Assembly (NCBI GenBank): GCA_013821455.1
Contig: JACDGS010000001.1
Span: 1 to 64,000 of the forward strand
Length of the DNA: 64,000 nucleotides
Direction: 5' to 3'
Source: Chthoniobacterales bacterium
GTDB lineage: Bacteria > Verrucomicrobiota > Verrucomicrobiia > Chthoniobacterales > UBA10450
A program made the position numbers and the translations under genes. The stretch's first letter is position 1, and the number at the start of each line of letters is the position of its first letter. This document shows, in pieces, positions 1 through 64,000 of the stretch. The notes beneath the pieces are model-generated. The model saw nothing but the letters and a program-made list of their open reading frames with translations, was not told where the DNA came from and ran no database searches.

Positions 1-1297
1 GATAAATGCTGAGATAAAGTCGCGCCGGATCGAGCGGTGGCGTGGTCGTTAGGCTGGAGGGAAACGGATAAATCGGCACGCCGGTGTTCGTCGGCAGCAG
101 GAGATAGGTGAGGAGCAGTGAGCCGAAAACAAACCCGGTCGCGAGCCAGCGCCACAGTGCGCTGAGCCGCAATTGCGCGAGTGCATCCGCCGCGAGAAGC
201 ACGAGGACGAGATGCACCAAAGGCAGCCAGCGAAAGCTCCAGCGAAAGACATTCGTGCTCGGCAACATTGCGATCAGGAGCACGACGCAAAGAAGCGCCA
301 GCTCCCACTTCATTTGCCTAACGAATGCGCCGCGCAGCCTAACGAGCCCGGCCAGGAGCGCGAGCGGCGGCACGGTCCCGCAAGCCAGCTCGATCGCGGC
401 GTGCGGCTTCAACTGCGTTGAAAAATCCGACCAGCGAACCGTCCAGCCTGGCCAGATAAATCCGGGCAAAGCGGCCGGCGGCACGAGCCATTGCCAGTGC
501 GATCCGGGATTCGCCTGCTCGCCGCGCGCGGAGCCGTGGATGTAATCGAAGAGAGCGAGCCAGGCCGGCGCGGAAAGTCCGAAACCCAAAGCCAAACCCG
601 CGACGAGCGGCCAGATCGACCACAGCCGGCGTGTTTGGCCTAACGATTTCAAAGCGAGCCATACCGTGAGCAGTACGAGCATGCCGACGGTGTAAGGAAA
701 ACCGCCGGTCACGAGCAGATAAACGAACGGCGCGGGCCAGAAAAAACGCCAGCGCGATCGCAGCGGATCGAGCGCGCGTTCCATGCCCCACCACGCCCAG
801 GGCAGCCAGGCAAAGGCACCGAGCGCGCCGAACCAATCGGTTGCGCCCCAGCAAATAATCCAGCCGTTCAAAGCTGCGACCAGCGCGACCATGGTGGCGA
901 GGGAAGTCGTTAGGCGGCGATCGCGCGCGAGCAGAAAAGCGCCGGCCGCGAGGACGAAGAGATGCGCCATCGAAAGCGCGGCGGCCTGCTGCGCAAAACC
1001 GAGCGGCAGCTTCCAAATGAGAATGACCGCCGTGTTAACGAAAAGTGAAAACGTGCCGTACTGAAATTCGCCCGCGAGATTGCTGCAGACCCACGAATAC
1101 GGGCTCAGCAGCGGCCAGGTTCCTTCGTTCCAGCTCCGCGCCATGTCCGCGAAAACAGGCAGGATCGAAATCTGATAATCGTCGTTCCAAAAAACGTGAG
1201 GGTTATGCCAGAGCAACAGGCCGCAAAACGCGAGCACCAGTACTCCAGCGCCCGCCGCTCCGAAAAAATCTCGCCACGGATGAACACGGATTTTCAC
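1..1297 (-). CDS. Multi-pass membrane protein, YfhO-like (3' end beyond window)
   Basis: The minus strand carries an open frame of about 430 codons that runs off the left edge, so the C-terminus is missing. The translation is rich in Trp, Leu and Ala with many hydrophobic segments and loops such as HNPHVFWNDDYQ near the N-terminus and a later GGFPYTVGML segment. This is the look of large bacterial YfhO-like or glycosyltransferase-type (PMT/GT-C) membrane proteins, but no catalytic motif decides between them. The first possible start after an in-frame stop is GTG at 1297, which falls inside an inverted repeat, so the real start may lie slightly downstream. Five copies of the TCGTTAGGC motif lie in this gene. 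Confidence 0.6.
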   Translation of the reverse strand, partial: MKIRVHPWRDFFGAAGAGVLVLAFCGLLLWHNPHVFWNDDYQISILPVFADMARSWNEGTWPLLSPYSWVCSNLAGEFQYGTFSLFVNTAVILIWKLPLGFAQQAAALSMAHLFVLAAGAFLLARDRRLTTSLATMVALVAALNGWIICWGATDWFGALGAFAWLPWAWWGMERALDPLRSRWRFFWPAPFVYLLVTGGFPYTVGMLVLLTVWLALKSLGQTRRLWSIWPLVAGLALGFGLSAPAWLALFDYIHGSARGEQANPGSHWQWLVPPAALPGFIWPGWTVRWSDFSTQLKPHAAIELACGTVPPLALLAGLVRLRGAFVRQMKWELALLCVVLLIAMLPSTNVFRWSFRWLPLVHLVLVLLAADALAQLRLSALWRWLATGFVFGSLLLTYLLLPTNTGVPIYPFPSSLTTTPPLDPARLYLSIY

Positions 1298-1369
1298 GGA
1301 TCAAGAGCAGAGGGACCGAGCAAAATAGCCCTCCCTTCTATCCGTGTTTCATCCGTGTCCATCCGTGGC
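1273..1369. repeat. Intergenic inverted repeat (ATCCGTG-type)
   Basis: Two arms of about 29 bases (1273-1301 and 1340-1369) are nearly exact complements and are themselves built of repeated ATCCGTG words, separated by about 38 bases. The transcript could fold into a long hairpin. It lies between the stop of the MBL-fold gene and the start of the left-edge membrane protein gene. Such ATCCGTG palindromes are common dispersed intergenic elements in Verrucomicrobiota and relatives (general knowledge). Confidence 0.7.
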
Positions 1370-1386
1370 TTGAAATTTCTTCCTTA

Positions 1387-2304
1387 TCACAAAATGACGG
1401 GTCGCCCTTCGGTCATGACGAGTACTTTATCCTCGACGCCGTGCGCGCTCGCGCTCGAGAGCAGGCGTTCCGGCGGCTCGTCGAGCGGCTCGAAGCCAAG
1501 CCGGAAAGTGCCGTAATGCATCGGCACTAATTTCTGCGCGCGGAGCTCGAGAAAAGCGCGCACCGCTTCCTCCGGATTCATGTGCACTTCGCGCCGGCTC
1601 GGCGCGTCGTAGGCGCCGATGGGCAGGAGCGCGACCTCGATCGGGAAACGCTTCCCGATTTCCTCGAAGCCCGGGAAGTATGCGCTGTCGCCGCAATGGA
1701 AAATCGAGCGCCCGTTCGCCTCGATGACGAAGCCGCCAAACCCGCGATGCTGATCGTGCAAGAGCCGCGCACCCCAGTGATGACATGGCGTCAGCGACAC
1801 ACGCAGCGGACCGAGCTGGACCTGCTCCCATTCCGCCAGCTCGTGGACGATGTTGAAGCCCAGATCGTGCACCAGATTCCCCACGCCCGTCGGCACAACG
1901 ATGGGCTGGTCGGCCGCCACCTGCCGCAGACTCCGCCGATCGAGATGGTCGAAGTGCGCATGCGTCACGAGCACCACATCGATCGAGGGCAGACTCTCGA
2001 TGTTCAGCCCGGGCCTCTTCAAACGCTTAATCACCTTCAGCCACATCGACCAATTTGGATCGACGAGGACGTTCATGCCTTCGAGCTGCAAGAGGAACGA
2101 CGCGTGGCCGATCCAGGTGAGGCAGATTTCGCCCGGACCTACTTTTGGAAAGCGCGGTTTCGCGCGGGCGCCGGAGCGTTTGGTGAAGAACGAGGGGATT
2201 AAAACTTCGGTCAGGAAATTGCGCTTGTGCCAGTCGGTCCCGGGCTTCAAGCCGACCCGCGTGGCTGATTTTTTTTCGGCGCCGTTGGAGGATTCTGTCC
2301 GCAC
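1387..2304 (-). CDS. Metallo-beta-lactamase-fold hydrolase (NAPE-PLD/UPF0173-like)
   Basis: The protein carries the MBL signature THAHFDHLD (binuclear metal site), followed by TPCHHWG, a GDSAYFPGF segment supplying the bridging Asp, and a C-terminal MHYGTF segment with the last His ligand. The order and the entry motif TWIGHASFLLQLEG match the lipid-hydrolysing NAPE-PLD-like/UPF0173 branch. The substrate cannot be told. The open frame extends back to 2556 but that extension overlaps comEC on the other strand and is Arg/Pro rich. GTG codons at 2304 and 2343 are more likely starts, neither with a strong ribosome binding site. The stop at 1387 is firm. It is divergent from comEC. Confidence 0.8.
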   Translation of the reverse strand: MRTESSNGAEKKSATRVGLKPGTDWHKRNFLTEVLIPSFFTKRSGARAKPRFPKVGPGEICLTWIGHASFLLQLEGMNVLVDPNWSMWLKVIKRLKRPGLNIESLPSIDVVLVTHAHFDHLDRRSLRQVAADQPIVVPTGVGNLVHDLGFNIVHELAEWEQVQLGPLRVSLTPCHHWGARLLHDQHRGFGGFVIEANGRSIFHCGDSAYFPGFEEIGKRFPIEVALLPIGAYDAPSRREVHMNPEEAVRAFLELRAQKLVPMHYGTFRLGFEPLDEPPERLLSSASAHGVEDKVLVMTEGRPVIL

Positions 2305-2426
2305 AACGTTGGTTCGCTTTTTCCGCGAAAAAGGTGTCGGCACAGTCGGCCAAGGATATAAACTAACGGGGCTGAAGCAATCGTTTTGCCGCTGCGGCGG
2401 CTTGCCTAACGATCGCTCGCGTCGCG

Positions 2427-4700
2427 ATGAGCCTTCCTCAAAACCCGCGCCAGCCTTTGGTCGGAATCGCGCTCGCAGCCGCGATCGGAATCGTGCTCGC
2501 CGAATTACTTTCGCCGCCGATTTACGGAGTCTGTGGCCTTCTTGCGATCGCTGCACTCGTTAGTCTGGCGGCGCGCCGATCGCTTTATTTACACCTGCTG
2601 GTGTTCGCTGGTTTCTCTGCTTTACATCTTGCGCAGCAGATCGACGCGCCTGGAAGAAAGCTGGCGGCTCGGTTAGGCGAACGACCGCGCCCGATAACGA
2701 TCAGCGGCGCTGTCGTGAGCGAGCCGAAGCTCTCCGGAAATTTTTCGACCTTTCTCGTGCAGCTCGACGCGCTGGAAATCGGCGGTGAGCGCGAGGTCGC
2801 CGACGCCACCGTGCGCGTGCGTTGGAAAGGCATGCCGCAGCTCGGAGATGAACTGCGCCTAACGGGAAGCGTCGAGCCGATTCCGCCGGCGCGAAATCCC
2901 GGCGTCTTCGATTTACGCAGCTACCTTGCGCGCCGCGACGTATATCAATCGGTCTTCGCTCGTTACTCGGAGGACGGCAAAATCGTCGCCAACGGCCGCG
3001 GCAATTTCGTCCTCCGGCTTGCGGCAAAGTCGCGCACGTGGATGCAAGCGGCGCTGACTCGGGGGCTCGAGGATTCACCTGATGTCAGCGCGCTGATCAG
3101 CGGAATGGCGCTCGGCTCGCGCCACGAAACGCGTGACGACATCGAAGAGCCGTTTCAGCAAACCGGGACGCTCCATTTGTTTGCGGTCGCCGGACTGCAC
3201 GTCGGGATCATTGCGCAGTTGCTTTGGATTCTCGCGCGGCTCTGCCGGCTGCGCCGCACCGCCGCGGCGGCGCTGATCATTCCGTTTCTCTTTTTTTATT
3301 CGGCGATCACCGGTTTGCATGTCTCCAGCGTGCGCGCCGCGACCATGGCGGCGGTATTGTTAGGCGGAATTTTTTTCGACCGACGCGTCTTCGCCCTTAA
3401 TAGCCTCGCCGCGGCGGCGCTCTTCATTCTCGCCTGGGATCCGAACCAACTTTTTACTTCGGGCTTCCAACTTTCCTTCGCCGTGGTCGCGGGCATCATC
3501 CTCGTGCAGAATAAAATTCTGCACCCGCTTCTGCGCTTGAGCGCGAGCGATCCGTTTTTGCCGCGCAGCCTCATCAGTCGTGCGCGTCGACTGGGGGAGC
3601 GTTGTTATTTTTGGATCGCGCGCGGCGTCTCTGTTTCCGCGGCTGCCTGGGCAGGCTCGTTTGTTTTCATCGCTTGGTATTTTTATCTGGTTACACCGGT
3701 CTCGCTCCTCGCCAACCTCCTTGTGGTGCCGATCGCATTTTTCATTCTCGCGGTCGCGATGATGTCGCTCCTGACTGCCTCTTTTTCCTCATGGCTCTCG
3801 GTAGTTCTAAACAACGCGAACTGGAGCCTTTCCAAACTTGTTCTCGGACTGGTCCACCTCTTCGCCCAGCTCCCCGAGGGTCACGCTTATGTGGAAAGGC
3901 CGCATTGGCCTTTCGCGGCTCCCGTTGAGATAACTGTGCTCGACGCGGGCGCCGGCGCAGCCGTACACGTGCGTGCCGACGGACACGACTGGCTCTTCGA
4001 TTCGGGAAGCGCGCGCGACTACGAGGAATTCGTGCGCGACTATCTCCATTCCCGTGGCGTCGATCGGCTCGATGGTTTGCTGCTCAGTCACGGCGACTCC
4101 CTGCACATCGGAGGGGCGGCTGCGGTGCTGGATGAATTTCATCCTCGCCAGATGCTCGACAATGCCGCGCGCGATCGCTCGCGGGTGCACAGAGCTTTGC
4201 TCGTTAGGCAACTACGCGCGGTGGCGCAGGGCGAAACGTTCCACCTCTCCCGCGATGTCGTCGCGGAGATCCTCTTCCCGCCGGCGGACATCCCGGCAAA
4301 ATCTGCGGACGACGAAGCGCTCGTCGTCCGGCTGGAGATCGGCGGAAAATTCCATGTTCTCCTCCTGTCGGACAGCGGCTTGAAAACCGAGCGATTCCTC
4401 CTCGCTCATTTGCCTAACGAATTGGCAAGCGACGTTATTATCAAGGGCCAGCATTATTCCGGCGAATCGGGTTCGCCCGAGTTTCTCGACGCGGTCAAAC
4501 CGCAGTTGATCGTGGCGACCTCGGTCGATTTTCCGGCGCGGGAAAGAATTCCCGATGCTTGGGCGCAGCGCGTGCGCGAGCGCGGAATTACTTTATTTCG
4601 GCAGAACGAAACCGGCGCGGTGCAGCTGGAATTCTTTCACGATCACTGGGAGGCAACGCCGTTTCTGACTCATGAAACCTTCCGCAGGACCAGCCGGTAA
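2427..4700 (+). CDS. comEC: ComEC/Rec2 DNA uptake channel
   Basis: ComEC forms the inner-membrane channel that carries single-stranded DNA into the cytoplasm in natural transformation. The 757-residue product has the full layout: N-terminal membrane segments with a DUF4131 region (about 1-190), the competence domain beginning near ISGMALGSRHET and continuing through several membrane helices (about 210-480), and a C-terminal MBL-like domain starting at ITVLDAGAGAAVHV. The metal motif there is SHGDSLHIGG, where the family usually has SHxDxDHxGG, so one Asp is replaced by Leu. The ATG start is preceded directly by an uptake-like motif at 2404. Its 3' end overlaps trmB by 31 bases tail to tail. 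Confidence 0.93.
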   Translation: MSLPQNPRQPLVGIALAAAIGIVLAELLSPPIYGVCGLLAIAALVSLAARRSLYLHLLVFAGFSALHLAQQIDAPGRKLAARLGERPRPITISGAVVSEPKLSGNFSTFLVQLDALEIGGEREVADATVRVRWKGMPQLGDELRLTGSVEPIPPARNPGVFDLRSYLARRDVYQSVFARYSEDGKIVANGRGNFVLRLAAKSRTWMQAALTRGLEDSPDVSALISGMALGSRHETRDDIEEPFQQTGTLHLFAVAGLHVGIIAQLLWILARLCRLRRTAAAALIIPFLFFYSAITGLHVSSVRAATMAAVLLGGIFFDRRVFALNSLAAAALFILAWDPNQLFTSGFQLSFAVVAGIILVQNKILHPLLRLSASDPFLPRSLISRARRLGERCYFWIARGVSVSAAAWAGSFVFIAWYFYLVTPVSLLANLLVVPIAFFILAVAMMSLLTASFSSWLSVVLNNANWSLSKLVLGLVHLFAQLPEGHAYVERPHWPFAAPVEITVLDAGAGAAVHVRADGHDWLFDSGSARDYEEFVRDYLHSRGVDRLDGLLLSHGDSLHIGGAAAVLDEFHPRQMLDNAARDRSRVHRALLVRQLRAVAQGETFHLSRDVVAEILFPPADIPAKSADDEALVVRLEIGGKFHVLLLSDSGLKTERFLLAHLPNELASDVIIKGQHYSGESGSPEFLDAVKPQLIVATSVDFPARERIPDAWAQRVRERGITLFRQNETGAVQLEFFHDHWEATPFLTHETFRRTSR

Positions 4701-5311
4701 ATCGGTGCGCCCGCGGCGACGAAATGTTTTTCGAAAGTCGTTAGGGGAAATCTCTCTGCCGCGTTGTCGTCCACCTTGGCGAAAGGCTGAGTGGAGATCA
4801 GTTGACGGATCGTTTCGAAATAATCCGCCTGATCGGTGGCGAGGCGGAGTCTTCCATCGCGCGCGAGAACGCGGTGAAGATCCGCCAGAAAATCGGCGGT
4901 GACGATTCGCCGGCGATGGTGCCGCTGCTTCGGCCAGGGATCGGGAAAAAGCAGGTGCAGCACGGCGACCGAAGTGGGCGGCAGCAGGTACTTCACGGCA
5001 TATGATAATTCGACTTTCAAAACACGAACGTTAGGCAAGTTCGCCCTTGCAGCCTTCGCGCAGGCGCTACGCACCCGACCGATAAGCCGCTCGATCCCGA
5101 GGAAATTTCGTTCTGGGAATTGCGCGGCTAAGGCCACGAGAAAAGCGCCGTTGCCGCAACCGAGATCCACTTCGAGCGGGGCGAGCCGCGCAAAAATCGC
5201 CGCCGGATCAATCGGTTCGAAGTAGCTCGCCGGAATCAGCTCAGCTTTTCCTGCGGCAGCGGCACTGGAATATTGCACTCCCTCGTCCACTCTTAAGGCA
5301 TCATTATGCAC
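4670..5311 (-). CDS. trmB: tRNA (guanine-N7-)-methyltransferase
   Basis: TrmB methylates G46 in the variable loop of tRNAs using S-adenosylmethionine. The 213-residue protein shows the SAM-binding DLGCGNGAF motif (about 49-57), the FLGIE strand, and the family signature FPDPWPKQRHHRRR. The terminal region ends in the usual short Arg/Leu tail. The annotated start is a GTG at 5311 that overlaps the ATG of msrA head to head by 6 bases. A GTG a few codons further in would remove the overlap. The function is well supported. Confidence 0.93.
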   Translation of the reverse strand: MHNDALRVDEGVQYSSAAAAGKAELIPASYFEPIDPAAIFARLAPLEVDLGCGNGAFLVALAAQFPERNFLGIERLIGRVRSACAKAARANLPNVRVLKVELSYAVKYLLPPTSVAVLHLLFPDPWPKQRHHRRRIVTADFLADLHRVLARDGRLRLATDQADYFETIRQLISTQPFAKVDDNAAERFPLTTFEKHFVAAGAPIYRLVLRKVS

Positions 5312-5905
5312 AAAATTTTATCCACCATTTTTCTCGTTCTCGCCTGCTGCGCGGCAACGCTGACCGCACAGGCAGAAACAAAAACCGCCATCTTTGCGGG
5401 CGGTTGTTTCTGGTGCATGCAGGCGCCGTTCGATGCCGCCAAAGGCGTGACGCAGACCATCGTCGGCTACACGGGCGGAAGCAAAGAGACCGCCAACTAC
5501 GAACTGGTCTCAGCGCACAAGACTCAGCATCGCGAGGCGATCGAAGTCACTTACGATCCGGCGAAGATTTCCTACGATCAGTTGCTCGAGATCTTCTGGC
5601 ACAACATCAATCCGACCCAGGCCGACGGGCAGTTTCACGACCTCGGGCTTTCTTACCAGGCCGCCATTTATTTCGCCGACGACGCGGAGAAAAAGCAGGC
5701 CGAAACCTCGAAGGAACGACTGGATAAATCCGGCAAATTTAAGCAGGCAGTCGTGACCGAGATTCTCCCGCGGATGCCTTTTTATCCCGCGGAAGATTAT
5801 CACCAGAAATATTACCTGAAGAACCCGCAGGACTTCGAGAGCTATCACATCGGCTCCGGACGGGTGGACTACCTGGAAGGAATCTGGGGAAAACCTGATC
5901 GTTAG
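5306..5905 (+). CDS. msrA: Peptide methionine sulfoxide reductase A, exported
   Basis: MsrA reduces methionine-S-sulfoxide in proteins. The 199-residue protein starts with a 23-residue signal peptide (MHKILSTIF... to AQA), so it should act outside the cytoplasm. The catalytic motif GCFWC sits at residues 33-37 (nucleophile Cys34), followed by the family blocks GYTGG and YHQKYY. A resolving Cys near the C-terminus is not evident, so recycling may use an external thiol. The stop codon TAG is part of a TCGTTAGGC motif (5899-5907). Confidence 0.95.
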   Translation: MHKILSTIFLVLACCAATLTAQAETKTAIFAGGCFWCMQAPFDAAKGVTQTIVGYTGGSKETANYELVSAHKTQHREAIEVTYDPAKISYDQLLEIFWHNINPTQADGQFHDLGLSYQAAIYFADDAEKKQAETSKERLDKSGKFKQAVVTEILPRMPFYPAEDYHQKYYLKNPQDFESYHIGSGRVDYLEGIWGKPDR

Positions 5906-5912
5906 GCACTCG

Positions 5913-6200
5913 TTAGGGCTTTTGCCCGGCGGGCGGAACGATGTGGCCGCTCACGGCATCGACCGCGACTGACCGCGCTTCGCTTTTTCCCGGCTCGACG
6001 AGTTGCAGAGACCACAGGAGTTGGCCTTGCACGGTCTCGAGTTTCGCCGCCGTGACGCGCGCGCCGGGAAAGCTTTTCAGCGCGATGTGTTCGGCCTCGT
6101 TCTTGGTGATCTTGGCGTGGCCCGGTGGATGCAGCGGGTTTGCCTGAAGCGGCGAACAAACGAGAAGAAGAAAGGAAGCGAAGAGCGAGAAAAACTTCAT
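5913..6200 (-). CDS. Small exported PepSY-domain-like protein
   Basis: The 95-residue product has a clear signal peptide (MKFFSLFASFLLLVCSPLQA) and then one PepSY-like unit: ITKNEAEHIALKSFPGARVTAAKLE, a variable strand, then SVAVDAVSGHIV. PepSY units are thought to bind or inhibit peptidases or to sense metals; no specific role can be given. The frame is open back to 6308, but the signal peptide fixes the start at ATG 6200. Its TAA stop lies in a TCGTTAGGG near-copy of the dispersed motif, facing the msrA stop 7 bases away. Confidence 0.7.
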   Translation of the reverse strand: MKFFSLFASFLLLVCSPLQANPLHPPGHAKITKNEAEHIALKSFPGARVTAAKLETVQGQLLWSLQLVEPGKSEARSVAVDAVSGHIVPPAGQKP

Positions 6201-6424
6201 CCAAGCATCAAGCCGCCTCAAGGCCGGTTGAGCAAGAAAAAGCGCAAGTCGCGCGAATTTTTCCTGCGAAGCGCGCTTGGCATACGCGCTGCTTAAAGGA
6301 GAGCGCAAGCTAGGAAAGCACTACCGAATAAATCGAAAGTAACTAAAATCTTCCTCAGCTTTGCGCGCGATCAGCAATGGTCGCGCATTTTTTTTGGCCG
6401 GCCGCAATTTCGCCGCCTAACGAG

Positions 6425-7603
6425 TCAGCTCATGAACTCAGCCAGCGGCTCCATCGGTTCGATATGCGCGCAAAAGATTTTGAAGGCGGCCAGAATCGGC
6501 ACCGCCAGAATCACGCCGACAATCCCCCACATCCATCCCCAAAATGTGAGCGACAAGAGCACCAGCACGGGGTTGAGCGTAAGGGAACGTCCCATCACGT
6601 GCGGCGTAATAAAATTCCCCTCCAGACTCGCGAGTACAAAATAAGCGGCCGGAAAAAGCATGGCATAGCCCACGCTGTTGAAGCTTAGGAGCGCGCCCAG
6701 CGTCATGCAGACAATCCCCGTCAGGGCGCCGAGATAGGGAATGAAGTTGAGCACCGCCACCATCACTCCCCACATCACGGGATTCGGCAGTCCAAGCAAT
6801 CCAACGGCGAGGCCGACGGCGGCGCCGAGGCAGAGGTTGATAATCGTGATCGTGAACAAATAACGCGAGACCTGCGATTCGATCTCGTGCGCGATCGAGA
6901 CCGCGCGCTTTTTATCCGAGAGCGTCGGCATGAGCTTGATCAGCTTCGCCAAAAACACGGCGTCGTAGGCGAGGAGGAAATAGAGCAGAATGAGCGTAGT
7001 TAGCGCCCCGATGAGGAACTCCGGTGTACCCACCATGAGCCGATCAGCCAGGGCGTGCTGCTTTACCTCGACCGTTTGCGTCTTGGTCTGCGTCGAAGGG
7101 GCGGGCGCGGTCAGGCTATCGACCGCGGTGCTCGCCTGCGCGACTTTTTCCATCGGCTTGCGCAAGGCCGTCAATTTTTGTTGCAGCTGATGCACGCTGT
7201 AGGGCGCTTTCTCCAGCCAGCCGGCGGCCGGCGTCGCCAGAAAAGAAACGCCGTAGCCGAAGAGACTAACGAGCGAAAGCAGCAGCACCGCCGCGCCGAC
7301 ATAGGGCGTGATTTTGATCCGCGCGAGCGCGCGCACGATCGGGCGCAGCAGGTAGCTCAGGAGCAATGCCAGCACCATTGGCAGCAGGAGCGAGCGCAAA
7401 AAGAAAATCGTGTAGAAAATGGCGAGCAGAAAAAGACCGGTGAGCGAAACCGAACGAATATCGAAAGGCCGCTGCAACAAATCGTGGACGCGGATGCGGG
7501 GCTGCACCACGGTCTCGTCGGAACTTGAGACGCTCTCAGGTTTCGCGTCTGACTCTTGCAGTTGTATTTGCATTTTGTGTTGATTCGTCCGCCGCATCCG
7601 CAT
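6425..7603 (-). CDS. AI-2E family (PerM/YdiK) transporter
   Basis: A membrane protein with the AI-2E exporter family layout: two N-terminal helices (TGLFLLAIFYTIFFLRSLLLP), a pair of helices near ITPYVGAAVLLL, a soluble stretch of about 90 residues with predicted helices, and a C-terminal bundle with the family signature LNFIPYLGALTG and NFITPHVMGRSLTLNP. Members export autoinducer-2 or act as ion antiporters; the substrate here is unknown. ATGs at 7603, 7597 and 7573 are all possible starts. 7603 has a weak purine-rich ribosome binding site. An uptake-like motif lies just after the stop (6415). Confidence 0.88.
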   Translation of the reverse strand: MRMRRTNQHKMQIQLQESDAKPESVSSSDETVVQPRIRVHDLLQRPFDIRSVSLTGLFLLAIFYTIFFLRSLLLPMVLALLLSYLLRPIVRALARIKITPYVGAAVLLLSLVSLFGYGVSFLATPAAGWLEKAPYSVHQLQQKLTALRKPMEKVAQASTAVDSLTAPAPSTQTKTQTVEVKQHALADRLMVGTPEFLIGALTTLILLYFLLAYDAVFLAKLIKLMPTLSDKKRAVSIAHEIESQVSRYLFTITIINLCLGAAVGLAVGLLGLPNPVMWGVMVAVLNFIPYLGALTGIVCMTLGALLSFNSVGYAMLFPAAYFVLASLEGNFITPHVMGRSLTLNPVLVLLSLTFWGWMWGIVGVILAVPILAAFKIFCAHIEPMEPLAEFMS

Positions 7604-7665
7604 CACGTGCCGCCTGGAGAAGAAACGCTGGTTGACGGGCTGGACGATTGCGCCATTGAGTTTGG

Positions 7666-8562
7666 ATGCCTTCCGCAGCGTTACGCGCCTTGCTCGAGCA
7701 CGCGATCGATTATGCGGGGCTTTTCCCACCGGCGGATTTGGCTCTGGAGCCGGCGCTGGAAAATCAGGCGTCTTATGTTCGCTCGCAGGATCGCTGGATG
7801 CTCGGCGCCTTCATCCTGCCGATCGGAAAATTTGCCGCGGCACCTTCGCAACTCACGCTTTTTTCCCGCGAAAATCCATTGCGGGTTTCGGCTCTCGGGC
7901 CGAAGACCGCGGACGCCGCTGAGTTTCGCGAGCAGTTGAAAAAGGCCGCGGATGCGATCGCGGGATTTCGCAACGACGACGGCGGGGTTTTGGTCACACA
8001 ATTCGAAATGCCGTTGCCGCCGGGCTCGGTGGCGGAATCGTTAGGCGCAGTAAAGGACTCGTTAGGCCAACTGCGCTTGAGTTTTTTCTGGGAAGCGCCG
8101 GCCGACGCCGCGGAGCGGACGATCGCGGCGCTTGCCGGCAGCGCTTTCGGTTTCAAACTGCGCACCGGCGGCGTGATCGCGGACGCTTTCCCAACCGACG
8201 CCCAGATTGCGCGCGCGCTGGTCGCCTCCGCGAAACATCGGGTGCCGATTAAGTTTACCGCCGGTTTGCATCATCCGGTGAAGAAATTTCACGAAAGCGT
8301 CGCCACCAAAATGCATGGTTTTCTCAATGTCCTCGGCGCGGGTGTCCTGGCGGCGGAACATTGCTGGAACGAAATACAAACCGCCGAAATGCTGGCGGAC
8401 GAAAATGCCGGTTCGTTCAACTTTGATGACGCAACGTTTCGCTGGCGCAACTGGTCAATAACTACCTCGCAAATCACTGCGCGCCGCCGGCTCGTGACGT
8501 CGTTAGGCAGTTGCAGCTTCGATGAGCCGCGCGACGATCTGCGCGCGCTCGGCCTTTTCTAA
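7666..8562 (+). CDS. Unknown protein paired with fumarylacetoacetase
   Basis: A 298-residue soluble protein that ends 8 bases before fahA and is probably cotranscribed with it. The N-terminus (LEHAIDYAGLFPPADL) and the segments GFKLRTGG, VPIKFTAGLHHP and MHGFLNVLGA give regularly spaced strand-helix units suggestive of a TIM-barrel-like enzyme, with possible active-site Lys and His in KFTAGLHH. I do not recognise a named family. Position suggests a role in aromatic amino acid (tyrosine) breakdown. Two exact uptake-like motifs 21 bases apart (8038, 8059) both encode Ser-Leu-Gly. Confidence 0.7.
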   Translation: MPSAALRALLEHAIDYAGLFPPADLALEPALENQASYVRSQDRWMLGAFILPIGKFAAAPSQLTLFSRENPLRVSALGPKTADAAEFREQLKKAADAIAGFRNDDGGVLVTQFEMPLPPGSVAESLGAVKDSLGQLRLSFFWEAPADAAERTIAALAGSAFGFKLRTGGVIADAFPTDAQIARALVASAKHRVPIKFTAGLHHPVKKFHESVATKMHGFLNVLGAGVLAAEHCWNEIQTAEMLADENAGSFNFDDATFRWRNWSITTSQITARRRLVTSLGSCSFDEPRDDLRALGLF

Positions 8563-8569
8563 TTCTACC

Positions 8570-9832
8570 ATGTCCACTCCGCTCCGATCCTTTATCGAGA
8601 TCGCGCCCGAATCTCATTTCCCGCTCGAGAATTTGCCCTTCGGAGTTTTCCGGCCTAACGACGGGCCGGCCCGGATCGGGGTCGCCCTCGGCGAGCTGGT
8701 GCTCGATCTCGCGGTCTTGGAAGAGGCTGGCTTTTTTCGCGGCGCCGGTTTGGGCGAGCGGCCGATTTTTGGCGACGCCGCGCTCAACGCCTTCCTCTCG
8801 TTAGGCCGCCCTGCGTGGCGCAAAGTGCGCGAGATTTTGCAGCACCTACTTGCCGCCGAGACTGCGACGTTGCGCGACGACGACGGGTTGCGGAAGCGCG
8901 CCTTCCATCGGCAAAGCGCCGTGACGATGGAACTGCCGGCGCGCATCGGCGACTACACCGATTTCTATTCCTCGTATCACCACGCCTTCAACGTCGGCAC
9001 GATGTTTCGCGGGCCGGAGAATGCGATCATGCCGAATTGGAAGTGGCTCCCGATCGCGTATCACGGCCGCGCCAGCTCCATCGTGCCGAGCGGGCGCGAG
9101 GTGCGCCGGCCGCGCGGACAGACCAAAGCGCCCGACGCCACCGAGCCGGCTTTTGGCCCGAGCAAAGCGCTCGATTTCGAACTCGAGACTGCCTTTCTCA
9201 TCGGCCCGCCTAACGAACTGGGCGAGCCGATTCCGATCGAGCGCGCGACCGACCACATTTTTGGCCTGGTCCTGATGAACGATTGGAGCGCGCGCGATAT
9301 TCAGACCTGGGAATACCAGCCGCTCGGGCCGTTTCTCGCGAAGAATTTTTGCACCAGCATCTCGCCGTGGGTCGTGACGCTGGACGCGCTTCAGCCTTTT
9401 CGCCGTCCGCTGCCCGCGCAGGAACCGGAGCCGTTTTCCTATCTGCGCGCGCCTAACGACTTCGTGATTGACGTAAAATTAGAGGTGCAATTGCAGACCG
9501 AGCGGATGAGCGCGCCGCAAATCATCAGCCGCAGCAACATGCGCAATCTTTATTGGAGCATGGCGCAGCAACTCGCCCATCACACTGTGGGTGGCTGCAA
9601 TCTTCAGCCCGGCGATCTTCTCGCGAGCGGTACGATCAGCGGCCCGGAGGAAAGCGCGCGCGGGAGCATGTTGGAACTCACCTGGCGCGGCGCAAACCCG
9701 CTGCAACTGCCTAACGGCGAAGCTCGGAAATGGCTGGAGGACGGCGACTGCCTGACGATCAGCGGCTGGGCCGAAGGAAATGGCTATCGCGTCGGCTTCG
9801 GCGAAGTCAGCGGACGGATTATTCCCGCGTGA
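8570..9832 (+). CDS. fahA: Fumarylacetoacetase
   Basis: Cleaves fumarylacetoacetate to fumarate and acetoacetate, the last step of tyrosine/homogentisate catabolism. The 420-residue protein has the N-terminal SH3-like domain and the FAH catalytic domain with YTDFYSSYHHAFNVG (catalytic His and metal Asp), PIAYHGRASS, the metal-binding ExE pair in the DFELETAF segment, and NDWSARDIQ. The frame is open from 8522, but ATG 8570 gives the family's usual N-terminus (MSTPLRSFIEIAPESHFP). It carries four exact copies of the uptake-like motif, in both orientations. Confidence 0.95.
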   Translation: MSTPLRSFIEIAPESHFPLENLPFGVFRPNDGPARIGVALGELVLDLAVLEEAGFFRGAGLGERPIFGDAALNAFLSLGRPAWRKVREILQHLLAAETATLRDDDGLRKRAFHRQSAVTMELPARIGDYTDFYSSYHHAFNVGTMFRGPENAIMPNWKWLPIAYHGRASSIVPSGREVRRPRGQTKAPDATEPAFGPSKALDFELETAFLIGPPNELGEPIPIERATDHIFGLVLMNDWSARDIQTWEYQPLGPFLAKNFCTSISPWVVTLDALQPFRRPLPAQEPEPFSYLRAPNDFVIDVKLEVQLQTERMSAPQIISRSNMRNLYWSMAQQLAHHTVGGCNLQPGDLLASGTISGPEESARGSMLELTWRGANPLQLPNGEARKWLEDGDCLTISGWAEGNGYRVGFGEVSGRIIPA

Positions 9833-9893
9833 CGAGACCGGCATCTTCATAGATGCAATTTTATGAAAAACTGCTCGACGCGGAAATTTTTTC

Positions 9894-10511
9894 TTGCGCG
9901 GCACAGCGAGTGCATTGATAAAGAGCACTTCCGTGCGCCGTCTCTCTCTGCTTCTCACCACCAGCATCTGCGCTCTCATTTGCACGATTGCCCAAGCTGC
10001 GGAGCAGAATAGCGCGGTCACGCGTTTCATCTTCACGGACAAAAACGGGAAGGTGGAATCCGCCCAGGTCATCAGCTCTTTCACAGGGAAGTCGAGTTAT
10101 CCGTTTGCGAATACGCATTCGAAACTCCTCTCCCATCTCGACCCGAAGCTCTTGCGGGCCGCGACGATCGCCGACGAACGCGCTCATGCTCATTCGCGGT
10201 CGTGTTGCTGGCGTTACGTAAAGGAGGCGCTGCTCGCTTCCGGCGCGGTCAGTTCGTATCCGAAGACCGAATATGCGCGGCAGGCGGGTGACGAACTGGT
10301 CAGCTCATTTGGTTTCACGCGTCTGGCCGTCCGCGATCCTTATCAAGCTCCGGTCGGCTCGGTTTTGGTTTACGGTTCGGGTCGCTCCGCCGGTCATGTG
10401 GAAATTCGCACGCCGACTGGTTTCGTGAGCGACTTCCGTGCGACCGCTCCTTCGCGCCGTCCGCTGATCGGCATCTACGCGAAGATGTCTTCCGCGACAC
10501 GCGGTTTCTAA
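9894..10511 (+). CDS. Exported CHAP/NlpC-like cysteine hydrolase candidate
   Basis: A secreted protein with a signal peptide (LSLLLTTSICALICTIAQAA). A Cys-Cys-Trp (SCCWRYVKEALL) about 85 residues after the signal and a later AGHVEIRTPTG segment give the Cys...His arrangement of CHAP or NlpC/P60 peptidoglycan hydrolases, in the usual order and with fitting spacing. The best start is unclear: TTG at 9894, TTG at 9915 or GTG at 9933, the last giving a compact signal peptide. Activity is inferred from motif layout only. Confidence 0.6.
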   Translation: MRGTASALIKSTSVRRLSLLLTTSICALICTIAQAAEQNSAVTRFIFTDKNGKVESAQVISSFTGKSSYPFANTHSKLLSHLDPKLLRAATIADERAHAHSRSCCWRYVKEALLASGAVSSYPKTEYARQAGDELVSSFGFTRLAVRDPYQAPVGSVLVYGSGRSAGHVEIRTPTGFVSDFRATAPSRRPLIGIYAKMSSATRGF

Positions 10512-10996
10512 AAAGGCGCTGGCGCGGCGGTCAGAAACCAGCAGACCATCGCGAGAGCGATGACTACTTTGCCGAGCATCGCGGCGAGGTTGCCTAACAA
10601 TGTTCCCCAGCCGGCACGGCCGGCATCGACGAGGCGCTTGCCGCCGATTAGTTCGCCAGCCACGGCGCCGATGATTGGGCCAAACAATAGGCCCGGAAGG
10701 CTGAAAAATATTCCGACAATTCCCCCGAGAAGTGCTCCGAACATTCCCCAGCGCGTCGCTCCAAAACGGCGCGCCCCGAGCCAGCCGCCGGCGAAATCGA
10801 TCGCGTAGGAAATCAACGTCAACAGCACGAGTCCCGCGATCACCGGCCAACCGACGCTCTCTTTCGCGCCGAGCATAAAGCGATGGATCAGCGCGGCCGA
10901 GAGAATCAGCGTGGTGCCGGGAAATGCCGGGAGAACCGTGCCGATGATGCCCACGGCCATGAGTATCAAAGTCGTCGCCCACCAGAACAGTTGCAT
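10508..10996 (-). CDS. DUF456 family membrane protein
   Basis: A 162-residue protein made almost entirely of hydrophobic helices with glycine-rich turns (GIIGTVLPAFPGTTLIL, DFAGGWLGARRFGATRWG, GPIIGAVAGELIGG). The PAFPG and GARRFGAT motifs are typical of DUF456. Function unknown. It ends 4 bases inside the end of the convergent exported hydrolase gene. A near-copy of the uptake-like motif (GCCTAACAA) occurs at about 10593. Confidence 0.8.
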   Translation of the reverse strand: MQLFWWATTLILMAVGIIGTVLPAFPGTTLILSAALIHRFMLGAKESVGWPVIAGLVLLTLISYAIDFAGGWLGARRFGATRWGMFGALLGGIVGIFFSLPGLLFGPIIGAVAGELIGGKRLVDAGRAGWGTLLGNLAAMLGKVVIALAMVCWFLTAAPAPF

Positions 10997-11038
10997 CGGT
11001 GAGGATTCGTAGCTCAGGGGCGGCGTTGTTGTTCAGTT

Positions 11039-11175
11039 ATCATCCTGAGCGAAGCGCAGCGGAGTTGAAGGATTCTGTGGAGTGTCTGAGAATTGCTGAG
11101 CGGCGCGATTCGCGGCGGCGCTTTACGGCAGTTCCGCGGGATCCCTCGACGTCGTTCCGCTGTGCTCGGGATGAC
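11039..11175. repeat. Dispersed intergenic palindrome (CATCCTGAGCG-type), copy 1
   Basis: Starts with TCATCCTGAGCGAAGCGCAG and a GAAGGATT block and ends with the inverted version (GGGATCCCTCGA ... GCTCGGGATGAC). It lies between the DUF456 gene and rpsT. Seven further copies or half copies occur in this window (14276, 34376, 37554, 52653, 53943, 56279, 59238), always outside genes. The rest of this 272-base gap holds an uptake-like motif at 11192 and no gene. Confidence 0.8.
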
Positions 11176-11268
11176 GGCATATCGAGACGATTCGTTAGGC
11201 AAATGAAGCGGGTGCCTTGACAACCCAACGGGTGTCCGCGAGCATCCCCGTCCCAGAAAACTTCGCTC

Positions 11269-11523
11269 ATGGCCAACACCAAATCTGCTTCCAAACGCGC
11301 CCGGCAGAGTCCGCGCCGCACCCTGCGCAATCGTAGCGTCACGACCAACATTCGTTCGCTGACGAAACGGAACGCGAGTGGCAAAGCCGAAGACACGCGC
11401 GCGTTGATTTCCGCTCTCGATAAAGCGGCCAAACGCGGCATCATTCACAAGAACGTCGCAAACCGGCGCAAGGCGCGCCTGAACAAGGCGACCGCCAAAG
11501 CTGCGGCGCCGGCTTCATCGTAG
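11269..11523 (+). CDS. rpsT: 30S ribosomal protein S20
   Basis: An 84-residue, strongly basic protein starting MANTKSASKRARQS, the standard S20 N-terminus, with the helical KRGIIHKNVANRRKARL motif near the end. S20 binds 16S rRNA early in 30S assembly. It stands alone between unrelated genes, as is common for rpsT. The stop is followed by an uptake-like motif at 11534. Confidence 0.96.
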   Translation: MANTKSASKRARQSPRRTLRNRSVTTNIRSLTKRNASGKAEDTRALISALDKAAKRGIIHKNVANRRKARLNKATAKAAAPASS

Positions 11524-11612
11524 TCGACCTTCGTCGTTAGGCTCGGATGCGAGCACGATTGCGAGTTGAGAAAGAAGCATTGCATCTCGTCGAGAACAGA
11601 TAAGTTTCGCCC

Positions 11613-12200
11613 ATGATTCCCGCGCTTTTTCTCATCATTGTCGCCGTGATTTACCGGATCGCTTCGGCTGTGATCGTGCAGCACGGGGGCGTGGGTTGGC
11701 TCTCGAATTTCGCCCCGCTCGCGGCCATCGCCCTTTGCGGCGCGATTTATTTTCCTCGGAAATATAAGTTCACCGCTCCCTTCGCGGCGCTGCTTGTCTC
11801 CGATCTCGTGCTCGATTTCTATTATGGCGCTTCGCTCGCCGATCCGCTGATCCTTTGCCGCTATGTTGCCTTCGCGCTCGTTGGCCTTCTCGGGCTGGCG
11901 ATCAGTCGGCGCGCTTCTCTCGCGACGATCATTCCGACGTCGCTCGCGGGCTCGACGATTTTCTACGCCATCACCAACTTCTTCTCTTGGCTGACCGATC
12001 CTGGCTACGTGAAAAATTTCGCCGGTCTCGTGCAGGCGCTGACTGTCGGCCTGCCGCAATACGGCGCGCCGACCTGGGTGTTCTTCCGCAACTCCCTCGT
12101 GAGTGATCTTTTCTTCACCATTCTTTTTGTCGCCTGCATGCATTGGAGCGCCGCCCCCGCGCGCCAGGCCGCGCCCGTCGCGCGGCCGCTAACTCACTGA
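11613..12200 (+). CDS. DUF6580-like small membrane protein
   Basis: A 195-residue protein with about five to six hydrophobic helices. The segments SNFAPLAAIALCGAIYFPRK, ALLVSDLVLDFYYG and FYAITNFFSWLTDP match the DUF6580 family, which resembles substrate-binding (S) components of ECF transporters. Substrate unknown. It ends 5 bases before pdhA, but the pairing may be accidental. Confidence 0.75.
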   Translation: MIPALFLIIVAVIYRIASAVIVQHGGVGWLSNFAPLAAIALCGAIYFPRKYKFTAPFAALLVSDLVLDFYYGASLADPLILCRYVAFALVGLLGLAISRRASLATIIPTSLAGSTIFYAITNFFSWLTDPGYVKNFAGLVQALTVGLPQYGAPTWVFFRNSLVSDLFFTILFVACMHWSAAPARQAAPVARPLTH

Positions 12201-12205
12201 GCCGC

Positions 12206-13294
12206 ATGTCGCAGCCCGAGCAACGCGACGAAGTCGAGATGCTCGCGACGATGTTGTTGATCCGCCGCTTCGAAGAGCGCGCGAGTCAGCAGTATCAAGC
12301 GCAGAAGATCGGCGGCTTTTGCCACCTCTACATTGGCCAGGAAGCCGTCGTGACCGGTGCCGTCGCGGCGACGCGGCCCGATGATTATCTCATCACAGCG
12401 TATCGCGATCACGCTCATGCGCTCGCGCGCGGCACCAGCGCCGACGCCTGTATGGCGGAACTTTTCGGCAAAGCCACCGGCTGCTCGAAAGGCCTCGGTG
12501 GCTCTATGCATTATTTCGATAAGGAACATCACATGTACGGCGGCCACGCTATCGTGGGCGCGCACGTGCCGCTCGCGACCGGGATGGCGTTCGCGGCGAA
12601 GTATCGGAAGGAAGATCGCGTCACGCTCTGCTTCTTCGGCGACGGCGCGATCAACCAAGGCGGATTCCACGAAGCGTTGAATCTCGCGGGATTGTTCAAG
12701 CTGCCGGTCATCTTCATTTGCGAAAATAACTTTTTCGCCATGGGCACTTCGGTAAAGCGCTCCACCTCGCTCGAGCAAATCGTCGATCGCGCGCGCGGCT
12801 ACGACATGCCGAGCGGGATCATCGACGGGATGAGTTTTCGCGATGTGCGCGACGGCTTGAGCCACCTCATCGCGTCGATTCGCAAAGAGCCGCACCCGGC
12901 TTTTGTCGAGATGCGCACCTACCGCTATCGCGGCCATTCCATGTCCGACCCGGCGAGTTATCGGACGAAGGAAGAGCTGGAAAAATTCCGGCTCGAGGAT
13001 CCGATCACGCGGCTGCGCGCGCAGCTCACGCGTGAAGGGAAATTGACTAACGAGCAGTTCGATAAAATGGACAAGAAAGCGAAGGACGCCGCCATGAGCA
13101 GCGTGAAGTTCGCCGAGAAAAGTCCCGAGCCGCCGCTCGATGAGCTGTACGGTTACACCTACGCGCCTAACGGTGAGGAGTCGCCAGCCGCCGGGACGCG
13201 CGCGACGAAGCCTTCAGAAAAAGGTCGCGGCAGCTCGACGCGCGAGAAGAAAAGAACCGGCGCGAATATTTCGCCTAACGGAAAGCAAGCGTGA
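12206..13294 (+). CDS. pdhA: Pyruvate dehydrogenase E1 component, alpha subunit
   Basis: Thiamine diphosphate-dependent decarboxylation of pyruvate, first step of the PDH complex. The TPP motif runs from GDG (145-147) to NN (174-175), and the GHSMSDP phosphorylation-loop motif is present. The C-terminus is about 40 residues longer than usual and highly charged (Ser/Thr/Arg/Lys), containing two one-mismatch uptake motifs that encode Pro-Asn-Gly. ATG 12206 is the likely start; an in-frame upstream start at 12143 would overlap the preceding gene. It overlaps pdhB by 4 bases (GTGA), so the two are translationally coupled. Confidence 0.95.
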   Translation: MSQPEQRDEVEMLATMLLIRRFEERASQQYQAQKIGGFCHLYIGQEAVVTGAVAATRPDDYLITAYRDHAHALARGTSADACMAELFGKATGCSKGLGGSMHYFDKEHHMYGGHAIVGAHVPLATGMAFAAKYRKEDRVTLCFFGDGAINQGGFHEALNLAGLFKLPVIFICENNFFAMGTSVKRSTSLEQIVDRARGYDMPSGIIDGMSFRDVRDGLSHLIASIRKEPHPAFVEMRTYRYRGHSMSDPASYRTKEELEKFRLEDPITRLRAQLTREGKLTNEQFDKMDKKAKDAAMSSVKFAEKSPEPPLDELYGYTYAPNGEESPAAGTRATKPSEKGRGSSTREKKRTGANISPNGKQA

Positions 13295-14268
13295 GAGAAA
13301 TCACCTACCGCCAGGCGTTGAACGAAGCGCTCGCCGAGGAAATCGCGCGCGATCCGAATGTTTTCCTCATGGGCGAGGAAGTCGCGGAATACAACGGCGC
13401 CTACAAAGTCAGTCAGGGTTTGCTCGACCGCTTCGGCCCGACGCGGATCATTGACACGCCGATCAGCGAAAACGGTTTTGCCGGTCTCGGCATCGGCGCG
13501 GCCATGGTCGGATTGCGGCCGATTGTCGAGTTCATGACCTTCAGCTTTTCGTTAGTCGCGTTCGACCAGATCGTGAACAATGCACCTAACATGCTCACCA
13601 TGTCCGGTGGCCAGTTCAACGTCCCGATCACTTTCCGCGGTCCAAACGGGCCGGCGCATCAACTCGGCGCGACTCATTCCCACGCCACCGAATGCCTTTA
13701 TGCCAACGTCCCCGGCTTGAAAATCTGCACGCCCGCGACCCCGCGCGACGCGAAGGGCTTGCTCAAAGCCGCCGTGCGCGACAACAACCCGGTCCTCGTC
13801 CTGGAGTGCGAGCTTTTCTACAGCCATAAAGGCATGGTCGAGGACGAAGACGTGGACCTTCTCATCCCGTTAGGCGAAGCCGAGCTGAAGCAGGAAGGCA
13901 GCGACGTCACCATCATCTGCTACGCGCAGACCGTGCCGATAGCGCTGGCTGCGGCCGAGAATTTGGCCAAGGAGAACATCAACGCCGAAGTCATCGACCT
14001 GCGTTCGATCAAGCCGCTCGATTGGCCGGCGGTTTTCAAGTCGGTCGCGAAAACGCATCGCGTCGTGATCGCGGAACAGGACCGTCCCTGGTGCGGCATC
14101 GGATCGGAAATTGCCTACCGCATTCAGCAGGAAATTTTCGACGAGCTCGACGCGCCGATTCAGCGCGTGTCGCAGGAAGACGTGCCGATGCCCTACAACG
14201 AAGCACTCGAGCAGGCTGTTCTCCCGAGCGCGGCAAAAATCGTCGCTGCGGTCAAAAAAATCTGCTAG
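13291..14268 (+). CDS. pdhB: Pyruvate dehydrogenase E1 component, beta subunit
   Basis: The 325-residue beta subunit forms the E1 heterotetramer with PdhA. Family blocks are present: VFLMGEEVAEYNGAYKVSQG, DTPISENGFAGLGIGAAM, FMTFSF, GPNGPAHQLGATHSH and the C-terminal transketolase domain (VIAEQDRPWCGIGSE, EDVPMPYNEALE). The GTG start overlaps the pdhA stop. Nothing is missing relative to the family. Confidence 0.95.
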   Translation: MREITYRQALNEALAEEIARDPNVFLMGEEVAEYNGAYKVSQGLLDRFGPTRIIDTPISENGFAGLGIGAAMVGLRPIVEFMTFSFSLVAFDQIVNNAPNMLTMSGGQFNVPITFRGPNGPAHQLGATHSHATECLYANVPGLKICTPATPRDAKGLLKAAVRDNNPVLVLECELFYSHKGMVEDEDVDLLIPLGEAELKQEGSDVTIICYAQTVPIALAAAENLAKENINAEVIDLRSIKPLDWPAVFKSVAKTHRVVIAEQDRPWCGIGSEIAYRIQQEIFDELDAPIQRVSQEDVPMPYNEALEQAVLPSAAKIVAAVKKIC

Positions 14269-14275
14269 TCACGTT

Positions 14276-14402
14276 GTCATCCCGAGCGGAATGGAGCGAA
14301 GCGCAATGGAGTCGAGGGATCCCACGGAGTTGCCGGGAAGCGACGCTGCGAGGAAACTCTCCGGGATCCTTCGGCTGCGCTCCGCTTCGCTCATGGATGA
14401 CA
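14276..14402. repeat. Dispersed intergenic palindrome, copy 2
   Basis: Lies between pdhB and pdhC and consists of GTCATCCCGAGCGGAATGG ... GTCGAGGGATCCC and an inverted right arm (GGGATCCTTCGG ... TGGATGACAAG). It is followed directly by an uptake-like motif at 14408. The insertion separates genes of one complex without breaking them. It could fold in the mRNA and affect pdhC expression. Confidence 0.8.
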
Positions 14403-14444
14403 AGTTTGCCTAACGAATCTTTTTAACCTCAACCGATCTCTCCC

Positions 14445-15821
14445 ATGCCCGAAATCCAGATGCCGAAACTGAGCGACACCATGACCGAAGGGACGCTCGT
14501 GAGTTGGAAGAAAAAAGTCGGCGACCAGGTAACCGCGGGCGAAGTCCTGGCCGAAATCGAGACCGACAAGGCGACGATGGAATGGGAGGCGACCGACGAC
14601 GGCGTTCTCACGAAAATCTTCGTCGAGGAAGGCGGCAAGGTGAATGTCGGCGACAAGATCGCCTTCATCGGCGGTGAAGCCGGCGACGAGCCCGAGACGA
14701 AAGAGATCGAAGAGGGCGACGAGAACATGGGCGAGGATGAAGAGCCGGCCGCGGCGAAAGGCAAAGAGGAGAAGCCGGCCGCTCCCGCCCAAAAATCGCC
14801 GGACAAGAAACAGGCGGTAAAGTCCAAGCCAGCGCAGCCGCAGGAAGAGGAGCCAGAGTCCGGAGAAGAATCTCCGCGTGATGAAGCGAAGTCCGAGTCG
14901 AAGCCAGACGCGCCGGAAAAATCCGAAACCGCCGGCCGCATCAAAGCCTCGCCGCTTGCGCGCAAGATCGCGGCCGAGAAAAGCATCGATCTTGTCAGCC
15001 TCAAGGGCACCGGCCCCGGCGGGCGCATCGTGGAGAAAGATGTGGCGTCCGCTGTCTCAGCGGATAAACCCGCGCCCGCGAAAGCACCGGCGCCGCACAA
15101 GACCGCCGCGCCCGAGATCAGCGCGGGCGAAACTTCGCGCATCACCCTCACCGGCATGCGCAAAGTCATCGCCGAACGCCTCGCCTCCAGCCTCGGCCCG
15201 GTCCCGCATTTTTACCTCAACATCGAGATCAACGCCGACGCCCTCATGCGCGTCCGCGCCGAATTGAAAACCGCCGGCGAAGAGGACGACAACGCCAAAA
15301 TCACCGTCAACGACTTCATCCTCAAAGGCGCGGTCATGGCGGCCCAGCGCGAGCCGAAAGTCAACGCCGCTTTCGACGGCGACGCCATCATCCAATACGG
15401 CGAGATTAACCTCGCCGTCGCCGTCGCGATCGAGGAAGGCTTGGTCACGCCGGTCATCCGCGGCGCCCAAAACAAATCGTTGCGCGAGATCAGCGCCGCA
15501 GTCAAAGACCTCGCCCACCGTGCGCGCAACAAGCGGATGAAGCCGGAAGAATTCCAAGGCGGCACCCTCACCGTCTCGAACCTCGGCAGCTACGGCATCG
15601 ATTATTTCTCCGCCATCATCAACCCGCCGCAGGCCATCATCCTCTCCGTCGGCGCGATCGTTAGGCAGCCGGTGGTGAACAACGACGACGAAATCGTCCC
15701 CGGCTACCGGATGAAGATCGGAATGAGCTGCGACCACCGCGTAGTGGACGGCGCGATTGGCGCGAATTATTTGAAAGCTCTCCGGCAGCTCCTGGAGAAT
15801 CCGTCGCTGCTTTTGCTTTAA
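14445..15821 (+). CDS. pdhC: Dihydrolipoamide acetyltransferase (PDH E2)
   Basis: Transfers the acetyl group to CoA and forms the core of the PDH complex. One N-terminal lipoyl domain carries the lipoylated Lys in ETDKATMEWEA. An acidic/Pro-Ala-rich linker of about 90 residues follows, then a peripheral subunit-binding domain (KASPLARKIAAEKSIDL) and the catalytic domain with the active-site motif DHRVVDGA near the C-terminus. 458 residues, normal for a one-lipoyl E2. No E3 (lpd) gene lies in this window. Confidence 0.95.
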   Translation: MPEIQMPKLSDTMTEGTLVSWKKKVGDQVTAGEVLAEIETDKATMEWEATDDGVLTKIFVEEGGKVNVGDKIAFIGGEAGDEPETKEIEEGDENMGEDEEPAAAKGKEEKPAAPAQKSPDKKQAVKSKPAQPQEEEPESGEESPRDEAKSESKPDAPEKSETAGRIKASPLARKIAAEKSIDLVSLKGTGPGGRIVEKDVASAVSADKPAPAKAPAPHKTAAPEISAGETSRITLTGMRKVIAERLASSLGPVPHFYLNIEINADALMRVRAELKTAGEEDDNAKITVNDFILKGAVMAAQREPKVNAAFDGDAIIQYGEINLAVAVAIEEGLVTPVIRGAQNKSLREISAAVKDLAHRARNKRMKPEEFQGGTLTVSNLGSYGIDYFSAIINPPQAIILSVGAIVRQPVVNNDDEIVPGYRMKIGMSCDHRVVDGAIGANYLKALRQLLENPSLLLL

Positions 15822-15840
15822 ACGCGCCGGTCGCGTAGGC

Positions 15841-16485
15841 TCAACCGCTCACGTCCCCGGTGGACTTCGCCGCCGCGGCCAGCGTTCCAAACGCTTCGCC
15901 GGGCGAGATCAGACGCGGCCGGAAACTGCTCGGCCGCACATTGCCGAGCCGGATCACCGCCGGTTGATTATCCGCGCAATCGCCGACAAACTCCGCCCGC
16001 GAAACCGCCGGCGCCCGGAGGTTGGGCTGAGTCAGCACCTCCATCACACAGATATCGTAGCGCGATCCATCCTCCCGCCGGAAACGCCCCTCGGGATGCT
16101 CGACCACGCGCAAATCGCACGGGATCTCCACCCCATCCGCCAGCAAACCGCAATGACTCCGCGCCTCCGCCTGTTCCGCCTCGGAGAGTTGCGGCGGGGG
16201 CGGCTTCGCCCGCGCCTGCACCGGCCCCGCGAGCAGGCTTGCCATGGCACCGTCCGCGTTCTCGTGCATCTGCGAGAAAGCGTACGACATTCCACCGAAC
16301 GTCGGGTAGAAGATTCGCGAGTGAACGAACCGCGCGCCGCTTTCCGGGGGCCTTGCGTGGCATTCATTCGGATCGTGTCCCCGGGCCACCGCGTTCGATC
16401 GCGAGGAATCGGTTGCGCTGCGCTGCACCCAGCCTTTGCCTGTTGGTGATGAGCCCTTGCGCAGGCGCAATCGCGCCCTGACCAC
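15841..16485 (-). CDS. Hypothetical protein
   Basis: An open frame of 214 codons whose second half reads like a real soluble protein (CGLLADGVEIPCDLRVVEHPEG, YDICVMEVLTQPNL, NQPAVIRLGNVRP), while the first 60 residues are Arg/Ser rich and probably not translated. ATG 16293 is a plausible true start. No family recognised. Three Cys are spread through the body. It sits at the junction between the PDH operon and the accessory block and may be a remnant. Confidence 0.4.
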   Translation of the reverse strand: MVRARLRLRKGSSPTGKGWVQRSATDSSRSNAVARGHDPNECHARPPESGARFVHSRIFYPTFGGMSYAFSQMHENADGAMASLLAGPVQARAKPPPPQLSEAEQAEARSHCGLLADGVEIPCDLRVVEHPEGRFRREDGSRYDICVMEVLTQPNLRAPAVSRAEFVGDCADNQPAVIRLGNVRPSSFRPRLISPGEAFGTLAAAAKSTGDVSG

Positions 16486-16582
16486 CGATAAGACACTGCA
16501 ACCCGCCTGCGCACCGCCTCTGTTTTCCCGTCACCCGCCATTATTCTGCCGTTAGCAGCCGCTGCGCGCCTGTCATCGATCG

Positions 16583-16680
16583 ATGTCACCCTGCAAGTCG
16601 CCTCTGCCTGAAGGTAAATAGTCTCTGATTGAATGTAATCGGCTCCTGATTCGATGTAAGTGGCGTCTGATCCGAAATGA
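16583..16680 (+). repeat. IS-end-like repeat, left copy
   Basis: Contains a run of degenerate units of about 20 bases (CTGAAGGTAAATAGTCT, CTGATTGAATGTAATCGGCTC, CTGATTCGATGTAAGTGGC, CTGATCCGAAATGATTTGGC) after TGTCACCCTGCAAGTCGCC. A second copy in the same direction lies at 31451-31545 with about 40 identical consecutive bases. Multiple short terminal repeats after a TGT tip are typical of IS21-family ends (family knowledge). No transposase gene remains beside it. Between 16681 and 16860 I see no supported gene. Confidence 0.6.
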
Positions 16681-16860
16681 TTTGGCTTCGATCAGAGGCA
16701 AAAGGAAGATTCTCGAAGCTAATAGCTCCTATGTCACAGATATTTACGGTTCTTCATGCTCCGAAGTCTCACTTGGCACCCATCTGTGCGCGCAGGAATT
16801 AGGCGGGTCGTCGACGAGCCCTATATTCTGCGGATCGCGGTCGCTACCGACCCGTCTGGA

Positions 16861-17030
16861 ATACGCTCGTATTCATCATGCGGGCCGATCCAGAACCGTT
16901 ACAACGTTTCGTCGTGGCCGCGACCGAGAGGCCGCCGCGCGTGATGCGGACTGCCCAGTACATCCCCTTTTTCTCAAAGCTGAACATCTCGGCGTCAGCG
17001 CGGCGTCAGTTTTCCAGGAACTAGGTCGCC
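16861..17030 (-). pseudogene. Decayed RelE-type toxin gene, copy 1
   Basis: This stretch aligns with the intact toxin gene at 21439-21699: both share ATACGCTCGTATTCATCATG, the GCGGACTGCCCA block and the CCCTTTTTCTCAAA block. About 70 bases of the middle and the reading frame are lost here, so no toxin can be made. It sits directly downstream of an open antitoxin-like gene, in the same order as the intact pair. Confidence 0.7.
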
Positions 17031-17243
17031 GAGGACTTCATCGAGGGGTTTTACCGGGCCAGCCTTGATGTCCTCCAGCGCCTCTCGCCAAAGAGATTCG
17101 AGCCGTCCCGTCTTGGCGTCTGCTTCGATCCGCCGATCCCATGCGTCCTCGAAATCAACCTCCGCGAGCTTCTCCAGGACTGCCCCTTTGGCGCTTTCGA
17201 CCAGCTGTTTTACAGCTCCGATGATCTCCGTCACGGCGCTCAT
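16995..17243 (-). CDS. Addiction-module antitoxin-like protein, copy 1 (orphan)
   Basis: An 82-residue acidic protein nearly identical in layout to the antitoxin at 21677-21901: shared TEIIGAVKQL, LEKLAEVDFEDAWDRRIEADAK and KPLDEVLGDL. The family (putative addiction module component, PF09720-like) has a helical acidic N-terminus and a toxin-binding tail. Because its partner toxin at 16861-17030 is degenerate, this copy is an orphan. Its C-terminus is replaced by a short unrelated tail (VPGKLTPR). Confidence 0.65.
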   Translation of the reverse strand: MSAVTEIIGAVKQLVESAKGAVLEKLAEVDFEDAWDRRIEADAKTGRLESLWREALEDIKAGPVKPLDEVLGDLVPGKLTPR

Positions 17244-17497
17244 GACTGGAGAATAGGTTGCCGAGTGATCTTGTCACCAGTGTGCCAAGGGCAGCCAATC
17301 GACTCGGCGCAGCGTTATTGAAAATTATGGGTGTGCGCGGTCGAATTGTCTCGGCCTAGATCTTCCAGAGTTCGAAACTCGCCGTCATTTAGAAGCCTGG
17401 AAGTGGCAAACTGGGACAAATCGATCGCGAACCCTGAAGTTTCGTGCTTGAGCTGTCCAGATGTAAAAAGTACGTTCAACAAAAGGAAATAAACCTT

Positions 17498-19714
17498 ATG
17501 AAAACGATCACCAAATCTGTGTCTCTCGCGTGCACCGCGATATCCCTCATGTGCTTTGCGCTGGCGCCGGGAGCGCGCGCCGAAACGCCTGGGCCGAGCA
17601 AAGTGGATCAAGCAACCCGTGCCCGGGTAAATGAAAGTTACGGCAAACTTCCCCTCAGCTTCGAAGCGAACCAGGGTCAGCAGGATCAACAGGTGAAATT
17701 CCTCTCCCGAGGCAGTGGCTACAACCTGTTCCTGACCAACCGCGAAGCTGTGCTGGTGCTGACGAAAGCGGAGAAGCCAGCGCTGGCGAAGAAGGGGATT
17801 CACCCGACGCCTTCGATTCTTACGCAGAAGAAGCCGCAGCGGCCATCGACCGTTTTGCGCACGCAGCTTGTGGCTGCCAATCCCGCCGCCAAAGTAACCG
17901 GGCGGGAGGAGTTAGCGGGGAAGATTAACTACTTGATCGGGAAGGATCCCTCCCAGTGGCGCACGGGGGTGGCGACTTACGCCAAAGTGCGCTACGACCA
18001 GGTCTATCCTGGCATCGACCTGGTTTACTACGGAAACCAACGGCAACTGGAATACGATTTTGTGGTGGGGCCCGGAGCCGATCCGGCTCGGATCCGGCTC
18101 AAGCTGGCCGGTGTGCGGAAGATGTCCGTGGACGGGCAAGGCCAGCTGGTGGTGGAGACGGCGGGAGGCAGCGTGCGCTGGAACAAGCCGGAAATTTATC
18201 AGGAAGTGGACGGCCAGCACCGATCCGTGAAAGGCAAATATGTTCTGCGGCGGGGCCATGAGCTAGGCTTTGCCGTGGCCGCCTACGATACGGCCCGGCC
18301 ACTGATTATCGATCCGATACTGGTCTACTCCACTTATCTCGGGGGCAACAGTTACGATGAGGGCTTCAGCATCGCGGTGGACAACTCTGGCAACGCCTAC
18401 GTTACAGGATTCACGGGTTCGAGCGACTTTCCCACGACCGCTGGGGCCTTCCAGACCACCCTCGGTGGTTCCAGCGGTTACTTCGATGTCTTTGTGACTG
18501 AGCTCAATCCCACTGGCTCCGGGCTTGTCTACTCCACTTATCTCGGGGGCAGCGGTGACGACCAGCCCTACGGGATCGCGGTGGACACCTCGGGTAACGC
18601 CTACGTTACAGGAGTCACGTATTCGTTCGACCTTCCCACGACCGCCGGGGCCTTTCAGACGACCTTCGGTGGTTTCGACGATGCCTTTGTGAGTGAGCTC
18701 AATCCCACCGGTTCCGGCCTTGTCTACTCCACTTATCTCGGGGGCAGCCTTTACGATTTCGGCTACGGCATCGCGGTGGACAGCTCCGGCAACGCCTACG
18801 TTGCGGGATACACGGCTTCGAGCGACTTTCCCACGACCGCTGCGGCCTTCCAGACGACCTACGGGGGTTTCGACGATGTCTTTGTGACTGAACTCAATCC
18901 CACCGGCACCGGTCTTGTTTACTCCACATATCTCGGGGGCAGCGCCGCCGATATTAGCTACGGCATCGCGGTGGACACCTCCGGCAACGCCTACGTTACG
19001 GGAATCACGGAATCGAGCGACTTTCCCACGACCACTGGGGCCTTCCAGACGACCTACGGTGGTGGTACCTACGATGCCTTTGTGAGCGAGCTCAATCCCA
19101 CTGGCACCGGCCTTGTCTACTCCACTTATCTCGGCAGCAGCGATGAGGATGAGGGCTACCACATCGCGGTGGACACCTCCGGCAACTTCTACGTTACAGG
19201 ATACACGTATTCGAGCGACTTTCCCACTACCAGTGGGGCCTTTGAGACGACTTATGGTGGTTACTACGATGCCTTCGTAGCGCAGTTTAGTGCGATCACA
19301 GGACCAACTCCGACCCCTACACCGACACCAACTCCCACCCCAACGCCGACCCCAACGCCTACACCCACTCCCACCGAAACGCCTTCTCCGACGCCAACTC
19401 CCAGTGCCACCCCAACCCCAACACAAACTCCGACACCAACTCCTACGGCGACCCCAACGCCGACACCGCAGTGTCAGATCGTGGTCGTGGCCGAAAAGCG
19501 CAGCGCGGGCCCAGGCCGATTTTTGGTTAAGCTCCACTGGACTGGGGCGAGGTCGCCCACGGTTAGGATCTTCCGCACTCCACCCCGCGGGGTGATCGCG
19601 TCCACGAGGCAAAACCACTACACGGACAGCATCACGGTGCGCGGGACCTACACTTACTCGGTGACCGACCGAGACGGCAACTGTTCGAACCAAGTGACCG
19701 TGACCTTCCCGTAG
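17498..19714 (+). CDS. Secreted SBBP-repeat protein with Thr-Pro linker
   Basis: A 738-residue exported protein. Signal peptide ([20 protein letters not shown]... to ARA), then a DUF7948-type N-terminal domain ([51 protein letters not shown]), then five SBBP repeats of about 55 residues each starting LVYSTYLGG and containing GNAYVTG and DFPTT. A Thr-Pro-rich linker of about 50 residues (19309-19470) leads to a small C-terminal beta domain (IVVVAEKRS...[20 protein letters not shown]). ATG 17498 has a good AAGGAAA ribosome site. Such proteins are extracellular or surface beta-propeller-like scaffolds; ligand unknown. Nothing else is seen in 17244-17497. Confidence 0.88.
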
Positions 19715-19900
19715 AGAATCAGAGACGGTGCGCGAGTTGGCCCAGGCGCCAGGTGGCGGAAACGAGCGGCAAGTTGGGTCGATTGCCGAGCGAGTCGCGG
19801 GAAAGGGGTCAAGGGGGCAGAAAGGCTCAGATAACATGAAAGCAGTTCGAAGCGGAGCGAGATTCGGGAATGGAACTCAACCCGAAAGGAGAACGACAAA

Positions 19901-19936
19901 ATAAACTACATTGGCATCGACATTCATAAGCGATAG
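19901..19936 (+). mobile_element. IS110-family transposase N-terminal remnant
   Basis: Reading from ATA at 19901 gives INYIGIDIHKR and then a stop. NYIGIDIHK is the conserved start of IS110-family DEDD transposases, carrying the first catalytic Asp. A good ribosome site (GAAAGGAG) precedes it and the start codon has become ATA. Nothing else of the element is recognisable. The preceding 19715-19900 holds no gene. Confidence 0.5.
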
Positions 19937-20358
19937 CAAGCTGCCAGGCGCCTCATGCCGCCTTCGGCATCTCGTCGTAAGTGCGATTTCCGAGAAGGCG
20001 ACCGGTGCGATGTCTGCGCACGCCGCCCCATTGCTTGAAGAAGAACGGCACTTTCTGCTTGCGACAGGAACATCAATTTAGAAGCCAGGAAACCAGGATG
20101 AGAATTCTCAAGCCATCTTTTCTGGTTTTATGGATTTCAAATTCCTTCTTAGCTCCGCAGATCGATCCCGGCCAGCGAGCCAATGAGCGGCTCGCGGATG
20201 GCCGCGGGCACTTCGCGCAGGTCATCGATGCGATCGAAGACGCGGCTATCTTCCACGCTCACGCCCATCCAGACATTCTTCGGCCACGGTAGTTTCGCGG
20301 CCAGCTTCCGCATCCGGTCGCTCCGCTTCGTCAATACCTGGCAGGCAACCGGCGCTGA

Positions 20359-20564
20359 TTAGAGATCGCGAAACTGTTCTTCTGTCAGCCGCGCCTGTTT
20401 CAAGATGCTCCGAAAAGTTCCAGTCGGCACATCCTTGGTATGCAGGGCTACGTAAGTCTGGCGACCATCCGAATGGCGCAGGACAATGTGCGACCCTGAT
20501 TGTCGCTTTACCACAAACCGGCGCGCTGTAATCGCGCCAACACCTCACGCGCTTTGTAAGGCAC
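20359..20564 (-). pseudogene. hicA: HicA-type mRNA interferase toxin, frameshifted
   Basis: From GTG 20564 the frame reads [16 protein letters not shown] and then breaks. The next frame continues FVVKRQSGSHIVLRHSDG, then RQTYVALHTKDVPTGTFRSI and LKQARLTEEQFRDL to a TAA. Joined, this is a complete HicA with the catalytic His in GSHIVLRH. One base is missing near 20512-20524 (the total length is 206, not a multiple of 3). It overlaps hicB. Either the toxin is dead or the base is a sequencing error. Confidence 0.75.
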
Positions 20565-20793
20565 TCTCGGAAATCTCGATGGTCGAGAAAAACGTCTCGG
20601 CGGGCAGGTCAATCGCTTCCCCCGCAGCGCGCTTTTCGCTCAACCACAACTTCAACAGATCCTCCGCAGCCGCGCGCGCTCCTTCGATTCCCTCTCCATG
20701 CGTCGTCAAACCGAGCGCAGGCACATGCGCATAATAATAGCCTTGCGGCAGGTCGGACGTGCCTGGTTTTTCAAAAAGGATGCCGTACGTCAT
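20545..20793 (-). CDS. hicB: HicB-family antitoxin
   Basis: An 82-residue protein: [31 protein letters not shown]... with the HicB partial RNase H-like fold ([32 protein letters not shown]). HicB neutralises HicA and represses its own operon. The gene precedes hicA, the reverse of the commoner hicA-hicB order but known in this family. It lies inside the remains of the first DUF5131 gene. ATG 20793 is the start; the longer open frame upstream is DUF5131 sequence read in another frame. Confidence 0.8.
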
Positions 20794-21167
20794 ATGGAGA
20801 GTCGCAGCATCGGCCGGTGAGTGGCGAAATTCAAATCTGACAAGGTCGGCATTCTTCGAGTCCGCGGCAGATCGATCGCCTCCTCGGGCAGAGTAACGCG
20901 AAACCCACCCCGATAACGATGATTCCCCATCGCCTGCAAGCGCAACGCCAGCCGCTCCGCGTAGCAATTCTTGCAGCCGGCGCTGGTCTTCGTGCAGCCC
21001 GTCACCGGATTCCACGTCGCCTCCGTCCATTCGATGTGTGAGTGATCCGCCATACTCAGAAATTATTGGCTTGCCGCCTAACGAGATTTCCGTGATCTTC
21101 CGTCCGAAGCACCGAAAGCGCGTATGCGTCGTAGGTGCTGATTTTTTTAGGCGGAGGCGAATTCGCC

Positions 21168-21407
21168 TTATACTCCAAGCGAGATCTCGCGGGTGTCGCC
21201 AGTGACTTCGTTGACCACGACAAAGTTGCCGCCGTTGTCTCCGCGAAGCTGTTCGTTCGCATTCAGAAGCTCGACGCCGTAAACACTGCCGTCCGCTCCG
21301 ATATCGACGGCGAACGATTCGTTTACCCGGATCGTCTCCACTTGCGCGATCTTCTCCTGAAAACTGAGATAGGCGACGTTGTAACGCGGGTCATAGGTCA
21401 GTTTCAT
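21168..21407 (-). CDS. DUF2283 family small protein
   Basis: A 79-residue protein starting MKLTYDPRYNVAYLSF, then VNESFAVDIGADGSVYGVELLNA: the DUF2283 pattern of short beta strands (Y-D-xxx-D-xx-Y/L-xx, then D-xx-G-xx-xGIE/VELL). DUF2283 proteins are often near toxin-antitoxin genes with DUF4258 partners. Here it follows the toxin gene at 21439-21699 on the same strand, 31 bases away, so it may belong to that operon. An uptake-like motif at 21076, the only exact one between 15.7 and 28.0 kb, lies just downstream. Confidence 0.75.
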   Translation of the reverse strand: MKLTYDPRYNVAYLSFQEKIAQVETIRVNESFAVDIGADGSVYGVELLNANEQLRGDNGGNFVVVNEVTGDTREISLGV

Positions 21408-21438
21408 CGGGGTTCAAAAATGCTTTACGATCACTGGA

Positions 21439-21699
21439 TCACCTTCGGTTGAGGATACGCTCGTATTCATCATGCGGTCCAATCCAGAACCAATACAAAG
21501 TTCCGTTGTGAACACGGCCAACGGCCCGCCAGCCGCGCGAGATGCGGACTGCCCAATACATTCCCTTTTTCTCAAAACGCAGAGAAGAGTGCCGCGGGTT
21601 TCGTTGCCACAGGCGCCAGGCCTTCCGCGCCTGCCGCTGAACATCTCGCGGCAGCGCAGCGTAAGCTTGCCAGAAGCTAGGAGTCGCCGAGGACTTCAT
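21439..21699 (-). CDS. RelE/ParE-superfamily toxin (intact copy)
   Basis: An 86-residue basic protein: SFWQAYAALPRDVQRQARKAWRLW followed by NPRHSSLRFEKKGMYWAVRISRGWRAVGR and a tail HDEYERIL. The strand-turn pattern with SLRF, WAVRI, RAVGR and HDEYE is characteristic of RelE-like toxins, several of which cut mRNA on the ribosome; the exact target is unknown. It overlaps the antitoxin gene by 23 bases. The degenerate version lies at 16861-17030. Confidence 0.8.
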   Translation of the reverse strand: MKSSATPSFWQAYAALPRDVQRQARKAWRLWQRNPRHSSLRFEKKGMYWAVRISRGWRAVGRVHNGTLYWFWIGPHDEYERILNRR

Positions 21700-21901
21700 C
21701 GAGCGGTTTTACCCGGCCAGCCTTGATGTCCTCCAGCGCCTCTTGCCAAAGAAAGTCGAGCCGTCCGGCCTTGGCGTCTGCCTCGATCTGGCGATCCCAC
21801 GCATCCTCGAAATCAACCTCCGCGAGTTTCTCCAGAAATTCCCCTTTGGCCTGTTCGTCCAGCTGTTTCACGGCTTCGATGATCTCCGTCACGGTGCTCA
21901 T
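21677..21901 (-). CDS. Addiction-module antitoxin (intact copy)
   Basis: A 74-residue acidic protein (MSTVTEIIEAVKQLDEQAKG, FLEKLAEVDFEDAWDRQIEADAK, GRVKPLDEVLGDS). It resembles the putative addiction module component family (TIGR02574/PF09720). It precedes and overlaps its RelE-like toxin, the usual order, allowing translational coupling. The paralogue at 16995-17243 differs at about a dozen positions. Confidence 0.78.
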   Translation of the reverse strand: MSTVTEIIEAVKQLDEQAKGEFLEKLAEVDFEDAWDRQIEADAKAGRLDFLWQEALEDIKAGRVKPLDEVLGDS

Positions 21902-21961
21902 GACTGAAGAATAGATTGCCGGAGTGATCTTGTCACGAGCGCGCAGGCTGATCGCTCCAGC

Positions 21962-22651
21962 TCACGCGGCCTTCGGCATTTCGTCGTAAGTGCGTCCGCC
22001 GAGCTCGCGCCCAGTGAGATCCTTCCGCACGCCGCCCCATTGCTTGAAGAAAAATGGCACCTTCTGCTGGCGACAGGCGCGAAAGAATTCCCGCACCCAC
22101 TCAATCTCCATCGATCGTGAATGCGGCCCGGACTCGCCGCCGACAATCACCCAATAAATCCCCCGCAGATCGATCCCGGCGAGCGAGCCAATGAGCGGCT
22201 CGCAGGAGAGAAAGCGGATGGCTGCGGGCACTTCACGCAGGTCATCGATGCGATCAAAGACGCGGCTATCTTCCACGCTCACGCCCATCCAGACATTCTT
22301 CGGCCACGGCAGTTTCGCGGCCAGCTTGCGCACCCGGTCGCTCCGCTTCGTCAACACTTGAAAGGAATGCTGCGGACATTCCTCCATCGTCTTGAAAACC
22401 CTGCGGATGAACCAAAGCGGCACATCCGGATGAAACAGATCGCTCATCGAGTTCACGAAGATGCGGCGCGACTTCTTCCAGGTGCGCGGCAGATCGACCA
22501 CATCCTCATGTAAAGTGACCCGAAACCCCCGCCGATAACGATGGTTCCCCATCGCCTGCAAGCGCAGCGCCAGCCGCTCCGCGTAGCAATTCTTGCAGCC
22601 GGAGCTGATCTTTGTGCAACCTGTCACCGGATTCCACGTCGCCTCCGTCAA
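21962..22651 (-). CDS. DUF5131 (phage Gp37/Gp68) family protein, copy 2
   Basis: A 229-residue protein with the three-Cys motif [17 protein letters not shown] near the N-terminus, then [54 protein letters not shown] and a C-terminal FFFKQWGG. The Cys spacing and TIM-barrel-like motifs suggest a radical-SAM-related fold. Phage and island copies are of unknown function, often beside three-Cys-motif partners. Compared with copy 1 the natural start is lost: the codon that is GAA in copy 1 is TAA here, leaving a TTG at 22651. It may thus be poorly expressed or inactive. Confidence 0.75.
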
Positions 22652-22784
22652 TTAGATGTGTGAACGAGCCGGACACTCGCCGACGTTGCGACTGGATCGT
22701 CACATCTCTAGATTCACCGTGGAAGTAAACCCTCATGTGTGCAACGCCTTGCACTCATTTAGTGGGCAAGCGACATTCGGTGGA

Positions 22785-23819
22785 ATGAAAGAGATTTCCG
22801 GATTGCAAAGTGGCGACCTTGGTCGTGAATCGGAGAACCTTCCTACGTGGAACGGCGTCACCTGGTCAACAGTGCCGAATCCCAGCGCTGCAAAATCCTT
22901 CCTCAGCACACCCTTTATTGGAAGGGAGACGCTCGTCCCGAATTCTTCATTTCCTTACAATCTCTCCGCGACTGGCCTCATTGGAGAACCTTTCAGGTCT
23001 TTGAGTAAAATCAGGTCTCTAAGTGAAATCGATCAGGACCCCGAGGTCAGAGACTTGAAAAGAGAGATCGTTGATCTCCAAAACAAGGTATCAAGTTTGG
23101 CGCGCCATTTGAGTATGGAACAAGTCGATAAAGAACAGACGAAGACGCAGTTAGCGCTGCTCAAGAAGGCGTTGCAAGATCTCAATAAAAAGGAGGAGCT
23201 GCGTTTCCTCCTTAGCCACGTCTCAGCGGAAGCGAAAAGTGTGATCCTCGGAAGCGATGGTCTGCGCGCGCAATTTTTTTCAGCGAAAGCACATACAGCG
23301 TATGTTGTGTCGATCGACATCCGGCGCTCGACAGAGTTGATGCTGAAGGCTCGAACACCGTCGCACTTTGCAGCTTTCATGACGCACCTGTGTTCGCAGC
23401 TAGAAAACATAGTAAAGGAGTCGTTTGGGGTCTTCGATAAATTTACCGGAGACGGTATTCTCGCTTTTTTTCCAGAATTCTTTTCCGGTCCCGACGCTGG
23501 TTTTCATGCACTTGCGGCAGCCGAACGTGCATTAGCAACCTTTGCAGATTCATATCGTCGTCATAGGTCTTCATTCACCACAGTGCTTCGGGACGTTCAC
23601 CTCGCTATAGGTATAGACTTTGGAAGTGTTCATCTCGTAAAAGTAGCGGACAGCCTCACAGTCGTGGGCGGGCCTGTCGTTTATGCATGCCGCTTGTCCA
23701 GCGGTCCTCCGGGCACGATTCTCCTTAATCAGCCGGCCTATGAAAGAATTTCGGACAGGTATGGTGGCCTCTGCCTAATGACTGAACCGCCGTCGACATC
23801 AAGTATGAGGGAGGCGTGA
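22785..23819 (+). CDS. Class III nucleotidyl cyclase (Pycsar-cyclase-like), 3' frameshift
   Basis: From ATG 22785 the protein has a variable N-terminus (WNGVTWSTVPNP), a coiled coil (about 85-140) and a class III cyclase domain. Metal-binding aspartates are in VSIDIRRST (D178) and KFTGDGILAFFP (D223), with HLAIGIDFGSVHLV and VVGGPVVYACRL following. The combination IDIRRSTELMLKAR / FDKFTGDG resembles the pyrimidine cyclases (PycC) of Pycsar anti-phage systems, from memory of the family. The frame ends at 23819, but the next frame continues VDIKYEGGVICYELRSSNKP up to a TAG at 23983, so one base seems missing near 23787. ATG 22656 is an alternative start. No obvious effector gene adjoins. Confidence 0.7.
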   Translation: MKEISGLQSGDLGRESENLPTWNGVTWSTVPNPSAAKSFLSTPFIGRETLVPNSSFPYNLSATGLIGEPFRSLSKIRSLSEIDQDPEVRDLKREIVDLQNKVSSLARHLSMEQVDKEQTKTQLALLKKALQDLNKKEELRFLLSHVSAEAKSVILGSDGLRAQFFSAKAHTAYVVSIDIRRSTELMLKARTPSHFAAFMTHLCSQLENIVKESFGVFDKFTGDGILAFFPEFFSGPDAGFHALAAAERALATFADSYRRHRSSFTTVLRDVHLAIGIDFGSVHLVKVADSLTVVGGPVVYACRLSSGPPGTILLNQPAYERISDRYGGLCLMTEPPSTSSMREA

Positions 23820-24012
23820 TTTGCTATGAGCTGCGATCTAGTAACAAGCCCTTCAAGCCGAAACCGCCTCCTTGGCTAGGTCGATCTGGGAATCACATGT
23901 CTGGCACGGGTGTGCCGGAGAGACGAAAAAGGGTCAAAGGGAAGGGCGGCCGTCACCGGATTTCGGCACGCCCGAAAAAGTAGAAGGTCCTCCTCTCCCC
24001 TTCGGGCAAATA

Positions 24013-25008
24013 CTAAAATGTTCCTCTTTCCAAATAGACGCTTAGAGCATGGAGTCCGTCGTCTCGAAGTATCCGCAGCATCTCTTCCAGAGGATGAAGG
24101 TCGCCGGAAATTGAAAAGTGCATGTCGAGCTCCGCGCCGCGGTAGTTCATGGCGAATCCGCGGACTCGAAGTGCGTAAGCTCTGTCAAAGAGCTTTTCCC
24201 GCAAGAGCGCATCCGCGCGACGCGCGGACAGGACACGCCAGACGGCGCCGCGAATCTGCTCGAGAAAGTCTCTGAGGGATTCGGCCATGCCGAAGTCCGC
24301 CGGTCGAGATGTGATTGCTCGCACGATCGCATCTTCGACTTTGCGCTTGCCTTGGACGCGAGCGGAATGCCGCGCCCGAGTGGCGAACTCGATGACATCG
24401 GCGGGGACTGCTGCTCCTACCACTGCGCCGGTGAGATGAGGCACACCGACAATCACGAAAATGTATGGCAGGTGTTCGTGCTCCTGCTTCTGTAAAGCGC
24501 TGTAAATCTTGTAGGTCGCAAGGGCGAAGCAGTCTTCGGACGGAAGTCCGACCAGTTCTTGAGCTTTGCGAAATTGGGATCCGTGGAACTTGATATTAAG
24601 CCGGAAGACTTGCCGGCCCTGGCCGTTGCGGACGAGATAGTCGGTATCGCCTCCCCCTGAACGATCGTCTTCCAGGGTGAGTTCTCGGGTAACGACGGTG
24701 CGCCGATAGTTATCTTCGAAAACTTGTTCGGCGAGATTGCCGATGATCAGTTGGCCAATCGTTGCTCGGACTTTTTGTTCCTTTTCGTGATGATCGGTCG
24801 CGGCCTTTCCTAGCAAATGCGACACCGGGGCCGCCGCTTGCACCAGTTTGCCCAGGTTCCCCGGGGTAGTTCCTACGCTGCGCGCGGCCTCTTTAAGGGG
24901 AACGCCGGAGCGGACCGCGGCCAGACCTGCGAGCAGGTGCAATGGCTTAGGACGATTTGAATCACCGTAGACTTTGGCGAGTAACCGCTCCAGCTCGTCC
25001 AGAGTCAT
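24013..25008 (-). CDS. Putative type II restriction endonuclease
   Basis: A 331-residue protein. Residues 1-60 look like a helix-turn-helix region ([19 protein letters not shown]). The body contains a PD-(D/E)XK-like nuclease core: GGGDTDYLV (D121, D123) and, 15 residues on, FRLNIKFHG (K140). Its start overlaps the stop of the neighbouring DNA methyltransferase by ATGA, and coupling with a methyltransferase is the best evidence that it is a restriction enzyme. Recognition sequence unknown. Base composition is less GC-rich than the core genes. Confidence 0.7.
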
Positions 25009-26018
25009 GCCACGGCTTTGCCACTCTTCGCTAATTGCCGAAATCTAACTCGGGAGGCGAGCAGGTAGTCGGGTTTGATCTCGACCGAAATCCATCTGCG
25101 GCCGAGGCTTTCGGCGGTAGCTCCGGTCATGTTACTCCCGGCAAATGGATCAAGGACGATCGCGCCTTCGTCGGTCAGAAACTTGATAAAGAATTCGGGC
25201 AAAGCGCGGGGAAAACGCGCCGGGTGTGCCTTATATCCAGCTTCGGCACACGCGCGGATGTAATCCGAATTGCTCTCATTATTCCCGCGCTCGATGAGAC
25301 TTGAGGGAATCGCTCCGCCATGGTCCTGGCCGAACTTCGCTGTAATGATGTGACCGCTGGGACGCTGCTTCGGTTTGTAACCCCGCTTGAGCAGCCGTTT
25401 CATATCCGCGCTGTATTCATTGAGCACATGGCGGTTGTTCGCTTTTGGAAAAGGAGTCTTGCTCAACCACCAGATATATTCGACGGCGTCCTTTACTCGC
25501 TGCCGCCGCACCGTTACCCACTCGGCCGGCGACGGAAGCTTGGCCGGATTATGCCAGAAACATTCCTGCGCGAGGTGAAAACCCACCTCTTCGCAAAGCA
25601 TGAGAAGCGCTTTGAAATGGTAGAGAGACCGCGTCGGAGTGCCCTTGTTGTAGCTCCCGCCAATATTCAGAACGAAGCTTCCCTCGGGCTTCAGGATGCG
25701 ATGAACTTGCTCTCCAAAAGGCTTTAACCATGAGACATATTCGGCCTTGTCGACATTTCCATACTCCTTTTTGAAGTGAAGGGCGTAAGGCGGAGAAGTG
25801 ACGACCAGATCGATCGACCCCTCCGGCAACTGACGCAAAAGGTCGAGGCTGTCTCCCAAGTAGGCCGCTCCAAACGACGTCGAATAAGAGGGGCGACTTC
25901 GGAAAAATCGGGCCGGCCAAGAGCCGGTCTTCGTCGGCTTCTGGACAAAGTAGAGTTGTTCCTCCTCACGGACGCGTGGCGACGCTTTGTCTTTTTTTGG
26001 CGTCGCTTGTTTCGGCAT
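25005..26018 (-). CDS. DNA methyltransferase, beta class (TSPPY)
   Basis: Transfers methyl from SAM to an exocyclic amino group in DNA. The catalytic motif TSPPY (residues 74-78) comes before the SAM-binding [10 protein letters not shown] near the C-terminus, the beta-class order; SPPY favours N4-cytosine but N6-adenine is possible. The insert between them ([37 protein letters not shown]) is typical. ATG 26018 lies 9 bases after the stop of the MmeI-like gene. Open sequence upstream to 26132 is that gene in another frame. It is the modification partner of the downstream nuclease. Confidence 0.88.
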
Positions 26019-26026
26019 GAGATTGT

Positions 26027-26467
26027 TTACCACGAGCGTGTCCTCGTCTCCATCAAGAAGTCGTAAATCCAGAACTCGTCGAAGTTGCAGAGGATGACGT
26101 AGGGCGGGCGCTTCGGGACGATGTGCGTCCAATAGTCGAAGGCCTGGTCGTAGTGCTTCTCCAAGTTCGCGCCGCGCGATTTCATCTCGATGAGGACGCG
26201 GTCGGGCCAGAGGAGATCGGCGAATTTCTTGCCGCCTTTGGGCCGGGCGGGGTCACCGCCCCCGCCTACAACTAGCTCCAATTGGGCGGAGCCGGGCTTT
26301 TTCGCGACGCGAAACTCGAACGTGGCACCGGCTTCGATCGCACCGGCGTGACCGAGGGCGCGGAAGAAGTGGTCGAGGAAGGTTTGGGCCTCGCTCTTCT
26401 CATCGCCGCGCAACGAACGAGCGAAGTTCGTGAAACCAGTTAACGACGCCCTCAGTTCATCGGCCAT
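26027..26467 (-). CDS. Stand-alone MmeI-type N-terminal nuclease domain
   Basis: A 146-residue protein matching only the N-terminal domain of MmeI-like type IIL restriction-methylation enzymes: [31 protein letters not shown], then [21 protein letters not shown] (D84, E94, K96 of a PD-EXK site) and [15 protein letters not shown]. Full MmeI-like enzymes are about 900 residues or more and continue into a methyltransferase. Here a stop follows and a different, beta-class methyltransferase begins 9 bases later. It may be a truncation remnant or a real separate subunit of this R-M operon. Confidence 0.75.
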
Positions 26468-26575
26468 TGCTCAAGATAAATACGCAGGCCGGCGACGAGA
26501 ATGCGAAAACATTCTCGCCGCCGGAATTCGCACCTTGGCGGAGCGGCGCATCGTGCCTCTCCGCCGCTGTCCGAT

Positions 26576-27293
26576 TTACGGCGCCGGCGGCGCCGGCGGG
26601 GCCGGTGGCGTTGGCGGAGTTGGGGTCGGCGTGCCGCTGCTCTGCGAGCCCGTGTCGGTGATCTTGCGTGCGTTTTGGTAGGACATGACGAATTGCGGGT
26701 TCGTCTCCTCGAGTTGCCGGATTAGGCCGTCGATCCGGTCTTTCACGATCATATCGGCCCGGGCGAACTCCTGCCGGAGGAGTTCGGTGTGCATACTCCG
26801 TTCTCCGCGCGCCATCTTCGGGCTCGCGATGGCCAGGCGGTAGGCGTCGATGCGGGTTTGGAGCGCGGTTAGCGTCGGGGCAGTGACGCCGTAGTCGGCC
26901 AGTTGCGCGAGGACGCCGTTTGCGTCGTCGTGCACTCCCTGCGCGATGTCGTCGCGCTCGTCGTCCCGCGCTCGAGTGAAAGTGGTGTCGCTCAGATCGG
27001 CCTTGTGTTGCAAGGTCGAATTCCCTTCTGCGCTGGCATAGGCCTTGACCGCGCCGGCCACGCGCATCGCATAGCTGACCATTTGGGCTTGGAAGTTCTT
27101 TTTATCGACGGTGATGCCGGTGGTGACCGCAGACTGGGCCTGCGCCAATGAATCGATGAGCGAGACGCTATCCGAGGAGGTTTTGCTGTTGCGTGACCAG
27201 GGCGGGCACTCCCGCGAACACGGCGGCGTTCGTGGTGAGAACCTCTGCGGTGGTGCGATACATTCCGAGTTTGTTTTCCTGTCGGTCGTTCAT
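26576..27293 (-). pseudogene. Unknown helical protein with Pro-rich tail, copy 1 (frameshifted)
   Basis: The natural start is ATG 27293 (MNDRQENKLGMYRTTAEVL...) and the frame breaks near 27170, where one extra G follows CTCCTC compared with copy 2. The rest continues in another frame (LIDSLAQAQSAVTTGITVDKKNF...) to 26576. Joined, it is about 239 residues, mostly helical, with a Pro/Thr/Ala tail (GTPTPTPPTPPAPPAPPAP). The second part alone is open from 27148. No family recognised. A decayed copy lies at 31930-32651, and similarity extends about 130 bases upstream. Confidence 0.6.
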
Positions 27294-27485
27294 GACGACT
27301 GTTTCCTTTCCTTTGTTTGGTTGAGGTGCACCGCCGAGGAACCACTCGTGGCCGGAATGAGGGTCGCGGGAGGAGGTTGGCGGGGATTAATTTAGCGCGA
27401 TTAAAATCGGAAACGGGGCGGCCGCTCAAATCGAGTATTTCGACTATTCAGAATCCGGCAGCGCGGTCTCCGGACGGGAGCGCGC

Positions 27486-29132
27486 CTAACTCTCGCTGCC
27501 CGCGACGGGAACCGGCAGTGCGACGCGGAGTGATCTCGCCTGCTCCAGGTGGCGCAGGTCGAGCCCACGCGTCTCGGTGCCGTAACGTAGGAAGAGGGCG
27601 AGCGATAGGATGATCGGAATCATGATGAGCACGGCAGTGACGCCGAGGGGCGGGACCAGCGCCAGAATGCTGAGGCATTGCGCCAGCACTCCTCCCCCCT
27701 TGGTGAACATTGCAACCCAGCCCGTGGCGCGGCCGCGGATCTTAATGGGATAACTTTCCGAAGCGTAGGGAAGCAGAATGGCGATGATGCCGTTGCTTCC
27801 GATAATGAGCAGTCCTACCGGCCAGACTGGGTTGCCGCCGACGTGAGTTTCCAATTTCAGCACCCAGAGCAAGCCGAGGAGCGTGAGCGTAATGAAGGAT
27901 GTGAGGGCCCACTTACTGCTAAAACGGCTGTAAATGTAAGTACAGAGGAAGACCGTCGGGAAAGCGATCAGCGCAGATTCGGCCAGCAGCTTGCTCGAGA
28001 GGGCCATCGAATAGCCTTTCGACACGAGATCGTTAGGCATCCAAAGGAGGAGGCCGAAGTTGATCAGTCCCCACGAGAGTGCAGCGATGGTGAGGGCAGC
28101 GGTCTTGCCGATCAGCGCCGGTGTCCAGAGGCTGGCCTCTTCGGTTTCTTCCTGCGGCGGAGCAGAATGGTGACTGAATGGGACCACTTCGGATTCGTCT
28201 TCTTCGCCTGCGGTTAGTTCGTGAGTCACGGTGCCAAAACGCTTCATGACGGCGTGCGCCTCGGCGTTGCGCCCTCGCGTGAGGAGGAATTTCGCCGACT
28301 CCGGGATAAAACGTCCGAGGCCGAGAAGGATGAGCCCCGTGGGAAGGTTCATCAGCCAGAGGATGCGCCAACTGAAGATCGGCTCCAGGGTGGCGGCGAA
28401 CACGCTGGCGACAACATAGCCGCCGACGGCGCCAAGCCCGCCTACCAGCACTAATGACCAGCCGCGGTGCTTCGAGGGCATCATTTCGGCGAGCAAAGCG
28501 TAGGTCACCGGCAACATGCCGCCGGCGCCAAATCCCATGAGGAAGCACATTCCGATGTTCCAATTCAACGAAGGCATCGCGCCGCAAATGGAAGTGCCGA
28601 TGAAGACCACCGCGGACAAGAGAATCGCCGCCTTGCGACCGTAGAAATCCGCCAGGACACCCCAGAGAATCGAACCGAGAGCCGTCCCGATAAGGGCGGA
28701 GAAAGGGACGAGGGAAGCGTGAGCTTTGGTGGTTTGATATTCGCGAATCATTCCGGGGATGGTGAACCCGAGAGTGGCGGGCTTCATGACGTCGATAATC
28801 AAGGCGACGACGAGTGTCGCCATCAAGATCCAGTGGGCGCGACTAAGCGGAGCATCTTCCGGCGCCACAACGGTGACGCGCGAGCTGACCACCGCATTAT
28901 AAGCCGCTTTGCTCGGCAAGAGCCCGTAGCCGGCCGCGATGACGCCGGCAATAATCAAATACATCCCAAAGATCATGCCCGGATCCATCGGCATGCCGTA
29001 GAGCACGAAGTGGTTGGTGTGTCCCATCCAGAACATCGGGATGTGGAGGAGCACGCCGATGGTGACGGCGATACAGCCTAAGGCAAAAGCCCAGACTCCG
29101 CGGCGATCGAGAAAGACATTGGTTGTAATCAT
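27486..29132 (-). CDS. Major facilitator superfamily transporter
   Basis: A 548-residue permease with about 14 hydrophobic segments. The MFS loop signature appears as WGVLADFYGRKAAIL after helix 2 of the transporter core, and RGWSLVLVGGLGAVGG and PESAKFLLTRGRNAEAHAVM resemble the metabolite:H+ / aromatic-acid symporter branch. The first 100 residues add extra membrane helices ahead of the MFS core. The central loop is acidic (GEEDESEVV). Substrate unknown. It lies between duplicated segments, suggesting insertion. One uptake-like motif (28030) is present. Confidence 0.85.
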   Translation of the reverse strand: MITTNVFLDRRGVWAFALGCIAVTIGVLLHIPMFWMGHTNHFVLYGMPMDPGMIFGMYLIIAGVIAAGYGLLPSKAAYNAVVSSRVTVVAPEDAPLSRAHWILMATLVVALIIDVMKPATLGFTIPGMIREYQTTKAHASLVPFSALIGTALGSILWGVLADFYGRKAAILLSAVVFIGTSICGAMPSLNWNIGMCFLMGFGAGGMLPVTYALLAEMMPSKHRGWSLVLVGGLGAVGGYVVASVFAATLEPIFSWRILWLMNLPTGLILLGLGRFIPESAKFLLTRGRNAEAHAVMKRFGTVTHELTAGEEDESEVVPFSHHSAPPQEETEEASLWTPALIGKTAALTIAALSWGLINFGLLLWMPNDLVSKGYSMALSSKLLAESALIAFPTVFLCTYIYSRFSSKWALTSFITLTLLGLLWVLKLETHVGGNPVWPVGLLIIGSNGIIAILLPYASESYPIKIRGRATGWVAMFTKGGGVLAQCLSILALVPPLGVTAVLIMIPIILSLALFLRYGTETRGLDLRHLEQARSLRVALPVPVAGSES

Positions 29133-29552
29133 ATGTGCTGGTGTGGTTGCGGTCGCCCCTCCTTTCGTTACCGGCCGCTGCCACGGCCAAATCTTGGGCG
29201 ACCAAAGATTAGGCTTATGTTGTTATTGATTTCGCCGATAGTAGAAAGAAGCGGTGAAAGTGGCAACCAAAAACTTTGGAGGGCGCACTGCGCCTTGGCG
29301 TCGTGCCAAGTCTCAGCGCGGGGCTCGTCCCGTTACTCCTCTGGAAATTCACAACCACTCATCCGGGCGTGAATCTGAGCGCACGATCTGGCTGCGGAGC
29401 CGCTCAAAGGAAAAAGGCCCTCGCTCGAAATTGGCCTCCCGAGCCCGCTCGATTCCGGCGCGGTAGCTTGGGTGGAAAAGTTCGCGAGCTGGCGCGAGGG
29501 ATGGCGCGCCCCTAATCTCGAGATAGCGATACTGCTCCTTATTCTTGCGCTG

Positions 29553-29786
29553 ACGGGGGGGCCCAGCGAATCTGTTAGGCAGAAGTGGAATCGCCTTCGC
29601 CTAACGAAAAAAACTGCGGATTATTTCCTTTGCCAGCCACGCGGCGCGCGGTTTGATGCGCGACCAGACGACGGCGCAAGGCAATGTTCGGCATCGTGGT
29701 GGTGGTGGGTGTCATGCTTTTTTGCGGCGCGACTTTTCTCGCGCCGCTGCTCGCTCCGCACCAGCGGCCCGTCTGGTTTAAAGATT
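29553..29786 (+). pseudogene. 5' fragment duplicating the small membrane protein gene at 32859
   Basis: Matches 32845-33065 with gaps: both start with TGTTAGGCAGA, share an uptake motif (29599 / 32867), CATCGTGGTGGTGG, TGTCATGCTTTTTTGCGGC and CGCACCAGCGGCCCGTCTGG. Here the frame is broken and the second membrane helix is missing, so it is a remnant. The rest of 29133-29871 shows no gene I can support. Confidence 0.65.
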
Positions 29787-29871
29787 CTCTCTCATTTCGT
29801 CTTTTCCTCTAGCTACTCCACCGTCGCTCTAACAACCGTGCTTGGTATTCCTATGAAGTAGCTCTTGGAAG

Positions 29872-30372
29872 TCATTTTTTCTTTAAAGGTAGAACCCATT
29901 CTAAGTCTCTAAATGGCGAATAGGTGACCTCTGATAAATTGCAAGTCGGGTCATACATATTTTGAAAAGGCTTACCATTTACAGATACCTGCAGGTCCGC
30001 CTTGATAATGGGATTCTTGATGTCCTCTTGTTGTGGCAAATACTGTTTCAAGAATTGGACGTATTGAAACAGCATATAGGGATTGTTCACCATGACTAGT
30101 TGCTTCTCGTTCAACAATTTCTCGGGAGAATGAACGTAAACGTTTAGTGTCCGCGGATCTTCGATGGTGATGCTACCATTAGTTTCATGGTGATCCGCCA
30201 TCATCCGCCAGGAAAAGCTGCTTCCTTCGTGTGTCCACTGTAGCTCTCTCTTGTATAGCAAATGCCGCAACGGGAGCAGAATTTGGAGGGATATGTAACT
30301 AACGACTAAGCCCAGAATCCAAGGCGATGCTTTTCTAGGCATACCTTCTTTACTTACCTTCCTTCTTGTCAT
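29872..30372 (-). CDS. Gamma-carboxylase-like C-terminal protein
   Basis: A 166-residue protein with one N-terminal membrane segment (WILGLVVSYISLQILLPLRHLLY) followed by a soluble part with SFSWRMMADHHE and NGKPFQNMYDP. Human vitamin K-dependent gamma-carboxylase has a comparable W-x-MM strand and a C-terminal beta domain just after its membrane domain. Its start overlaps the stop of the HTTM gene by 4 bases, so the two genes together look like one carboxylase split in two. The sequence is clearly AT-rich compared with the surroundings. Confidence 0.65.
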   Translation of the reverse strand: MTRRKVSKEGMPRKASPWILGLVVSYISLQILLPLRHLLYKRELQWTHEGSSFSWRMMADHHETNGSITIEDPRTLNVYVHSPEKLLNEKQLVMVNNPYMLFQYVQFLKQYLPQQEDIKNPIIKADLQVSVNGKPFQNMYDPTCNLSEVTYSPFRDLEWVLPLKKK

Positions 30373-31331
30373 GTCTTAGCCAGCCTCGGCACATACTTCG
30401 ACAAAGGCCCGTTAAAAACACGCGCCATGGCATTTCTGATTAGAGGGGTTGGTAGGAACAAGATATAAGTCGAGATCATTAAGTAGGGGAACGTTTTGAT
30501 TCCCAGACCGAAGAGAAAGATGTTCAGACCGTTGAAGAGGCAGAGCCAGACAAAGGTTAACTTATAGCAGCGACCGATAACTAACAATATCCCTAACCCA
30601 AGGTCCGATAACATCCCTCCCCAACTAAGGACCACTGCCATCCATTTTGCTTGCAGAGGATAGCCCAGAAAAGAAAAGTGTTTGACTAGGTTCAGATAAA
30701 GGGGCGCGGCATAGATTAGCCAATCCGCGTTCATTTTGGCCAGGGCGCCAAAGAAGAACACGACACATATCTGGAAACGTAACAAAAATAACTCCCAATA
30801 ATCTACTTGTTCCCTTCGGGCATTTTTATTGATTAGACTATCAAGAGAAAAGGTGGAGCCGGAATGACCAAAGCACAGCAAAAATGAGAGCAGAAAAATG
30901 AGATAGTAATGATTGCTGTATACGGAGCTCTCCATGAAAAAGAAGTAGCCGAATGTCGCCGTAAAAACGATAAGAGATATGCGAGTCAATAGACCTAGCA
31001 TGATACCAACAGTCGAGATTTTCAGGACGTCAAAAATCAACCAAAGAGAAGGCTGAGAAAGAGGCTTTAATCCTAGAAGGTCGAAAAGTGGATAAGTAAA
31101 GTGGAACGAGGGTTTGATATAGGAATAAGGGAACGTCTCGCGGCTTACGACGAGAAACTCGAGACAGAGCAAGAACCCAAAAAGAAACCGAAAGATTCCC
31201 AGGGGCAGGGAATCAACGGGTTGGAATAAGTTCTCTTTAAACTTTCCCCACTTTGCCTGCGGCCCATTGCGCGCCTTTTTCCGTTTCAGAACGAAGCTGG
31301 CCTTTGGTTTTGAGCTTGTTCTCTTTTTCAT
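30369..31331 (-). CDS. HTTM (vitamin K-dependent gamma-carboxylase-like) membrane protein
   Basis: A 320-residue protein with a Lys/Arg-rich N-terminus and about eight membrane helices. Family landmarks: SLGIFR-like PLGIFRFLFG, YSNHYYLIFLLSFLLCFGHSG and FFFGALAKMNADWL, whose Lys corresponds to the proposed catalytic Lys218 of the human carboxylase. In bacteria the HTTM family's substrate is unknown. It is coupled to the following C-terminal gene by an ATGA overlap. AT-rich codon use and lack of uptake-like motifs suggest recent acquisition. Confidence 0.8.
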   Translation of the reverse strand: MKKRTSSKPKASFVLKRKKARNGPQAKWGKFKENLFQPVDSLPLGIFRFLFGFLLCLEFLVVSRETFPYSYIKPSFHFTYPLFDLLGLKPLSQPSLWLIFDVLKISTVGIMLGLLTRISLIVFTATFGYFFFMESSVYSNHYYLIFLLSFLLCFGHSGSTFSLDSLINKNARREQVDYWELFLLRFQICVVFFFGALAKMNADWLIYAAPLYLNLVKHFSFLGYPLQAKWMAVVLSWGGMLSDLGLGILLVIGRCYKLTFVWLCLFNGLNIFLFGLGIKTFPYLMISTYILFLPTPLIRNAMARVFNGPLSKYVPRLAKT

Positions 31332-31450
31332 CTCATCGGGCGGGAGGTCGCCGCAAAATTAACCGCGGTCGACAGCCTGTCGAATGTCGAGCTTTGCCTG
31401 GCCCAGTTCGGAATCGTGTGTCTTTCGACTTTGCCGACTTGTCAGCGGCC

Positions 31451-31545
31451 AAATGTTACCTGCAAGTCACCTTTTGCTCGAAGGTAAATGGTCGCTGATT
31501 GAATGTAATCGGCTCCTGATTCGATGTAAGTGGCGCTGATCCTGC
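31451..31545 (+). repeat. IS-end-like repeat, right copy
   Basis: Same order of short units as at 16583-16680: CCTGCAAGTCACC, GAAGGTAAATGGTCG, CTGATTGAATGTAATCGGCTC, CTGATTCGATGTAAGTGGCG. The middle 40 bases are identical to the left copy, and the direction is the same. Beyond it, 31546-31915 holds only a weak 78-codon open frame on the minus strand (31645-31881) with no recognisable family. I do not call a gene there. Confidence 0.6.
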
Positions 31546-31929
31546 GTAAAGTTTAACGGTGAGATCGTCTCACTCTATGCTGCAATAAACGTACGGAGAG
31601 CGCAGGCCTTGTTGCCCGCTAGTTTCGGATATTAACCGAAGTGGTTATCGCACGTCTTGAAGATGAGGTTCCGGGTCCGCTCCGTCTCGCCCGTGACGAA
31701 GGCCCCCTCCTAACGCTAACTCGAACGCACAATGGGCGATTCGGTTAGGTCGAAACTTTAGGATAGGCAATCGCTTGCACAGCGTTTTCTGAACTCCAGA
31801 AGCCAGATGCTCTGCCACCTCGTTAGCGTAGGGCGGCTGACCCGTCGAACGCGAGAACCACCTCAAGAAGTACGGTAACATCGTTTACCTGAGGCTTTCG
31901 GGGAGTTGAACTTATTTAATTATCAGGAC

Positions 31930-32651
31930 GGCGTTGCAGTGACGCGTGCACGCAACGCCGCCCCGATGACCTCGGCGTCGTTGGTGCTGGCGGTGTGCCG
32001 CCGCTGCCTTGCACGCCGGCGCCGGTGATCTTGCGCGCGTTTTTGTAGGACATGACGAATTGCGGGTTCGTCTCGTCGAATTGCCGAATCAGGCCGTCGA
32101 TCCGGTCTTTCAGAACCATGTCGGCGCGCAAGAACTCCTGCCGGAGAAGTTCGGTGTTGGTCGAGTTGGTTTTGCGCGCCATCTCCGGGCTCGCGATCGC
32201 GAGCCGGTAGGCGTCGATGCGGGTTGCAGTGCACTCAGCGTCGGGGCCGTGACGCCGTAGTCGGCCAGAGCGGCGAGGACGCCGTTGGCGTCGTCGTGCA
32301 CTTCCCGCGCGGTGTCGTCGCGCAATCCGTCCCGCGCCCGGGTGAAGTCGGTGTCGGTCAGGTCGGCCTTGTGTTGCAAGGTCGCGTTTTCTTCCGCGCT
32401 TGGCGTAGGCCTTGACCGCGCCGGCCACGCGCAAGGCGTAACTGATCGTCTGGTCGCGGAAGGTTTTCTCATCGATGGTGATGCCGGTGGGGAGACCGGG
32501 CCTGCGCCAATGGATCGATGAGCGCAATGCTATCGAGGAGGTTTTGCTGTTGCGTGACCAGGGCAGGCACTCCCGCGCACGGCGGCGTTCGTTGTGAGCA
32601 CCCCTCCGGTGGTGCGACACATTCCGAGTTTGTTTCCTGTCGGTCGTTCAT
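31930..32651 (-). pseudogene. Unknown helical protein, copy 2 (several frameshifts)
   Basis: A decayed copy of the gene at 26576-27293. Recognisable blocks in changing frames are MNDRQETN, GVPALVTQQQNLLDSIALIDPLAQA, ITIDEKTFRDQTISYALRVAGAVKA, ATLQHKADLTDTDFTRARD, and RIDAYRLAIASPEMARKTN through ETNPQFVMSYKNARKI. At least four frame changes are needed, and the Pro-rich tail is lost. It still aligns at high identity, so the duplication is not ancient. Confidence 0.65.
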
Positions 32652-32858
32652 GACGCTGTTTCTTTCCGGTTTTTAGTTGGAAGTGAACGCCAACCGAATC
32701 GCTCGTAACCCGACTTCGGAATCCCGAGCGGAGGATGGCGGAGATTAATTATGCACGATTAAAATCGGAGGAACGCTTTTCCATCAAAACAAAATTGCGC
32801 GCCGATAGGAGAGCGGTGGTTGCGTTCGGGAGTAGGGCGGCCAGCTTGTTAGGCAGAG

Positions 32859-33218
32859 ATGAATTTGCCTAACGACGAGCTTCCCCCTAACGAGAAGCGC
32901 CTGCGTCTGGTTTCGTTTGCCGCGCATGCGGCGCGCGGGCTGGTGCGCGATCAGAGCGCGCGGCGCAAGGCGATGTTCGCCATCGTGGTGGTGGCGTGTG
33001 TCATGCTTTTTTGCGGCTCGACTTTTCTCGCGCCGCTGCTCGCTCCGCACCAGCGGCCCGTCTGGTTTATTTTCTACTGGGCGGCCTGCGCCTGGCTGAC
33101 GGCGACGGCGGTGTTGCTCGCGCTTTTCGACCTATTGCTCGTCCGCACGCAAGGCCGCGCGGCGCGGCGCGCGCTCGCGGAACGATTGAAGAAAGCGGAA
33201 GCGCCTAACGATGACTAA
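32859..33218 (+). CDS. Small two-helix membrane protein
   Basis: A 119-residue protein with a charged N-terminus, two membrane helices (FAIVVVACVMLFCGSTFLAPLL and FYWAACAWLTATAVLLALFDLLLV) and a basic C-terminal helix. No family recognised. The first codons contain uptake-like motifs (32867, and a near-copy at 32884), giving Pro-Asn twice. It overlaps dgt by 8 bases. A broken partial duplicate lies at 29553-29786. Confidence 0.7.
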   Translation: MNLPNDELPPNEKRLRLVSFAAHAARGLVRDQSARRKAMFAIVVVACVMLFCGSTFLAPLLAPHQRPVWFIFYWAACAWLTATAVLLALFDLLLVRTQGRAARRALAERLKKAEAPNDD

Positions 33219-34374
33219 CGAGTTAGGTCCAGGTCCGGAAATGCCCGCGCAAGGCTGGAAGCGGCGCGAACAAATGGACGCGGATGAGCGACGCGCTCTC
33301 GCGCCTTTCGCGCAGAAGTCGGGCGACTCGCGGGGCCGCAAATTTCCTGAGCCCCGGCATCTTTACCGAACGGAATTTCAGCGCGATCGGGCGCGGATTA
33401 TTCATTCGCGGGCGTTTCGGCGGCTGGAATATAAGACGCAGGTTTTTCTCAACGGGACGGCCGATCATTTGCGGACGCGCCTGACGCATACGATCGAGGT
33501 GGCGTCGATCAGCCGAACGATCGCGCGCACGCTGGGCCTGAATGAGGATCTCGCGGAGGCGATCGCGCTCGCGCACGATCTTGGGCATTCGCCCTTTGGG
33601 CATTCCGGCGAAGAAATGCTGGCGGAATGCATGCGCCAGCACGGCGGCTTCGAGCACAACCGCCAAAGCGTGCGCGTGGTCGAGTTGCTCGAGGTGGTCT
33701 ATCCGGCTTTCCCGGGATTGAATTTGACGCGGGAAGTCCTGGAAGGATTGGAGAAACATCGCGCGCCTAACGAGGGCGAGGAGGCGCGCTCGCTTTCGCT
33801 GGAGGCGCAGGCGGCCGATCTGGCGGATGAAATTACCTATTACAGTCACGACCTCGACGACGCGCTCGATTTTGCGCTCCTCGATTCGGATCAGCTCGAT
33901 GCCAACGCGATCTGGCGGCGCAGTCACGAGCGGGTGGCGGCGCGGAATCCGGATTTGTTAGGCGCGGAGCTGCACAAGAATATTATTCGCGACATCATCG
34001 ATGCGGAGGTGCGTGATGTGGTCGCGACGAGCGCGGTGGGGATTGCGGCGGCGGCGCCGGCCGATGCGGAAGCAGTGCGGAAACATCCGAGCGCGCTGAT
34101 TATTTGCAGCGCGGAGCTGGAGGCGGCGAATCGGGAGCTGCGGAAATTTCTCTACGAGAATGTTTATTATCATCCGCGAGTGGCGGCGGTGAATCAGCGC
34201 GCGTGCGAAATGTTGCGCGCGGTTTTTGAAGGGTATCTGCGCGAGCCGGAGCGGCTCGGGGACGCGGCGGCGTTAAGGCTCGAGAGTCAGGGATTGCATC
34301 GGACGGTTTGCGATTACATCGCGGGGATGACCGATCGGTATTTGCTCGAGGAACATGCGCGACTGGTGGCGTAG
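33211..34374 (+). CDS. dgt: Deoxyguanosinetriphosphate triphosphohydrolase-like protein
   Basis: An HD-domain dNTP triphosphohydrolase that splits dNTPs to nucleosides and triphosphate. The HD metal site is spread over RLTHTIEVA, LAHDLGHSPFGHSGE (His-Asp pair) and the later Asp in YYSHDLDDALD; FEHNRQSVRV is the family's FEHNxQ motif. 387 residues, type 2 Dgt length. The start overlaps the small membrane protein gene. Three uptake-like motifs or near-copies are in or at the edges of the gene. Confidence 0.93.
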   Translation: MTNELGPGPEMPAQGWKRREQMDADERRALAPFAQKSGDSRGRKFPEPRHLYRTEFQRDRARIIHSRAFRRLEYKTQVFLNGTADHLRTRLTHTIEVASISRTIARTLGLNEDLAEAIALAHDLGHSPFGHSGEEMLAECMRQHGGFEHNRQSVRVVELLEVVYPAFPGLNLTREVLEGLEKHRAPNEGEEARSLSLEAQAADLADEITYYSHDLDDALDFALLDSDQLDANAIWRRSHERVAARNPDLLGAELHKNIIRDIIDAEVRDVVATSAVGIAAAAPADAEAVRKHPSALIICSAELEAANRELRKFLYENVYYHPRVAAVNQRACEMLRAVFEGYLREPERLGDAAALRLESQGLHRTVCDYIAGMTDRYLLEEHARLVA

Positions 34375-34375
34375 T

Positions 34376-34556
34376 CATCCTGAGCGGAGCGCAGCGGAGT
34401 CGAAGGATCCCGTGGAGGCACCGGAAGGGTGGATGCAGCCTAACGAAGCGGTGATGAGCGCGAACGTTTTCGGGAAGCCCGGAGCGATGTGCGCGAGATC
34501 GTCCAGGAAGCCCGACGGGATCCCTCGACTTCGCTGCGCTCCGCTCGGGATGACGG
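34376..34556. repeat. Dispersed intergenic palindrome, copy 3
   Basis: Left arm TCATCCTGAGCGGAGCGCAG ... GTCGAAGGATCCC, right arm GGGATCCCTCGACTTCGC ... GCTCGGGATGACGG, with an uptake-like motif (34438) between the arms. It fills most of the gap between dgt and the Lon-domain gene. A further uptake-like motif follows at 34572. Confidence 0.8.
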
Positions 34557-34610
34557 GGAGATTGATTCCGCTCGTTAGGCGATTCCGCGACTTGTTAGGT
34601 TGCGCTCGTT

Positions 34611-34713
<103 letters not shown>

Positions 34714-34716
34714 GGC

Positions 34717-35346
34717 TCAGGCGGCGGCACTGCCGCCTTCTTCGCGCAGGTATTGGATGAGGAGGCGGAGGCGTTGGTTAAGGTCGAGCGCTTCGAGGAG
34801 TTGTTGCCGCCGCGAGGCGTCGCCGATGAAGGTGGAGGCGATCAGGTCGGCGAGCATTTCCGGGTCGGACATCTCATTTAAATAGCGATCGATTTTTTCA
34901 GGGAGCTCGCGGCCCATGCTTTTTAGCTGGCCGTAGAATTCCAGGACTTTGGCGGCGAGCGCGTCGGTTTCGACGTTGAGTTTGGTGCGGGTCTTGAGCG
35001 GTTTGATGCGCGCAATGGGGTAGGGCGCTTCCTGGGTGAAGCCGCTGAATTTCACCCTCTGCATCCCTTGAAGGATAAGATCGGACGTCCCATCCTCGCG
35101 GCCGACGCAGGCTCGGATAAGCCCGATGGTGCTGACCGGGAAAAAATCTTCACTCGTCCGCCAATGATGCCGCTCCGGCCTAACGAGTGCGACGCAGAGC
35201 ATGCGATCGGCCGTGAGCGCGTGCTCGAGCATCTCGCGGAAGCGCGGCTCGAAAATGTGGAGCGGCAGAAGGGCGTTGGGAAAAAGGAGTCCGCCTGGGA
35301 GCGGCATGACAGGAACGGTTTCGGGCAGCGCTAGAGTGTGCGACAT
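34717..35346 (-). CDS. Lon substrate-binding-domain (LON/PUA-like) protein
   Basis: A 209-residue protein beginning VPVMPLPGGLLFPNALLPLHIFEPRFREM, the hallmark of the N-terminal domain of Lon protease, and lacking the ATPase and protease parts. Free-standing LON-domain proteins of this length are common and of unknown function. The C-terminal helices (MLADLIASTFIGDASRRQQLLEALDLNQRLRLL) are complete. It is probably cotranscribed with aroD, whose stop is 10 bases upstream of its start. Confidence 0.9.
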   Translation of the reverse strand: MSHTLALPETVPVMPLPGGLLFPNALLPLHIFEPRFREMLEHALTADRMLCVALVRPERHHWRTSEDFFPVSTIGLIRACVGREDGTSDLILQGMQRVKFSGFTQEAPYPIARIKPLKTRTKLNVETDALAAKVLEFYGQLKSMGRELPEKIDRYLNEMSDPEMLADLIASTFIGDASRRQQLLEALDLNQRLRLLIQYLREEGGSAAA

Positions 35347-35355
35347 CGGTGGACG

Positions 35356-36105
35356 TTACTGATTAGTATACGCGGCCCGGGTGCGGCGGAGTTGGGCGAG
35401 AGTTGGCTGGCCGGCGGCGTTGGGTTTGCCGATGGCGGCGTAATTTAGAGCCGATCCCAAGCGCAAAAACTCCCGGCGCGAGGCGACGCCGAGTTTGCCT
35501 ATGCCCATGGCGGCGATGGGAAAATGCTCCGAGCTTTCGTGAAAGAAAGTGAGGAGGCGGTCGAGCTGTGCGGCGTTGTCGGTCCGTGTGGCAATCTTAA
35601 AAATGTCCGCGCCACCCGCGATCGCGGTTTGAAGTTGCTCGCGCAAAAGTTCCGCCGTCGGCGTATCGCGGAAATCGTGGCTGGACAGGATCAACTGGAT
35701 TTTGCGATGCCGCGCTTCTGCGATGAGCGAGCGCATCGCCTGTGCGGAACGAAGTTCGAGGTCGATGCCATGCGCCTGCGGGAGAAAACGTCGCAGCAAC
35801 GCGTGGCGCGCGGAGACGTTCAGGGAGCCGCGCCCGTTTTCTGCTGGATGCCGGGCGGTGAGGATGAGTGGCGCCGGCAAAAAAGGAAGAGCGCGTTCGA
35901 TTTCGCCTAACGAATCACGCAGCGCGTCGAGACGCAGCTCGAAAAAATCAGGCGGGCGGCGCAGGCGTGTCGCGTGCGCGAGAGCGGCGCGATCCGCGAT
36001 CACACCGACGAGCCGTCCGTTATTTTTTGCCGGACCCGGCGCGATGTTATCTTGCGCCGGAGCGCGGAAATGACGAAGGCTGGAGACTTTCCGCGGCGGA
36101 TTCAT
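35356..36105 (-). CDS. aroD: 3-dehydroquinate dehydratase, type I
   Basis: Dehydrates 3-dehydroquinate in the shikimate pathway through a Schiff base. The product has the entry motif FELRLDAL, the catalytic His143 in LSSHDF and the Schiff-base Lys170 in DIFKIAT, the same positions as in E. coli AroD. The C-terminal substrate loop GKPNAAGQPTL is also present. Its start is only 5 bases from the start of the divergent sugar transferase gene, so the promoters must overlap the coding regions. Confidence 0.92.
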   Translation of the reverse strand: MNPPRKVSSLRHFRAPAQDNIAPGPAKNNGRLVGVIADRAALAHATRLRRPPDFFELRLDALRDSLGEIERALPFLPAPLILTARHPAENGRGSLNVSARHALLRRFLPQAHGIDLELRSAQAMRSLIAEARHRKIQLILSSHDFRDTPTAELLREQLQTAIAGGADIFKIATRTDNAAQLDRLLTFFHESSEHFPIAAMGIGKLGVASRREFLRLGSALNYAAIGKPNAAGQPTLAQLRRTRAAYTNQ

Positions 36106-36110
36106 TCACA

Positions 36111-37502
36111 ATGCTGGCTCGACGACAGGAATTAAATACCCAGTTTCAGCAACTGGTCGATTCGTTCGTGATGGCGGTCGCGCTTTTCGTGGCGCACGCG
36201 TTGCGGGTGCTGAGCACGGGCTGGTTTCATCTCAGCTACTCGATCGACCCTTTTCAGAATTACCAATGGCTGCTCGTCGTGATCATGCCCTTCGGTCCGA
36301 TCATTCTCGATCTGCAGGGCTTCTATCGCTCGCCGCTGAATAAGACGCTCTGGCGGTCGTTCGTGCAGGTCCTGCGCACGATGATTTACCTCAGCATCAT
36401 GGTGAGCGGGTGCGTCATTTTTTTGCGCCTTCCCCTAACGAGTCGGGCGGTGCCGTTGCTCTTCATGCTCATCACGACGGTGTTGTTGCTGATCAAAGAG
36501 CGGCTGCTCGTTAGGCGAATTCGACGCCGCGCGGCGCGCGGACAATTGCGCGAGCGGGTGCTCCTTGCCGGTGTGCCGCAGGATATGGCGGCGCTCGAGC
36601 AATCACTCAGCCCGGAGGAAACGCTGCGGCTCAACATTGCCGACCGGATCGATATCGAGAAGCAGCCGCTGTCCGATCTGGTGGAGGCGATGCACAAACA
36701 CGCGGTGGCGCGGGTAATTTTTGCGGCGGGTCACAGCCAGCTCAATCGCGTCGAGCAGGCGATCGGCGCTTGTGAAGTAGAGGGTGTGCCGGCGTGGCTG
36801 GTAGCGAACTTTATCCAAACCTCAATTGCGAAACCAGATTTCGATGCGTTCGGGGAGCGGCCGATGCTGGTGTTTCGTTCGACGCCAGATGTGTCGTGGG
36901 CGCTGCTGGTGAAACGGTTGATGGATGCTTTCGGGGCGCTCGCGGGCCTGATTATTTTTGCGCTCCCGATGGTGGCCGTGGCGATCGGCGTGAAGCTGAC
37001 TTCGCGCGGGCCGATTATTTTCAAGCAGCAGCGCGCGGGGAAATATGGGAAGCCGTTCGTGATGTTTAAGTTTCGCTCGATGTCGAGCGACGCGGAGATG
37101 CATCGGGCGGAATTGCTGCCGTTTAACCAAATGCGCGGGCCGGTTTTCAAAGTGGAAGGCGATCCGCGGATCACGCGTTTCGGGCGCTGGATTCGGCGGA
37201 CGAGCATGGATGAATTGCCGCAGCTATTTAATGTGTTCGCCGGGCAGATGAGTTTGGTCGGACCGCGGCCGTTGCCACTCTACGAGGTGGAAAATTTCGA
37301 GCACACGGCGCAGCGGCGGCGACTGAGTGTGAAGCCGGGCCTAACGTGTCTGTGGCAAATCAGCGGGCGCAATCAGGTGAAGGATTTTGCGGATTGGGTG
37401 AAGCTCGATTTGGAATACATCGACCATTGGTCGTTAGGCTTGGATTTGAAAATTCTGGTGCGCACAATTCCGGCGGTGGTCTTTGGGTTGGGCGCGAAAT
37501 AA
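36111..37502 (+). CDS. Polyprenyl sugar-1-phosphate transferase (WcaJ/EpsE type)
   Basis: Starts exopolysaccharide repeat-unit assembly by transferring a sugar-1-phosphate to undecaprenyl phosphate. Four or five N-terminal helices (about 15-125), a Rossmann-like cytoplasmic domain (ERVLLAGVPQD), a re-entrant helix (LIIFALPMVAVAIGVKL) and the catalytic PGT domain with FKFRSMSSDAE, RRTSMDELPQLFNVF, GQMSLVGPRP and KPGLTCLWQISGRN. 463 residues from ATG 36111. Sugar unknown. The frame is open upstream but overlaps aroD. Other polysaccharide genes are not adjacent. Confidence 0.92.
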   Translation: MLARRQELNTQFQQLVDSFVMAVALFVAHALRVLSTGWFHLSYSIDPFQNYQWLLVVIMPFGPIILDLQGFYRSPLNKTLWRSFVQVLRTMIYLSIMVSGCVIFLRLPLTSRAVPLLFMLITTVLLLIKERLLVRRIRRRAARGQLRERVLLAGVPQDMAALEQSLSPEETLRLNIADRIDIEKQPLSDLVEAMHKHAVARVIFAAGHSQLNRVEQAIGACEVEGVPAWLVANFIQTSIAKPDFDAFGERPMLVFRSTPDVSWALLVKRLMDAFGALAGLIIFALPMVAVAIGVKLTSRGPIIFKQQRAGKYGKPFVMFKFRSMSSDAEMHRAELLPFNQMRGPVFKVEGDPRITRFGRWIRRTSMDELPQLFNVFAGQMSLVGPRPLPLYEVENFEHTAQRRRLSVKPGLTCLWQISGRNQVKDFADWVKLDLEYIDHWSLGLDLKILVRTIPAVVFGLGAK

Positions 37503-37553
37503 TTTTAGCCTAACGAGAAGCGTTTGTTGAGTTCGGAGCTTTGCCGGTGCTCC

Positions 37554-37592
37554 CCGGGATCCCTCGACTGCGCTGCTTCCCGCTCGGGACGA
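37554..37592. repeat. Dispersed intergenic palindrome, half copy
   Basis: Only the right arm (CCGGGATCCCTCGACTGCGC ... CCCGCTCGGGAC) of the repeat seen at 11039, 34376 and elsewhere is present, in the short gap between the convergent sugar transferase and ribE genes. An uptake-like motif lies at 37508. Confidence 0.6.
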
Positions 37593-37594
37593 GG

Positions 37595-38200
37595 TTACTC
37601 CCGGGCGCCAGTTTTGTGCGCGAGGAGGCGCTCGACATATTTGCCGATGAGATCGAACTCGACGTTGAGCAAATCGCCCGGGACGACCTTGGCCAGATTC
37701 GTCTCGCGCCGCGTGGTCGGAATGATCCAGACGACGAAACTCGCCGGAAGCAGTTCCGCGATCGTTAGGCTAATGCCGTTGAGTGCGATCGAGCCCTTGG
37801 AAATGAGGTAACGAGAGAACTCGTTAGGCAACTCTACTTCGAGTCGGCCGTCCGCGCCGCTCTCGGTGAAGCTGATAACTTTCAGGGTGCAATCGATGTG
37901 GCCCTGCACGAAATGGCCACCGAGCCGCCCACTCGCGGCGAGGGCGCGCTCGAGATTCACCGGACTCTCTCGGCGCAAGGTGCGGAGATTGGTGCGGGCG
38001 AGTGTCTCCTCGAGCAGATCGAAAGTGATCGCGCCTTCGCGAATTCCTTCCGCTGTTAGGCAACAGCCATTGACGGAGACGCTGTCGCCTCTGCGCAAAT
38101 TTTTCGCGGTGAACGGCGCCGCGATTTGCAGCTGCGTGCCATGTTTGGTGGCGCGAATCCAGAGGACGCTTCCAACTTCTTCGATCAATCCAGTGAACAT
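37595..38200 (-). CDS. ribE: Riboflavin synthase, alpha chain
   Basis: Joins two molecules of 6,7-dimethyl-8-ribityllumazine to give riboflavin. The 201-residue protein has the usual two tandem lumazine-binding halves: MFTGLIEEVGSV ... DSVSVNGCCLTAE ... GGHFVQGHIDCTL in the first half-boundary, and KGSIALNGISLTI in the second. It starts MFTGLIE like nearly all members. It lies 2 bases after the stop of the antiporter gene and is probably in its operon. No FMN riboswitch is evident upstream. Two uptake motifs and one near-copy are inside. Confidence 0.95.
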   Translation of the reverse strand: MFTGLIEEVGSVLWIRATKHGTQLQIAAPFTAKNLRRGDSVSVNGCCLTAEGIREGAITFDLLEETLARTNLRTLRRESPVNLERALAASGRLGGHFVQGHIDCTLKVISFTESGADGRLEVELPNEFSRYLISKGSIALNGISLTIAELLPASFVVWIIPTTRRETNLAKVVPGDLLNVEFDLIGKYVERLLAHKTGARE

Positions 38201-38202
38201 TT

Positions 38203-39489
38203 TCAGCGCCAGAAAAAGAGGAGGGAGACGAGGGCAAAGATGGGCAGCAAGACCGGAAACGCGAACTTAAAGACGAAGCCAAAAAAACTCGGGGGATGCA
38301 ATTTCTCGTGCTCGGCAATCGCTTTCACCATGAGGTTCGGGCCGTTGCCGATGTAGGTGAGCGCACCGAAGCAGGTCGCGCCTAACGAGATCGCAATCAG
38401 GTAATGCCCATGCTCCGTCGCGAAGCGGGCGACCTCGGCGGGCTGGTCGATGTTCAAGTGTTTCAAGCCTAACGAACCGGCGAGAAATGTGAGGTAGGTC
38501 GGAGCGTTATCGAGCAGGCCGGAAAGAATGCCGGTGAACCAGAAGAATTGCAGATCGGTACGGAGGCCAAGATCGCCGGCGTGGCATTCCATGTAATCCA
38601 ACACCGGCACCATCGTGCCGAAGATGCCGAGGAAGAGCCAGGCCAGTTCTTTGAGCGGGCCGAAGGAGAAATTGTTGCGCTGATGAATCTTCGCCGGCGT
38701 CCAAAAATAGGCGACGAGCGCGGCTGCGATCATGATCAGTTCCCGCCAGCCTGCGGGAACGAGAATAAGCGCGGAGAGGATGGCGAGCATGAGCCAAATG
38801 TTGCGCAAGCCGCCGAAGCGCCATTCCTCGTTCGCTGTTCGGGCTGCACTGATTTCGCTCGGCGCGCGACGATAGTTATGCCGGTCGAGCAGATAAAAGA
38901 CGAGCAACAGCGCACCGAAAATAATCGACCACGGAAGCCAGCAAGCGCGCAACGCCCACCAGAAAGGCACTCCGCGTAGATAACCCAGGAAAAGCGGGGG
39001 ACCTGTCGGAAGAAGCGCGCCGCCGACGTTGCTCACGAGGAAAATAAAAAACGCGGTGTGCATTCCGGTGAAGCGATATTTGTTCATCCGAATCCAGGGA
39101 CGGATCAGCAGCATCGACGCGCCGGTGGTGCCGATGATGTTTGCGAGGATGGCGCCAAGCGCGAGGAAGAGCGCGTTGATCGAAGGCTTGGCCTCGCCTT
39201 TAACAATGATGTGAATTCCCCCCGTCACCACGTAGAGCGAACCGACGACCGCCATGAAACTGAAATATTCAAAGCCGACGTGGAGCATCCTTTCCCCCGC
39301 GTGCAAAACGGCGACGTAATAGGAGGTGGTGATCGCAGCGAGCACGAGGGAGACGAGATGGTAGGAGCGTTCCCAATGGTGCTTGAGGATGAGCGGCGCG
39401 ATCGCGATACCGAGGAGCAGCACCGCAAAGGGCAACATAATGAGCGGCGTCGGCTCATCGAGGGCGCGGGCGAATGCGAGCAGGTTCAT
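38203..39489 (-). CDS. Sodium:proton antiporter (CitMHS_2/NhaD-like)
   Basis: A 428-residue ion transporter-superfamily membrane protein. About eleven helices; motifs NIIGTTGASMLLIRPWIRMN, VSNVGGALLPTGPPLFLGYLRGVPF and LSGLLDNAPTYLTFL are typical of NhaD-type and CitMHS_2 proteins. Expected role: export of Na+ in exchange for H+. The open frame reaches 39720 but the membrane domain begins at ATG 39489; the extra stretch is Arg/Ser rich and holds two uptake-like motifs. Two bases separate its stop from ribE. Confidence 0.85.
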   Translation of the reverse strand: MNLLAFARALDEPTPLIMLPFAVLLLGIAIAPLILKHHWERSYHLVSLVLAAITTSYYVAVLHAGERMLHVGFEYFSFMAVVGSLYVVTGGIHIIVKGEAKPSINALFLALGAILANIIGTTGASMLLIRPWIRMNKYRFTGMHTAFFIFLVSNVGGALLPTGPPLFLGYLRGVPFWWALRACWLPWSIIFGALLLVFYLLDRHNYRRAPSEISAARTANEEWRFGGLRNIWLMLAILSALILVPAGWRELIMIAAALVAYFWTPAKIHQRNNFSFGPLKELAWLFLGIFGTMVPVLDYMECHAGDLGLRTDLQFFWFTGILSGLLDNAPTYLTFLAGSLGLKHLNIDQPAEVARFATEHGHYLIAISLGATCFGALTYIGNGPNLMVKAIAEHEKLHPPSFFGFVFKFAFPVLLPIFALVSLLFFWR

Positions 39490-39836
39490 CGGGACAAAGG
39501 CCCGACGGGAAAAGCAAAAGGAAGGACAGTCAAGGCGAAACGGTGCTCCGCCGGCACCGCTCTCTTGCCTAACGAGTCGAAAGTCGCGTCTTTCGAGCGA
39601 GCCTTCGCCTAACGAGAAGCGAATATCGTCCTCTCGGGAGCGAGCCAAACTTCCCACCAGGGAACACGTCAACCACGAAAACAGCTTGGTTCTGGTCTCG
39701 GAATTGCTTCTCACCGACATAGCGGCGTGCGACGGCGTTCAAAAATATTTTGAAAAAAATGAAAAAATCACTTGTCACGGTCTGATTTCTTCTTTAATCG
39801 TCACCGCCAAACCTAACCAAACCAATGGAGAAACAA

Positions 39837-42800
39837 ATGAAAACAACTGTATCTACGAAGTTGAATTTCGTTCGCTCGGCCCTCGTGGCTGGCGTCGGGA
39901 TTCCTTTTTTAATCGCGTCGAGCGCCTTCGCTCAGAGAACGTCACCGACACCCGTCGCTGATGTGCCGAACGCTCCCGTCCAAGCCCAACCTGCGGCGTC
40001 GCAGCAACAAGGCACCACTGCGGGCGGCGGCGCCACCGCGGAACGAATCATCGTCACCGGCTCTTACATCCCGACGGCGGAAACGGAATCGGCGCTCCCC
40101 GTCACTGTGTACACGGCCGAAACCATCACTAAGCAGGGTGCTCAGACACCGGCGGAAGGCCTGCGTCAGTTGCCGTCCTTCGTCGGTAATACCGCGACGG
40201 AAAATGATTCCAACGCCGGCGATGGTAGTGCCTTTATCAATTTGCGCGCTCTCGGTGCCGGCAACACCCTCACCCTTATCAACGGTCGCCGCGCTTTCGG
40301 CTTCGCAGACATCAACTTGATCGGCCTTGGCGCGCTCTCGCGTACGGAGATCCTGAAAGATGGCGCCTCTTCGATTTACGGCTCTGATGCCGTCGCTGGC
40401 GTTGTGAATTTCATCCTTCTCGACGGTCCGAATGAAGCTCCCTACGAGGGTGCGGAAGTCTTCGCCCTCTATGGCAATACAACCGATAAAGATGCGCACG
40501 TCCGGCAGTTTTACTTGCGTGGCGGTATCACCGGTCTGGATGGCAAAGTGTCCATCGCGGCGGCGGGTGAATACTATTCCCGCGCCGACATCTACTCGGT
40601 TGATCGCCTCATTTCGCAAACGAACGACGTTTCCAATTTCTTTGGAAGTCCTTTGGCGTTGGGCGGGTTTTTTTCCCAAAGTGGTACTTTTGGCGGACGT
40701 GTTTCCGTCAACGGTGCGCCCTTGGTCTTGCTCAATTTGAGCAGCAATGCGCCCACGGGGCTGGCAAGCTATCGACCTTTTGTGAGTGGTAACGACCCGG
40801 CGCAATTTAATTTTCGCGCCTTTACTCCTGCAATCCCCGGGCAAGAGCGGTTCGACTACTACGCGGCGGCGAATTACAAGGTCTTTGGCGATGGCCTGCA
40901 ACTCTATGGTGACCTCATCTATTCCCACCTCACGCAGAACAACGGGCTAGCCGGATCGCCGGGTTTCTTCACCCCTGGCAATGGCCTTGAAGAGTCCGTA
41001 GCTTCCCCGTTCAACCCGTTTGGGGATGCGCTGACGCAAGTCCGCTATCGTCTGCAACAGGAGTTGACAGGTCGCCGCTCATTCTTTGAAAAGGACGACT
41101 GGCGCTACACTGTCGGAATCAAGGGAGATTTTAACTTCCAGGATAATCCATTCATTAGCCATTTCGGGTATGACTCCGGGTTCGTCTACGATAGATTCGA
41201 CGAGACTGAAACCGACAGCAACGACGCTCAACAGAGCATCCTAAATGCTCAAATTGGACTAGGTAACTTTGATCCTTTTATTGGGATCAATGCCCCGATC
41301 ATCGGCGTGGCCCCCACCTACGTGAACGGCGTTCCTACCGGTCAGACTCAAGCCTATAATAACAAGGCGGCTGCTGCACTGGCCTCTTATATCGGCGTGT
41401 CGAACTTTCCGTCCCGTTCCTATCTCGTGGACGCGAAATTCAACGCGCATCTGTTACCCAATCTCTGGAATGGCGGAATCGATATCGCGGCCGGGTATGA
41501 GCATCGGGAAGTTCGTACCGCGACCCAACCGGACAACATCCAGCTCACAGGAGACACATTTGGATTCAATGCCTCTCCGGCGACAAAGTTCACCCAAACT
41601 GTCGATTCTGTGTTCGGGGAACTCGTCCTGCCGATTGTCACCTCCTCGATGAATATCCCCGGCGTTCGGACGCTTGAACTTGGCCTTGCCTATCGTTATG
41701 AATACTTCGATGAGCAGGACCAATTCATAAAGAGTAATCACTCCTCGTTTGATAACTCAAACCCTGACGAAAACTTCGGGGGCAGTCCTCGCCTCTCGCT
41801 TCGTTATCAGCCAATCGCAGATCTGACCCTTCGGGCAACGGCTTCGCAGTCGTTTCAAGCGCCGAGCCCGGTCCAACTATTCAATCCTGTTCTCCAGGAT
41901 TTTCCGAGTCTTTTCGATCCGGTGACGGGCGCCGTGGGACAGCCGGTGGGCGGCGTCTTTGAAGGCGGAAACAAGGGGCTCCTGCCGGAAACAACGGATG
42001 AGTACACGGCCGGTCTGGTATATTCACCGAAATTCGTTCCCGGATTCACGCTCTCGGTGGACTACTATAACTTGTTCACCACTAATCTGATTGTAGATCC
42101 AGCTAGCTTCGCGCAGTTCCTGCTTACGACTGGCGTTCAGGATCCCGATGGGTTCGGTGAGGGCGCTGGTTTTGTGGGCGCCCCCGGTGGGCCGGCCCTC
42201 GGAATTACTCGCGATGCAAACGGAGATCTGCTCGCGATCGATTCCGCCCAGGGAAACGCCGGCCGACGTAACGTCCAAGGTTTGGACATCACGGCAATCT
42301 ACCAGCTCCCGACTCAAAACCTCGGCACCTTCACCGTCTCCGGTGGGTTGAACCACTTCTTCACCTATAAGATCGAACCTGTTCTTGGTTTGGGGTATAC
42401 GAACTTCCTCGGGAACTACAACAACGGCTCGTTGCCGCTGGCTCCAGGTGCAATCCCATTCAACAAGGCGTTTCTGCGCGGTGAATGGGAATTCAAAGGC
42501 TTCGACTTTGTTGCCACTGGTAACTACATCGGTGACTACGAAGACGATCCTAGCTTCATTCAAAACCAGGGCCCGGTCTTTCAGGGTCCGGTGCCCGGCA
42601 ATCCGGGAACTGGTCCTAATCCTAATTTCATCCTACATCGCCGGGTGACGCAATACATCACGTTGGATATGCAGTTAAGCTACACCTTCGCGAAGCCTGC
42701 TCCAGTGGAAGCAGCGCCGGCACCGGGTTATTCGAAAGATGCTAAAGATGGCAAGGGTAGCGTCCAGCAGGCTTCCGGAACCACCGCTGAAACTTCTGCG

Positions 42801-42968
42801 AACATCTTTCAGCGTTTGTTGTGGGATACCACGCTTACCGTCGGTGTGGACAACGCGTTTGATCGCTCGCCACCAACAGTGTTAGGCGCGTTCAACGACA
42901 ATTACGATACCTCGCTCTATAGCATTAGGAATCGCTATTACTACCTTAGCTTTAAGAAGAAATTCTAG
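39837..42968 (+). CDS. TonB-dependent outer membrane receptor
   Basis: A receptor of about 1043 residues with a signal peptide (LVAGVGIPFLIASSAFA), a Pro/Gln-rich linker, a plug domain (IIVTGSYIPTAETESALPVTVYT, LRALGAGNTLTLINGRRA, RTEILKDGASSIYGSDAVAGVVNFI) and a beta-barrel ending in YYYLSFKKKF with a C-terminal Phe. The plug resembles sugar/peptide-type receptors of the 'LIDGRR' group. Ligand unknown. ATG 39837 has a good GGAGAAA ribosome site; ATG 39825 is also possible. The gene has no exact copy of the uptake-like motif over 3.1 kb. Confidence 0.93.
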   Translation: MKTTVSTKLNFVRSALVAGVGIPFLIASSAFAQRTSPTPVADVPNAPVQAQPAASQQQGTTAGGGATAERIIVTGSYIPTAETESALPVTVYTAETITKQGAQTPAEGLRQLPSFVGNTATENDSNAGDGSAFINLRALGAGNTLTLINGRRAFGFADINLIGLGALSRTEILKDGASSIYGSDAVAGVVNFILLDGPNEAPYEGAEVFALYGNTTDKDAHVRQFYLRGGITGLDGKVSIAAAGEYYSRADIYSVDRLISQTNDVSNFFGSPLALGGFFSQSGTFGGRVSVNGAPLVLLNLSSNAPTGLASYRPFVSGNDPAQFNFRAFTPAIPGQERFDYYAAANYKVFGDGLQLYGDLIYSHLTQNNGLAGSPGFFTPGNGLEESVASPFNPFGDALTQVRYRLQQELTGRRSFFEKDDWRYTVGIKGDFNFQDNPFISHFGYDSGFVYDRFDETETDSNDAQQSILNAQIGLGNFDPFIGINAPIIGVAPTYVNGVPTGQTQAYNNKAAAALASYIGVSNFPSRSYLVDAKFNAHLLPNLWNGGIDIAAGYEHREVRTATQPDNIQLTGDTFGFNASPATKFTQTVDSVFGELVLPIVTSSMNIPGVRTLELGLAYRYEYFDEQDQFIKSNHSSFDNSNPDENFGGSPRLSLRYQPIADLTLRATASQSFQAPSPVQLFNPVLQDFPSLFDPVTGAVGQPVGGVFEGGNKGLLPETTDEYTAGLVYSPKFVPGFTLSVDYYNLFTTNLIVDPASFAQFLLTTGVQDPDGFGEGAGFVGAPGGPALGITRDANGDLLAIDSAQGNAGRRNVQGLDITAIYQLPTQNLGTFTVSGGLNHFFTYKIEPVLGLGYTNFLGNYNNGSLPLAPGAIPFNKAFLRGEWEFKGFDFVATGNYIGDYEDDPSFIQNQGPVFQGPVPGNPGTGPNPNFILHRRVTQYITLDMQLSYTFAKPAPVEAAPAPGYSKDAKDGKGSVQQASGTTAETSANIFQRLLWDTTLTVGVDNAFDRSPPTVLGAFNDNYDTSLYSIRNRYYYLSFKKKF

Positions 42969-43001
42969 CGGGTATACAGTCGAATAGACTAAGATTGCAG
43001 C

Positions 43002-43031
43002 GGCGGGCGGCAGAGATGCCGTCCGCCTTTT
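43002..43031 (+). terminator. Rho-independent terminator after TonB receptor gene
   Basis: Stem GGCGGGCGGCA / TGCCGTCCGCC (one mismatch) with a 4-base loop and then TTTT, 33 bases after the receptor's stop. The remaining gap to 43363 shows no gene or clear promoter. Confidence 0.85.
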
Positions 43032-43363
43032 GCATTTTATGGCTCGAAAAAATCCGGGAGTCTGTTCTTCGTTGGCGTATTAACAAGACTGTGGCCTGCA
43101 TGGGATTTCTAGCTTCGCAAGCAAATCCCTAAGATTTTACGGCGGCGATTTAGAGTCAACCTTTGAGTCTATCACTTGATAGTGGTGGCTTATTGGATTC
43201 ACGCCGTGAATGGTTTAATCGCCCTCACCGCGAAGTAGGGTTCGGGACAAAGAGATCGGGTTTCCGCTGCAAAGGCCCGCACAAAACATTTGCTCCTAAG
43301 TTTGGTTTTTAGGGACCTTTGTGAACTTGCCAAGCTTTGACCATCTGCTCTAATCAAAAGACG

Positions 43364-45112
43364 ATGGCGATGTCGCAAACTCTTGGCCGTGTTTCGCGAG
43401 GTTCGCGGCTAAGTCGCAACCGGCGGTCCCCCAGTGGCCACGCCATTGGGGCTCGGGCGAAATCGTCCCCATGGATCCTCGATCGCTGGCGCGATCTCTT
43501 GCTCTTTGTCGGCACGCCGATTCTGTTGATCCCGCTTTTCGCAGCTGCTCAGGCACGGTGGAGCGCCCAGGATATTTTTCTGTTTGTCGGCGCTTTTGGA
43601 GCGATGGGGCATCATCTCCCCGGGATGATCCGAGCCTACGGAGATCGCGCTCTCTTCACGCGTTTTCGGACACGTTTCCTTGTCGCCCCGCTGCTTCTTC
43701 TTTCGATCTCGGTCTGGTCGTCGTGGTATAACATTCAAGCGATTCAGCTACTGGCGCTCGCTTGGGGCATTTGGCACGGCATGATGCAGACTTATGGGTT
43801 TTGCCGGATTTACGACGGCAAGGCTTCCGCAAGCGCTAGAGTGCGAGCTCGCTCGGATTTCACTCTGCTTTTCTCTTGGTTTCTCGCCGCGGTATTGCTG
43901 TCTCATGTGCGTTTCCGCACACTGCTAGAGCTCTATTATGAAAGTGGAGGACCTGTGATCCCGTCCGCTTTTGTGTCGATGCTGCGCACGGGAATAATTG
44001 GCGCCTTGGCTGTCGTAACGGTTTTCTTCTGCTGGCAGCAATGGAGCCATTGGAGGAGTAAGAACTGGTCCAGCCCGATCAAACTGACCCTAGTCGCCAG
44101 CAGCGTAGGTTTTTGGTGGTATTGCAACAACGGTGTGCAGAATATTCTTGTTGGTATTGCTCTCTTCGAGGTTTTTCACGACGTGCAATATCTCTCGATC
44201 GTTTGGATTTATAATCGAACGCGTGTCGAGCGGGACGAAAGCATTCGCGGCTTTATGCGTTTCGTATTCCGAAAAAGTGGGGCTCTCATCGGAGTGTACG
44301 TTGGTCTCGTCTTTGCCTATGGAGCCATCGGTTTCACTACTTCCGGCGCTTCCGCGCTTTGGATTCGCCATAGCCTCATCGGCGTGGTGACTGCTTCGGC
44401 ATTATTGCACTTTTACTATGACGGTTTTATCTGGAAGGTTCGGGAAACTCAGACCCGGGCTATGCTTGGTATAAATACCGGGGATGTCATCTCGTCAGTT
44501 TCTCGTCGCGCCTGGCCTCCCTGGCTGCTTCATAGTGTGCGCTGGGCGTTGCTTGCGATTCCTTTCGGTGCCTTGTGCGGCGCTCAGCTTGTCGGACGGG
44601 TGGTGCCAACTTTAGAGCGCACGGCTAAAGTTGCCGAAGTTTTGCCTAGCGACGGCCAGGCCCAGTTGAACTACGGCAAAGCACTCCATGAGGCCGGACG
44701 TGTTGATGAGGCTATCGAGCGATATAAGAACGCGCTGGGGCACGAAAAGTCTCTAGCGGAAGCGGAGTTTTTCCTCGGATTAGCTTACAGCGATCTCCAT
44801 CAGTATGATCAATCGATCGGCCACTATGAGAAGGCGCTGGCGTTGAATCCCAAGTACGCGGACGCAGAGGTGAATCTCGGGAGTGTGCTGATGACGAGGG
44901 GGGAATCTGCCGAAGCTCGACGCCGGCTCGAGCATGCTCTCACGCTTGATCCGAGCATGGTCCTCGCTCATCAGATACTCGGAGATTTGCTCTGCAGCAC
45001 GGGCGAATTCAATGCGGCAATTCCGCAGTACGAGGAAGCCCTGCGCCTGAAGCCGGACTTCAAGGCAGCGGAGCAGGGTTTGAATTTTGCTCGGTCTCGG
45101 GCCGGCCGTTGA
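43364..45112 (+). CDS. Histidine-motif membrane protein with C-terminal TPRs
   Basis: A 582-residue protein with about eight to ten membrane helices (residues about 40-420) and then four or five TPR units (DGQAQLNYGKALHEAGRVDEAIERYKNAL onward). Conserved-looking His clusters sit at the membrane: MGHHLPGMIRAYGD, WGIWHGMMQTYG, FEVFHDVQYLSIVW and LLHFYYDGFIWKVRE. Such spaced His residues suggest a metal or haem site, but I do not recognise an enzyme family. ATG 43364 (or 43370) is preferred over TTG 43337. Role unknown; the TPRs imply a protein partner. Confidence 0.75.
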   Translation: MAMSQTLGRVSRGSRLSRNRRSPSGHAIGARAKSSPWILDRWRDLLLFVGTPILLIPLFAAAQARWSAQDIFLFVGAFGAMGHHLPGMIRAYGDRALFTRFRTRFLVAPLLLLSISVWSSWYNIQAIQLLALAWGIWHGMMQTYGFCRIYDGKASASARVRARSDFTLLFSWFLAAVLLSHVRFRTLLELYYESGGPVIPSAFVSMLRTGIIGALAVVTVFFCWQQWSHWRSKNWSSPIKLTLVASSVGFWWYCNNGVQNILVGIALFEVFHDVQYLSIVWIYNRTRVERDESIRGFMRFVFRKSGALIGVYVGLVFAYGAIGFTTSGASALWIRHSLIGVVTASALLHFYYDGFIWKVRETQTRAMLGINTGDVISSVSRRAWPPWLLHSVRWALLAIPFGALCGAQLVGRVVPTLERTAKVAEVLPSDGQAQLNYGKALHEAGRVDEAIERYKNALGHEKSLAEAEFFLGLAYSDLHQYDQSIGHYEKALALNPKYADAEVNLGSVLMTRGESAEARRRLEHALTLDPSMVLAHQILGDLLCSTGEFNAAIPQYEEALRLKPDFKAAEQGLNFARSRAGR

Positions 45113-45361
45113 ATCGCGTCGCTGACCTGTTGGTAAGGGTCTGATTGCCCCAAACCCGCTTGGTGTGATTTTGGGCCAGGGATAACGGTGAATTGTCCTT
45201 CGGAATAGCCCGAGTTTAGGGCAGCGTCTTCTAGATCCTTCAGCCTGGATCATCAGAATCGAGGCGTTGGAGCAAGATTCCGGCTCCATGGGAGAAGGTC
45301 GGAACAAATTTTCCAAACAACGCCCGTGGCACGGGCAGTGCTTATAATTGTCATATCAAGT

Positions 45362-45943
45362 ATGATATTCATAAGTTTAAACCCTTTCTTTCTTAAACGC
45401 ATTTTGCTCGTGCTGCTGACGCTGATCGGTCTTTCTTGTGCATCGAGCTATGCCGAGCGCCTTCTCGTAACTGTGAATGCTACGCCTTACGATCATCAAA
45501 TGAGCCGGATCCAGCCAATCCTTTCGTCCGAAGGTCGCGGGCGGGGCCAGGAACACGTTTCCCTGCGCATGGTGAACAATTGGATCGGCAATCTCCGTTC
45601 AATTCCCTACGGCTTTAGCCGAGTATGGAAAACCCCCAGCGAGACGCAATCTGGCTCGCCTGCGGATTGCAAGGCGAAGGCCGTCGCACTTTACCAGACG
45701 ATGAAAGATCACGGCGCAACAGATTTGCGTCTTGTCATCGGCAAGCGCACGTCGCGGAGCCGCGCCACGCACGCCTGGTTGGAATGGGAGGCGGACGGAG
45801 ATAACTACGTTCTCGATCCAACTATTAATTGGATGGCTTATCGGAGCGGTGATGTGGGTTCCAGTTCCTACATTCCTTATTACGCCTTCGCGGGGAATCG
45901 CAAGTACCGAGCCGCCCCTTCGACGCTTGTCGCGCAAAACTAA
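45362..45943 (+). CDS. Exported transglutaminase-like cysteine protein
   Basis: A 193-residue protein with a signal/anchor segment (FFLKRILLVLLTLIGLSCASSYA) and a bacterial transglutaminase-like core. Cys in SPADCKAKAVALYQTM, His in RATHAWLEWEA and Asp in YVLDPTINW form the usual Cys-His-Asp triad in correct order. Members are proteases or crosslinking enzymes; substrate unknown. ATG 45362 is the likely start (an upstream GTG at 45326 is open). An Arg/Gly patch (SSEGRGRGQEH) precedes the domain. Confidence 0.75.
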   Translation: MIFISLNPFFLKRILLVLLTLIGLSCASSYAERLLVTVNATPYDHQMSRIQPILSSEGRGRGQEHVSLRMVNNWIGNLRSIPYGFSRVWKTPSETQSGSPADCKAKAVALYQTMKDHGATDLRLVIGKRTSRSRATHAWLEWEADGDNYVLDPTINWMAYRSGDVGSSSYIPYYAFAGNRKYRAAPSTLVAQN

Positions 45944-46196
45944 TATCTTCGCGTAACGCTTGACGTTCACTCGAGGCGTGAAAAAGTGCGGCCCGATGGC
46001 GCACTCGGGAGTGAGACGGCGGCGATGAATGCACAGGGTAATTACCTCCCTTTCGGGATGCATCGTCGAAATTTAATCGGAAGACGATGTTGAAAGCTTG
46101 CTTTTTGGCTGGGAAAAGAAAAGAGTTGCGCTCGGAATATTTTTGTTGCCAACCCACCAGCAATTTCTTATTCTAATTTTTGTAGCTATGGAAATT

Positions 46197-47576
46197 ATGA
46201 ACACAAATATTATTGGATCCGGTTTAAAATTGCTCTTCCTCTCCGCAGTCGCCCTGCCTTCTTTCGCGGTCGCCTCGGGCGTTTTCTTACAAAAGGCACC
46301 GCCACTTACGGTGGAGCAGGCGCCTCAATTTCCAGAAAATCTTGCCCGTTACCATTTCGGCGCGGACGTCAAAGCGCTTCCGGCCGGAAACTCTGCCACA
46401 AAATTGGAGCTAAGTTCGAACGGCGAAGATCGTAATACCTCAGAAGCGGCATTGCTTTGTGACGATCCCACTACGGGCTATCAACTTCCGGCGGGGAGAT
46501 CGAGCATCCTCGTCTCGCTGGCCAATATCGAGAACATCGCAAGCGTCTCGTTTTTGAATGATGGTGCCAAGGGCCATCTGGCGATTGCAATATCGAACGC
46601 GAATGTTCCGGCCGACAGTCCGGAATGGCACGCGGTCGATTCTCGCACATTGGGCGACGGAGCTGTTGCCGTAAAGGTTGGGCCAGGCGAGGCGAAGTAT
46701 GTCCGGCTTTCTTTTGACATCGTCGGACCCGGACGGATTGCCGACTTCGGAGTCTTTGCGACGCCCGCGGTTTCGGATTTCACCATGCCGCGTCCACGGA
46801 AGGTGAGTTTCGAAAGCGGATCGGTCGGCTTCGCGCTCATTAACTACAGCTTCACGGACCTGCACGTCCACGCGCGCGCTTTGTATGCCAGTTCGGGCGA
46901 CTTGAAGGCGGCGAACCGAATGATCGACGATCAGCCAGGCTCGACTTACCTTTTTGCCGCGGGAGATTCTGCTCCGACGGCGGTGATTGACCTCGGTCGT
47001 GAATGCACCTTGAGCCGCATTTCTGCGATTTATGCGCCTGCGCCGGGAACGGTTGAGTTTTACGTTCTGAACACGCTGCCAGCGAACGCAGAGGCGAGCG
47101 ATCAATCTCAGGTCCGACAGATCTCAAATGTAATCCAGCGAGTAGATCTTCCCTCGAGCATCAAGCTTAGCGACGAATCCCTCGCCACCCTCAGGCCGGT
47201 CGGCTCCGTGGTGAGCACAGGGAAAGGCCGAGCTGCTGTTGATTTTCCCGAGACGAAGGGGCGTTACCTCATGCTGAAATGGCATCCGGCAAGCGTCCAA
47301 GGCGAAGCATTCTCCGTCGCGCAGGTGGCCGCTTTCGGTCCCTCGCATCGCGGGCAGAACGCGCAAGATGCGGGGCGAGGTGAGCAAAGCGCCGATGCAA
47401 CAGGCGGAAAGGAAATCGCGGACGGGAAGAGCATTCTTGACAACAAGGACATCCCTAGGGAAGGCCCCGGCGAAGCCGAGGCACCGGCAGAAGGTCCTCC
47501 GCCTTCGCTGCCCGGCGTGCCGCCGTTCACCTTTATTCCACAGGCTCCGCCTGAAGTAGGTCCGGTTAGCCGCTAA
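46197..47576 (+). CDS. Secreted protein with discoidin (F5/8 type C)-like domains
   Basis: A protein of about 459 residues with a signal peptide (GLKLLFLSAVALPSFAVAS), two likely F5/8-type C-like beta regions (LELSSNGEDRNTSEAALLCDDPTTGYQLP...ANIENIASVSFLNDG; then NRMIDDQPGSTYLFAAGDSAPTAVIDLGRECTLSRISAIY...RYLMLKW) and a Pro-rich tail. The tail (PPPSLPGVPPFTFIPQAPPEVGP) resembles wall- or surface-associated extensions. Ligand unknown; such domains often bind carbohydrate. Two ATGs (46188, 46197) are possible starts. A terminator follows. Confidence 0.7.
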   Translation: MNTNIIGSGLKLLFLSAVALPSFAVASGVFLQKAPPLTVEQAPQFPENLARYHFGADVKALPAGNSATKLELSSNGEDRNTSEAALLCDDPTTGYQLPAGRSSILVSLANIENIASVSFLNDGAKGHLAIAISNANVPADSPEWHAVDSRTLGDGAVAVKVGPGEAKYVRLSFDIVGPGRIADFGVFATPAVSDFTMPRPRKVSFESGSVGFALINYSFTDLHVHARALYASSGDLKAANRMIDDQPGSTYLFAAGDSAPTAVIDLGRECTLSRISAIYAPAPGTVEFYVLNTLPANAEASDQSQVRQISNVIQRVDLPSSIKLSDESLATLRPVGSVVSTGKGRAAVDFPETKGRYLMLKWHPASVQGEAFSVAQVAAFGPSHRGQNAQDAGRGEQSADATGGKEIADGKSILDNKDIPREGPGEAEAPAEGPPPSLPGVPPFTFIPQAPPEVGPVSR

Positions 47577-47602
47577 CGAATAAACAACTTCGATTGCGCG
47601 TG

Positions 47603-47642
47603 CCCGTTCGTCGGCGGAGACCGGCGAACGGGTTTCGCTTTT
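47603..47642 (+). terminator. Rho-independent terminator
   Basis: Stem CCCGTTCGTCGG / CCGGCGAACGGG with a 6-base loop, then TTTCGCTTTT. It lies between the convergent discoidin-like and phosphatase-like genes and may serve both strands. Confidence 0.75.
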
Positions 47643-47654
47643 CCGGAGGCGCGC

Positions 47655-48932
47655 TCAAAGCTGGTCGCGAATAATTTGGAAGAGCACGGCGTTATCGAGA
47701 AAGCCGTGCAGTCGCTCACTCCCTGGCCCGCGGCCTGCGGCGAGCACGTCCGCAACATTGCTACGCGCTGTCTCCGCGAATGATGCTGCTGGTTCCTGGC
47801 TATTCACGTTGGTGCGGGCTTCAGAGTCTCCGGCCGAAGAATTCTCGGCGGCAGCCGGCGGCGGCCGCGTGACTTGAGTTCGTGGCCCGTTAGGCCCGGT
47901 GGCCCATGTGAGAGCCGGGTCACCCGCGGCGTTGACGCCCAGAATCGCGATGCCGCTGTCGCGACGAAATGGCGAACCGTTAAGCGTCAATCCTCCGATC
48001 CCAACATTCCCAGTTACAAAGATGGTGGAATTTTCACCGGCGAAACTGTTTGCTACCGCGATTGCGCGATCGAGTTCGACACTTTCGCTCAGCGTCGCTT
48101 CGCCGTGATTTGTTCGCGCCGCGATTCCCATGAGGCCGGCATCGACGATGAGAAGATAACCGCCCGGGTTCCATTCCAGTAATTCGATGGCGCGTCGGGT
48201 CATGTCTGGGAGCGCGGGCTGCTCTCCGGCTGTTGCGGTCTGGTTTGCGAAAGCCATTTCGCCCCCGCTAAAGAGTCCCAGAAGGCGAGGTCGACGCCAC
48301 AGGGGTACGTTCTCCAATTCAGCTTTTGTCCGGACGATTTCGAAGCCATCCCGCCGCAACTCGAGAATCAGGTCGCGACTATCGCGACGTCCGCCACCTT
48401 TCGCCTCTGTCAGGAAATCCGCGCCGCCGCCGCCGAGCGCGAGATCGATTTGCTTTCGGTCCGCAAAGCGACGCGCGACTTCGTCCGCGTTGCTCTCACC
48501 GTTGGCATAGAACGCCGCGACAGTTTGATTCGTTAGGCGCGCATTCGTCACCAGGCCGATGCTGCGGCCTTTTTCGCGCGCCAGATCGATGATGGTCTTC
48601 AACTCACGCTTGGAGCTGTCGGCTCGGGTCCGGTTATTGATCTTCTCGCCCGTGGCCAGCGTCGCTGCGGCCGCAGCCTCATCCGGCACCGCGAAATCGA
48701 GCGAGTAATTGGATAGAAGCGCCATAGCCGGCAACGATTCCAACGCGAGCTTGCGGTTCGCGCCGCCGGCATAGATTCGAGTTGGGGCGATACGGTCAGG
48801 TGTAAGTCCTTCGCCGATAAAAAGCACAATCCCGAATGGCTTTTGCACCACCCAATGGCGAAAATAGAGAACGCCCAGCGCAAAAAAGATCGTTAGGCAA
48901 AGCAGCGCCAAAATCTGATTGCGCCATCGCAT
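47655..48932 (-). CDS. Alkaline-phosphatase-like pseudoenzyme candidate
   Basis: A 425-residue protein with one N-terminal membrane anchor (ILALLCLTIFFALGVLYF) and the fold order of PhoA: FIGEGLTPDRI (usually IGDGM, metal Asp replaced by Glu41), VPDEAAAAATLATGEK (usually DSAAxATA-x-STG; the nucleophile Ser is Glu85), VDAGLMGIAARTNH (usual metal ligands E-xxxx-D-xxx-H not retained) and FVTGNVGIGG (usual TADHxHGG; Asp-His lost). Nearly all catalytic and zinc residues are gone while the frame is intact, so a non-catalytic role seems likely. It is divergent from gpmI. Confidence 0.75.
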   Translation of the reverse strand: MRWRNQILALLCLTIFFALGVLYFRHWVVQKPFGIVLFIGEGLTPDRIAPTRIYAGGANRKLALESLPAMALLSNYSLDFAVPDEAAAAATLATGEKINNRTRADSSKRELKTIIDLAREKGRSIGLVTNARLTNQTVAAFYANGESNADEVARRFADRKQIDLALGGGGADFLTEAKGGGRRDSRDLILELRRDGFEIVRTKAELENVPLWRRPRLLGLFSGGEMAFANQTATAGEQPALPDMTRRAIELLEWNPGGYLLIVDAGLMGIAARTNHGEATLSESVELDRAIAVANSFAGENSTIFVTGNVGIGGLTLNGSPFRRDSGIAILGVNAAGDPALTWATGPNGPRTQVTRPPPAAAENSSAGDSEARTNVNSQEPAASFAETARSNVADVLAAGRGPGSERLHGFLDNAVLFQIIRDQL

Positions 48933-49013
48933 CCTTCGATAGAGCGAGCGGCGGCAGGCTTGTCAACGAAAGAACCGCTTGAGGCTCCGGCGGTCCTCGG
49001 CAGAGTGCGCTCC

Positions 49014-50561
49014 ATGGCCGGACCCGTGCTCTTGGTGATTCGCGATGGTTGGGGAATCAATCCTGGCGGTTCGCAGCAGAGCCAGCAAAATGGCGACGCC
49101 ACTCTTCTCGCTCATACGCCGTTTCACGACCAACTTTACCGTGACTATCCGCAATCCACTTTAAGTGCGAGTGGGCCTGATGTTGGTCTCCCTGAGGGAC
49201 AAATGGGAAACTCTGAGGTGGGTCATCTCAACCTCGGTGCAGGCCGCATCGTTTATCAGGATCTGACCCGAATTAATAAGGCGATCGCCGATGGCGACCT
49301 GCAAAAAAATCGTGAGTTGCAGACGACATTGCGACTGGCACGAAGCGGCCGCCTGCACCTTATCGGATTGGTTTCCGATGGTGGGGTTCACAGTCACTTT
49401 GAGCATCTGTTCGCCCTCGCGCAGTCAGCTCGAGCAGCGGGCGTCGCCGAGATTTTCGTGCACGCGATTACGGACGGCCGTGATGCTTCGCCCACCGGGG
49501 CGGCCACGTATCTCGCAACATGCGCGGAAAAAATGGCCCCGAGTGGCGCACAGATCCTTACCGTCGTCGGCCGCTATTTTGCGATGGATCGCGACCGGCG
49601 TTGGGAGCGGACGAAACTCGCCTGGGACGCCATCGTGCTCGGGCGCGGCGAGGTTTGCCAGGACGCGCCGTCTGCGGCGGTGAGCCGTCATTACAAAAAT
49701 GGAAAAACGGACGAGTTCATGCGGCCATTGATCTTCGCTCAGCCTAACGAACAAAGGATTCGCGACCACGACACGGTTTTGTTTTTTAATTTTCGCGCCG
49801 ATCGAGCGCGCCAACTTTCGCAGGCTTTTCTGCTCCCGGATTTCAATGGCTTTGATCGGGAAGTGTGGCCGCGCGTCCACTACGTCACTTTGACGGAGTA
49901 CGACGCGACTTACGAATGCCCGGTCATTTTCGGACCGCAATCGCTGGAGAAAATCCTCGGCGAAGTCGTCAGCACTGCCGGCAAAACCCAGCTCCGCATT
50001 GCCGAAACGGAAAAGTATCCGCACGTCACTTATTTTTTTAACGGCGGAATCGAGCAGCCGTTCGCGGGAGAGGATCGCAAAATCATCCCGTCGCCCAAAG
50101 TAGCGACCTACGATTTGCAGCCGCAAATGAGCGCTCAGCAGGTGACCGACGAAGCGCTCAGTCGGCTTATTGATTACGACCTGATAATCCTGAATTACGC
50201 AAATCCCGACATGGTCGGCCACACCGGCGTGGTGCCCGCGGGAGTAAAAGCAGTCGAGACGATCGATGCCTGTCTCGCGCGGCTTGTGCCGGCCGCGCTC
50301 TCGTTAGGCGGAAAATTGTTGTTCACTGCCGATCACGGCAACTGCGAGCAAATGCGCAATGCCGATGGCTCGCCGAACACCGCGCACACCACGAATCTTG
50401 TGCACCTGATTTATGTCGGGCAGGATGCGAACCGTTTTCGCCTAACGAACGGAATTCTCGCCGACATCGCGCCCACTTTGCTTTTCCTTCTCGATCTTCC
50501 GCAGCCAGCCGAGATGACAGGACATAATTTACTCCAGCCTGTAGTTGCTGGATCTGCCTAA
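49014..50561 (+). CDS. gpmI: 2,3-bisphosphoglycerate-independent phosphoglycerate mutase
   Basis: Interconverts 3- and 2-phosphoglycerate using two Mn ions. Nucleophile Ser67 in GQMGNSEVGHLNLGAGR; metal Asp11 in RDGWG; further ligands in NYANPDMVGHTG and TADHGNCEQM. The iGPM insert domain (HAITDGRDASPTG) is present. 515 residues, normal. ATG 49014 fits the family; TTG 48960 is an in-frame alternative. The TAA stop is part of an uptake-like motif (50556). Three other exact motifs lie within the gene or at its edge. Confidence 0.95.
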   Translation: MAGPVLLVIRDGWGINPGGSQQSQQNGDATLLAHTPFHDQLYRDYPQSTLSASGPDVGLPEGQMGNSEVGHLNLGAGRIVYQDLTRINKAIADGDLQKNRELQTTLRLARSGRLHLIGLVSDGGVHSHFEHLFALAQSARAAGVAEIFVHAITDGRDASPTGAATYLATCAEKMAPSGAQILTVVGRYFAMDRDRRWERTKLAWDAIVLGRGEVCQDAPSAAVSRHYKNGKTDEFMRPLIFAQPNEQRIRDHDTVLFFNFRADRARQLSQAFLLPDFNGFDREVWPRVHYVTLTEYDATYECPVIFGPQSLEKILGEVVSTAGKTQLRIAETEKYPHVTYFFNGGIEQPFAGEDRKIIPSPKVATYDLQPQMSAQQVTDEALSRLIDYDLIILNYANPDMVGHTGVVPAGVKAVETIDACLARLVPAALSLGGKLLFTADHGNCEQMRNADGSPNTAHTTNLVHLIYVGQDANRFRLTNGILADIAPTLLFLLDLPQPAEMTGHNLLQPVVAGSA

Positions 50562-50574
50562 CGAGATTCGTTGC

Positions 50575-51507
50575 TCACGAAACCGCGGTCGCCGTTTCGC
50601 CGCGCTCTTTTCGGGACGGCAAATTCGGATCGAGGAAACCGAGCATGTGCGCATGCTTGATCACGCGCACGCCTTCCTGGTGTTGCAGTGCGGCGATCTG
50701 CTGGTGGAACTCTTCCATCTTCGTCCAGTGCACTTTTGGCCGGAAATGATGCTCGGCGTGATAGCCGTTGTAGAAGAAAATCCAGTTATAGATTTTGCCG
50801 TAACTGCTCACGCCCCACGCGATCGGCTTCTCCGGATTCGCGCCGTAGTGCCGGAAGTAGCCGTTCAGATAACTGAAGCAATGCCCGAGGTAAAAGAAGG
50901 GTAGAAAAAAGAAAATGATGTAGCGCCAGTTAAAGCAAAACATGACAAAGAGCGTGGTCGCGAAAGATGCCAGCTCGATGTTTCCCCAGAAAACTTCGGC
51001 GCTGCCACGCTTCTGCAATTCGCGTTTAATGGCCGCTGGGTTGTCGCGGAAAAAACTCAGGAAAACGTAACTCCACGGATTCTCCGCCTCGCCGTCGTGC
51101 CCGTGCCGGTAGATGGAAATCCAGTCGATCGTCTCACCGTTCTCATTCTGTTTGTCGCTATTCCCCTTGTGATGCTGAGTATGCACGGCGTCGTAATAAG
51201 TCTCCGAAAAACAGCAGGCGATCGACTCGACGATGCCGAAAAGCCGGTTCAGCAGGGGCGATCGGAAGAACGGATTGTGGATAAAATTGTGCGCCACCCC
51301 GTTGATGTTCGCGTTCACCATGAGCGAGTAGATGAACCCGAGCGGGAGCATGATCCAGAGTGGCGTGTGCGGGTAGAGAAAGAAGAGCGCGAAGAAAAAC
51401 GCGAGATGCAAAAATGCGGCGAGGGTCGGTACAATGTCCCAGCGCGTGAAGGCAAACACCTTAGAGTCGGTGGTCACGCGGTCGACTTTGATTGGATCGG
51501 AGGTCAT
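50575..51507 (-). CDS. Fatty acid desaturase (membrane-bound, di-iron)
   Basis: A 310-residue membrane protein with histidine boxes GVAHNFIHN, HTQHHKGN and NGYHAEHH, which bind the two irons of acyl desaturases/hydroxylases. Four helices around them (PTLAAFLHLAFFFALFFLYP, FATTLFVMFCF and others). The acyl substrate is unknown; the HNFIH box resembles proteins annotated as fatty acid desaturase family 1. ATG 51507 is the likely start; ATG 51537 is also open. Confidence 0.88.
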   Translation of the reverse strand: MTSDPIKVDRVTTDSKVFAFTRWDIVPTLAAFLHLAFFFALFFLYPHTPLWIMLPLGFIYSLMVNANINGVAHNFIHNPFFRSPLLNRLFGIVESIACCFSETYYDAVHTQHHKGNSDKQNENGETIDWISIYRHGHDGEAENPWSYVFLSFFRDNPAAIKRELQKRGSAEVFWGNIELASFATTLFVMFCFNWRYIIFFFLPFFYLGHCFSYLNGYFRHYGANPEKPIAWGVSSYGKIYNWIFFYNGYHAEHHFRPKVHWTKMEEFHQQIAALQHQEGVRVIKHAHMLGFLDPNLPSRKERGETATAVS

Positions 51508-51582
51508 GAAAATGAAGGCCGGAAACTGGGCGAACAACGGAAGAAGATCAAGTCGGCGCGCGGTCTGCTCCCCGCCGACGGC

Positions 51583-51599
51583 TCGTTAGGCCCTAACGA
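51583..51599. repeat. Perfect inverted pair of uptake-like motif at hflC stop
   Basis: TCGTTAGGCCCTAACGA is a perfect 8-base inverted repeat with a single-base centre, made of one exact motif and one near-copy facing each other. It contains the TAG stop of hflC. Neisseria and Pasteurellaceae often place inverted uptake sequences at gene ends, where they can act as hairpins (established there). No T-run follows here. Confidence 0.8.
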
Positions 51600-52624
51600 G
51601 CCGCGGCTGGCGTTGCTAGCTGCAACGGTCCCATCCCTTTGAGCAGCACTCCGATCTCGCTCTCAGTCGAGAGGACCGCAGTCGTCCCTTGCGAGAAGGC
51701 CGCTCCCGCCACTTCCAGTCGGCGATTGAACGAATATAATTCCTGCGCCTCCGCCGAGCCGTAAGCTGCCGTGTAAATCCGCGCCGCCTCGGCATCGGCC
51801 TCACCTTCTACCTTCAAGGCATCGCGCGTCGCGACCGATTCGATCGAGGCCACGTCGCTTTCTTTTTGTCCGCTAATGTTGGCCGCTTCGCCGCGCCCTT
51901 CCGAACGGAACTTCGACGCGATCTGATGCCGCTCGCTCGACATTCGTTCGATGATTTTTTCGGCGACGGCCGGATTGTATTTGCTCCGCTTGAATCGTTC
52001 GTCGAGCAGCTCGATACCGAAGCCTTCAATCTTCTGCCGTGCCCGCTCCGTGATTTGTTGCTCGATCGAGCTCCGGCCTAGCTCGATGTCGGGTAGATTG
52101 CTCGGTAAGACGGTGCCGGTTTTCTCCAGCTCCTCGTCGTGTTCCGGTTTGCGGCCTTTCGTTACCCTAACGATCTCGACAAGGTCGTGCGACGCGACCG
52201 CGGTGCGCGTCTCGCTTCCGAGGATGTCGTCGAGTCGCGAGAGCGCGCTGCGTTCGTCGTTGAGGCGGTTGTAATAAAGAAGCGGGTCGCTGATCCGCCA
52301 GCGCGCGAAGCAATCGACGATGAGGTAAAGCTTGTCCTTCGTCGGTGTCTCGGTCGGCGGGCCGTCCCAGGCGAGGATGCGGTTGTCGAAACGGTGGACA
52401 GAATCGATCACCGGCAATTTGAATTTCAGCCCGGGCGTTTGCTCGACGCGAATCGCTTTGCCGAAGCGTGTGATGATTGCCGTCTCATATTGATGGACGG
52501 TGAAAAGCATCGCGCTCCACTTCAGCGCCGTGATGAGAAAGATGAAACCGATGATCGCCAGCGTGCGGCTCTGCACGAACTCGAGGAAGCGCGTGGAAAA
52601 ATGCGGGCGGTAAATCGAGTTCAT
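51593..52624 (-). CDS. hflC: SPFH-domain protein HflC
   Basis: Partner of HflK in the HflKC membrane complex that controls the FtsH protease. One N-terminal membrane helix (LAIIGFIFLITALKWSAMLF), then the SPFH/band-7 domain (YETAIITRFGKAIRVEQTPGLKFKLPVIDSVHRFDNRILAWDG) and a coiled-coil arm with the ERMSSERHQIASKFRSEGRGEAANI motif characteristic of HflC. 343 residues, standard. The ATG overlaps an uptake-like motif (52624). It is downstream of hflK. Confidence 0.92.
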   Translation of the reverse strand: MNSIYRPHFSTRFLEFVQSRTLAIIGFIFLITALKWSAMLFTVHQYETAIITRFGKAIRVEQTPGLKFKLPVIDSVHRFDNRILAWDGPPTETPTKDKLYLIVDCFARWRISDPLLYYNRLNDERSALSRLDDILGSETRTAVASHDLVEIVRVTKGRKPEHDEELEKTGTVLPSNLPDIELGRSSIEQQITERARQKIEGFGIELLDERFKRSKYNPAVAEKIIERMSSERHQIASKFRSEGRGEAANISGQKESDVASIESVATRDALKVEGEADAEAARIYTAAYGSAEAQELYSFNRRLEVAGAAFSQGTTAVLSTESEIGVLLKGMGPLQLATPAAAR

Positions 52625-52652
52625 CGTTAGGCGTTAGGCGCGATGAGAAAGC

Positions 52653-52775
52653 TGTCATCCCGAGCGGGCGCGGCGCGGCGAGGGATCCCGTAAGCGTCAT
52701 TCGATCTGCCTCTCATATCGATGCCGAGTAACGCTTGCGGGTTCCTTCGCCGCGCCGCGCCGGCTCAGGATGACA
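52653..52775. repeat. Dispersed intergenic palindrome, copy in hflK-hflC gap
   Basis: Left arm GTCATCCCGAGCGGGCGCG ... GAGGGATCCCG and right arm GGGTTCCTTCGCCGCGCC ... CTCAGGATGACAAC pair over most of their length. It splits hflK from hflC, which are usually adjacent, without damaging either. A TCGTTAGGG near-copy precedes hflK's stop at about 52802. Confidence 0.8.
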
Positions 52776-52804
52776 ACGTGTGATGGTGCGCTCCGCTTTC
52801 ATCG

Positions 52805-53839
52805 TTAGGGTTGCTTTGCGCCGGCCCCGTTTGCATTCGGAACAGCGCCCGGAGTTCCCGGCAGCAGCGGCAACGTGGACAGAATTCCCTTCACGCTTTC
52901 ATCCACCACCACTTTGCGCTCGAGCGCGGGCAGGATTCTCTCCATCGATTCGAAGTAAAGCCGGCGGCGCGTGATCTCAGGCGCTTTCGCGTACTCCGCG
53001 AGCAGGAGCGAGAATTTCTCCGCGTCGCCTTTCGCCTGATTGACGCGTCGAAACGCGTACGCTTCCGCCTGCTTCTGCCGTTCCTTGGCCTGGCCGCGCG
53101 CATTCGGCACCGCGTCGTTATAAATCGCCCACGCCTGATTAATCGCGGTCTGCTTTTCCTGCTGCGCCTGATTCACTTCATTGAACGCTGCCTGCACCGC
53201 CGGCGGCGGACGCACGGTTGAGAGTTGCACCTGTTGAATCTGCAACCCCAGCCCATACTCCGACGATGCTTTCGCCAATCGGTCGAGCGTTGCCGTCTCG
53301 ATTTCGTGGCGCCCGATCGTCAGCACTTCATCCACCGTGCGATCCCCGATCACTTCGCGCATGACGCTTTCCGAGAGATCGCGCAACGTCTGCTCCGGCT
53401 CGCGCGCGCCGAATAGGTATTGCTTCGGATCGGTGATGCGATACTGCACCACCCACGGGACGAGCGCGGTGTTGAGATCGCCCGTGATCATCGTCTCGGT
53501 ATCCTCGGGCTCATTGTCGCCCTGGAAACCGTTGGTCGCTTGCGGCGTGGTAAAGCCAAACTCCAGCTTCAACAAACGTTGGGTCGGCACGATCGTGATC
53601 TCATCGACATAGGGAAAGGCATAAGCGAGTCCTGGCCCTTCGCTACTGTGAAATGCGCCAAAGCGCAGCTTCACGCCAACCGAGTTCGTCGGAATAGAAA
53701 CGAAGCCGGTGAAGAGTGAGATGACGGTTATCAGGATGCCGATCATCCCCACGAGCCCAAGTAGAAACCGAAATGGATGAAAGACGAAGCCTGGCGGAAA
53801 AGGCGAAGCGGAAGAGCCGGGCGAAGTGGTGGTCTGCAT
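52805..53839 (-). CDS. hflK: SPFH-domain protein HflK
   Basis: Forms the HflKC cage around FtsH. A Pro/Ser-rich N-terminus, one membrane helix (LVGMIGILITVISLFTGFV), the SPFH domain (NSVGVKLRFGAFHSSEGPGLAYAFPYVDEITIVPTQR), then a long helical arm with VNQAQQEKQTAINQAWAIYNDAVPNARGQAKERQKQAEAYAFRRVNQAKGDAEKF. The tail is Pro/Gly rich. ATG 53839 is chosen because the longer frame begins with a stretch overlapping nothing conserved. Precedes hflC as in other bacteria. Confidence 0.92.
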   Translation of the reverse strand: MQTTTSPGSSASPFPPGFVFHPFRFLLGLVGMIGILITVISLFTGFVSIPTNSVGVKLRFGAFHSSEGPGLAYAFPYVDEITIVPTQRLLKLEFGFTTPQATNGFQGDNEPEDTETMITGDLNTALVPWVVQYRITDPKQYLFGAREPEQTLRDLSESVMREVIGDRTVDEVLTIGRHEIETATLDRLAKASSEYGLGLQIQQVQLSTVRPPPAVQAAFNEVNQAQQEKQTAINQAWAIYNDAVPNARGQAKERQKQAEAYAFRRVNQAKGDAEKFSLLLAEYAKAPEITRRRLYFESMERILPALERKVVVDESVKGILSTLPLLPGTPGAVPNANGAGAKQP

Positions 53840-53942
53840 CGATAAGGAAAGGCTGACGCTACCATAACACACTGCACGAGCGGCGAGAAAACAGATGGCG
53901 ATCACGCGCCGCCGAAGTGACGCGGGCGCCGATCGCGAGCTC

Positions 53943-54091
53943 TGTCATCCCGAGCGAAGCGCAGCGGAGTCGAAGGATCCCGCGGGATTTCCTTGAAGCT
54001 CGCTCGCCAACTTCTCGCGTCGGAGCTTTACAGAAGCCCGACGGGATCCCTCGACTCCATTCCGCTCCGCTCCATTCCGCTCGGGATGACG
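53943..54091. repeat. Dispersed intergenic palindrome
   Basis: Left arm TCATCCCGAGCGAAGCGCAG ... GTCGAAGGATCCC, right arm GGGATCCCTCGACTCC ... GCTCGGGATGACGG. It lies in the 450-base gap between hflK and the aminotransferase gene. The remaining gap has two uptake-like motifs (54125, 54273), the second directly ahead of the aminotransferase start, and no gene. Confidence 0.8.
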
Positions 54092-54289
54092 GCGGATTTT
54101 TCTGGAATAGTGATGAATATGCGGGCCTAACGAGTATAAGTCTCCAAGATCCGGCATTCTATTTGACCGCTCATCCAACCGCAGCAACGGTGCTCCAGCG
54201 TTACGCTGAAACTTAGGAACTCTCTGCAGTTTCGATGTCATTCTTCGTCGCATCCTTCCGGTCGAAGATCGCGCCTAACGAACACACTT

Positions 54290-55630
54290 ATGCCAGCACC
54301 TGAACTGCCGCCCTGCTCTCATCAACCGCGCCCTTACACCGGCCCCACCTCTGAGGAGATCCTGCGCCTGCGCCGGGAGTTCCTCAGTCCCGCGATCTTT
54401 CTCTACTACCAAAAGCCGCTCACCATCGTGGAAGGAAAGATGCAATATGTCTGGGATGAGACCGGCCGGCGCTACCTCGATGCCTTAGGAGGGATCGTCA
54501 CCGTAAGTGTTGGGCATTGTCATCCCGATGTCGTCATGGCGGCGCAGCGGCAAAATGAGTTACTCCAGCACTCCACGACCATCTATCTCCATCCCAACAT
54601 TGCCGAGTACGCCGAGAAGCTCGCCGCTAAAATGCCCGGTGAGTTAAAGGTCTGTTACTTCGTTAACTCAGGCTCCGAGGCGAACGATCTCGCCCTTCTC
54701 ATGGCGCGCGCCTACACGGGTAATTATGACGTGATCGCGCTGCGCAATGCTTATCACGGCGGTAACGCCTCCGGCATGGGACTAACCGCGCATCGCACTT
54801 GGAAATTCAACGTGCCGCACAGCTTCGGCGTCCATCACGCGATCGCGCCCGATCCCTATCGCGGCGCTTGGGGTCGCAACGATCCTGAAGCCGGCCGGAA
54901 CTATGCCGCTGACGTAAAGGAACTGATCGACTACGCGACCTCCGGCCAGGTCGCGGGCTTCATCGCCGAGTCGATCCAGGGTGTCGGCGGCTGCGTGGTT
55001 TTCCCTAACGACTACTTGAAGCACGCTTATGCACACACGCGCGCCGCGGGTGGCGTCTGCATCGCGGATGAAGTGCAAACCGGCTTTGGCCGCATGGGTA
55101 GCCACTACTGGGGTTTTGAAACCCAGGGTGTCATTCCAGACATCGTGACCATGGCCAAAGGTATCGGCAACGGCGCACCGTTAGGCGCAGTCGTAACCAC
55201 ACGAAAAATCGCAGAGACACTTGCTCAGCGCACACACTTCAACACTTTCGGCGGCAATCCTGTGGTCGCCGCACAAGGCAAAGCGGTTCTCGAAGTGATC
55301 GAGCGCGAGAAGCTGCAGGCCAACTCACTCGCGCTCGGCCAGCGGATCGGGGACGGACTCGTTAGGTTAAAAGAGAAACACAACCTGATCGGCGACGTCC
55401 GCGGCAGAGGGCTGTTGCTTGGGATCGAACTGGTGAAGGATCGCGCCACGAAAGAGCCGGCTAAAGCGGAGTGCGCGCAGGTGCTCGAGCGTTGTCGCGA
55501 CCTTGGCTTATTGTTAGGCAAGGGCGGTTTGCACGGGCAGACGATCCGCTTTTCCCCTCCCATGTGCATTCACGAAAAGGACGCCGATTTTCTCCTTGCT
55601 GTGCTCGACCAAGCGTTAGCTCAAGCCTAA
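54290..55630 (+). CDS. Class III aminotransferase, AGXT2-like
   Basis: A PLP-dependent aminotransferase of 446 residues. PLP-site residues in [41 protein letters not shown] and the Schiff-base Lys in [14 protein letters not shown]. The N-terminal pattern ([27 protein letters not shown]) matches mitochondrial alanine-glyoxylate aminotransferase 2 and bacterial relatives. Glyoxylate or pyruvate as amino acceptor is likely by family, not shown. Four motif near-copies are inside. Confidence 0.88.
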
Positions 55631-55760
55631 GCAGTGAAGCCCTCGCCACGTTGTAGTGTCCGCTGTCCCAGCGGATTTCTTTCGCCGGAGCCATCGCCGG
55701 GCGCGCGGAGACCGCGCACGCTACAGGGGGGGAAAGTGGAGCGGATTCCGCGTCGCGCCC

Positions 55761-56249
55761 ATGGTTAACGACGCCGACCAAATTGCGGCGGCCTGGATGC
55801 GCGAGGCGATCTCGTTAGGCCGTGAAGGGATGCGCGCGAACGAGGGCGGTCCATTTGGCGCGGTCGTTGTCTGCTCTGGGAAAATTGTCGGACGTGGCTG
55901 CAACCAGGTAACCAGCACCTGCGACCCGACGGCGCACGCGGAAGTGCTCGCCCTTCGCCAAGCCTGCCACTCGTTAGGCCGATTTGAGCTGCGCGGCTGC
56001 GAGATTTATGCCAGTTGCGAGCCCTGCCCAATGTGTCTCGCCGCGATCTACTGGGCGCGGTTGGATAAAGCTTACTACGGCTGTTCGCGGCAGGAAGCCG
56101 CCGCCATTGGCTTCGACGACGACTTCATCTACACCCAGATGCCGCTGCCGATCTCTCAGCGTAGCCTGCCGATGGAGCAGATTTCGCCTAACGAATCGCG
56201 CTCACTTTTCGAAGAATGGTCGGCCAAGCCGGATAAAGTTCCGTACTAG
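55761..56249 (+). CDS. Nucleoside/guanine deaminase (CDA superfamily)
   Basis: A 162-residue zinc deaminase. Zn ligands His59, Cys89 and Cys92 and the proton-shuttling Glu61 lie in TAHAEVLAL and CEPCPMC. The ending (LFEEWSAKPDKVPY) is like Bacillus GuaD, where the C-terminal tail covers a neighbouring active site, so guanine is a plausible substrate. ATG 55761 is used; an upstream open stretch from 55656 contains intergenic sequence. Three uptake motifs (55812, 55971, 56186) are inside the gene. Confidence 0.85.
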   Translation: MVNDADQIAAAWMREAISLGREGMRANEGGPFGAVVVCSGKIVGRGCNQVTSTCDPTAHAEVLALRQACHSLGRFELRGCEIYASCEPCPMCLAAIYWARLDKAYYGCSRQEAAAIGFDDDFIYTQMPLPISQRSLPMEQISPNESRSLFEEWSAKPDKVPY

Positions 56250-56278
56250 GTAGTCGTTTCAGCGACGCGAAGCTCACT

Positions 56279-56343
56279 TGTCATCCTGAACCGGCGTAGC
56301 GCGGTGAAGGACCCCCCAAGCGTCTTTTCGACCTCGTCCTGAG
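56279..56343. repeat. Dispersed intergenic palindrome, left arm
   Basis: TGTCATCCTGAACCGGCG ... GTGAAGGACCCC is the left arm of the repeat family, followed by a shortened right arm (TCGACCTCGTCCTGAG). It lies ahead of comM. Confidence 0.55.
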
Positions 56344-56432
56344 AATACGCATCGAGCAACGCGTGGAGCCAGCGATCTCCACATGATGGCGCTTGCGTGG
56401 CGGCGCCCGCTTCTGCCAATCTCAGCAACCCC

Positions 56433-57966
56433 ATGCTCTCCAGAATTTACTCTGCCGCCGTTCTCGGCGTCGATGCTTACGAAGTGGAAATCGAAGTCAA
56501 CGCCGCGGGCGGGCCTCCGGTCATCGTCGTCGTCGGGCTGCCCGATACCGCAGTAAAAGAAAGCCGCGACCGCGTCACCACTGCCGTCGCGAACAGCGGC
56601 TACTATTGGCCGCGCGGGCGCACCACCATCAACCTCGCCCCGGCCGACATAAAAAAAGAAGGCCCGAGCTTCGATCTCCCCATCGCCCTCGGCATGATCG
56701 CCGCCGCACAGGAAATCGAAGACGACCTTTTTGCCGACTTGAGTTTCGTGGGCGAGCTCGCGCTTAACGGCGCGGTCCGCGCGGTGAAGGGCGTGCTCCC
56801 GGTCGCGTTGGAAGCACGCCGCAGCGGCAAGCGCGCCCTCGTCGTGCCACAGGCGAACGCGCGCGAAGCCGCCATGGTCGCCGGCATCGACATCTACGGC
56901 GTCGATAATCTGCGCCAGGCGTTTCAATTCGTTAGGGGAGAAAAACAGCTCACGCCGGAGCGCGGCGACTGGAACGAATTCTTCGCCACCCATCAAAATT
57001 ACGACGTCGATTTCGCCGACGTAAAAGGCCAGTCGCACGTCAAGCGCGCAGTCGAAGTCGCGGTCGCGGGCGGCCACAACATTCTCATGATTGGCCCGCC
57101 CGGCTCGGGTAAATCGATGCTCTCGAAACGCATCGCTACCATCATCCCGCCGATGGCTTTGGAGGAAGCGATCGAGACTACAAAAATTCACAGCATCGCG
57201 GGATTGTTAGGCGGCGAGCGCTCCTTTGTTGCGACGCGGCCGTTCCGCTCGCCCCATCACACCATCTCCGATGTTGGATTGATAGGCGGCTCGGCCACGC
57301 CCGCACCGGGCGAAGTTAGCCTCGCGCATAACGGCGTCCTTTTTCTCGACGAGCTGCCGGAATTCAAACGTTCCACCCTCGAAGTCATGCGCCAGCCACT
57401 TGAAGACGGCCACGTCACCGTTTCACGTGCGGCCGGGACGGTCACTTTCCCATCGGAGTTCATGCTCGTGGCCGCGATGAACCCTTGTCCCTGCGGCTAC
57501 TTCGGCGACCTGAAGCGGGAATGCCGTTGCAGCCCGGTGCAGGTGCAGCGCTACCGCCAGCGCATTTCCGGCCCGTTGCTCGACCGCATCGACCTTCACA
57601 TCGAAGTGCCTGCGGTGGAGTACCGCGACATCTCCAGCGATCGCGCGGAGGAAAAGTCGGACGCTCCGCGCGCGCATCGCCCGCGCGCGCGAACGTCAGC
57701 AAGCGCGCTTCGCCAACGACAAGAAGATCACCTGCAACGCGCGCATGAGTGCGCGGGCGCTGAAAGCGCACTGCAAACTGAGCGACGAATCGCAGGAGCT
57801 CATCCGCATCGCCATGACTGAGCTGAACCTGAGCGCGCGCGCCTACGATCGAATCCTGAAAGTCTCCTGCACCATCGCCGACCTGGAAGGCGTCGAAGCT
57901 ATTTCTCCGGACCACGTGAGCGAAGCGATCCAGTATCGCACCTTTGATCGCACCCTCTGGGTCTAG
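56433..57966 (+). CDS. comM: ComM/YifB Mg-chelatase-like AAA+ protein, one-base frameshift
   Basis: ComM is a hexameric helicase that extends heteroduplex during natural transformation. N-terminal ChlI domain ([16 protein letters not shown]), Walker A GPPGSGKS, Walker [12 protein letters not shown], an [11 protein letters not shown] zinc-like loop and [16 protein letters not shown]. The frame breaks at the A4 run 57652-57655: deleting one A joins RAEE to [15 protein letters not shown] and continues through [18 protein letters not shown] to a stop at 57966, a normal C-terminus. Without the fix the frame ends at 57821. Homopolymer location suggests sequencing error, but real inactivation is possible. 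ATG 56433 fits the family. Confidence 0.9.
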
Positions 57967-57981
57967 GTCGCGCAGGGGATA

Positions 57982-58073
57982 ACGAAGTCCGAAACCATGA
58001 CGAAGCTCCAATGAGCAAATGGGGCGTCGCTGCTTTTTCGAACTTTGTCATTGGTCATTGTCTCGGACTTCGT
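57982..58073. repeat. Inverted repeat after comM
   Basis: ACGAAGTCCGA at 57982 and TCGGACTTCGT at 58063 are perfect complements enclosing CCAATGAGCAAA and CATTGGTCATTG blocks that also partly pair. This looks like another dispersed intergenic element. The rest of the gap to 58330 contains a GTCTCGCGTGCTGGTTGCGC block, an uptake-like motif at 58238 and no gene. Confidence 0.65.
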
Positions 58074-58330
58074 CAACAAGATGGGGGAGCGAAGTTCCCG
58101 GGTAGCGCATGCGTCTCGCGTGCTGGTTGCGCTGTTCCTGCGCAACGAACTTTCGTCTGGAGGTAACTCAACGAATATCTCGCGCTACGGAAAATAGTCA
58201 CCGCGGGAAGTGTTGCCAGGTCGAAAGAGAATCACTCGCCTAACGAGTATAACTCTGGTGGGCCTCTTACCGATCTTACTTGCGGACACTTAGCCTCCCG
58301 TAGTCATGCTCACATTTCGTGTGGTAGTTA

Positions 58331-59188
58331 ATGCTATTCTCGTTAGGCGAAGGGCGGCCCCGGGATAAGTCCCGTTTTTACGCTTGTCTTTTAAGGACCG
58401 GCCGTCACCCTCAGGATGTGAAGCACGACTTGGAGAGGAATATCCTGAGCGACCCGCGCGTCTTCGCGACGACGCGCTGGAGCCTGATTCTCTCCGCGAC
58501 CAAGGCGGAGGCCGATGAGCGGGAAGCGCGCGCAGCTTTGGCGGAACTCTTCCGGAGTTACTGGCGGCCGATCTTTTCCTTCATCTGCCAACAAGGCTAT
58601 GCGAGCGAGGACGCGCAGGATCTCACACAGGACTTCTTTGTCATGATCCTGGAAAGTAGTTGGCTGCAACGCGCAGATAAGAGTCGTGGACGTTTCCGCT
58701 CTTTTGTCCTGAAGTCGGTGCAGAATTTTCTCAGTCATGCCGAGGAGAGAAAGCGCGCGCTCAAACGCGGTGGAGATTTGCACTTTATCTCCTGGGATGA
58801 GTGGAATGCGGCTGCGCCTTCGCTCCTAGCTATCTCGCCCGATACTCTGGCTTCTCTCCCGCCGGAGCAGCTCTTCGACCTGCGCTGGGCGACGACGGTC
58901 GTCGAGCATGCTTTACGGCGGCTGCGCGAAGAATGCGAAGGCCAGGGACGCCTCCGCCTTTTCGAGACACTGAGCAAGCATCTCAGCACGGAGCGCGACG
59001 AAGTCTCTTACGACCAGTTAGCAAAGACACTTGGCGTGACCGAAGCGATCATCAAAAAGCAGCTGCATAATTTGCGACAACGCTATCGCTGGCTCTTGCG
59101 CGATGAGGTCGCGCAGACAGTGGCGGATCCCTCTGAGATAGACGACGAAATCCGCCATCTCTGCGCCGCTCTCGCGACGCAGAGTTAG
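58331..59188 (+). CDS. RNA polymerase sigma factor (ECF-like)
   Basis: A sigma-70-family protein. The conserved part starts at PRVFATTRWSLIL, then sigma region 2 (ALAELFRSYWRPIFSFICQQGYASEDAQDLTQDFFVMIL) and a C-terminal HTH (SYDQLAKTLGVTEAIIKKQLHNLRQRYRWLL). The insert between them is long, as in the Planctomycetes/Verrucomicrobia type that accompanies Ser/Thr kinases. The first 40 residues are doubtful and a uptake-like motif (58340) lies right after the ATG, so the true start may be later. It probably drives the neighbouring kinase locus. Confidence 0.8.
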   Translation: MLFSLGEGRPRDKSRFYACLLRTGRHPQDVKHDLERNILSDPRVFATTRWSLILSATKAEADEREARAALAELFRSYWRPIFSFICQQGYASEDAQDLTQDFFVMILESSWLQRADKSRGRFRSFVLKSVQNFLSHAEERKRALKRGGDLHFISWDEWNAAAPSLLAISPDTLASLPPEQLFDLRWATTVVEHALRRLREECEGQGRLRLFETLSKHLSTERDEVSYDQLAKTLGVTEAIIKKQLHNLRQRYRWLLRDEVAQTVADPSEIDDEIRHLCAALATQS

Positions 59189-59237
59189 TAGGAAATCTAC
59201 CAGAAGTCTTATGAGTAAGACTATCGACAAGGAGCTT

Positions 59238-59352
59238 GTCATCCTGAGCCGGCGCAGCGCGGCGAAGGACCTCGCAAGCGTCCGACGACGTCCCGCTTCG
59301 CAGACGGCGCCGAAAAACGCTCGGGAGTTCCCTCGCTTTGCTCGGGATGACA
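59238..59352. repeat. Dispersed intergenic palindrome
   Basis: Left arm GTCATCCTGAGCCGGCGCAG ... GCGAAGGACC and right arm GGGAGTTCCCTCGCTTTGCTCGGGATGACAAC. Lies between the sigma factor gene and the convergent secreted protein gene. Confidence 0.75.
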
Positions 59353-59424
59353 ACGCTCATAGGCTTACTCATACTTACGATTATGAGATGGCTGGTGGAT
59401 CTTACCCTGGCCACCCGATAGGTC

Positions 59425-59898
59425 TTAGCGCGACGTTCTGATTACCGTCCCTTGGAAAACGGTATTGGCATCAGTCTGGATCATGAATAGCTCTTTCCCG
59501 CTCTTCTGCACAAAGATGTCGTAGTTGGTCGGGCCGCCGGCGAAGGTAAGTGTCCCCTGACAGTTGGAATCGAGCGTATAGGTGCCCGTGCCACCGGGCG
59601 GGATGTGAAGGATAAGACCATTGATGCTGACGGTGGCGAAGGGAACGGTCAATGTGCCATCGCCATTGAAGTCGATTCCTTCGACGATCGCTTTCGGCTG
59701 CGCCGCGCCACTCACGATGTTGAACCCCTGCGCGGTGAAGACATAGGAGCCGTTGAGTGTCTGCGGCCGGCAAACTTGCGCGTCGCTCTCCGCCAGCACG
59801 GCGCCCGCCAGGCCCAGCGACACCGTCGCCGCCAGGAGACCAAGTAATGGCCGTAAATTCCAAGGGATATTCGCTAGTTTCATCTTTTGCTTTTTCAT
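59425..59898 (-). CDS. Small secreted protein, function unknown
   Basis: A 157-residue protein with a signal peptide (LLGLLAATVSLGLAGAVLA) and a beta-rich body: LNGSYVFTAQGFNIV, GIDFNGDGTLTVPFATVSING, GTGTYTLDSNCQGTLTF and ELFMIQTDANTVFQGTVIR. The pattern LNGSYxF...NGDGTLT...GTYTLxxxCxGT is a recurrent family of secreted proteins in soil Acidobacteria/Verrucomicrobia of unknown role, with one pair of Cys. It lies between the sigma factor and the kinase. Confidence 0.75.
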   Translation of the reverse strand: MKKQKMKLANIPWNLRPLLGLLAATVSLGLAGAVLAESDAQVCRPQTLNGSYVFTAQGFNIVSGAAQPKAIVEGIDFNGDGTLTVPFATVSINGLILHIPPGGTGTYTLDSNCQGTLTFAGGPTNYDIFVQKSGKELFMIQTDANTVFQGTVIRTSR

Positions 59899-60044
59899 AA
59901 GTGTTTCTTCTTTCTAGTTTAGTTATTGCTTTTGTTTTGTGCCTCTACTCACGGGAGATAGTTAGCTCAAAGAGCCGGAAGATCTGCCCGCGGGTAAAGT
60001 TGTTCCTATCTTCCTAACGAAAGCAGAAGTGGGAGTTCCGAAAT

Positions 60045-62944
60045 TTGTTTCCTTCCTCCCGCAGAGAAAAAGAAGCATCCTATGATCAGGTGAAATCGAA
60101 AGAACCGGATGAAGGCGGCATTGCTCGCCACGTCTCCCTATCTCTGCCCGGCGCGTCAGCCGATAACTCCGAGAACTGCGCTCGCTGCGGCGCGCCTCTT
60201 CTTGGAGAAGGAATATGCATCAGTTGTCTCTTACACGAAGGATTGGGAAATGAAGGCGAGCCTTCCGCGGAGGCTTTCGGAAATATACTCGCCGAAGCGC
60301 ACGTGGCGGAGCAGCAGTGGCGGCTCGGTAACTATGAGATCCTGGAAGAGATTGGCCGTGGCGGAATGGGAGTCATCTATCGCGCGCGGCAGCGGCACTC
60401 TCGCCGCATCGTCGCGCTCAAGCGCGTCCTGGCTTATCAGGCCGATTCACATGAGACACTGGTCAGGTTTCGGCGCGAAGCCGAAGCCGCCGCTAGGCTC
60501 GACCATCCTCACATCCTTCCCATCCATGAGGTCGGCGAAAGCGAGGATGGCCTGCCTTTCTTTAGCATGAAGTTCGCCGCGGGCGGAAGTCTCCGCGCCG
60601 CCGCCGCTGCCTTCCGCGATCGGCCTAACGAGTGCGTGAAACTTATCGCCAAGGTGGCGCGCGCGATCGCTTATGCGCATGGCGAAGGGATCCTGCATCG
60701 CGATCTGCAACCCGGAAATATCCTACTCGATGCTCGCGGCGAACCAATGGTGAGTGACTTCGGCCTCGCCAAGTGGTTAACAAGTGAAAGCGATCTTACG
60801 CGGACGTTTACCAGTTTCGGCACGCCTGGTTTTATCGCGCCCGAGCAAGCCGAGAGCGCGGCGGCCGATCTCACACCTGCGGCTGATGTTTATAGCCTGG
60901 GTGCAATCTTATTCGGCCTGCTGGCGAAGCGTCCGCCGTTTGTCGGAGCAAATGTTCTTTCAGTCGTTAGGCAAGCTGCGGCCGAGCCGGCGCCGAAGCT
61001 GCGCACGCTTGCCCCTGCTCTCGATCGCGACCTCGAAACAATTTGCGCGCGTTGTCTCGAGCGCGAGCCAAAGGCGCGTTATCAATCGGCGGCCGGGTTA
61101 GCGGAGGACCTCGAGCGCTGGCTCGAGGGCCGGCCGATTCTCGCGCGACCTCTTAGCGCGCCGGCGCGCCTCTGGCGCTGGTCGCGGCGCAATCCTATCC
61201 TATCCAGTGCTACCCTGGCCTGCCTCGTCCTCACCTCTCTGGTCGTATGGCTATTACACGGACGAGTAACTAACGAACCGGAGTTACCGTTTTCAGAGAA
61301 GAGCATCGCCGTCCTGCCTTTCGAGAACCTGAGTGATAGCAAGGATAGCTCCGACTTCGGCGCAGGGATTCAGGACGACCTCCTAACAAGTCTCGCGCAG
61401 ATTCACGATCTGAAAGTGATCAGCCACACGAGTGTCATGGCTTATCAAAAGCAAGATGAACGCAATGTGCGCGCGATCGGCCGCGCCCTCGGCGTGGCGA
61501 ATGTGCTCGAAGGAAGCGTCCGGCGCGCAGGTAATCGCGTGCTGGTAAACGTCCAGTTGATCGACGCGCGCAACGACCGGCATCTTTGGGCGGAACGCTA
61601 CGATCGCACCGTCGCCGATGCGATCGGCTTGCAAGGAGAGCTAGCTACTCAAATCGCCGTGGCCTTGAAAGCTACTCTCGCGCCGGAAGAGAAAGCCCGC
61701 CTAAGTATCAAGCCTACCGCTAACTCAGAGGCCTACGTGCTTTACCTGACCGCACTCGGAAAGGAAGATCAAATCGCGGCGGAGGAGCTATGTGTCCAGG
61801 CCACGACGCTTGATCCCACGTTCGCATTAGCCTACGCGCGGGCTTCCCTTCTCAACAGCGAGATCGCAGGTGGCGGCGACCAGCCCCTTGCGCGGAAGGC
61901 CAAGGCGCGCGCGCAAGCAGAGGAGGCTCTGCGTTTATCGCCGGCCTTGGGCGAAGCCCATATGGCTTTAGGTCTTTGCCTCTACTGGGGAGACAAAAAT
62001 TACGAGGCAGCTCTTAAGGAATTCGAGGTCGCCGCGGCGACTTCTCCCAATAATGCCGAGATCTACACCTACATCGGGGGAATCTATCGGCGGCAGGGTC
62101 GCTGGCGCGACGCAGTGGCCAGCTTCGATCGTGCTGTCTCCCTCGATCCTCGCAACGCGCACGTCGCTTTCCGCGCTGCTAACAATCATCTTAATATGCG
62201 TAATTGGGTTGCCGCAGCCGACGGGTTCAATCGGATCCTGGAGCTCGCGCCAAATGATGTTGATAACAAAATTCAGCTTGCTTACGTCGAACTGTATCGA
62301 AACGGCAATCCCGCTGGGGGCAGAAACATTCTGGAAAACATTCCAGCCAGCCTTGAATCTGATGGATGGGTGGCCTTGACGCGCTGGGACATGGCCATGC
62401 TGGAGCGCGACTATGCCAGCGCTGAAAAGATCTTGAGCGCTTTCACTTTGAGAAATGTTAAGGGGAGCCGCTACCCGAAAACATTTTTCCAGGGCCGGAC
62501 GGCCCTCGCCCGCGGCGAGGTCGGATTGGCCCAAGGTTACTTTGCCGCGGCGGCACCAGCTTTCGAAGCTTGGGCGCGTGAAGATCCGGACGATCCGGAG
62601 CGTCATAGTGGACTCGGCTTACTCTACGCCTACATGCGCAGAAAGGAGGATGCCCTCCAAGAAAGTCGTCGGGCAGTTGAGCTCGAGCCTGAAAGCCAGG
62701 ATGCGTTTCACGGTGCGATTGAACAGGCCAATCTGGCCCTCGTATATGCACTTGTCGGCGAACCCGACCAGGCGATCCCGCTGATCGAGCGCCTCCTTTC
62801 CACACCCGGGGCGGTCGGCGGGACTGATTTCCCGGCAAACATCACGCTGGCAGAGCTGCGTCTGCGCTGGGAGTGGGACTCGCTCGTAGCAATCCGCGTT
62901 TCCAAAAAATCGTCGCCGGACCCGAGCCGAAGACGGTCTATTAG
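60045..62944 (+). CDS. Ser/Thr protein kinase with zinc ribbon, FlgO-like domain and TPRs
   Basis: Residues 45-61 form a Cys4 zinc ribbon (CARC...CISC); kinase domain about 97-360 with GRGGMG, Lys126, HRDLQPGN (218-225; the usual Lys of HRDLKP is Gln) and DFG at 238. One membrane helix (about 388-405) is followed by a TolB/FlgO-like domain (SIAVLPFENLSD...VSRANVLEGSVRR-type) and about nine TPRs. The natural ending is RSNPRFQKIVAGPEPKTVY, reached only if one base is inserted near 62885; the uncorrected frame runs on to 63341 as Arg-rich nonsense. TTG 60045 start is uncertain (GTG 60090 possible). Confidence 0.85.
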
Positions 62945-63191
62945 TGCTTTCGTTGTCGCCGGGGTCGGTGACCCCGGCCAAGGGAGCATTCCAGGATTCC
63001 TGATCGAGTGCTGCACGAAATCGTTACTTTGCCGGCTCGCCTCTCCCACAATGGCCAGCGCCTGGCAGCCGCGAGAAGGGCAGCGAGACGAGCGCGCCTT
63101 AAATCGCAGAAGGGCGAGGCTTCGGTCGAGCCCCGCCCCTCTTTTCCCGAGGCAACCCGTTGCCCGGGCGCTGATCGGCAAACGCCGCGTG

Positions 63192-63656
63192 CTACTGCGT
63201 CACTTTGAGAAACTGACCGTGGAAAGCGCCGGAGGTCGTGCCCGCGGCTTGGTCGGCATAGCGCTCGATGATGAAATTGCCGGGCACGCCCGCGAATTGG
63301 CCCGTCGCCTTCTTGACGAAGCCGAGTTCAGTTACCCGTGAAATGGCCGCCAGGCCCGTAAACTCGCCCCCTCCGGTCACGTTGTTCGACCACATATCTC
63401 CATTTGCGAAGGTGAAGTTCGAAGTTCCGATTCCCTTGCCGATGACCGGATCAAGGTTGAAGTGATAGGTGTAGGTGAAAGTCCCGAGAGTCGACGTTCC
63501 ACTGCCGCTGCCATCGACGATCAGTTTACCGTCGATGAATTGAGCTGTCTCAGTCCCCGAGAGGTAGCCGTCGAAGAGGGTGAGGTCGTCCGCCACGAGG
63601 GGGTGCGTGAACGCCAATGTCAGGAGCATTGCTGCCATTGAGATGATTGTTTTCAT
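63192..63656 (-). CDS. Small secreted protein, function unknown
   Basis: A 154-residue protein with a signal peptide (MKTIISMAAMLLTLAFTHPLVA), then a beta-rich body (LTLFDGYLSGTETAQF, GTFTYTYHFNLDPVIGKGIGTSNFTFANGD, GQFAGVPGNFIIERYAD). No Cys. I do not recognise a family. ATG 63656 is fixed by the signal peptide. It is divergent from the sigma gene at the right edge, echoing the arrangement at 58.3-59.9 kb. Confidence 0.7.
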   Translation of the reverse strand: MKTIISMAAMLLTLAFTHPLVADDLTLFDGYLSGTETAQFIDGKLIVDGSGSGTSTLGTFTYTYHFNLDPVIGKGIGTSNFTFANGDMWSNNVTGGGEFTGLAAISRVTELGFVKKATGQFAGVPGNFIIERYADQAAGTTSGAFHGQFLKVTQ

Positions 63657-63794
63657 AGGTTTGATTTCTAAGGTTGGCTGTTGTGTTGTTGTTGCTGTCT
63701 TTCTCTTTACAAACCGGTTCTGAGAGGCGTGCTGCACGAAATCGTCGTTTTTCTCTGGCTTGCCTCTTTCGCCGGATTTTGCTAGACGGACACA

Positions 63795-64000
63795 GTGCAG
63801 CCATTGCCCGCCACCGTTCATGGTCAAGGCGACCCGTTCGTTCCGACTCACTGGAGCGTTGTCCAGGCCGCCAGTGGGGATGAATCGGAGCTTGCCCGCG
63901 CCGCGCTGGCCGAGCTTTGCCAGACCTATTGGGCCCCGCTTTACACTTTCGTGCGTAGCCGCGGGCACGCCGTGCATGACGCGCAAGATCTCACGCAAAG
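63795..64000 (+). CDS. RNA polymerase sigma factor, N-terminal part (runs off window)
   Basis: From GTG 63795 the frame reads FVPTHWSVVQAASGDESELARAALAELCQTYWAPLYTFVRSRGHAVHDAQDLTQ, the same region-2 type as the sigma factor at 58331. It continues beyond the right edge. A second sigma/kinase unit probably follows. Confidence 0.85.
   Translation, partial: MQPLPATVHGQGDPFVPTHWSVVQAASGDESELARAALAELCQTYWAPLYTFVRSRGHAVHDAQDLTQ

What the first reader, a model, noticed from the sequence alone, without database searches (positions are those of the whole stretch)
29872..31331. Gamma-carboxylase-like enzyme split into two coupled genes
The HTTM membrane part and the C-terminal part, one polypeptide in vitamin K-dependent carboxylases, are separate genes with an ATGA overlap. 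The key Lys region (ALAKMNADW) is kept. The genes are AT-rich and lack the uptake-like motif, so they look newly acquired. The bacterial substrate is unknown and no obvious peptide substrate gene is next to them.
Basis: partly seen in the sequence, partly recalled or inferred. Interest (0 to 1): 0.6.

Follow-up and report, generated by a model that had tools for sequence, protein, structure and literature searches.

The report
Two-gene version of vitamin-K carboxylase-like enzyme
A soil Verrucomicrobia genome carries a bacterial relative of the vitamin K-dependent blood-clotting carboxylase whose membrane part and outer part are made by two overlapping genes; the split is real, because a second genome has the same pair at 74-79% protein identity, but what the enzyme modifies is still unknown.

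Summary
ORF 30369-31331(-), 320 aa, is an HTTM domain. ORF 29872-30372(-), 166 aa, is a VKGC lumenal domain; they overlap by ATGA. Together they match human GGCX TM1-8 and TM9 plus lumenal domain, in sequence and predicted fold. The split is not a read error: another Verrucomicrobia MAG (QHPE01000131.1) has the same pair and junction, and both ORFs are under purifying selection (dN/dS 0.17 and 0.31). All other intact homologues examined (87 compared residue by residue) are fused, so this is a rare split lineage. The break lies in the cytosolic TM8-TM9 loop; the second protein has its own basic N-terminus and signal anchor, and the active site should form between subunits. Catalytic and quinone-pocket residues are kept (K218, H160, N159, W223, F286/F294/F299, M401/M402 equivalents), but the Glu-contact position Y395 is Ser in both split pairs and in none of the 87 fused homologues. 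The cassette is AT-rich, sits at different places in the two genomes, has lower dS than neighbouring core genes, and is absent from 81 of 83 family genomes, which indicates horizontal transfer. No substrate gene is shared. Substrate and activity are unproven.

The parts
30369..31331 (-). Gene 1: HTTM membrane subunit, 320 aa, equivalent to GGCX TM1-8
   Evidence: Pfam PF05090 E=3.5e-55; GGCX E=2e-32; AF2 pLDDT 89, VIA-align Z 27 to GGCX residues 46-354
29872..30372 (-). Gene 2: signal anchor (TM9 equivalent) plus lumenal/periplasmic domain, 166 aa
   Evidence: Pfam PF22777 E=9.9e-37; GGCX 367-505 E=7.5e-12; AF2 pLDDT 90, only GGCX chains hit at E<0.001
30369..30372 (-). ATGA stop/start overlap, conserved in L011
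   Evidence: both genomes read TAAGACATGACAA at the junction
30376..30378 (-). TAA stop in the frame of gene 2, two codons upstream of its ATG, conserved in L011; argues against a programmed -1 frameshift giving a fused protein
   Evidence: sequence read directly; no slippery heptamer near the HTTM stop in the window gene
30735..30737 (-). Codon of K199, equivalent to GGCX active base K218
30909..30914 (-). Codons of N140-H141, equivalent to GGCX N159-H160 (Glu pocket / catalysis)
   Evidence: residue roles from PMC12589487
29853..31239 (.). AT-rich cassette: extent of DNA homology with L011 (82%)
15822..32858 (.). About 17 kb variable region (island) holding the cassette; in same-genus genome G291 the place between pdhC and gene B is about 1 kb

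Best explanation
The two genes encode the two halves of one VKGC-like enzyme as separate proteins that assemble in the cytoplasmic membrane. Shown by sequence: subunit 1 (HTTM) corresponds to TM1-8 and carries the quinone pocket and the catalytic Lys/His/Asn; subunit 2 corresponds to TM9 plus the lumenal domain and carries the linker residues (M401/M402 equivalents) that close the active site in GGCX; the break lies in the cytosolic TM8-TM9 loop. Inferred: subunit 2 inserts with N-in/C-out topology through its own basic N-terminus and signal anchor; the ATGA overlap couples translation (stop then restart) so that both subunits are made together; they pair without a covalent bond and form a shared active site. 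There menaquinol is oxygenated to the epoxide by the Lys base, and the strong base so formed deprotonates a periplasmic substrate, with or without CO2 capture. The cassette was gained by horizontal transfer. Protein Glu carboxylation is the default chemistry by homology, but the altered Glu-contact position (Y395 to Ser) leaves a different substrate, or epoxidation alone, quite possible.
For: Both domains found with strong scores and both match human GGCX in sequence and fold (HTTM model aligns to GGCX 46-354). Independent genome L011/G369 has the same pair, 298+166 aa, same ATGA and same preceding TAA. Purifying selection since the two diverged, i.e. after the split: omega 0.17 (95% CI 0.11-0.24) and 0.31 (0.19-0.49), third codon positions changing most. 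Residues kept: N159, H160, K218, D222, W223, G259, F286, N290, F294, F299, S398, M401, M402 (roles from PMC12589487). Basic termini on the cytosolic side: HTTM N-term 13 K/R in 36, C-term 5 K/R in 26, gene 2 N-term 6 K/R in 16. Own genome has two aminofutalosine synthase genes over cut-off, so a menaquinone route is likely, and two VKOR-family genes.
Against: No complex could be predicted (each half was folded alone). No activity data. Y395 is Ser, D442 is Tyr and R476 is Lys in both split pairs, positions that contact Glu or hold the domains together in GGCX. No substrate gene is linked. menA was not found, so the menaquinone pathway is inferred from the futalosine branch only. Both genomes are draft assemblies in many contigs.
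Confidence: 0.72

Rival explanations
1. One gene broken by a read error, assembly error or recent frameshift (artefact or pseudogene).
For: One inserted base at the junction would join the frames, and the joined linker would be of ordinary length (sequence read directly). Frame-broken VKGC genes do occur in draft genomes (L009/L126, HTTM broken midway; L147, lone lumenal fragment).
Against: The same junction occurs in an independent genome with 21-26% residue divergence. Both ORFs intact with omega well below 1.
Confidence: 0.03
2. The pair is an epoxidase only: it oxygenates menaquinol, perhaps in a redox role, and does not carboxylate protein.
For: Quinone pocket and base fully kept while the Glu-contact residue Y395 is Ser in both pairs and in 0 of 87 fused homologues. 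From memory, not checked here: the Leptospira homologue was reported to have epoxidase but altered or no carboxylase activity.
Against: N159 and H160, which also hold the Glu side chain in GGCX, are kept. The lumenal domain is under purifying selection, which suggests it still binds something.
Confidence: 0.3
3. A programmed frameshift joins the two ORFs so that the active product is one fused chain.
For: ORFs overlap in adjacent frames, and all other intact homologues in this sample are fused.
Against: A conserved TAA sits in the second frame two codons upstream of the second ATG in both genomes, leaving almost no room for a -1 shift, and no slippery heptamer lies near the stop in the window gene. 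Heptamers in L011 near codon 283 would shift into that TAA.
Confidence: 0.04
4. An SdpAB-like maturation pair for a secreted peptide (Bacillus SdpB is an HTTM-type protein with a small partner SdpA of similar size).
For: Similar two-gene sizes (recalled, a lead only). HTTM proteins also occur in linaridin peptide clusters (PMC9927463).
Against: Neither protein hits an NCBIfam model at E<=1, and the SdpA model finds nothing in this genome although it rings in B. subtilis. No peptide gene is shared by the two loci.
Confidence: 0.05

Closest known systems
Fused bacterial VKGC-like proteins (HTTM + VKGC_lumenal_dom, about 450-530 aa)
   Same: Same two domains in the same order, same catalytic and quinone-pocket residues, same short length without the GGCX C-terminal part
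   Different: One ORF in all other intact loci examined; at most 39% identity to the window HTTM; Y395-equivalent is His/Tyr/Phe/Met/Asn, never Ser; D442 and R476 equivalents usually kept
Human/animal gamma-glutamyl carboxylase GGCX
   Same: Fold of both halves, K218, N159, H160, W223, phenylalanine pocket, M401/M402
   Different: GGCX is one 758-aa chain with a second propeptide-binding lobe and Arch domain, K217, and a C99-C450 disulfide; all absent here
Leptospira interrogans glutamyl carboxylase homologue
   Same: Bacterial homologue thought to be horizontally acquired (PMC4555120)
   Different: Single gene (from general knowledge); not compared by sequence here
SdpA/SdpB of Bacillus subtilis
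   Same: Two-gene arrangement, HTTM-type membrane protein plus small partner (from general knowledge)
   Different: No match to any NCBIfam model, those of SdpA and SdpB included; no peptide gene beside the pair

Membership tests
VKGC-like superfamily (HTTM + VKGC lumenal domain) | HTTM domain | tested here: met
   PF05090 187.8 bits, cut-off 27.7
VKGC-like superfamily (HTTM + VKGC lumenal domain) | VKGC lumenal domain | tested here: met
   PF22777 126.6 bits, cut-off 27.7, in a separate ORF
VKGC-like superfamily (HTTM + VKGC lumenal domain) | Catalytic base K218, with N159 and H160 | tested here: met
   K199, N140, H141 in the window; same in L011 and 87/87 fused
VKGC-like superfamily (HTTM + VKGC lumenal domain) | Quinone pocket (V210, W223, G259, F286, N290, F294, F299, M401) | tested here: met
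   All identical in the window pair
VKGC-like superfamily (HTTM + VKGC lumenal domain) | Fold of both halves | tested here: met
   Only GGCX chains hit at E<0.001; HTTM Z 27, rmsd 3.0 over 287 residues
Vitamin K-dependent gamma-glutamyl carboxylase (as in animals) | Single polypeptide carrying both parts | tested here: not met
   Two ORFs, conserved in L011
Vitamin K-dependent gamma-glutamyl carboxylase (as in animals) | Glu-contact residue Y395 | tested here: not met
   Ser51 in the window and Ser in L011
Vitamin K-dependent gamma-glutamyl carboxylase (as in animals) | C99-C450 disulfide and K217 | tested here: not met
   Phe/Phe and Ala; C99 and K217 also absent in all 87 fused bacterial homologues
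Vitamin K-dependent gamma-glutamyl carboxylase (as in animals) | Carboxylation of Glu and epoxidation of reduced vitamin K | not testable with these tools
   Needs an assay
SdpA/SdpB | Match to the NCBIfam models of SdpA (TIGR04034) and SdpB | tested here: not met
   No NCBIfam hit at E<=1 for either protein; SdpA model not found in the genome
SdpA/SdpB | Adjacent peptide precursor gene | tested here: not met
   No third gene shared by the two loci

The most novel reading that the evidence does not exclude
A two-subunit menaquinol-dependent carboxylase/epoxidase in which the detached lumenal subunit acts as a substrate-choosing partner with a reshaped Glu pocket (Y395 to Ser), spread as a self-contained two-gene cassette and acting on a substrate encoded elsewhere in the genome.
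Probability: 0.15. Interest if true: 0.65.

Novelty: new variant of a known kind. Interest (0 to 1): 0.42.

Why it matters
The function of bacterial relatives of the vitamin K-dependent carboxylase is an open question. A natural split at the cytosolic TM8-TM9 loop suggests that the two halves can work as separate proteins. It offers a direct tool: each half can be expressed, mutated or swapped on its own to ask which one binds the substrate and which one oxygenates the quinone.

Tried and rejected
Read error or pseudogene: rejected by L011 and dN/dS. Programmed frameshift: rejected by the conserved TAA. Viral carriage: two IMG/VR scans found no relative. Plasmid carriage: only four distant records, each with HTTM and lumenal matches close together. 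Small Glu-rich ORF next to the genes: none shared between the loci. SdpA in the genome: none. Donor by tree: the split pair forms an isolated long branch; its join with human GGCX looks like long-branch attraction, and without human its place among the fused forms is unclear, so the donor is unknown. No paper found describes a split VKGC, but the library holds open-licence papers only.

Full report
What is there. Pfam names the first HTTM (E=3.5e-55) and the second VKGC_lumenal_dom (E=9.9e-37). Human GGCX is the only clear solved relative: residues 47-312 match the first (E=2e-32) and 367-505 the second (E=7.5e-12). AF2 models of each half are confident (pLDDT 89 and 90), and only GGCX chains match them at E<0.001. 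VIA-align places the first protein on GGCX 46-354 with Z 27 over 287 residues, rmsd 3.0.

Is the split real? Yes. A scan of GTDB genomes found one close relative, L011 (QHPE01000131.1, Verrucomicrobia isolate AV36), 79% identical over the HTTM protein and 74% over the lumenal protein. It has the same two ORFs (298 and 166 aa) with the same ATGA junction: TAAGACATGACAA in both. Both ORFs are under purifying selection since the two cassettes diverged, thus after the split: omega 0.17 (95% CI 0.11-0.24) and 0.31 (0.19-0.49). In both genomes the frame of gene 2 has a TAA two codons before its ATG, so a -1 frameshift could join the frames only within a few bases, and no slippery heptamer is near the stop in the window gene. 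Two separate proteins made by coupled translation is the natural reading; the coupling itself is inferred.

Is the split common? No. Among the loci examined, 86 have both domains in one ORF of mostly 440-530 aa (a few loci are redundant); the only exceptions were the window locus and L011, each listed twice. Across the whole order (213 genomes), 10 have a lumenal domain and only these two genomes have the clean split; one more (L009/L126) is broken inside the HTTM part, a different thing. Wider samples of the class and phylum gave fused forms, long forms of 770-882 aa with an insert in the lumenal domain, and two broken fragments.

Anatomy. The break is in the cytosolic loop between TM8 and TM9 of GGCX. 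Gene 2 starts with a basic stretch (MTRRKVSKEGMPRK, 6 K/R in the first 16) followed by a hydrophobic helix (residues 17-32), so it can insert N-in/C-out on its own; the HTTM protein has basic ends on the same side. In GGCX the active site lies between these parts: K218, N159, H160 and the quinone pocket in TM1-8; Y395, S398, M401, M402 in the linker after TM9 (PMC12589487). In the window pair K218, N159, H160, D222, W223, G259, F286, N290, F294, F299, S398, M401 and M402 are all kept. Y395 is Ser in both split pairs but His, Tyr, Phe, Met or Asn in all 87 fused homologues; D442 is Tyr (Asp in 75/87) and R476 is Lys (Arg in 80/87). The quinone side therefore looks intact and the substrate side changed. 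The C99-C450 disulfide cannot form, and C99 and K217 are also missing in all fused bacterial homologues.

Origin. The cassette is 39-44% GC in 55-60% GC surroundings. DNA homology between the two cassettes covers window 29853-31239 only, i.e. the two genes without the first 31 or so codons of gene 1 and with about 20 nt after gene 2. In L011 it lies beside a DUF6580 gene and pdhA; in the window it lies about 17 kb from pdhA, on the opposite strand, inside an island that in same-genus G291 is replaced by about 1 kb. dS is 0.74 and 0.49 for the cassette against 1.3 and 2.0 for pdhA and pdhB of the same two genomes, so the cassettes parted later than the genomes. 81 of 83 family genomes lack it; seven of them have a different VKGC homologue, fused except the broken one in G294. 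At least one horizontal transfer is the simplest account. The donor is unknown: on trees the pair is an isolated long branch.

How it most likely works. Subunit 1 holds menaquinol and the Lys base; subunit 2 closes the pocket and presents the periplasmic substrate. Oxygenation of menaquinol to the epoxide gives the strong base that removes a proton from the substrate. That both subunits are needed, and that the substrate is Glu, is inference. The host probably makes menaquinone by the futalosine route (two aminofutalosine synthase genes over cut-off; menA not found) and has two VKOR-family proteins, although the bacterial VKOR homologues studied up to 2015 did not reduce vitamin K epoxide (PMC4555120).

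Verdict. It is a new split variant of a known enzyme family, not a new kind of system.

Noticed in passing
window 15822-32858: About 17 kb island between pdhC and gene B/dgt, absent in same-genus G291; holds a duplicated DUF5131 region, a DNA methylase next to a possible restriction gene (24013-26467), an SBBP/DUF7948 beta-propeller protein, an MFS-type transporter and the VKGC cassette.
   Followed up: partly
window 29598-29780: Fragment of the gene at 32859-33218 (29672-29780 is 95% identical to 32961-33069) that ends abruptly about 90 bp from the end of the lumenal gene; looks like a recombination edge of the cassette.
   Followed up: partly
window 16584-16686 and 31459-31542: Near-identical repeats with short internal units resembling insertion-sequence ends; the second copy lies just upstream of the HTTM gene.
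   Followed up: no
window 26576-27411 and 31916-32769: Two diverged copies (about 83%) of a gene with no Pfam hit, on both sides of the MFS gene and cassette.
   Followed up: no
L137-L140, L142-L145: Verrucomicrobia VKGC homologues of 770-882 aa with about 250 residues inserted inside the lumenal domain.
   Followed up: no
L147:1297-1731 and L141:1231-1656: Degenerate VKGC fragments, likely pseudogenes.
   Followed up: partly
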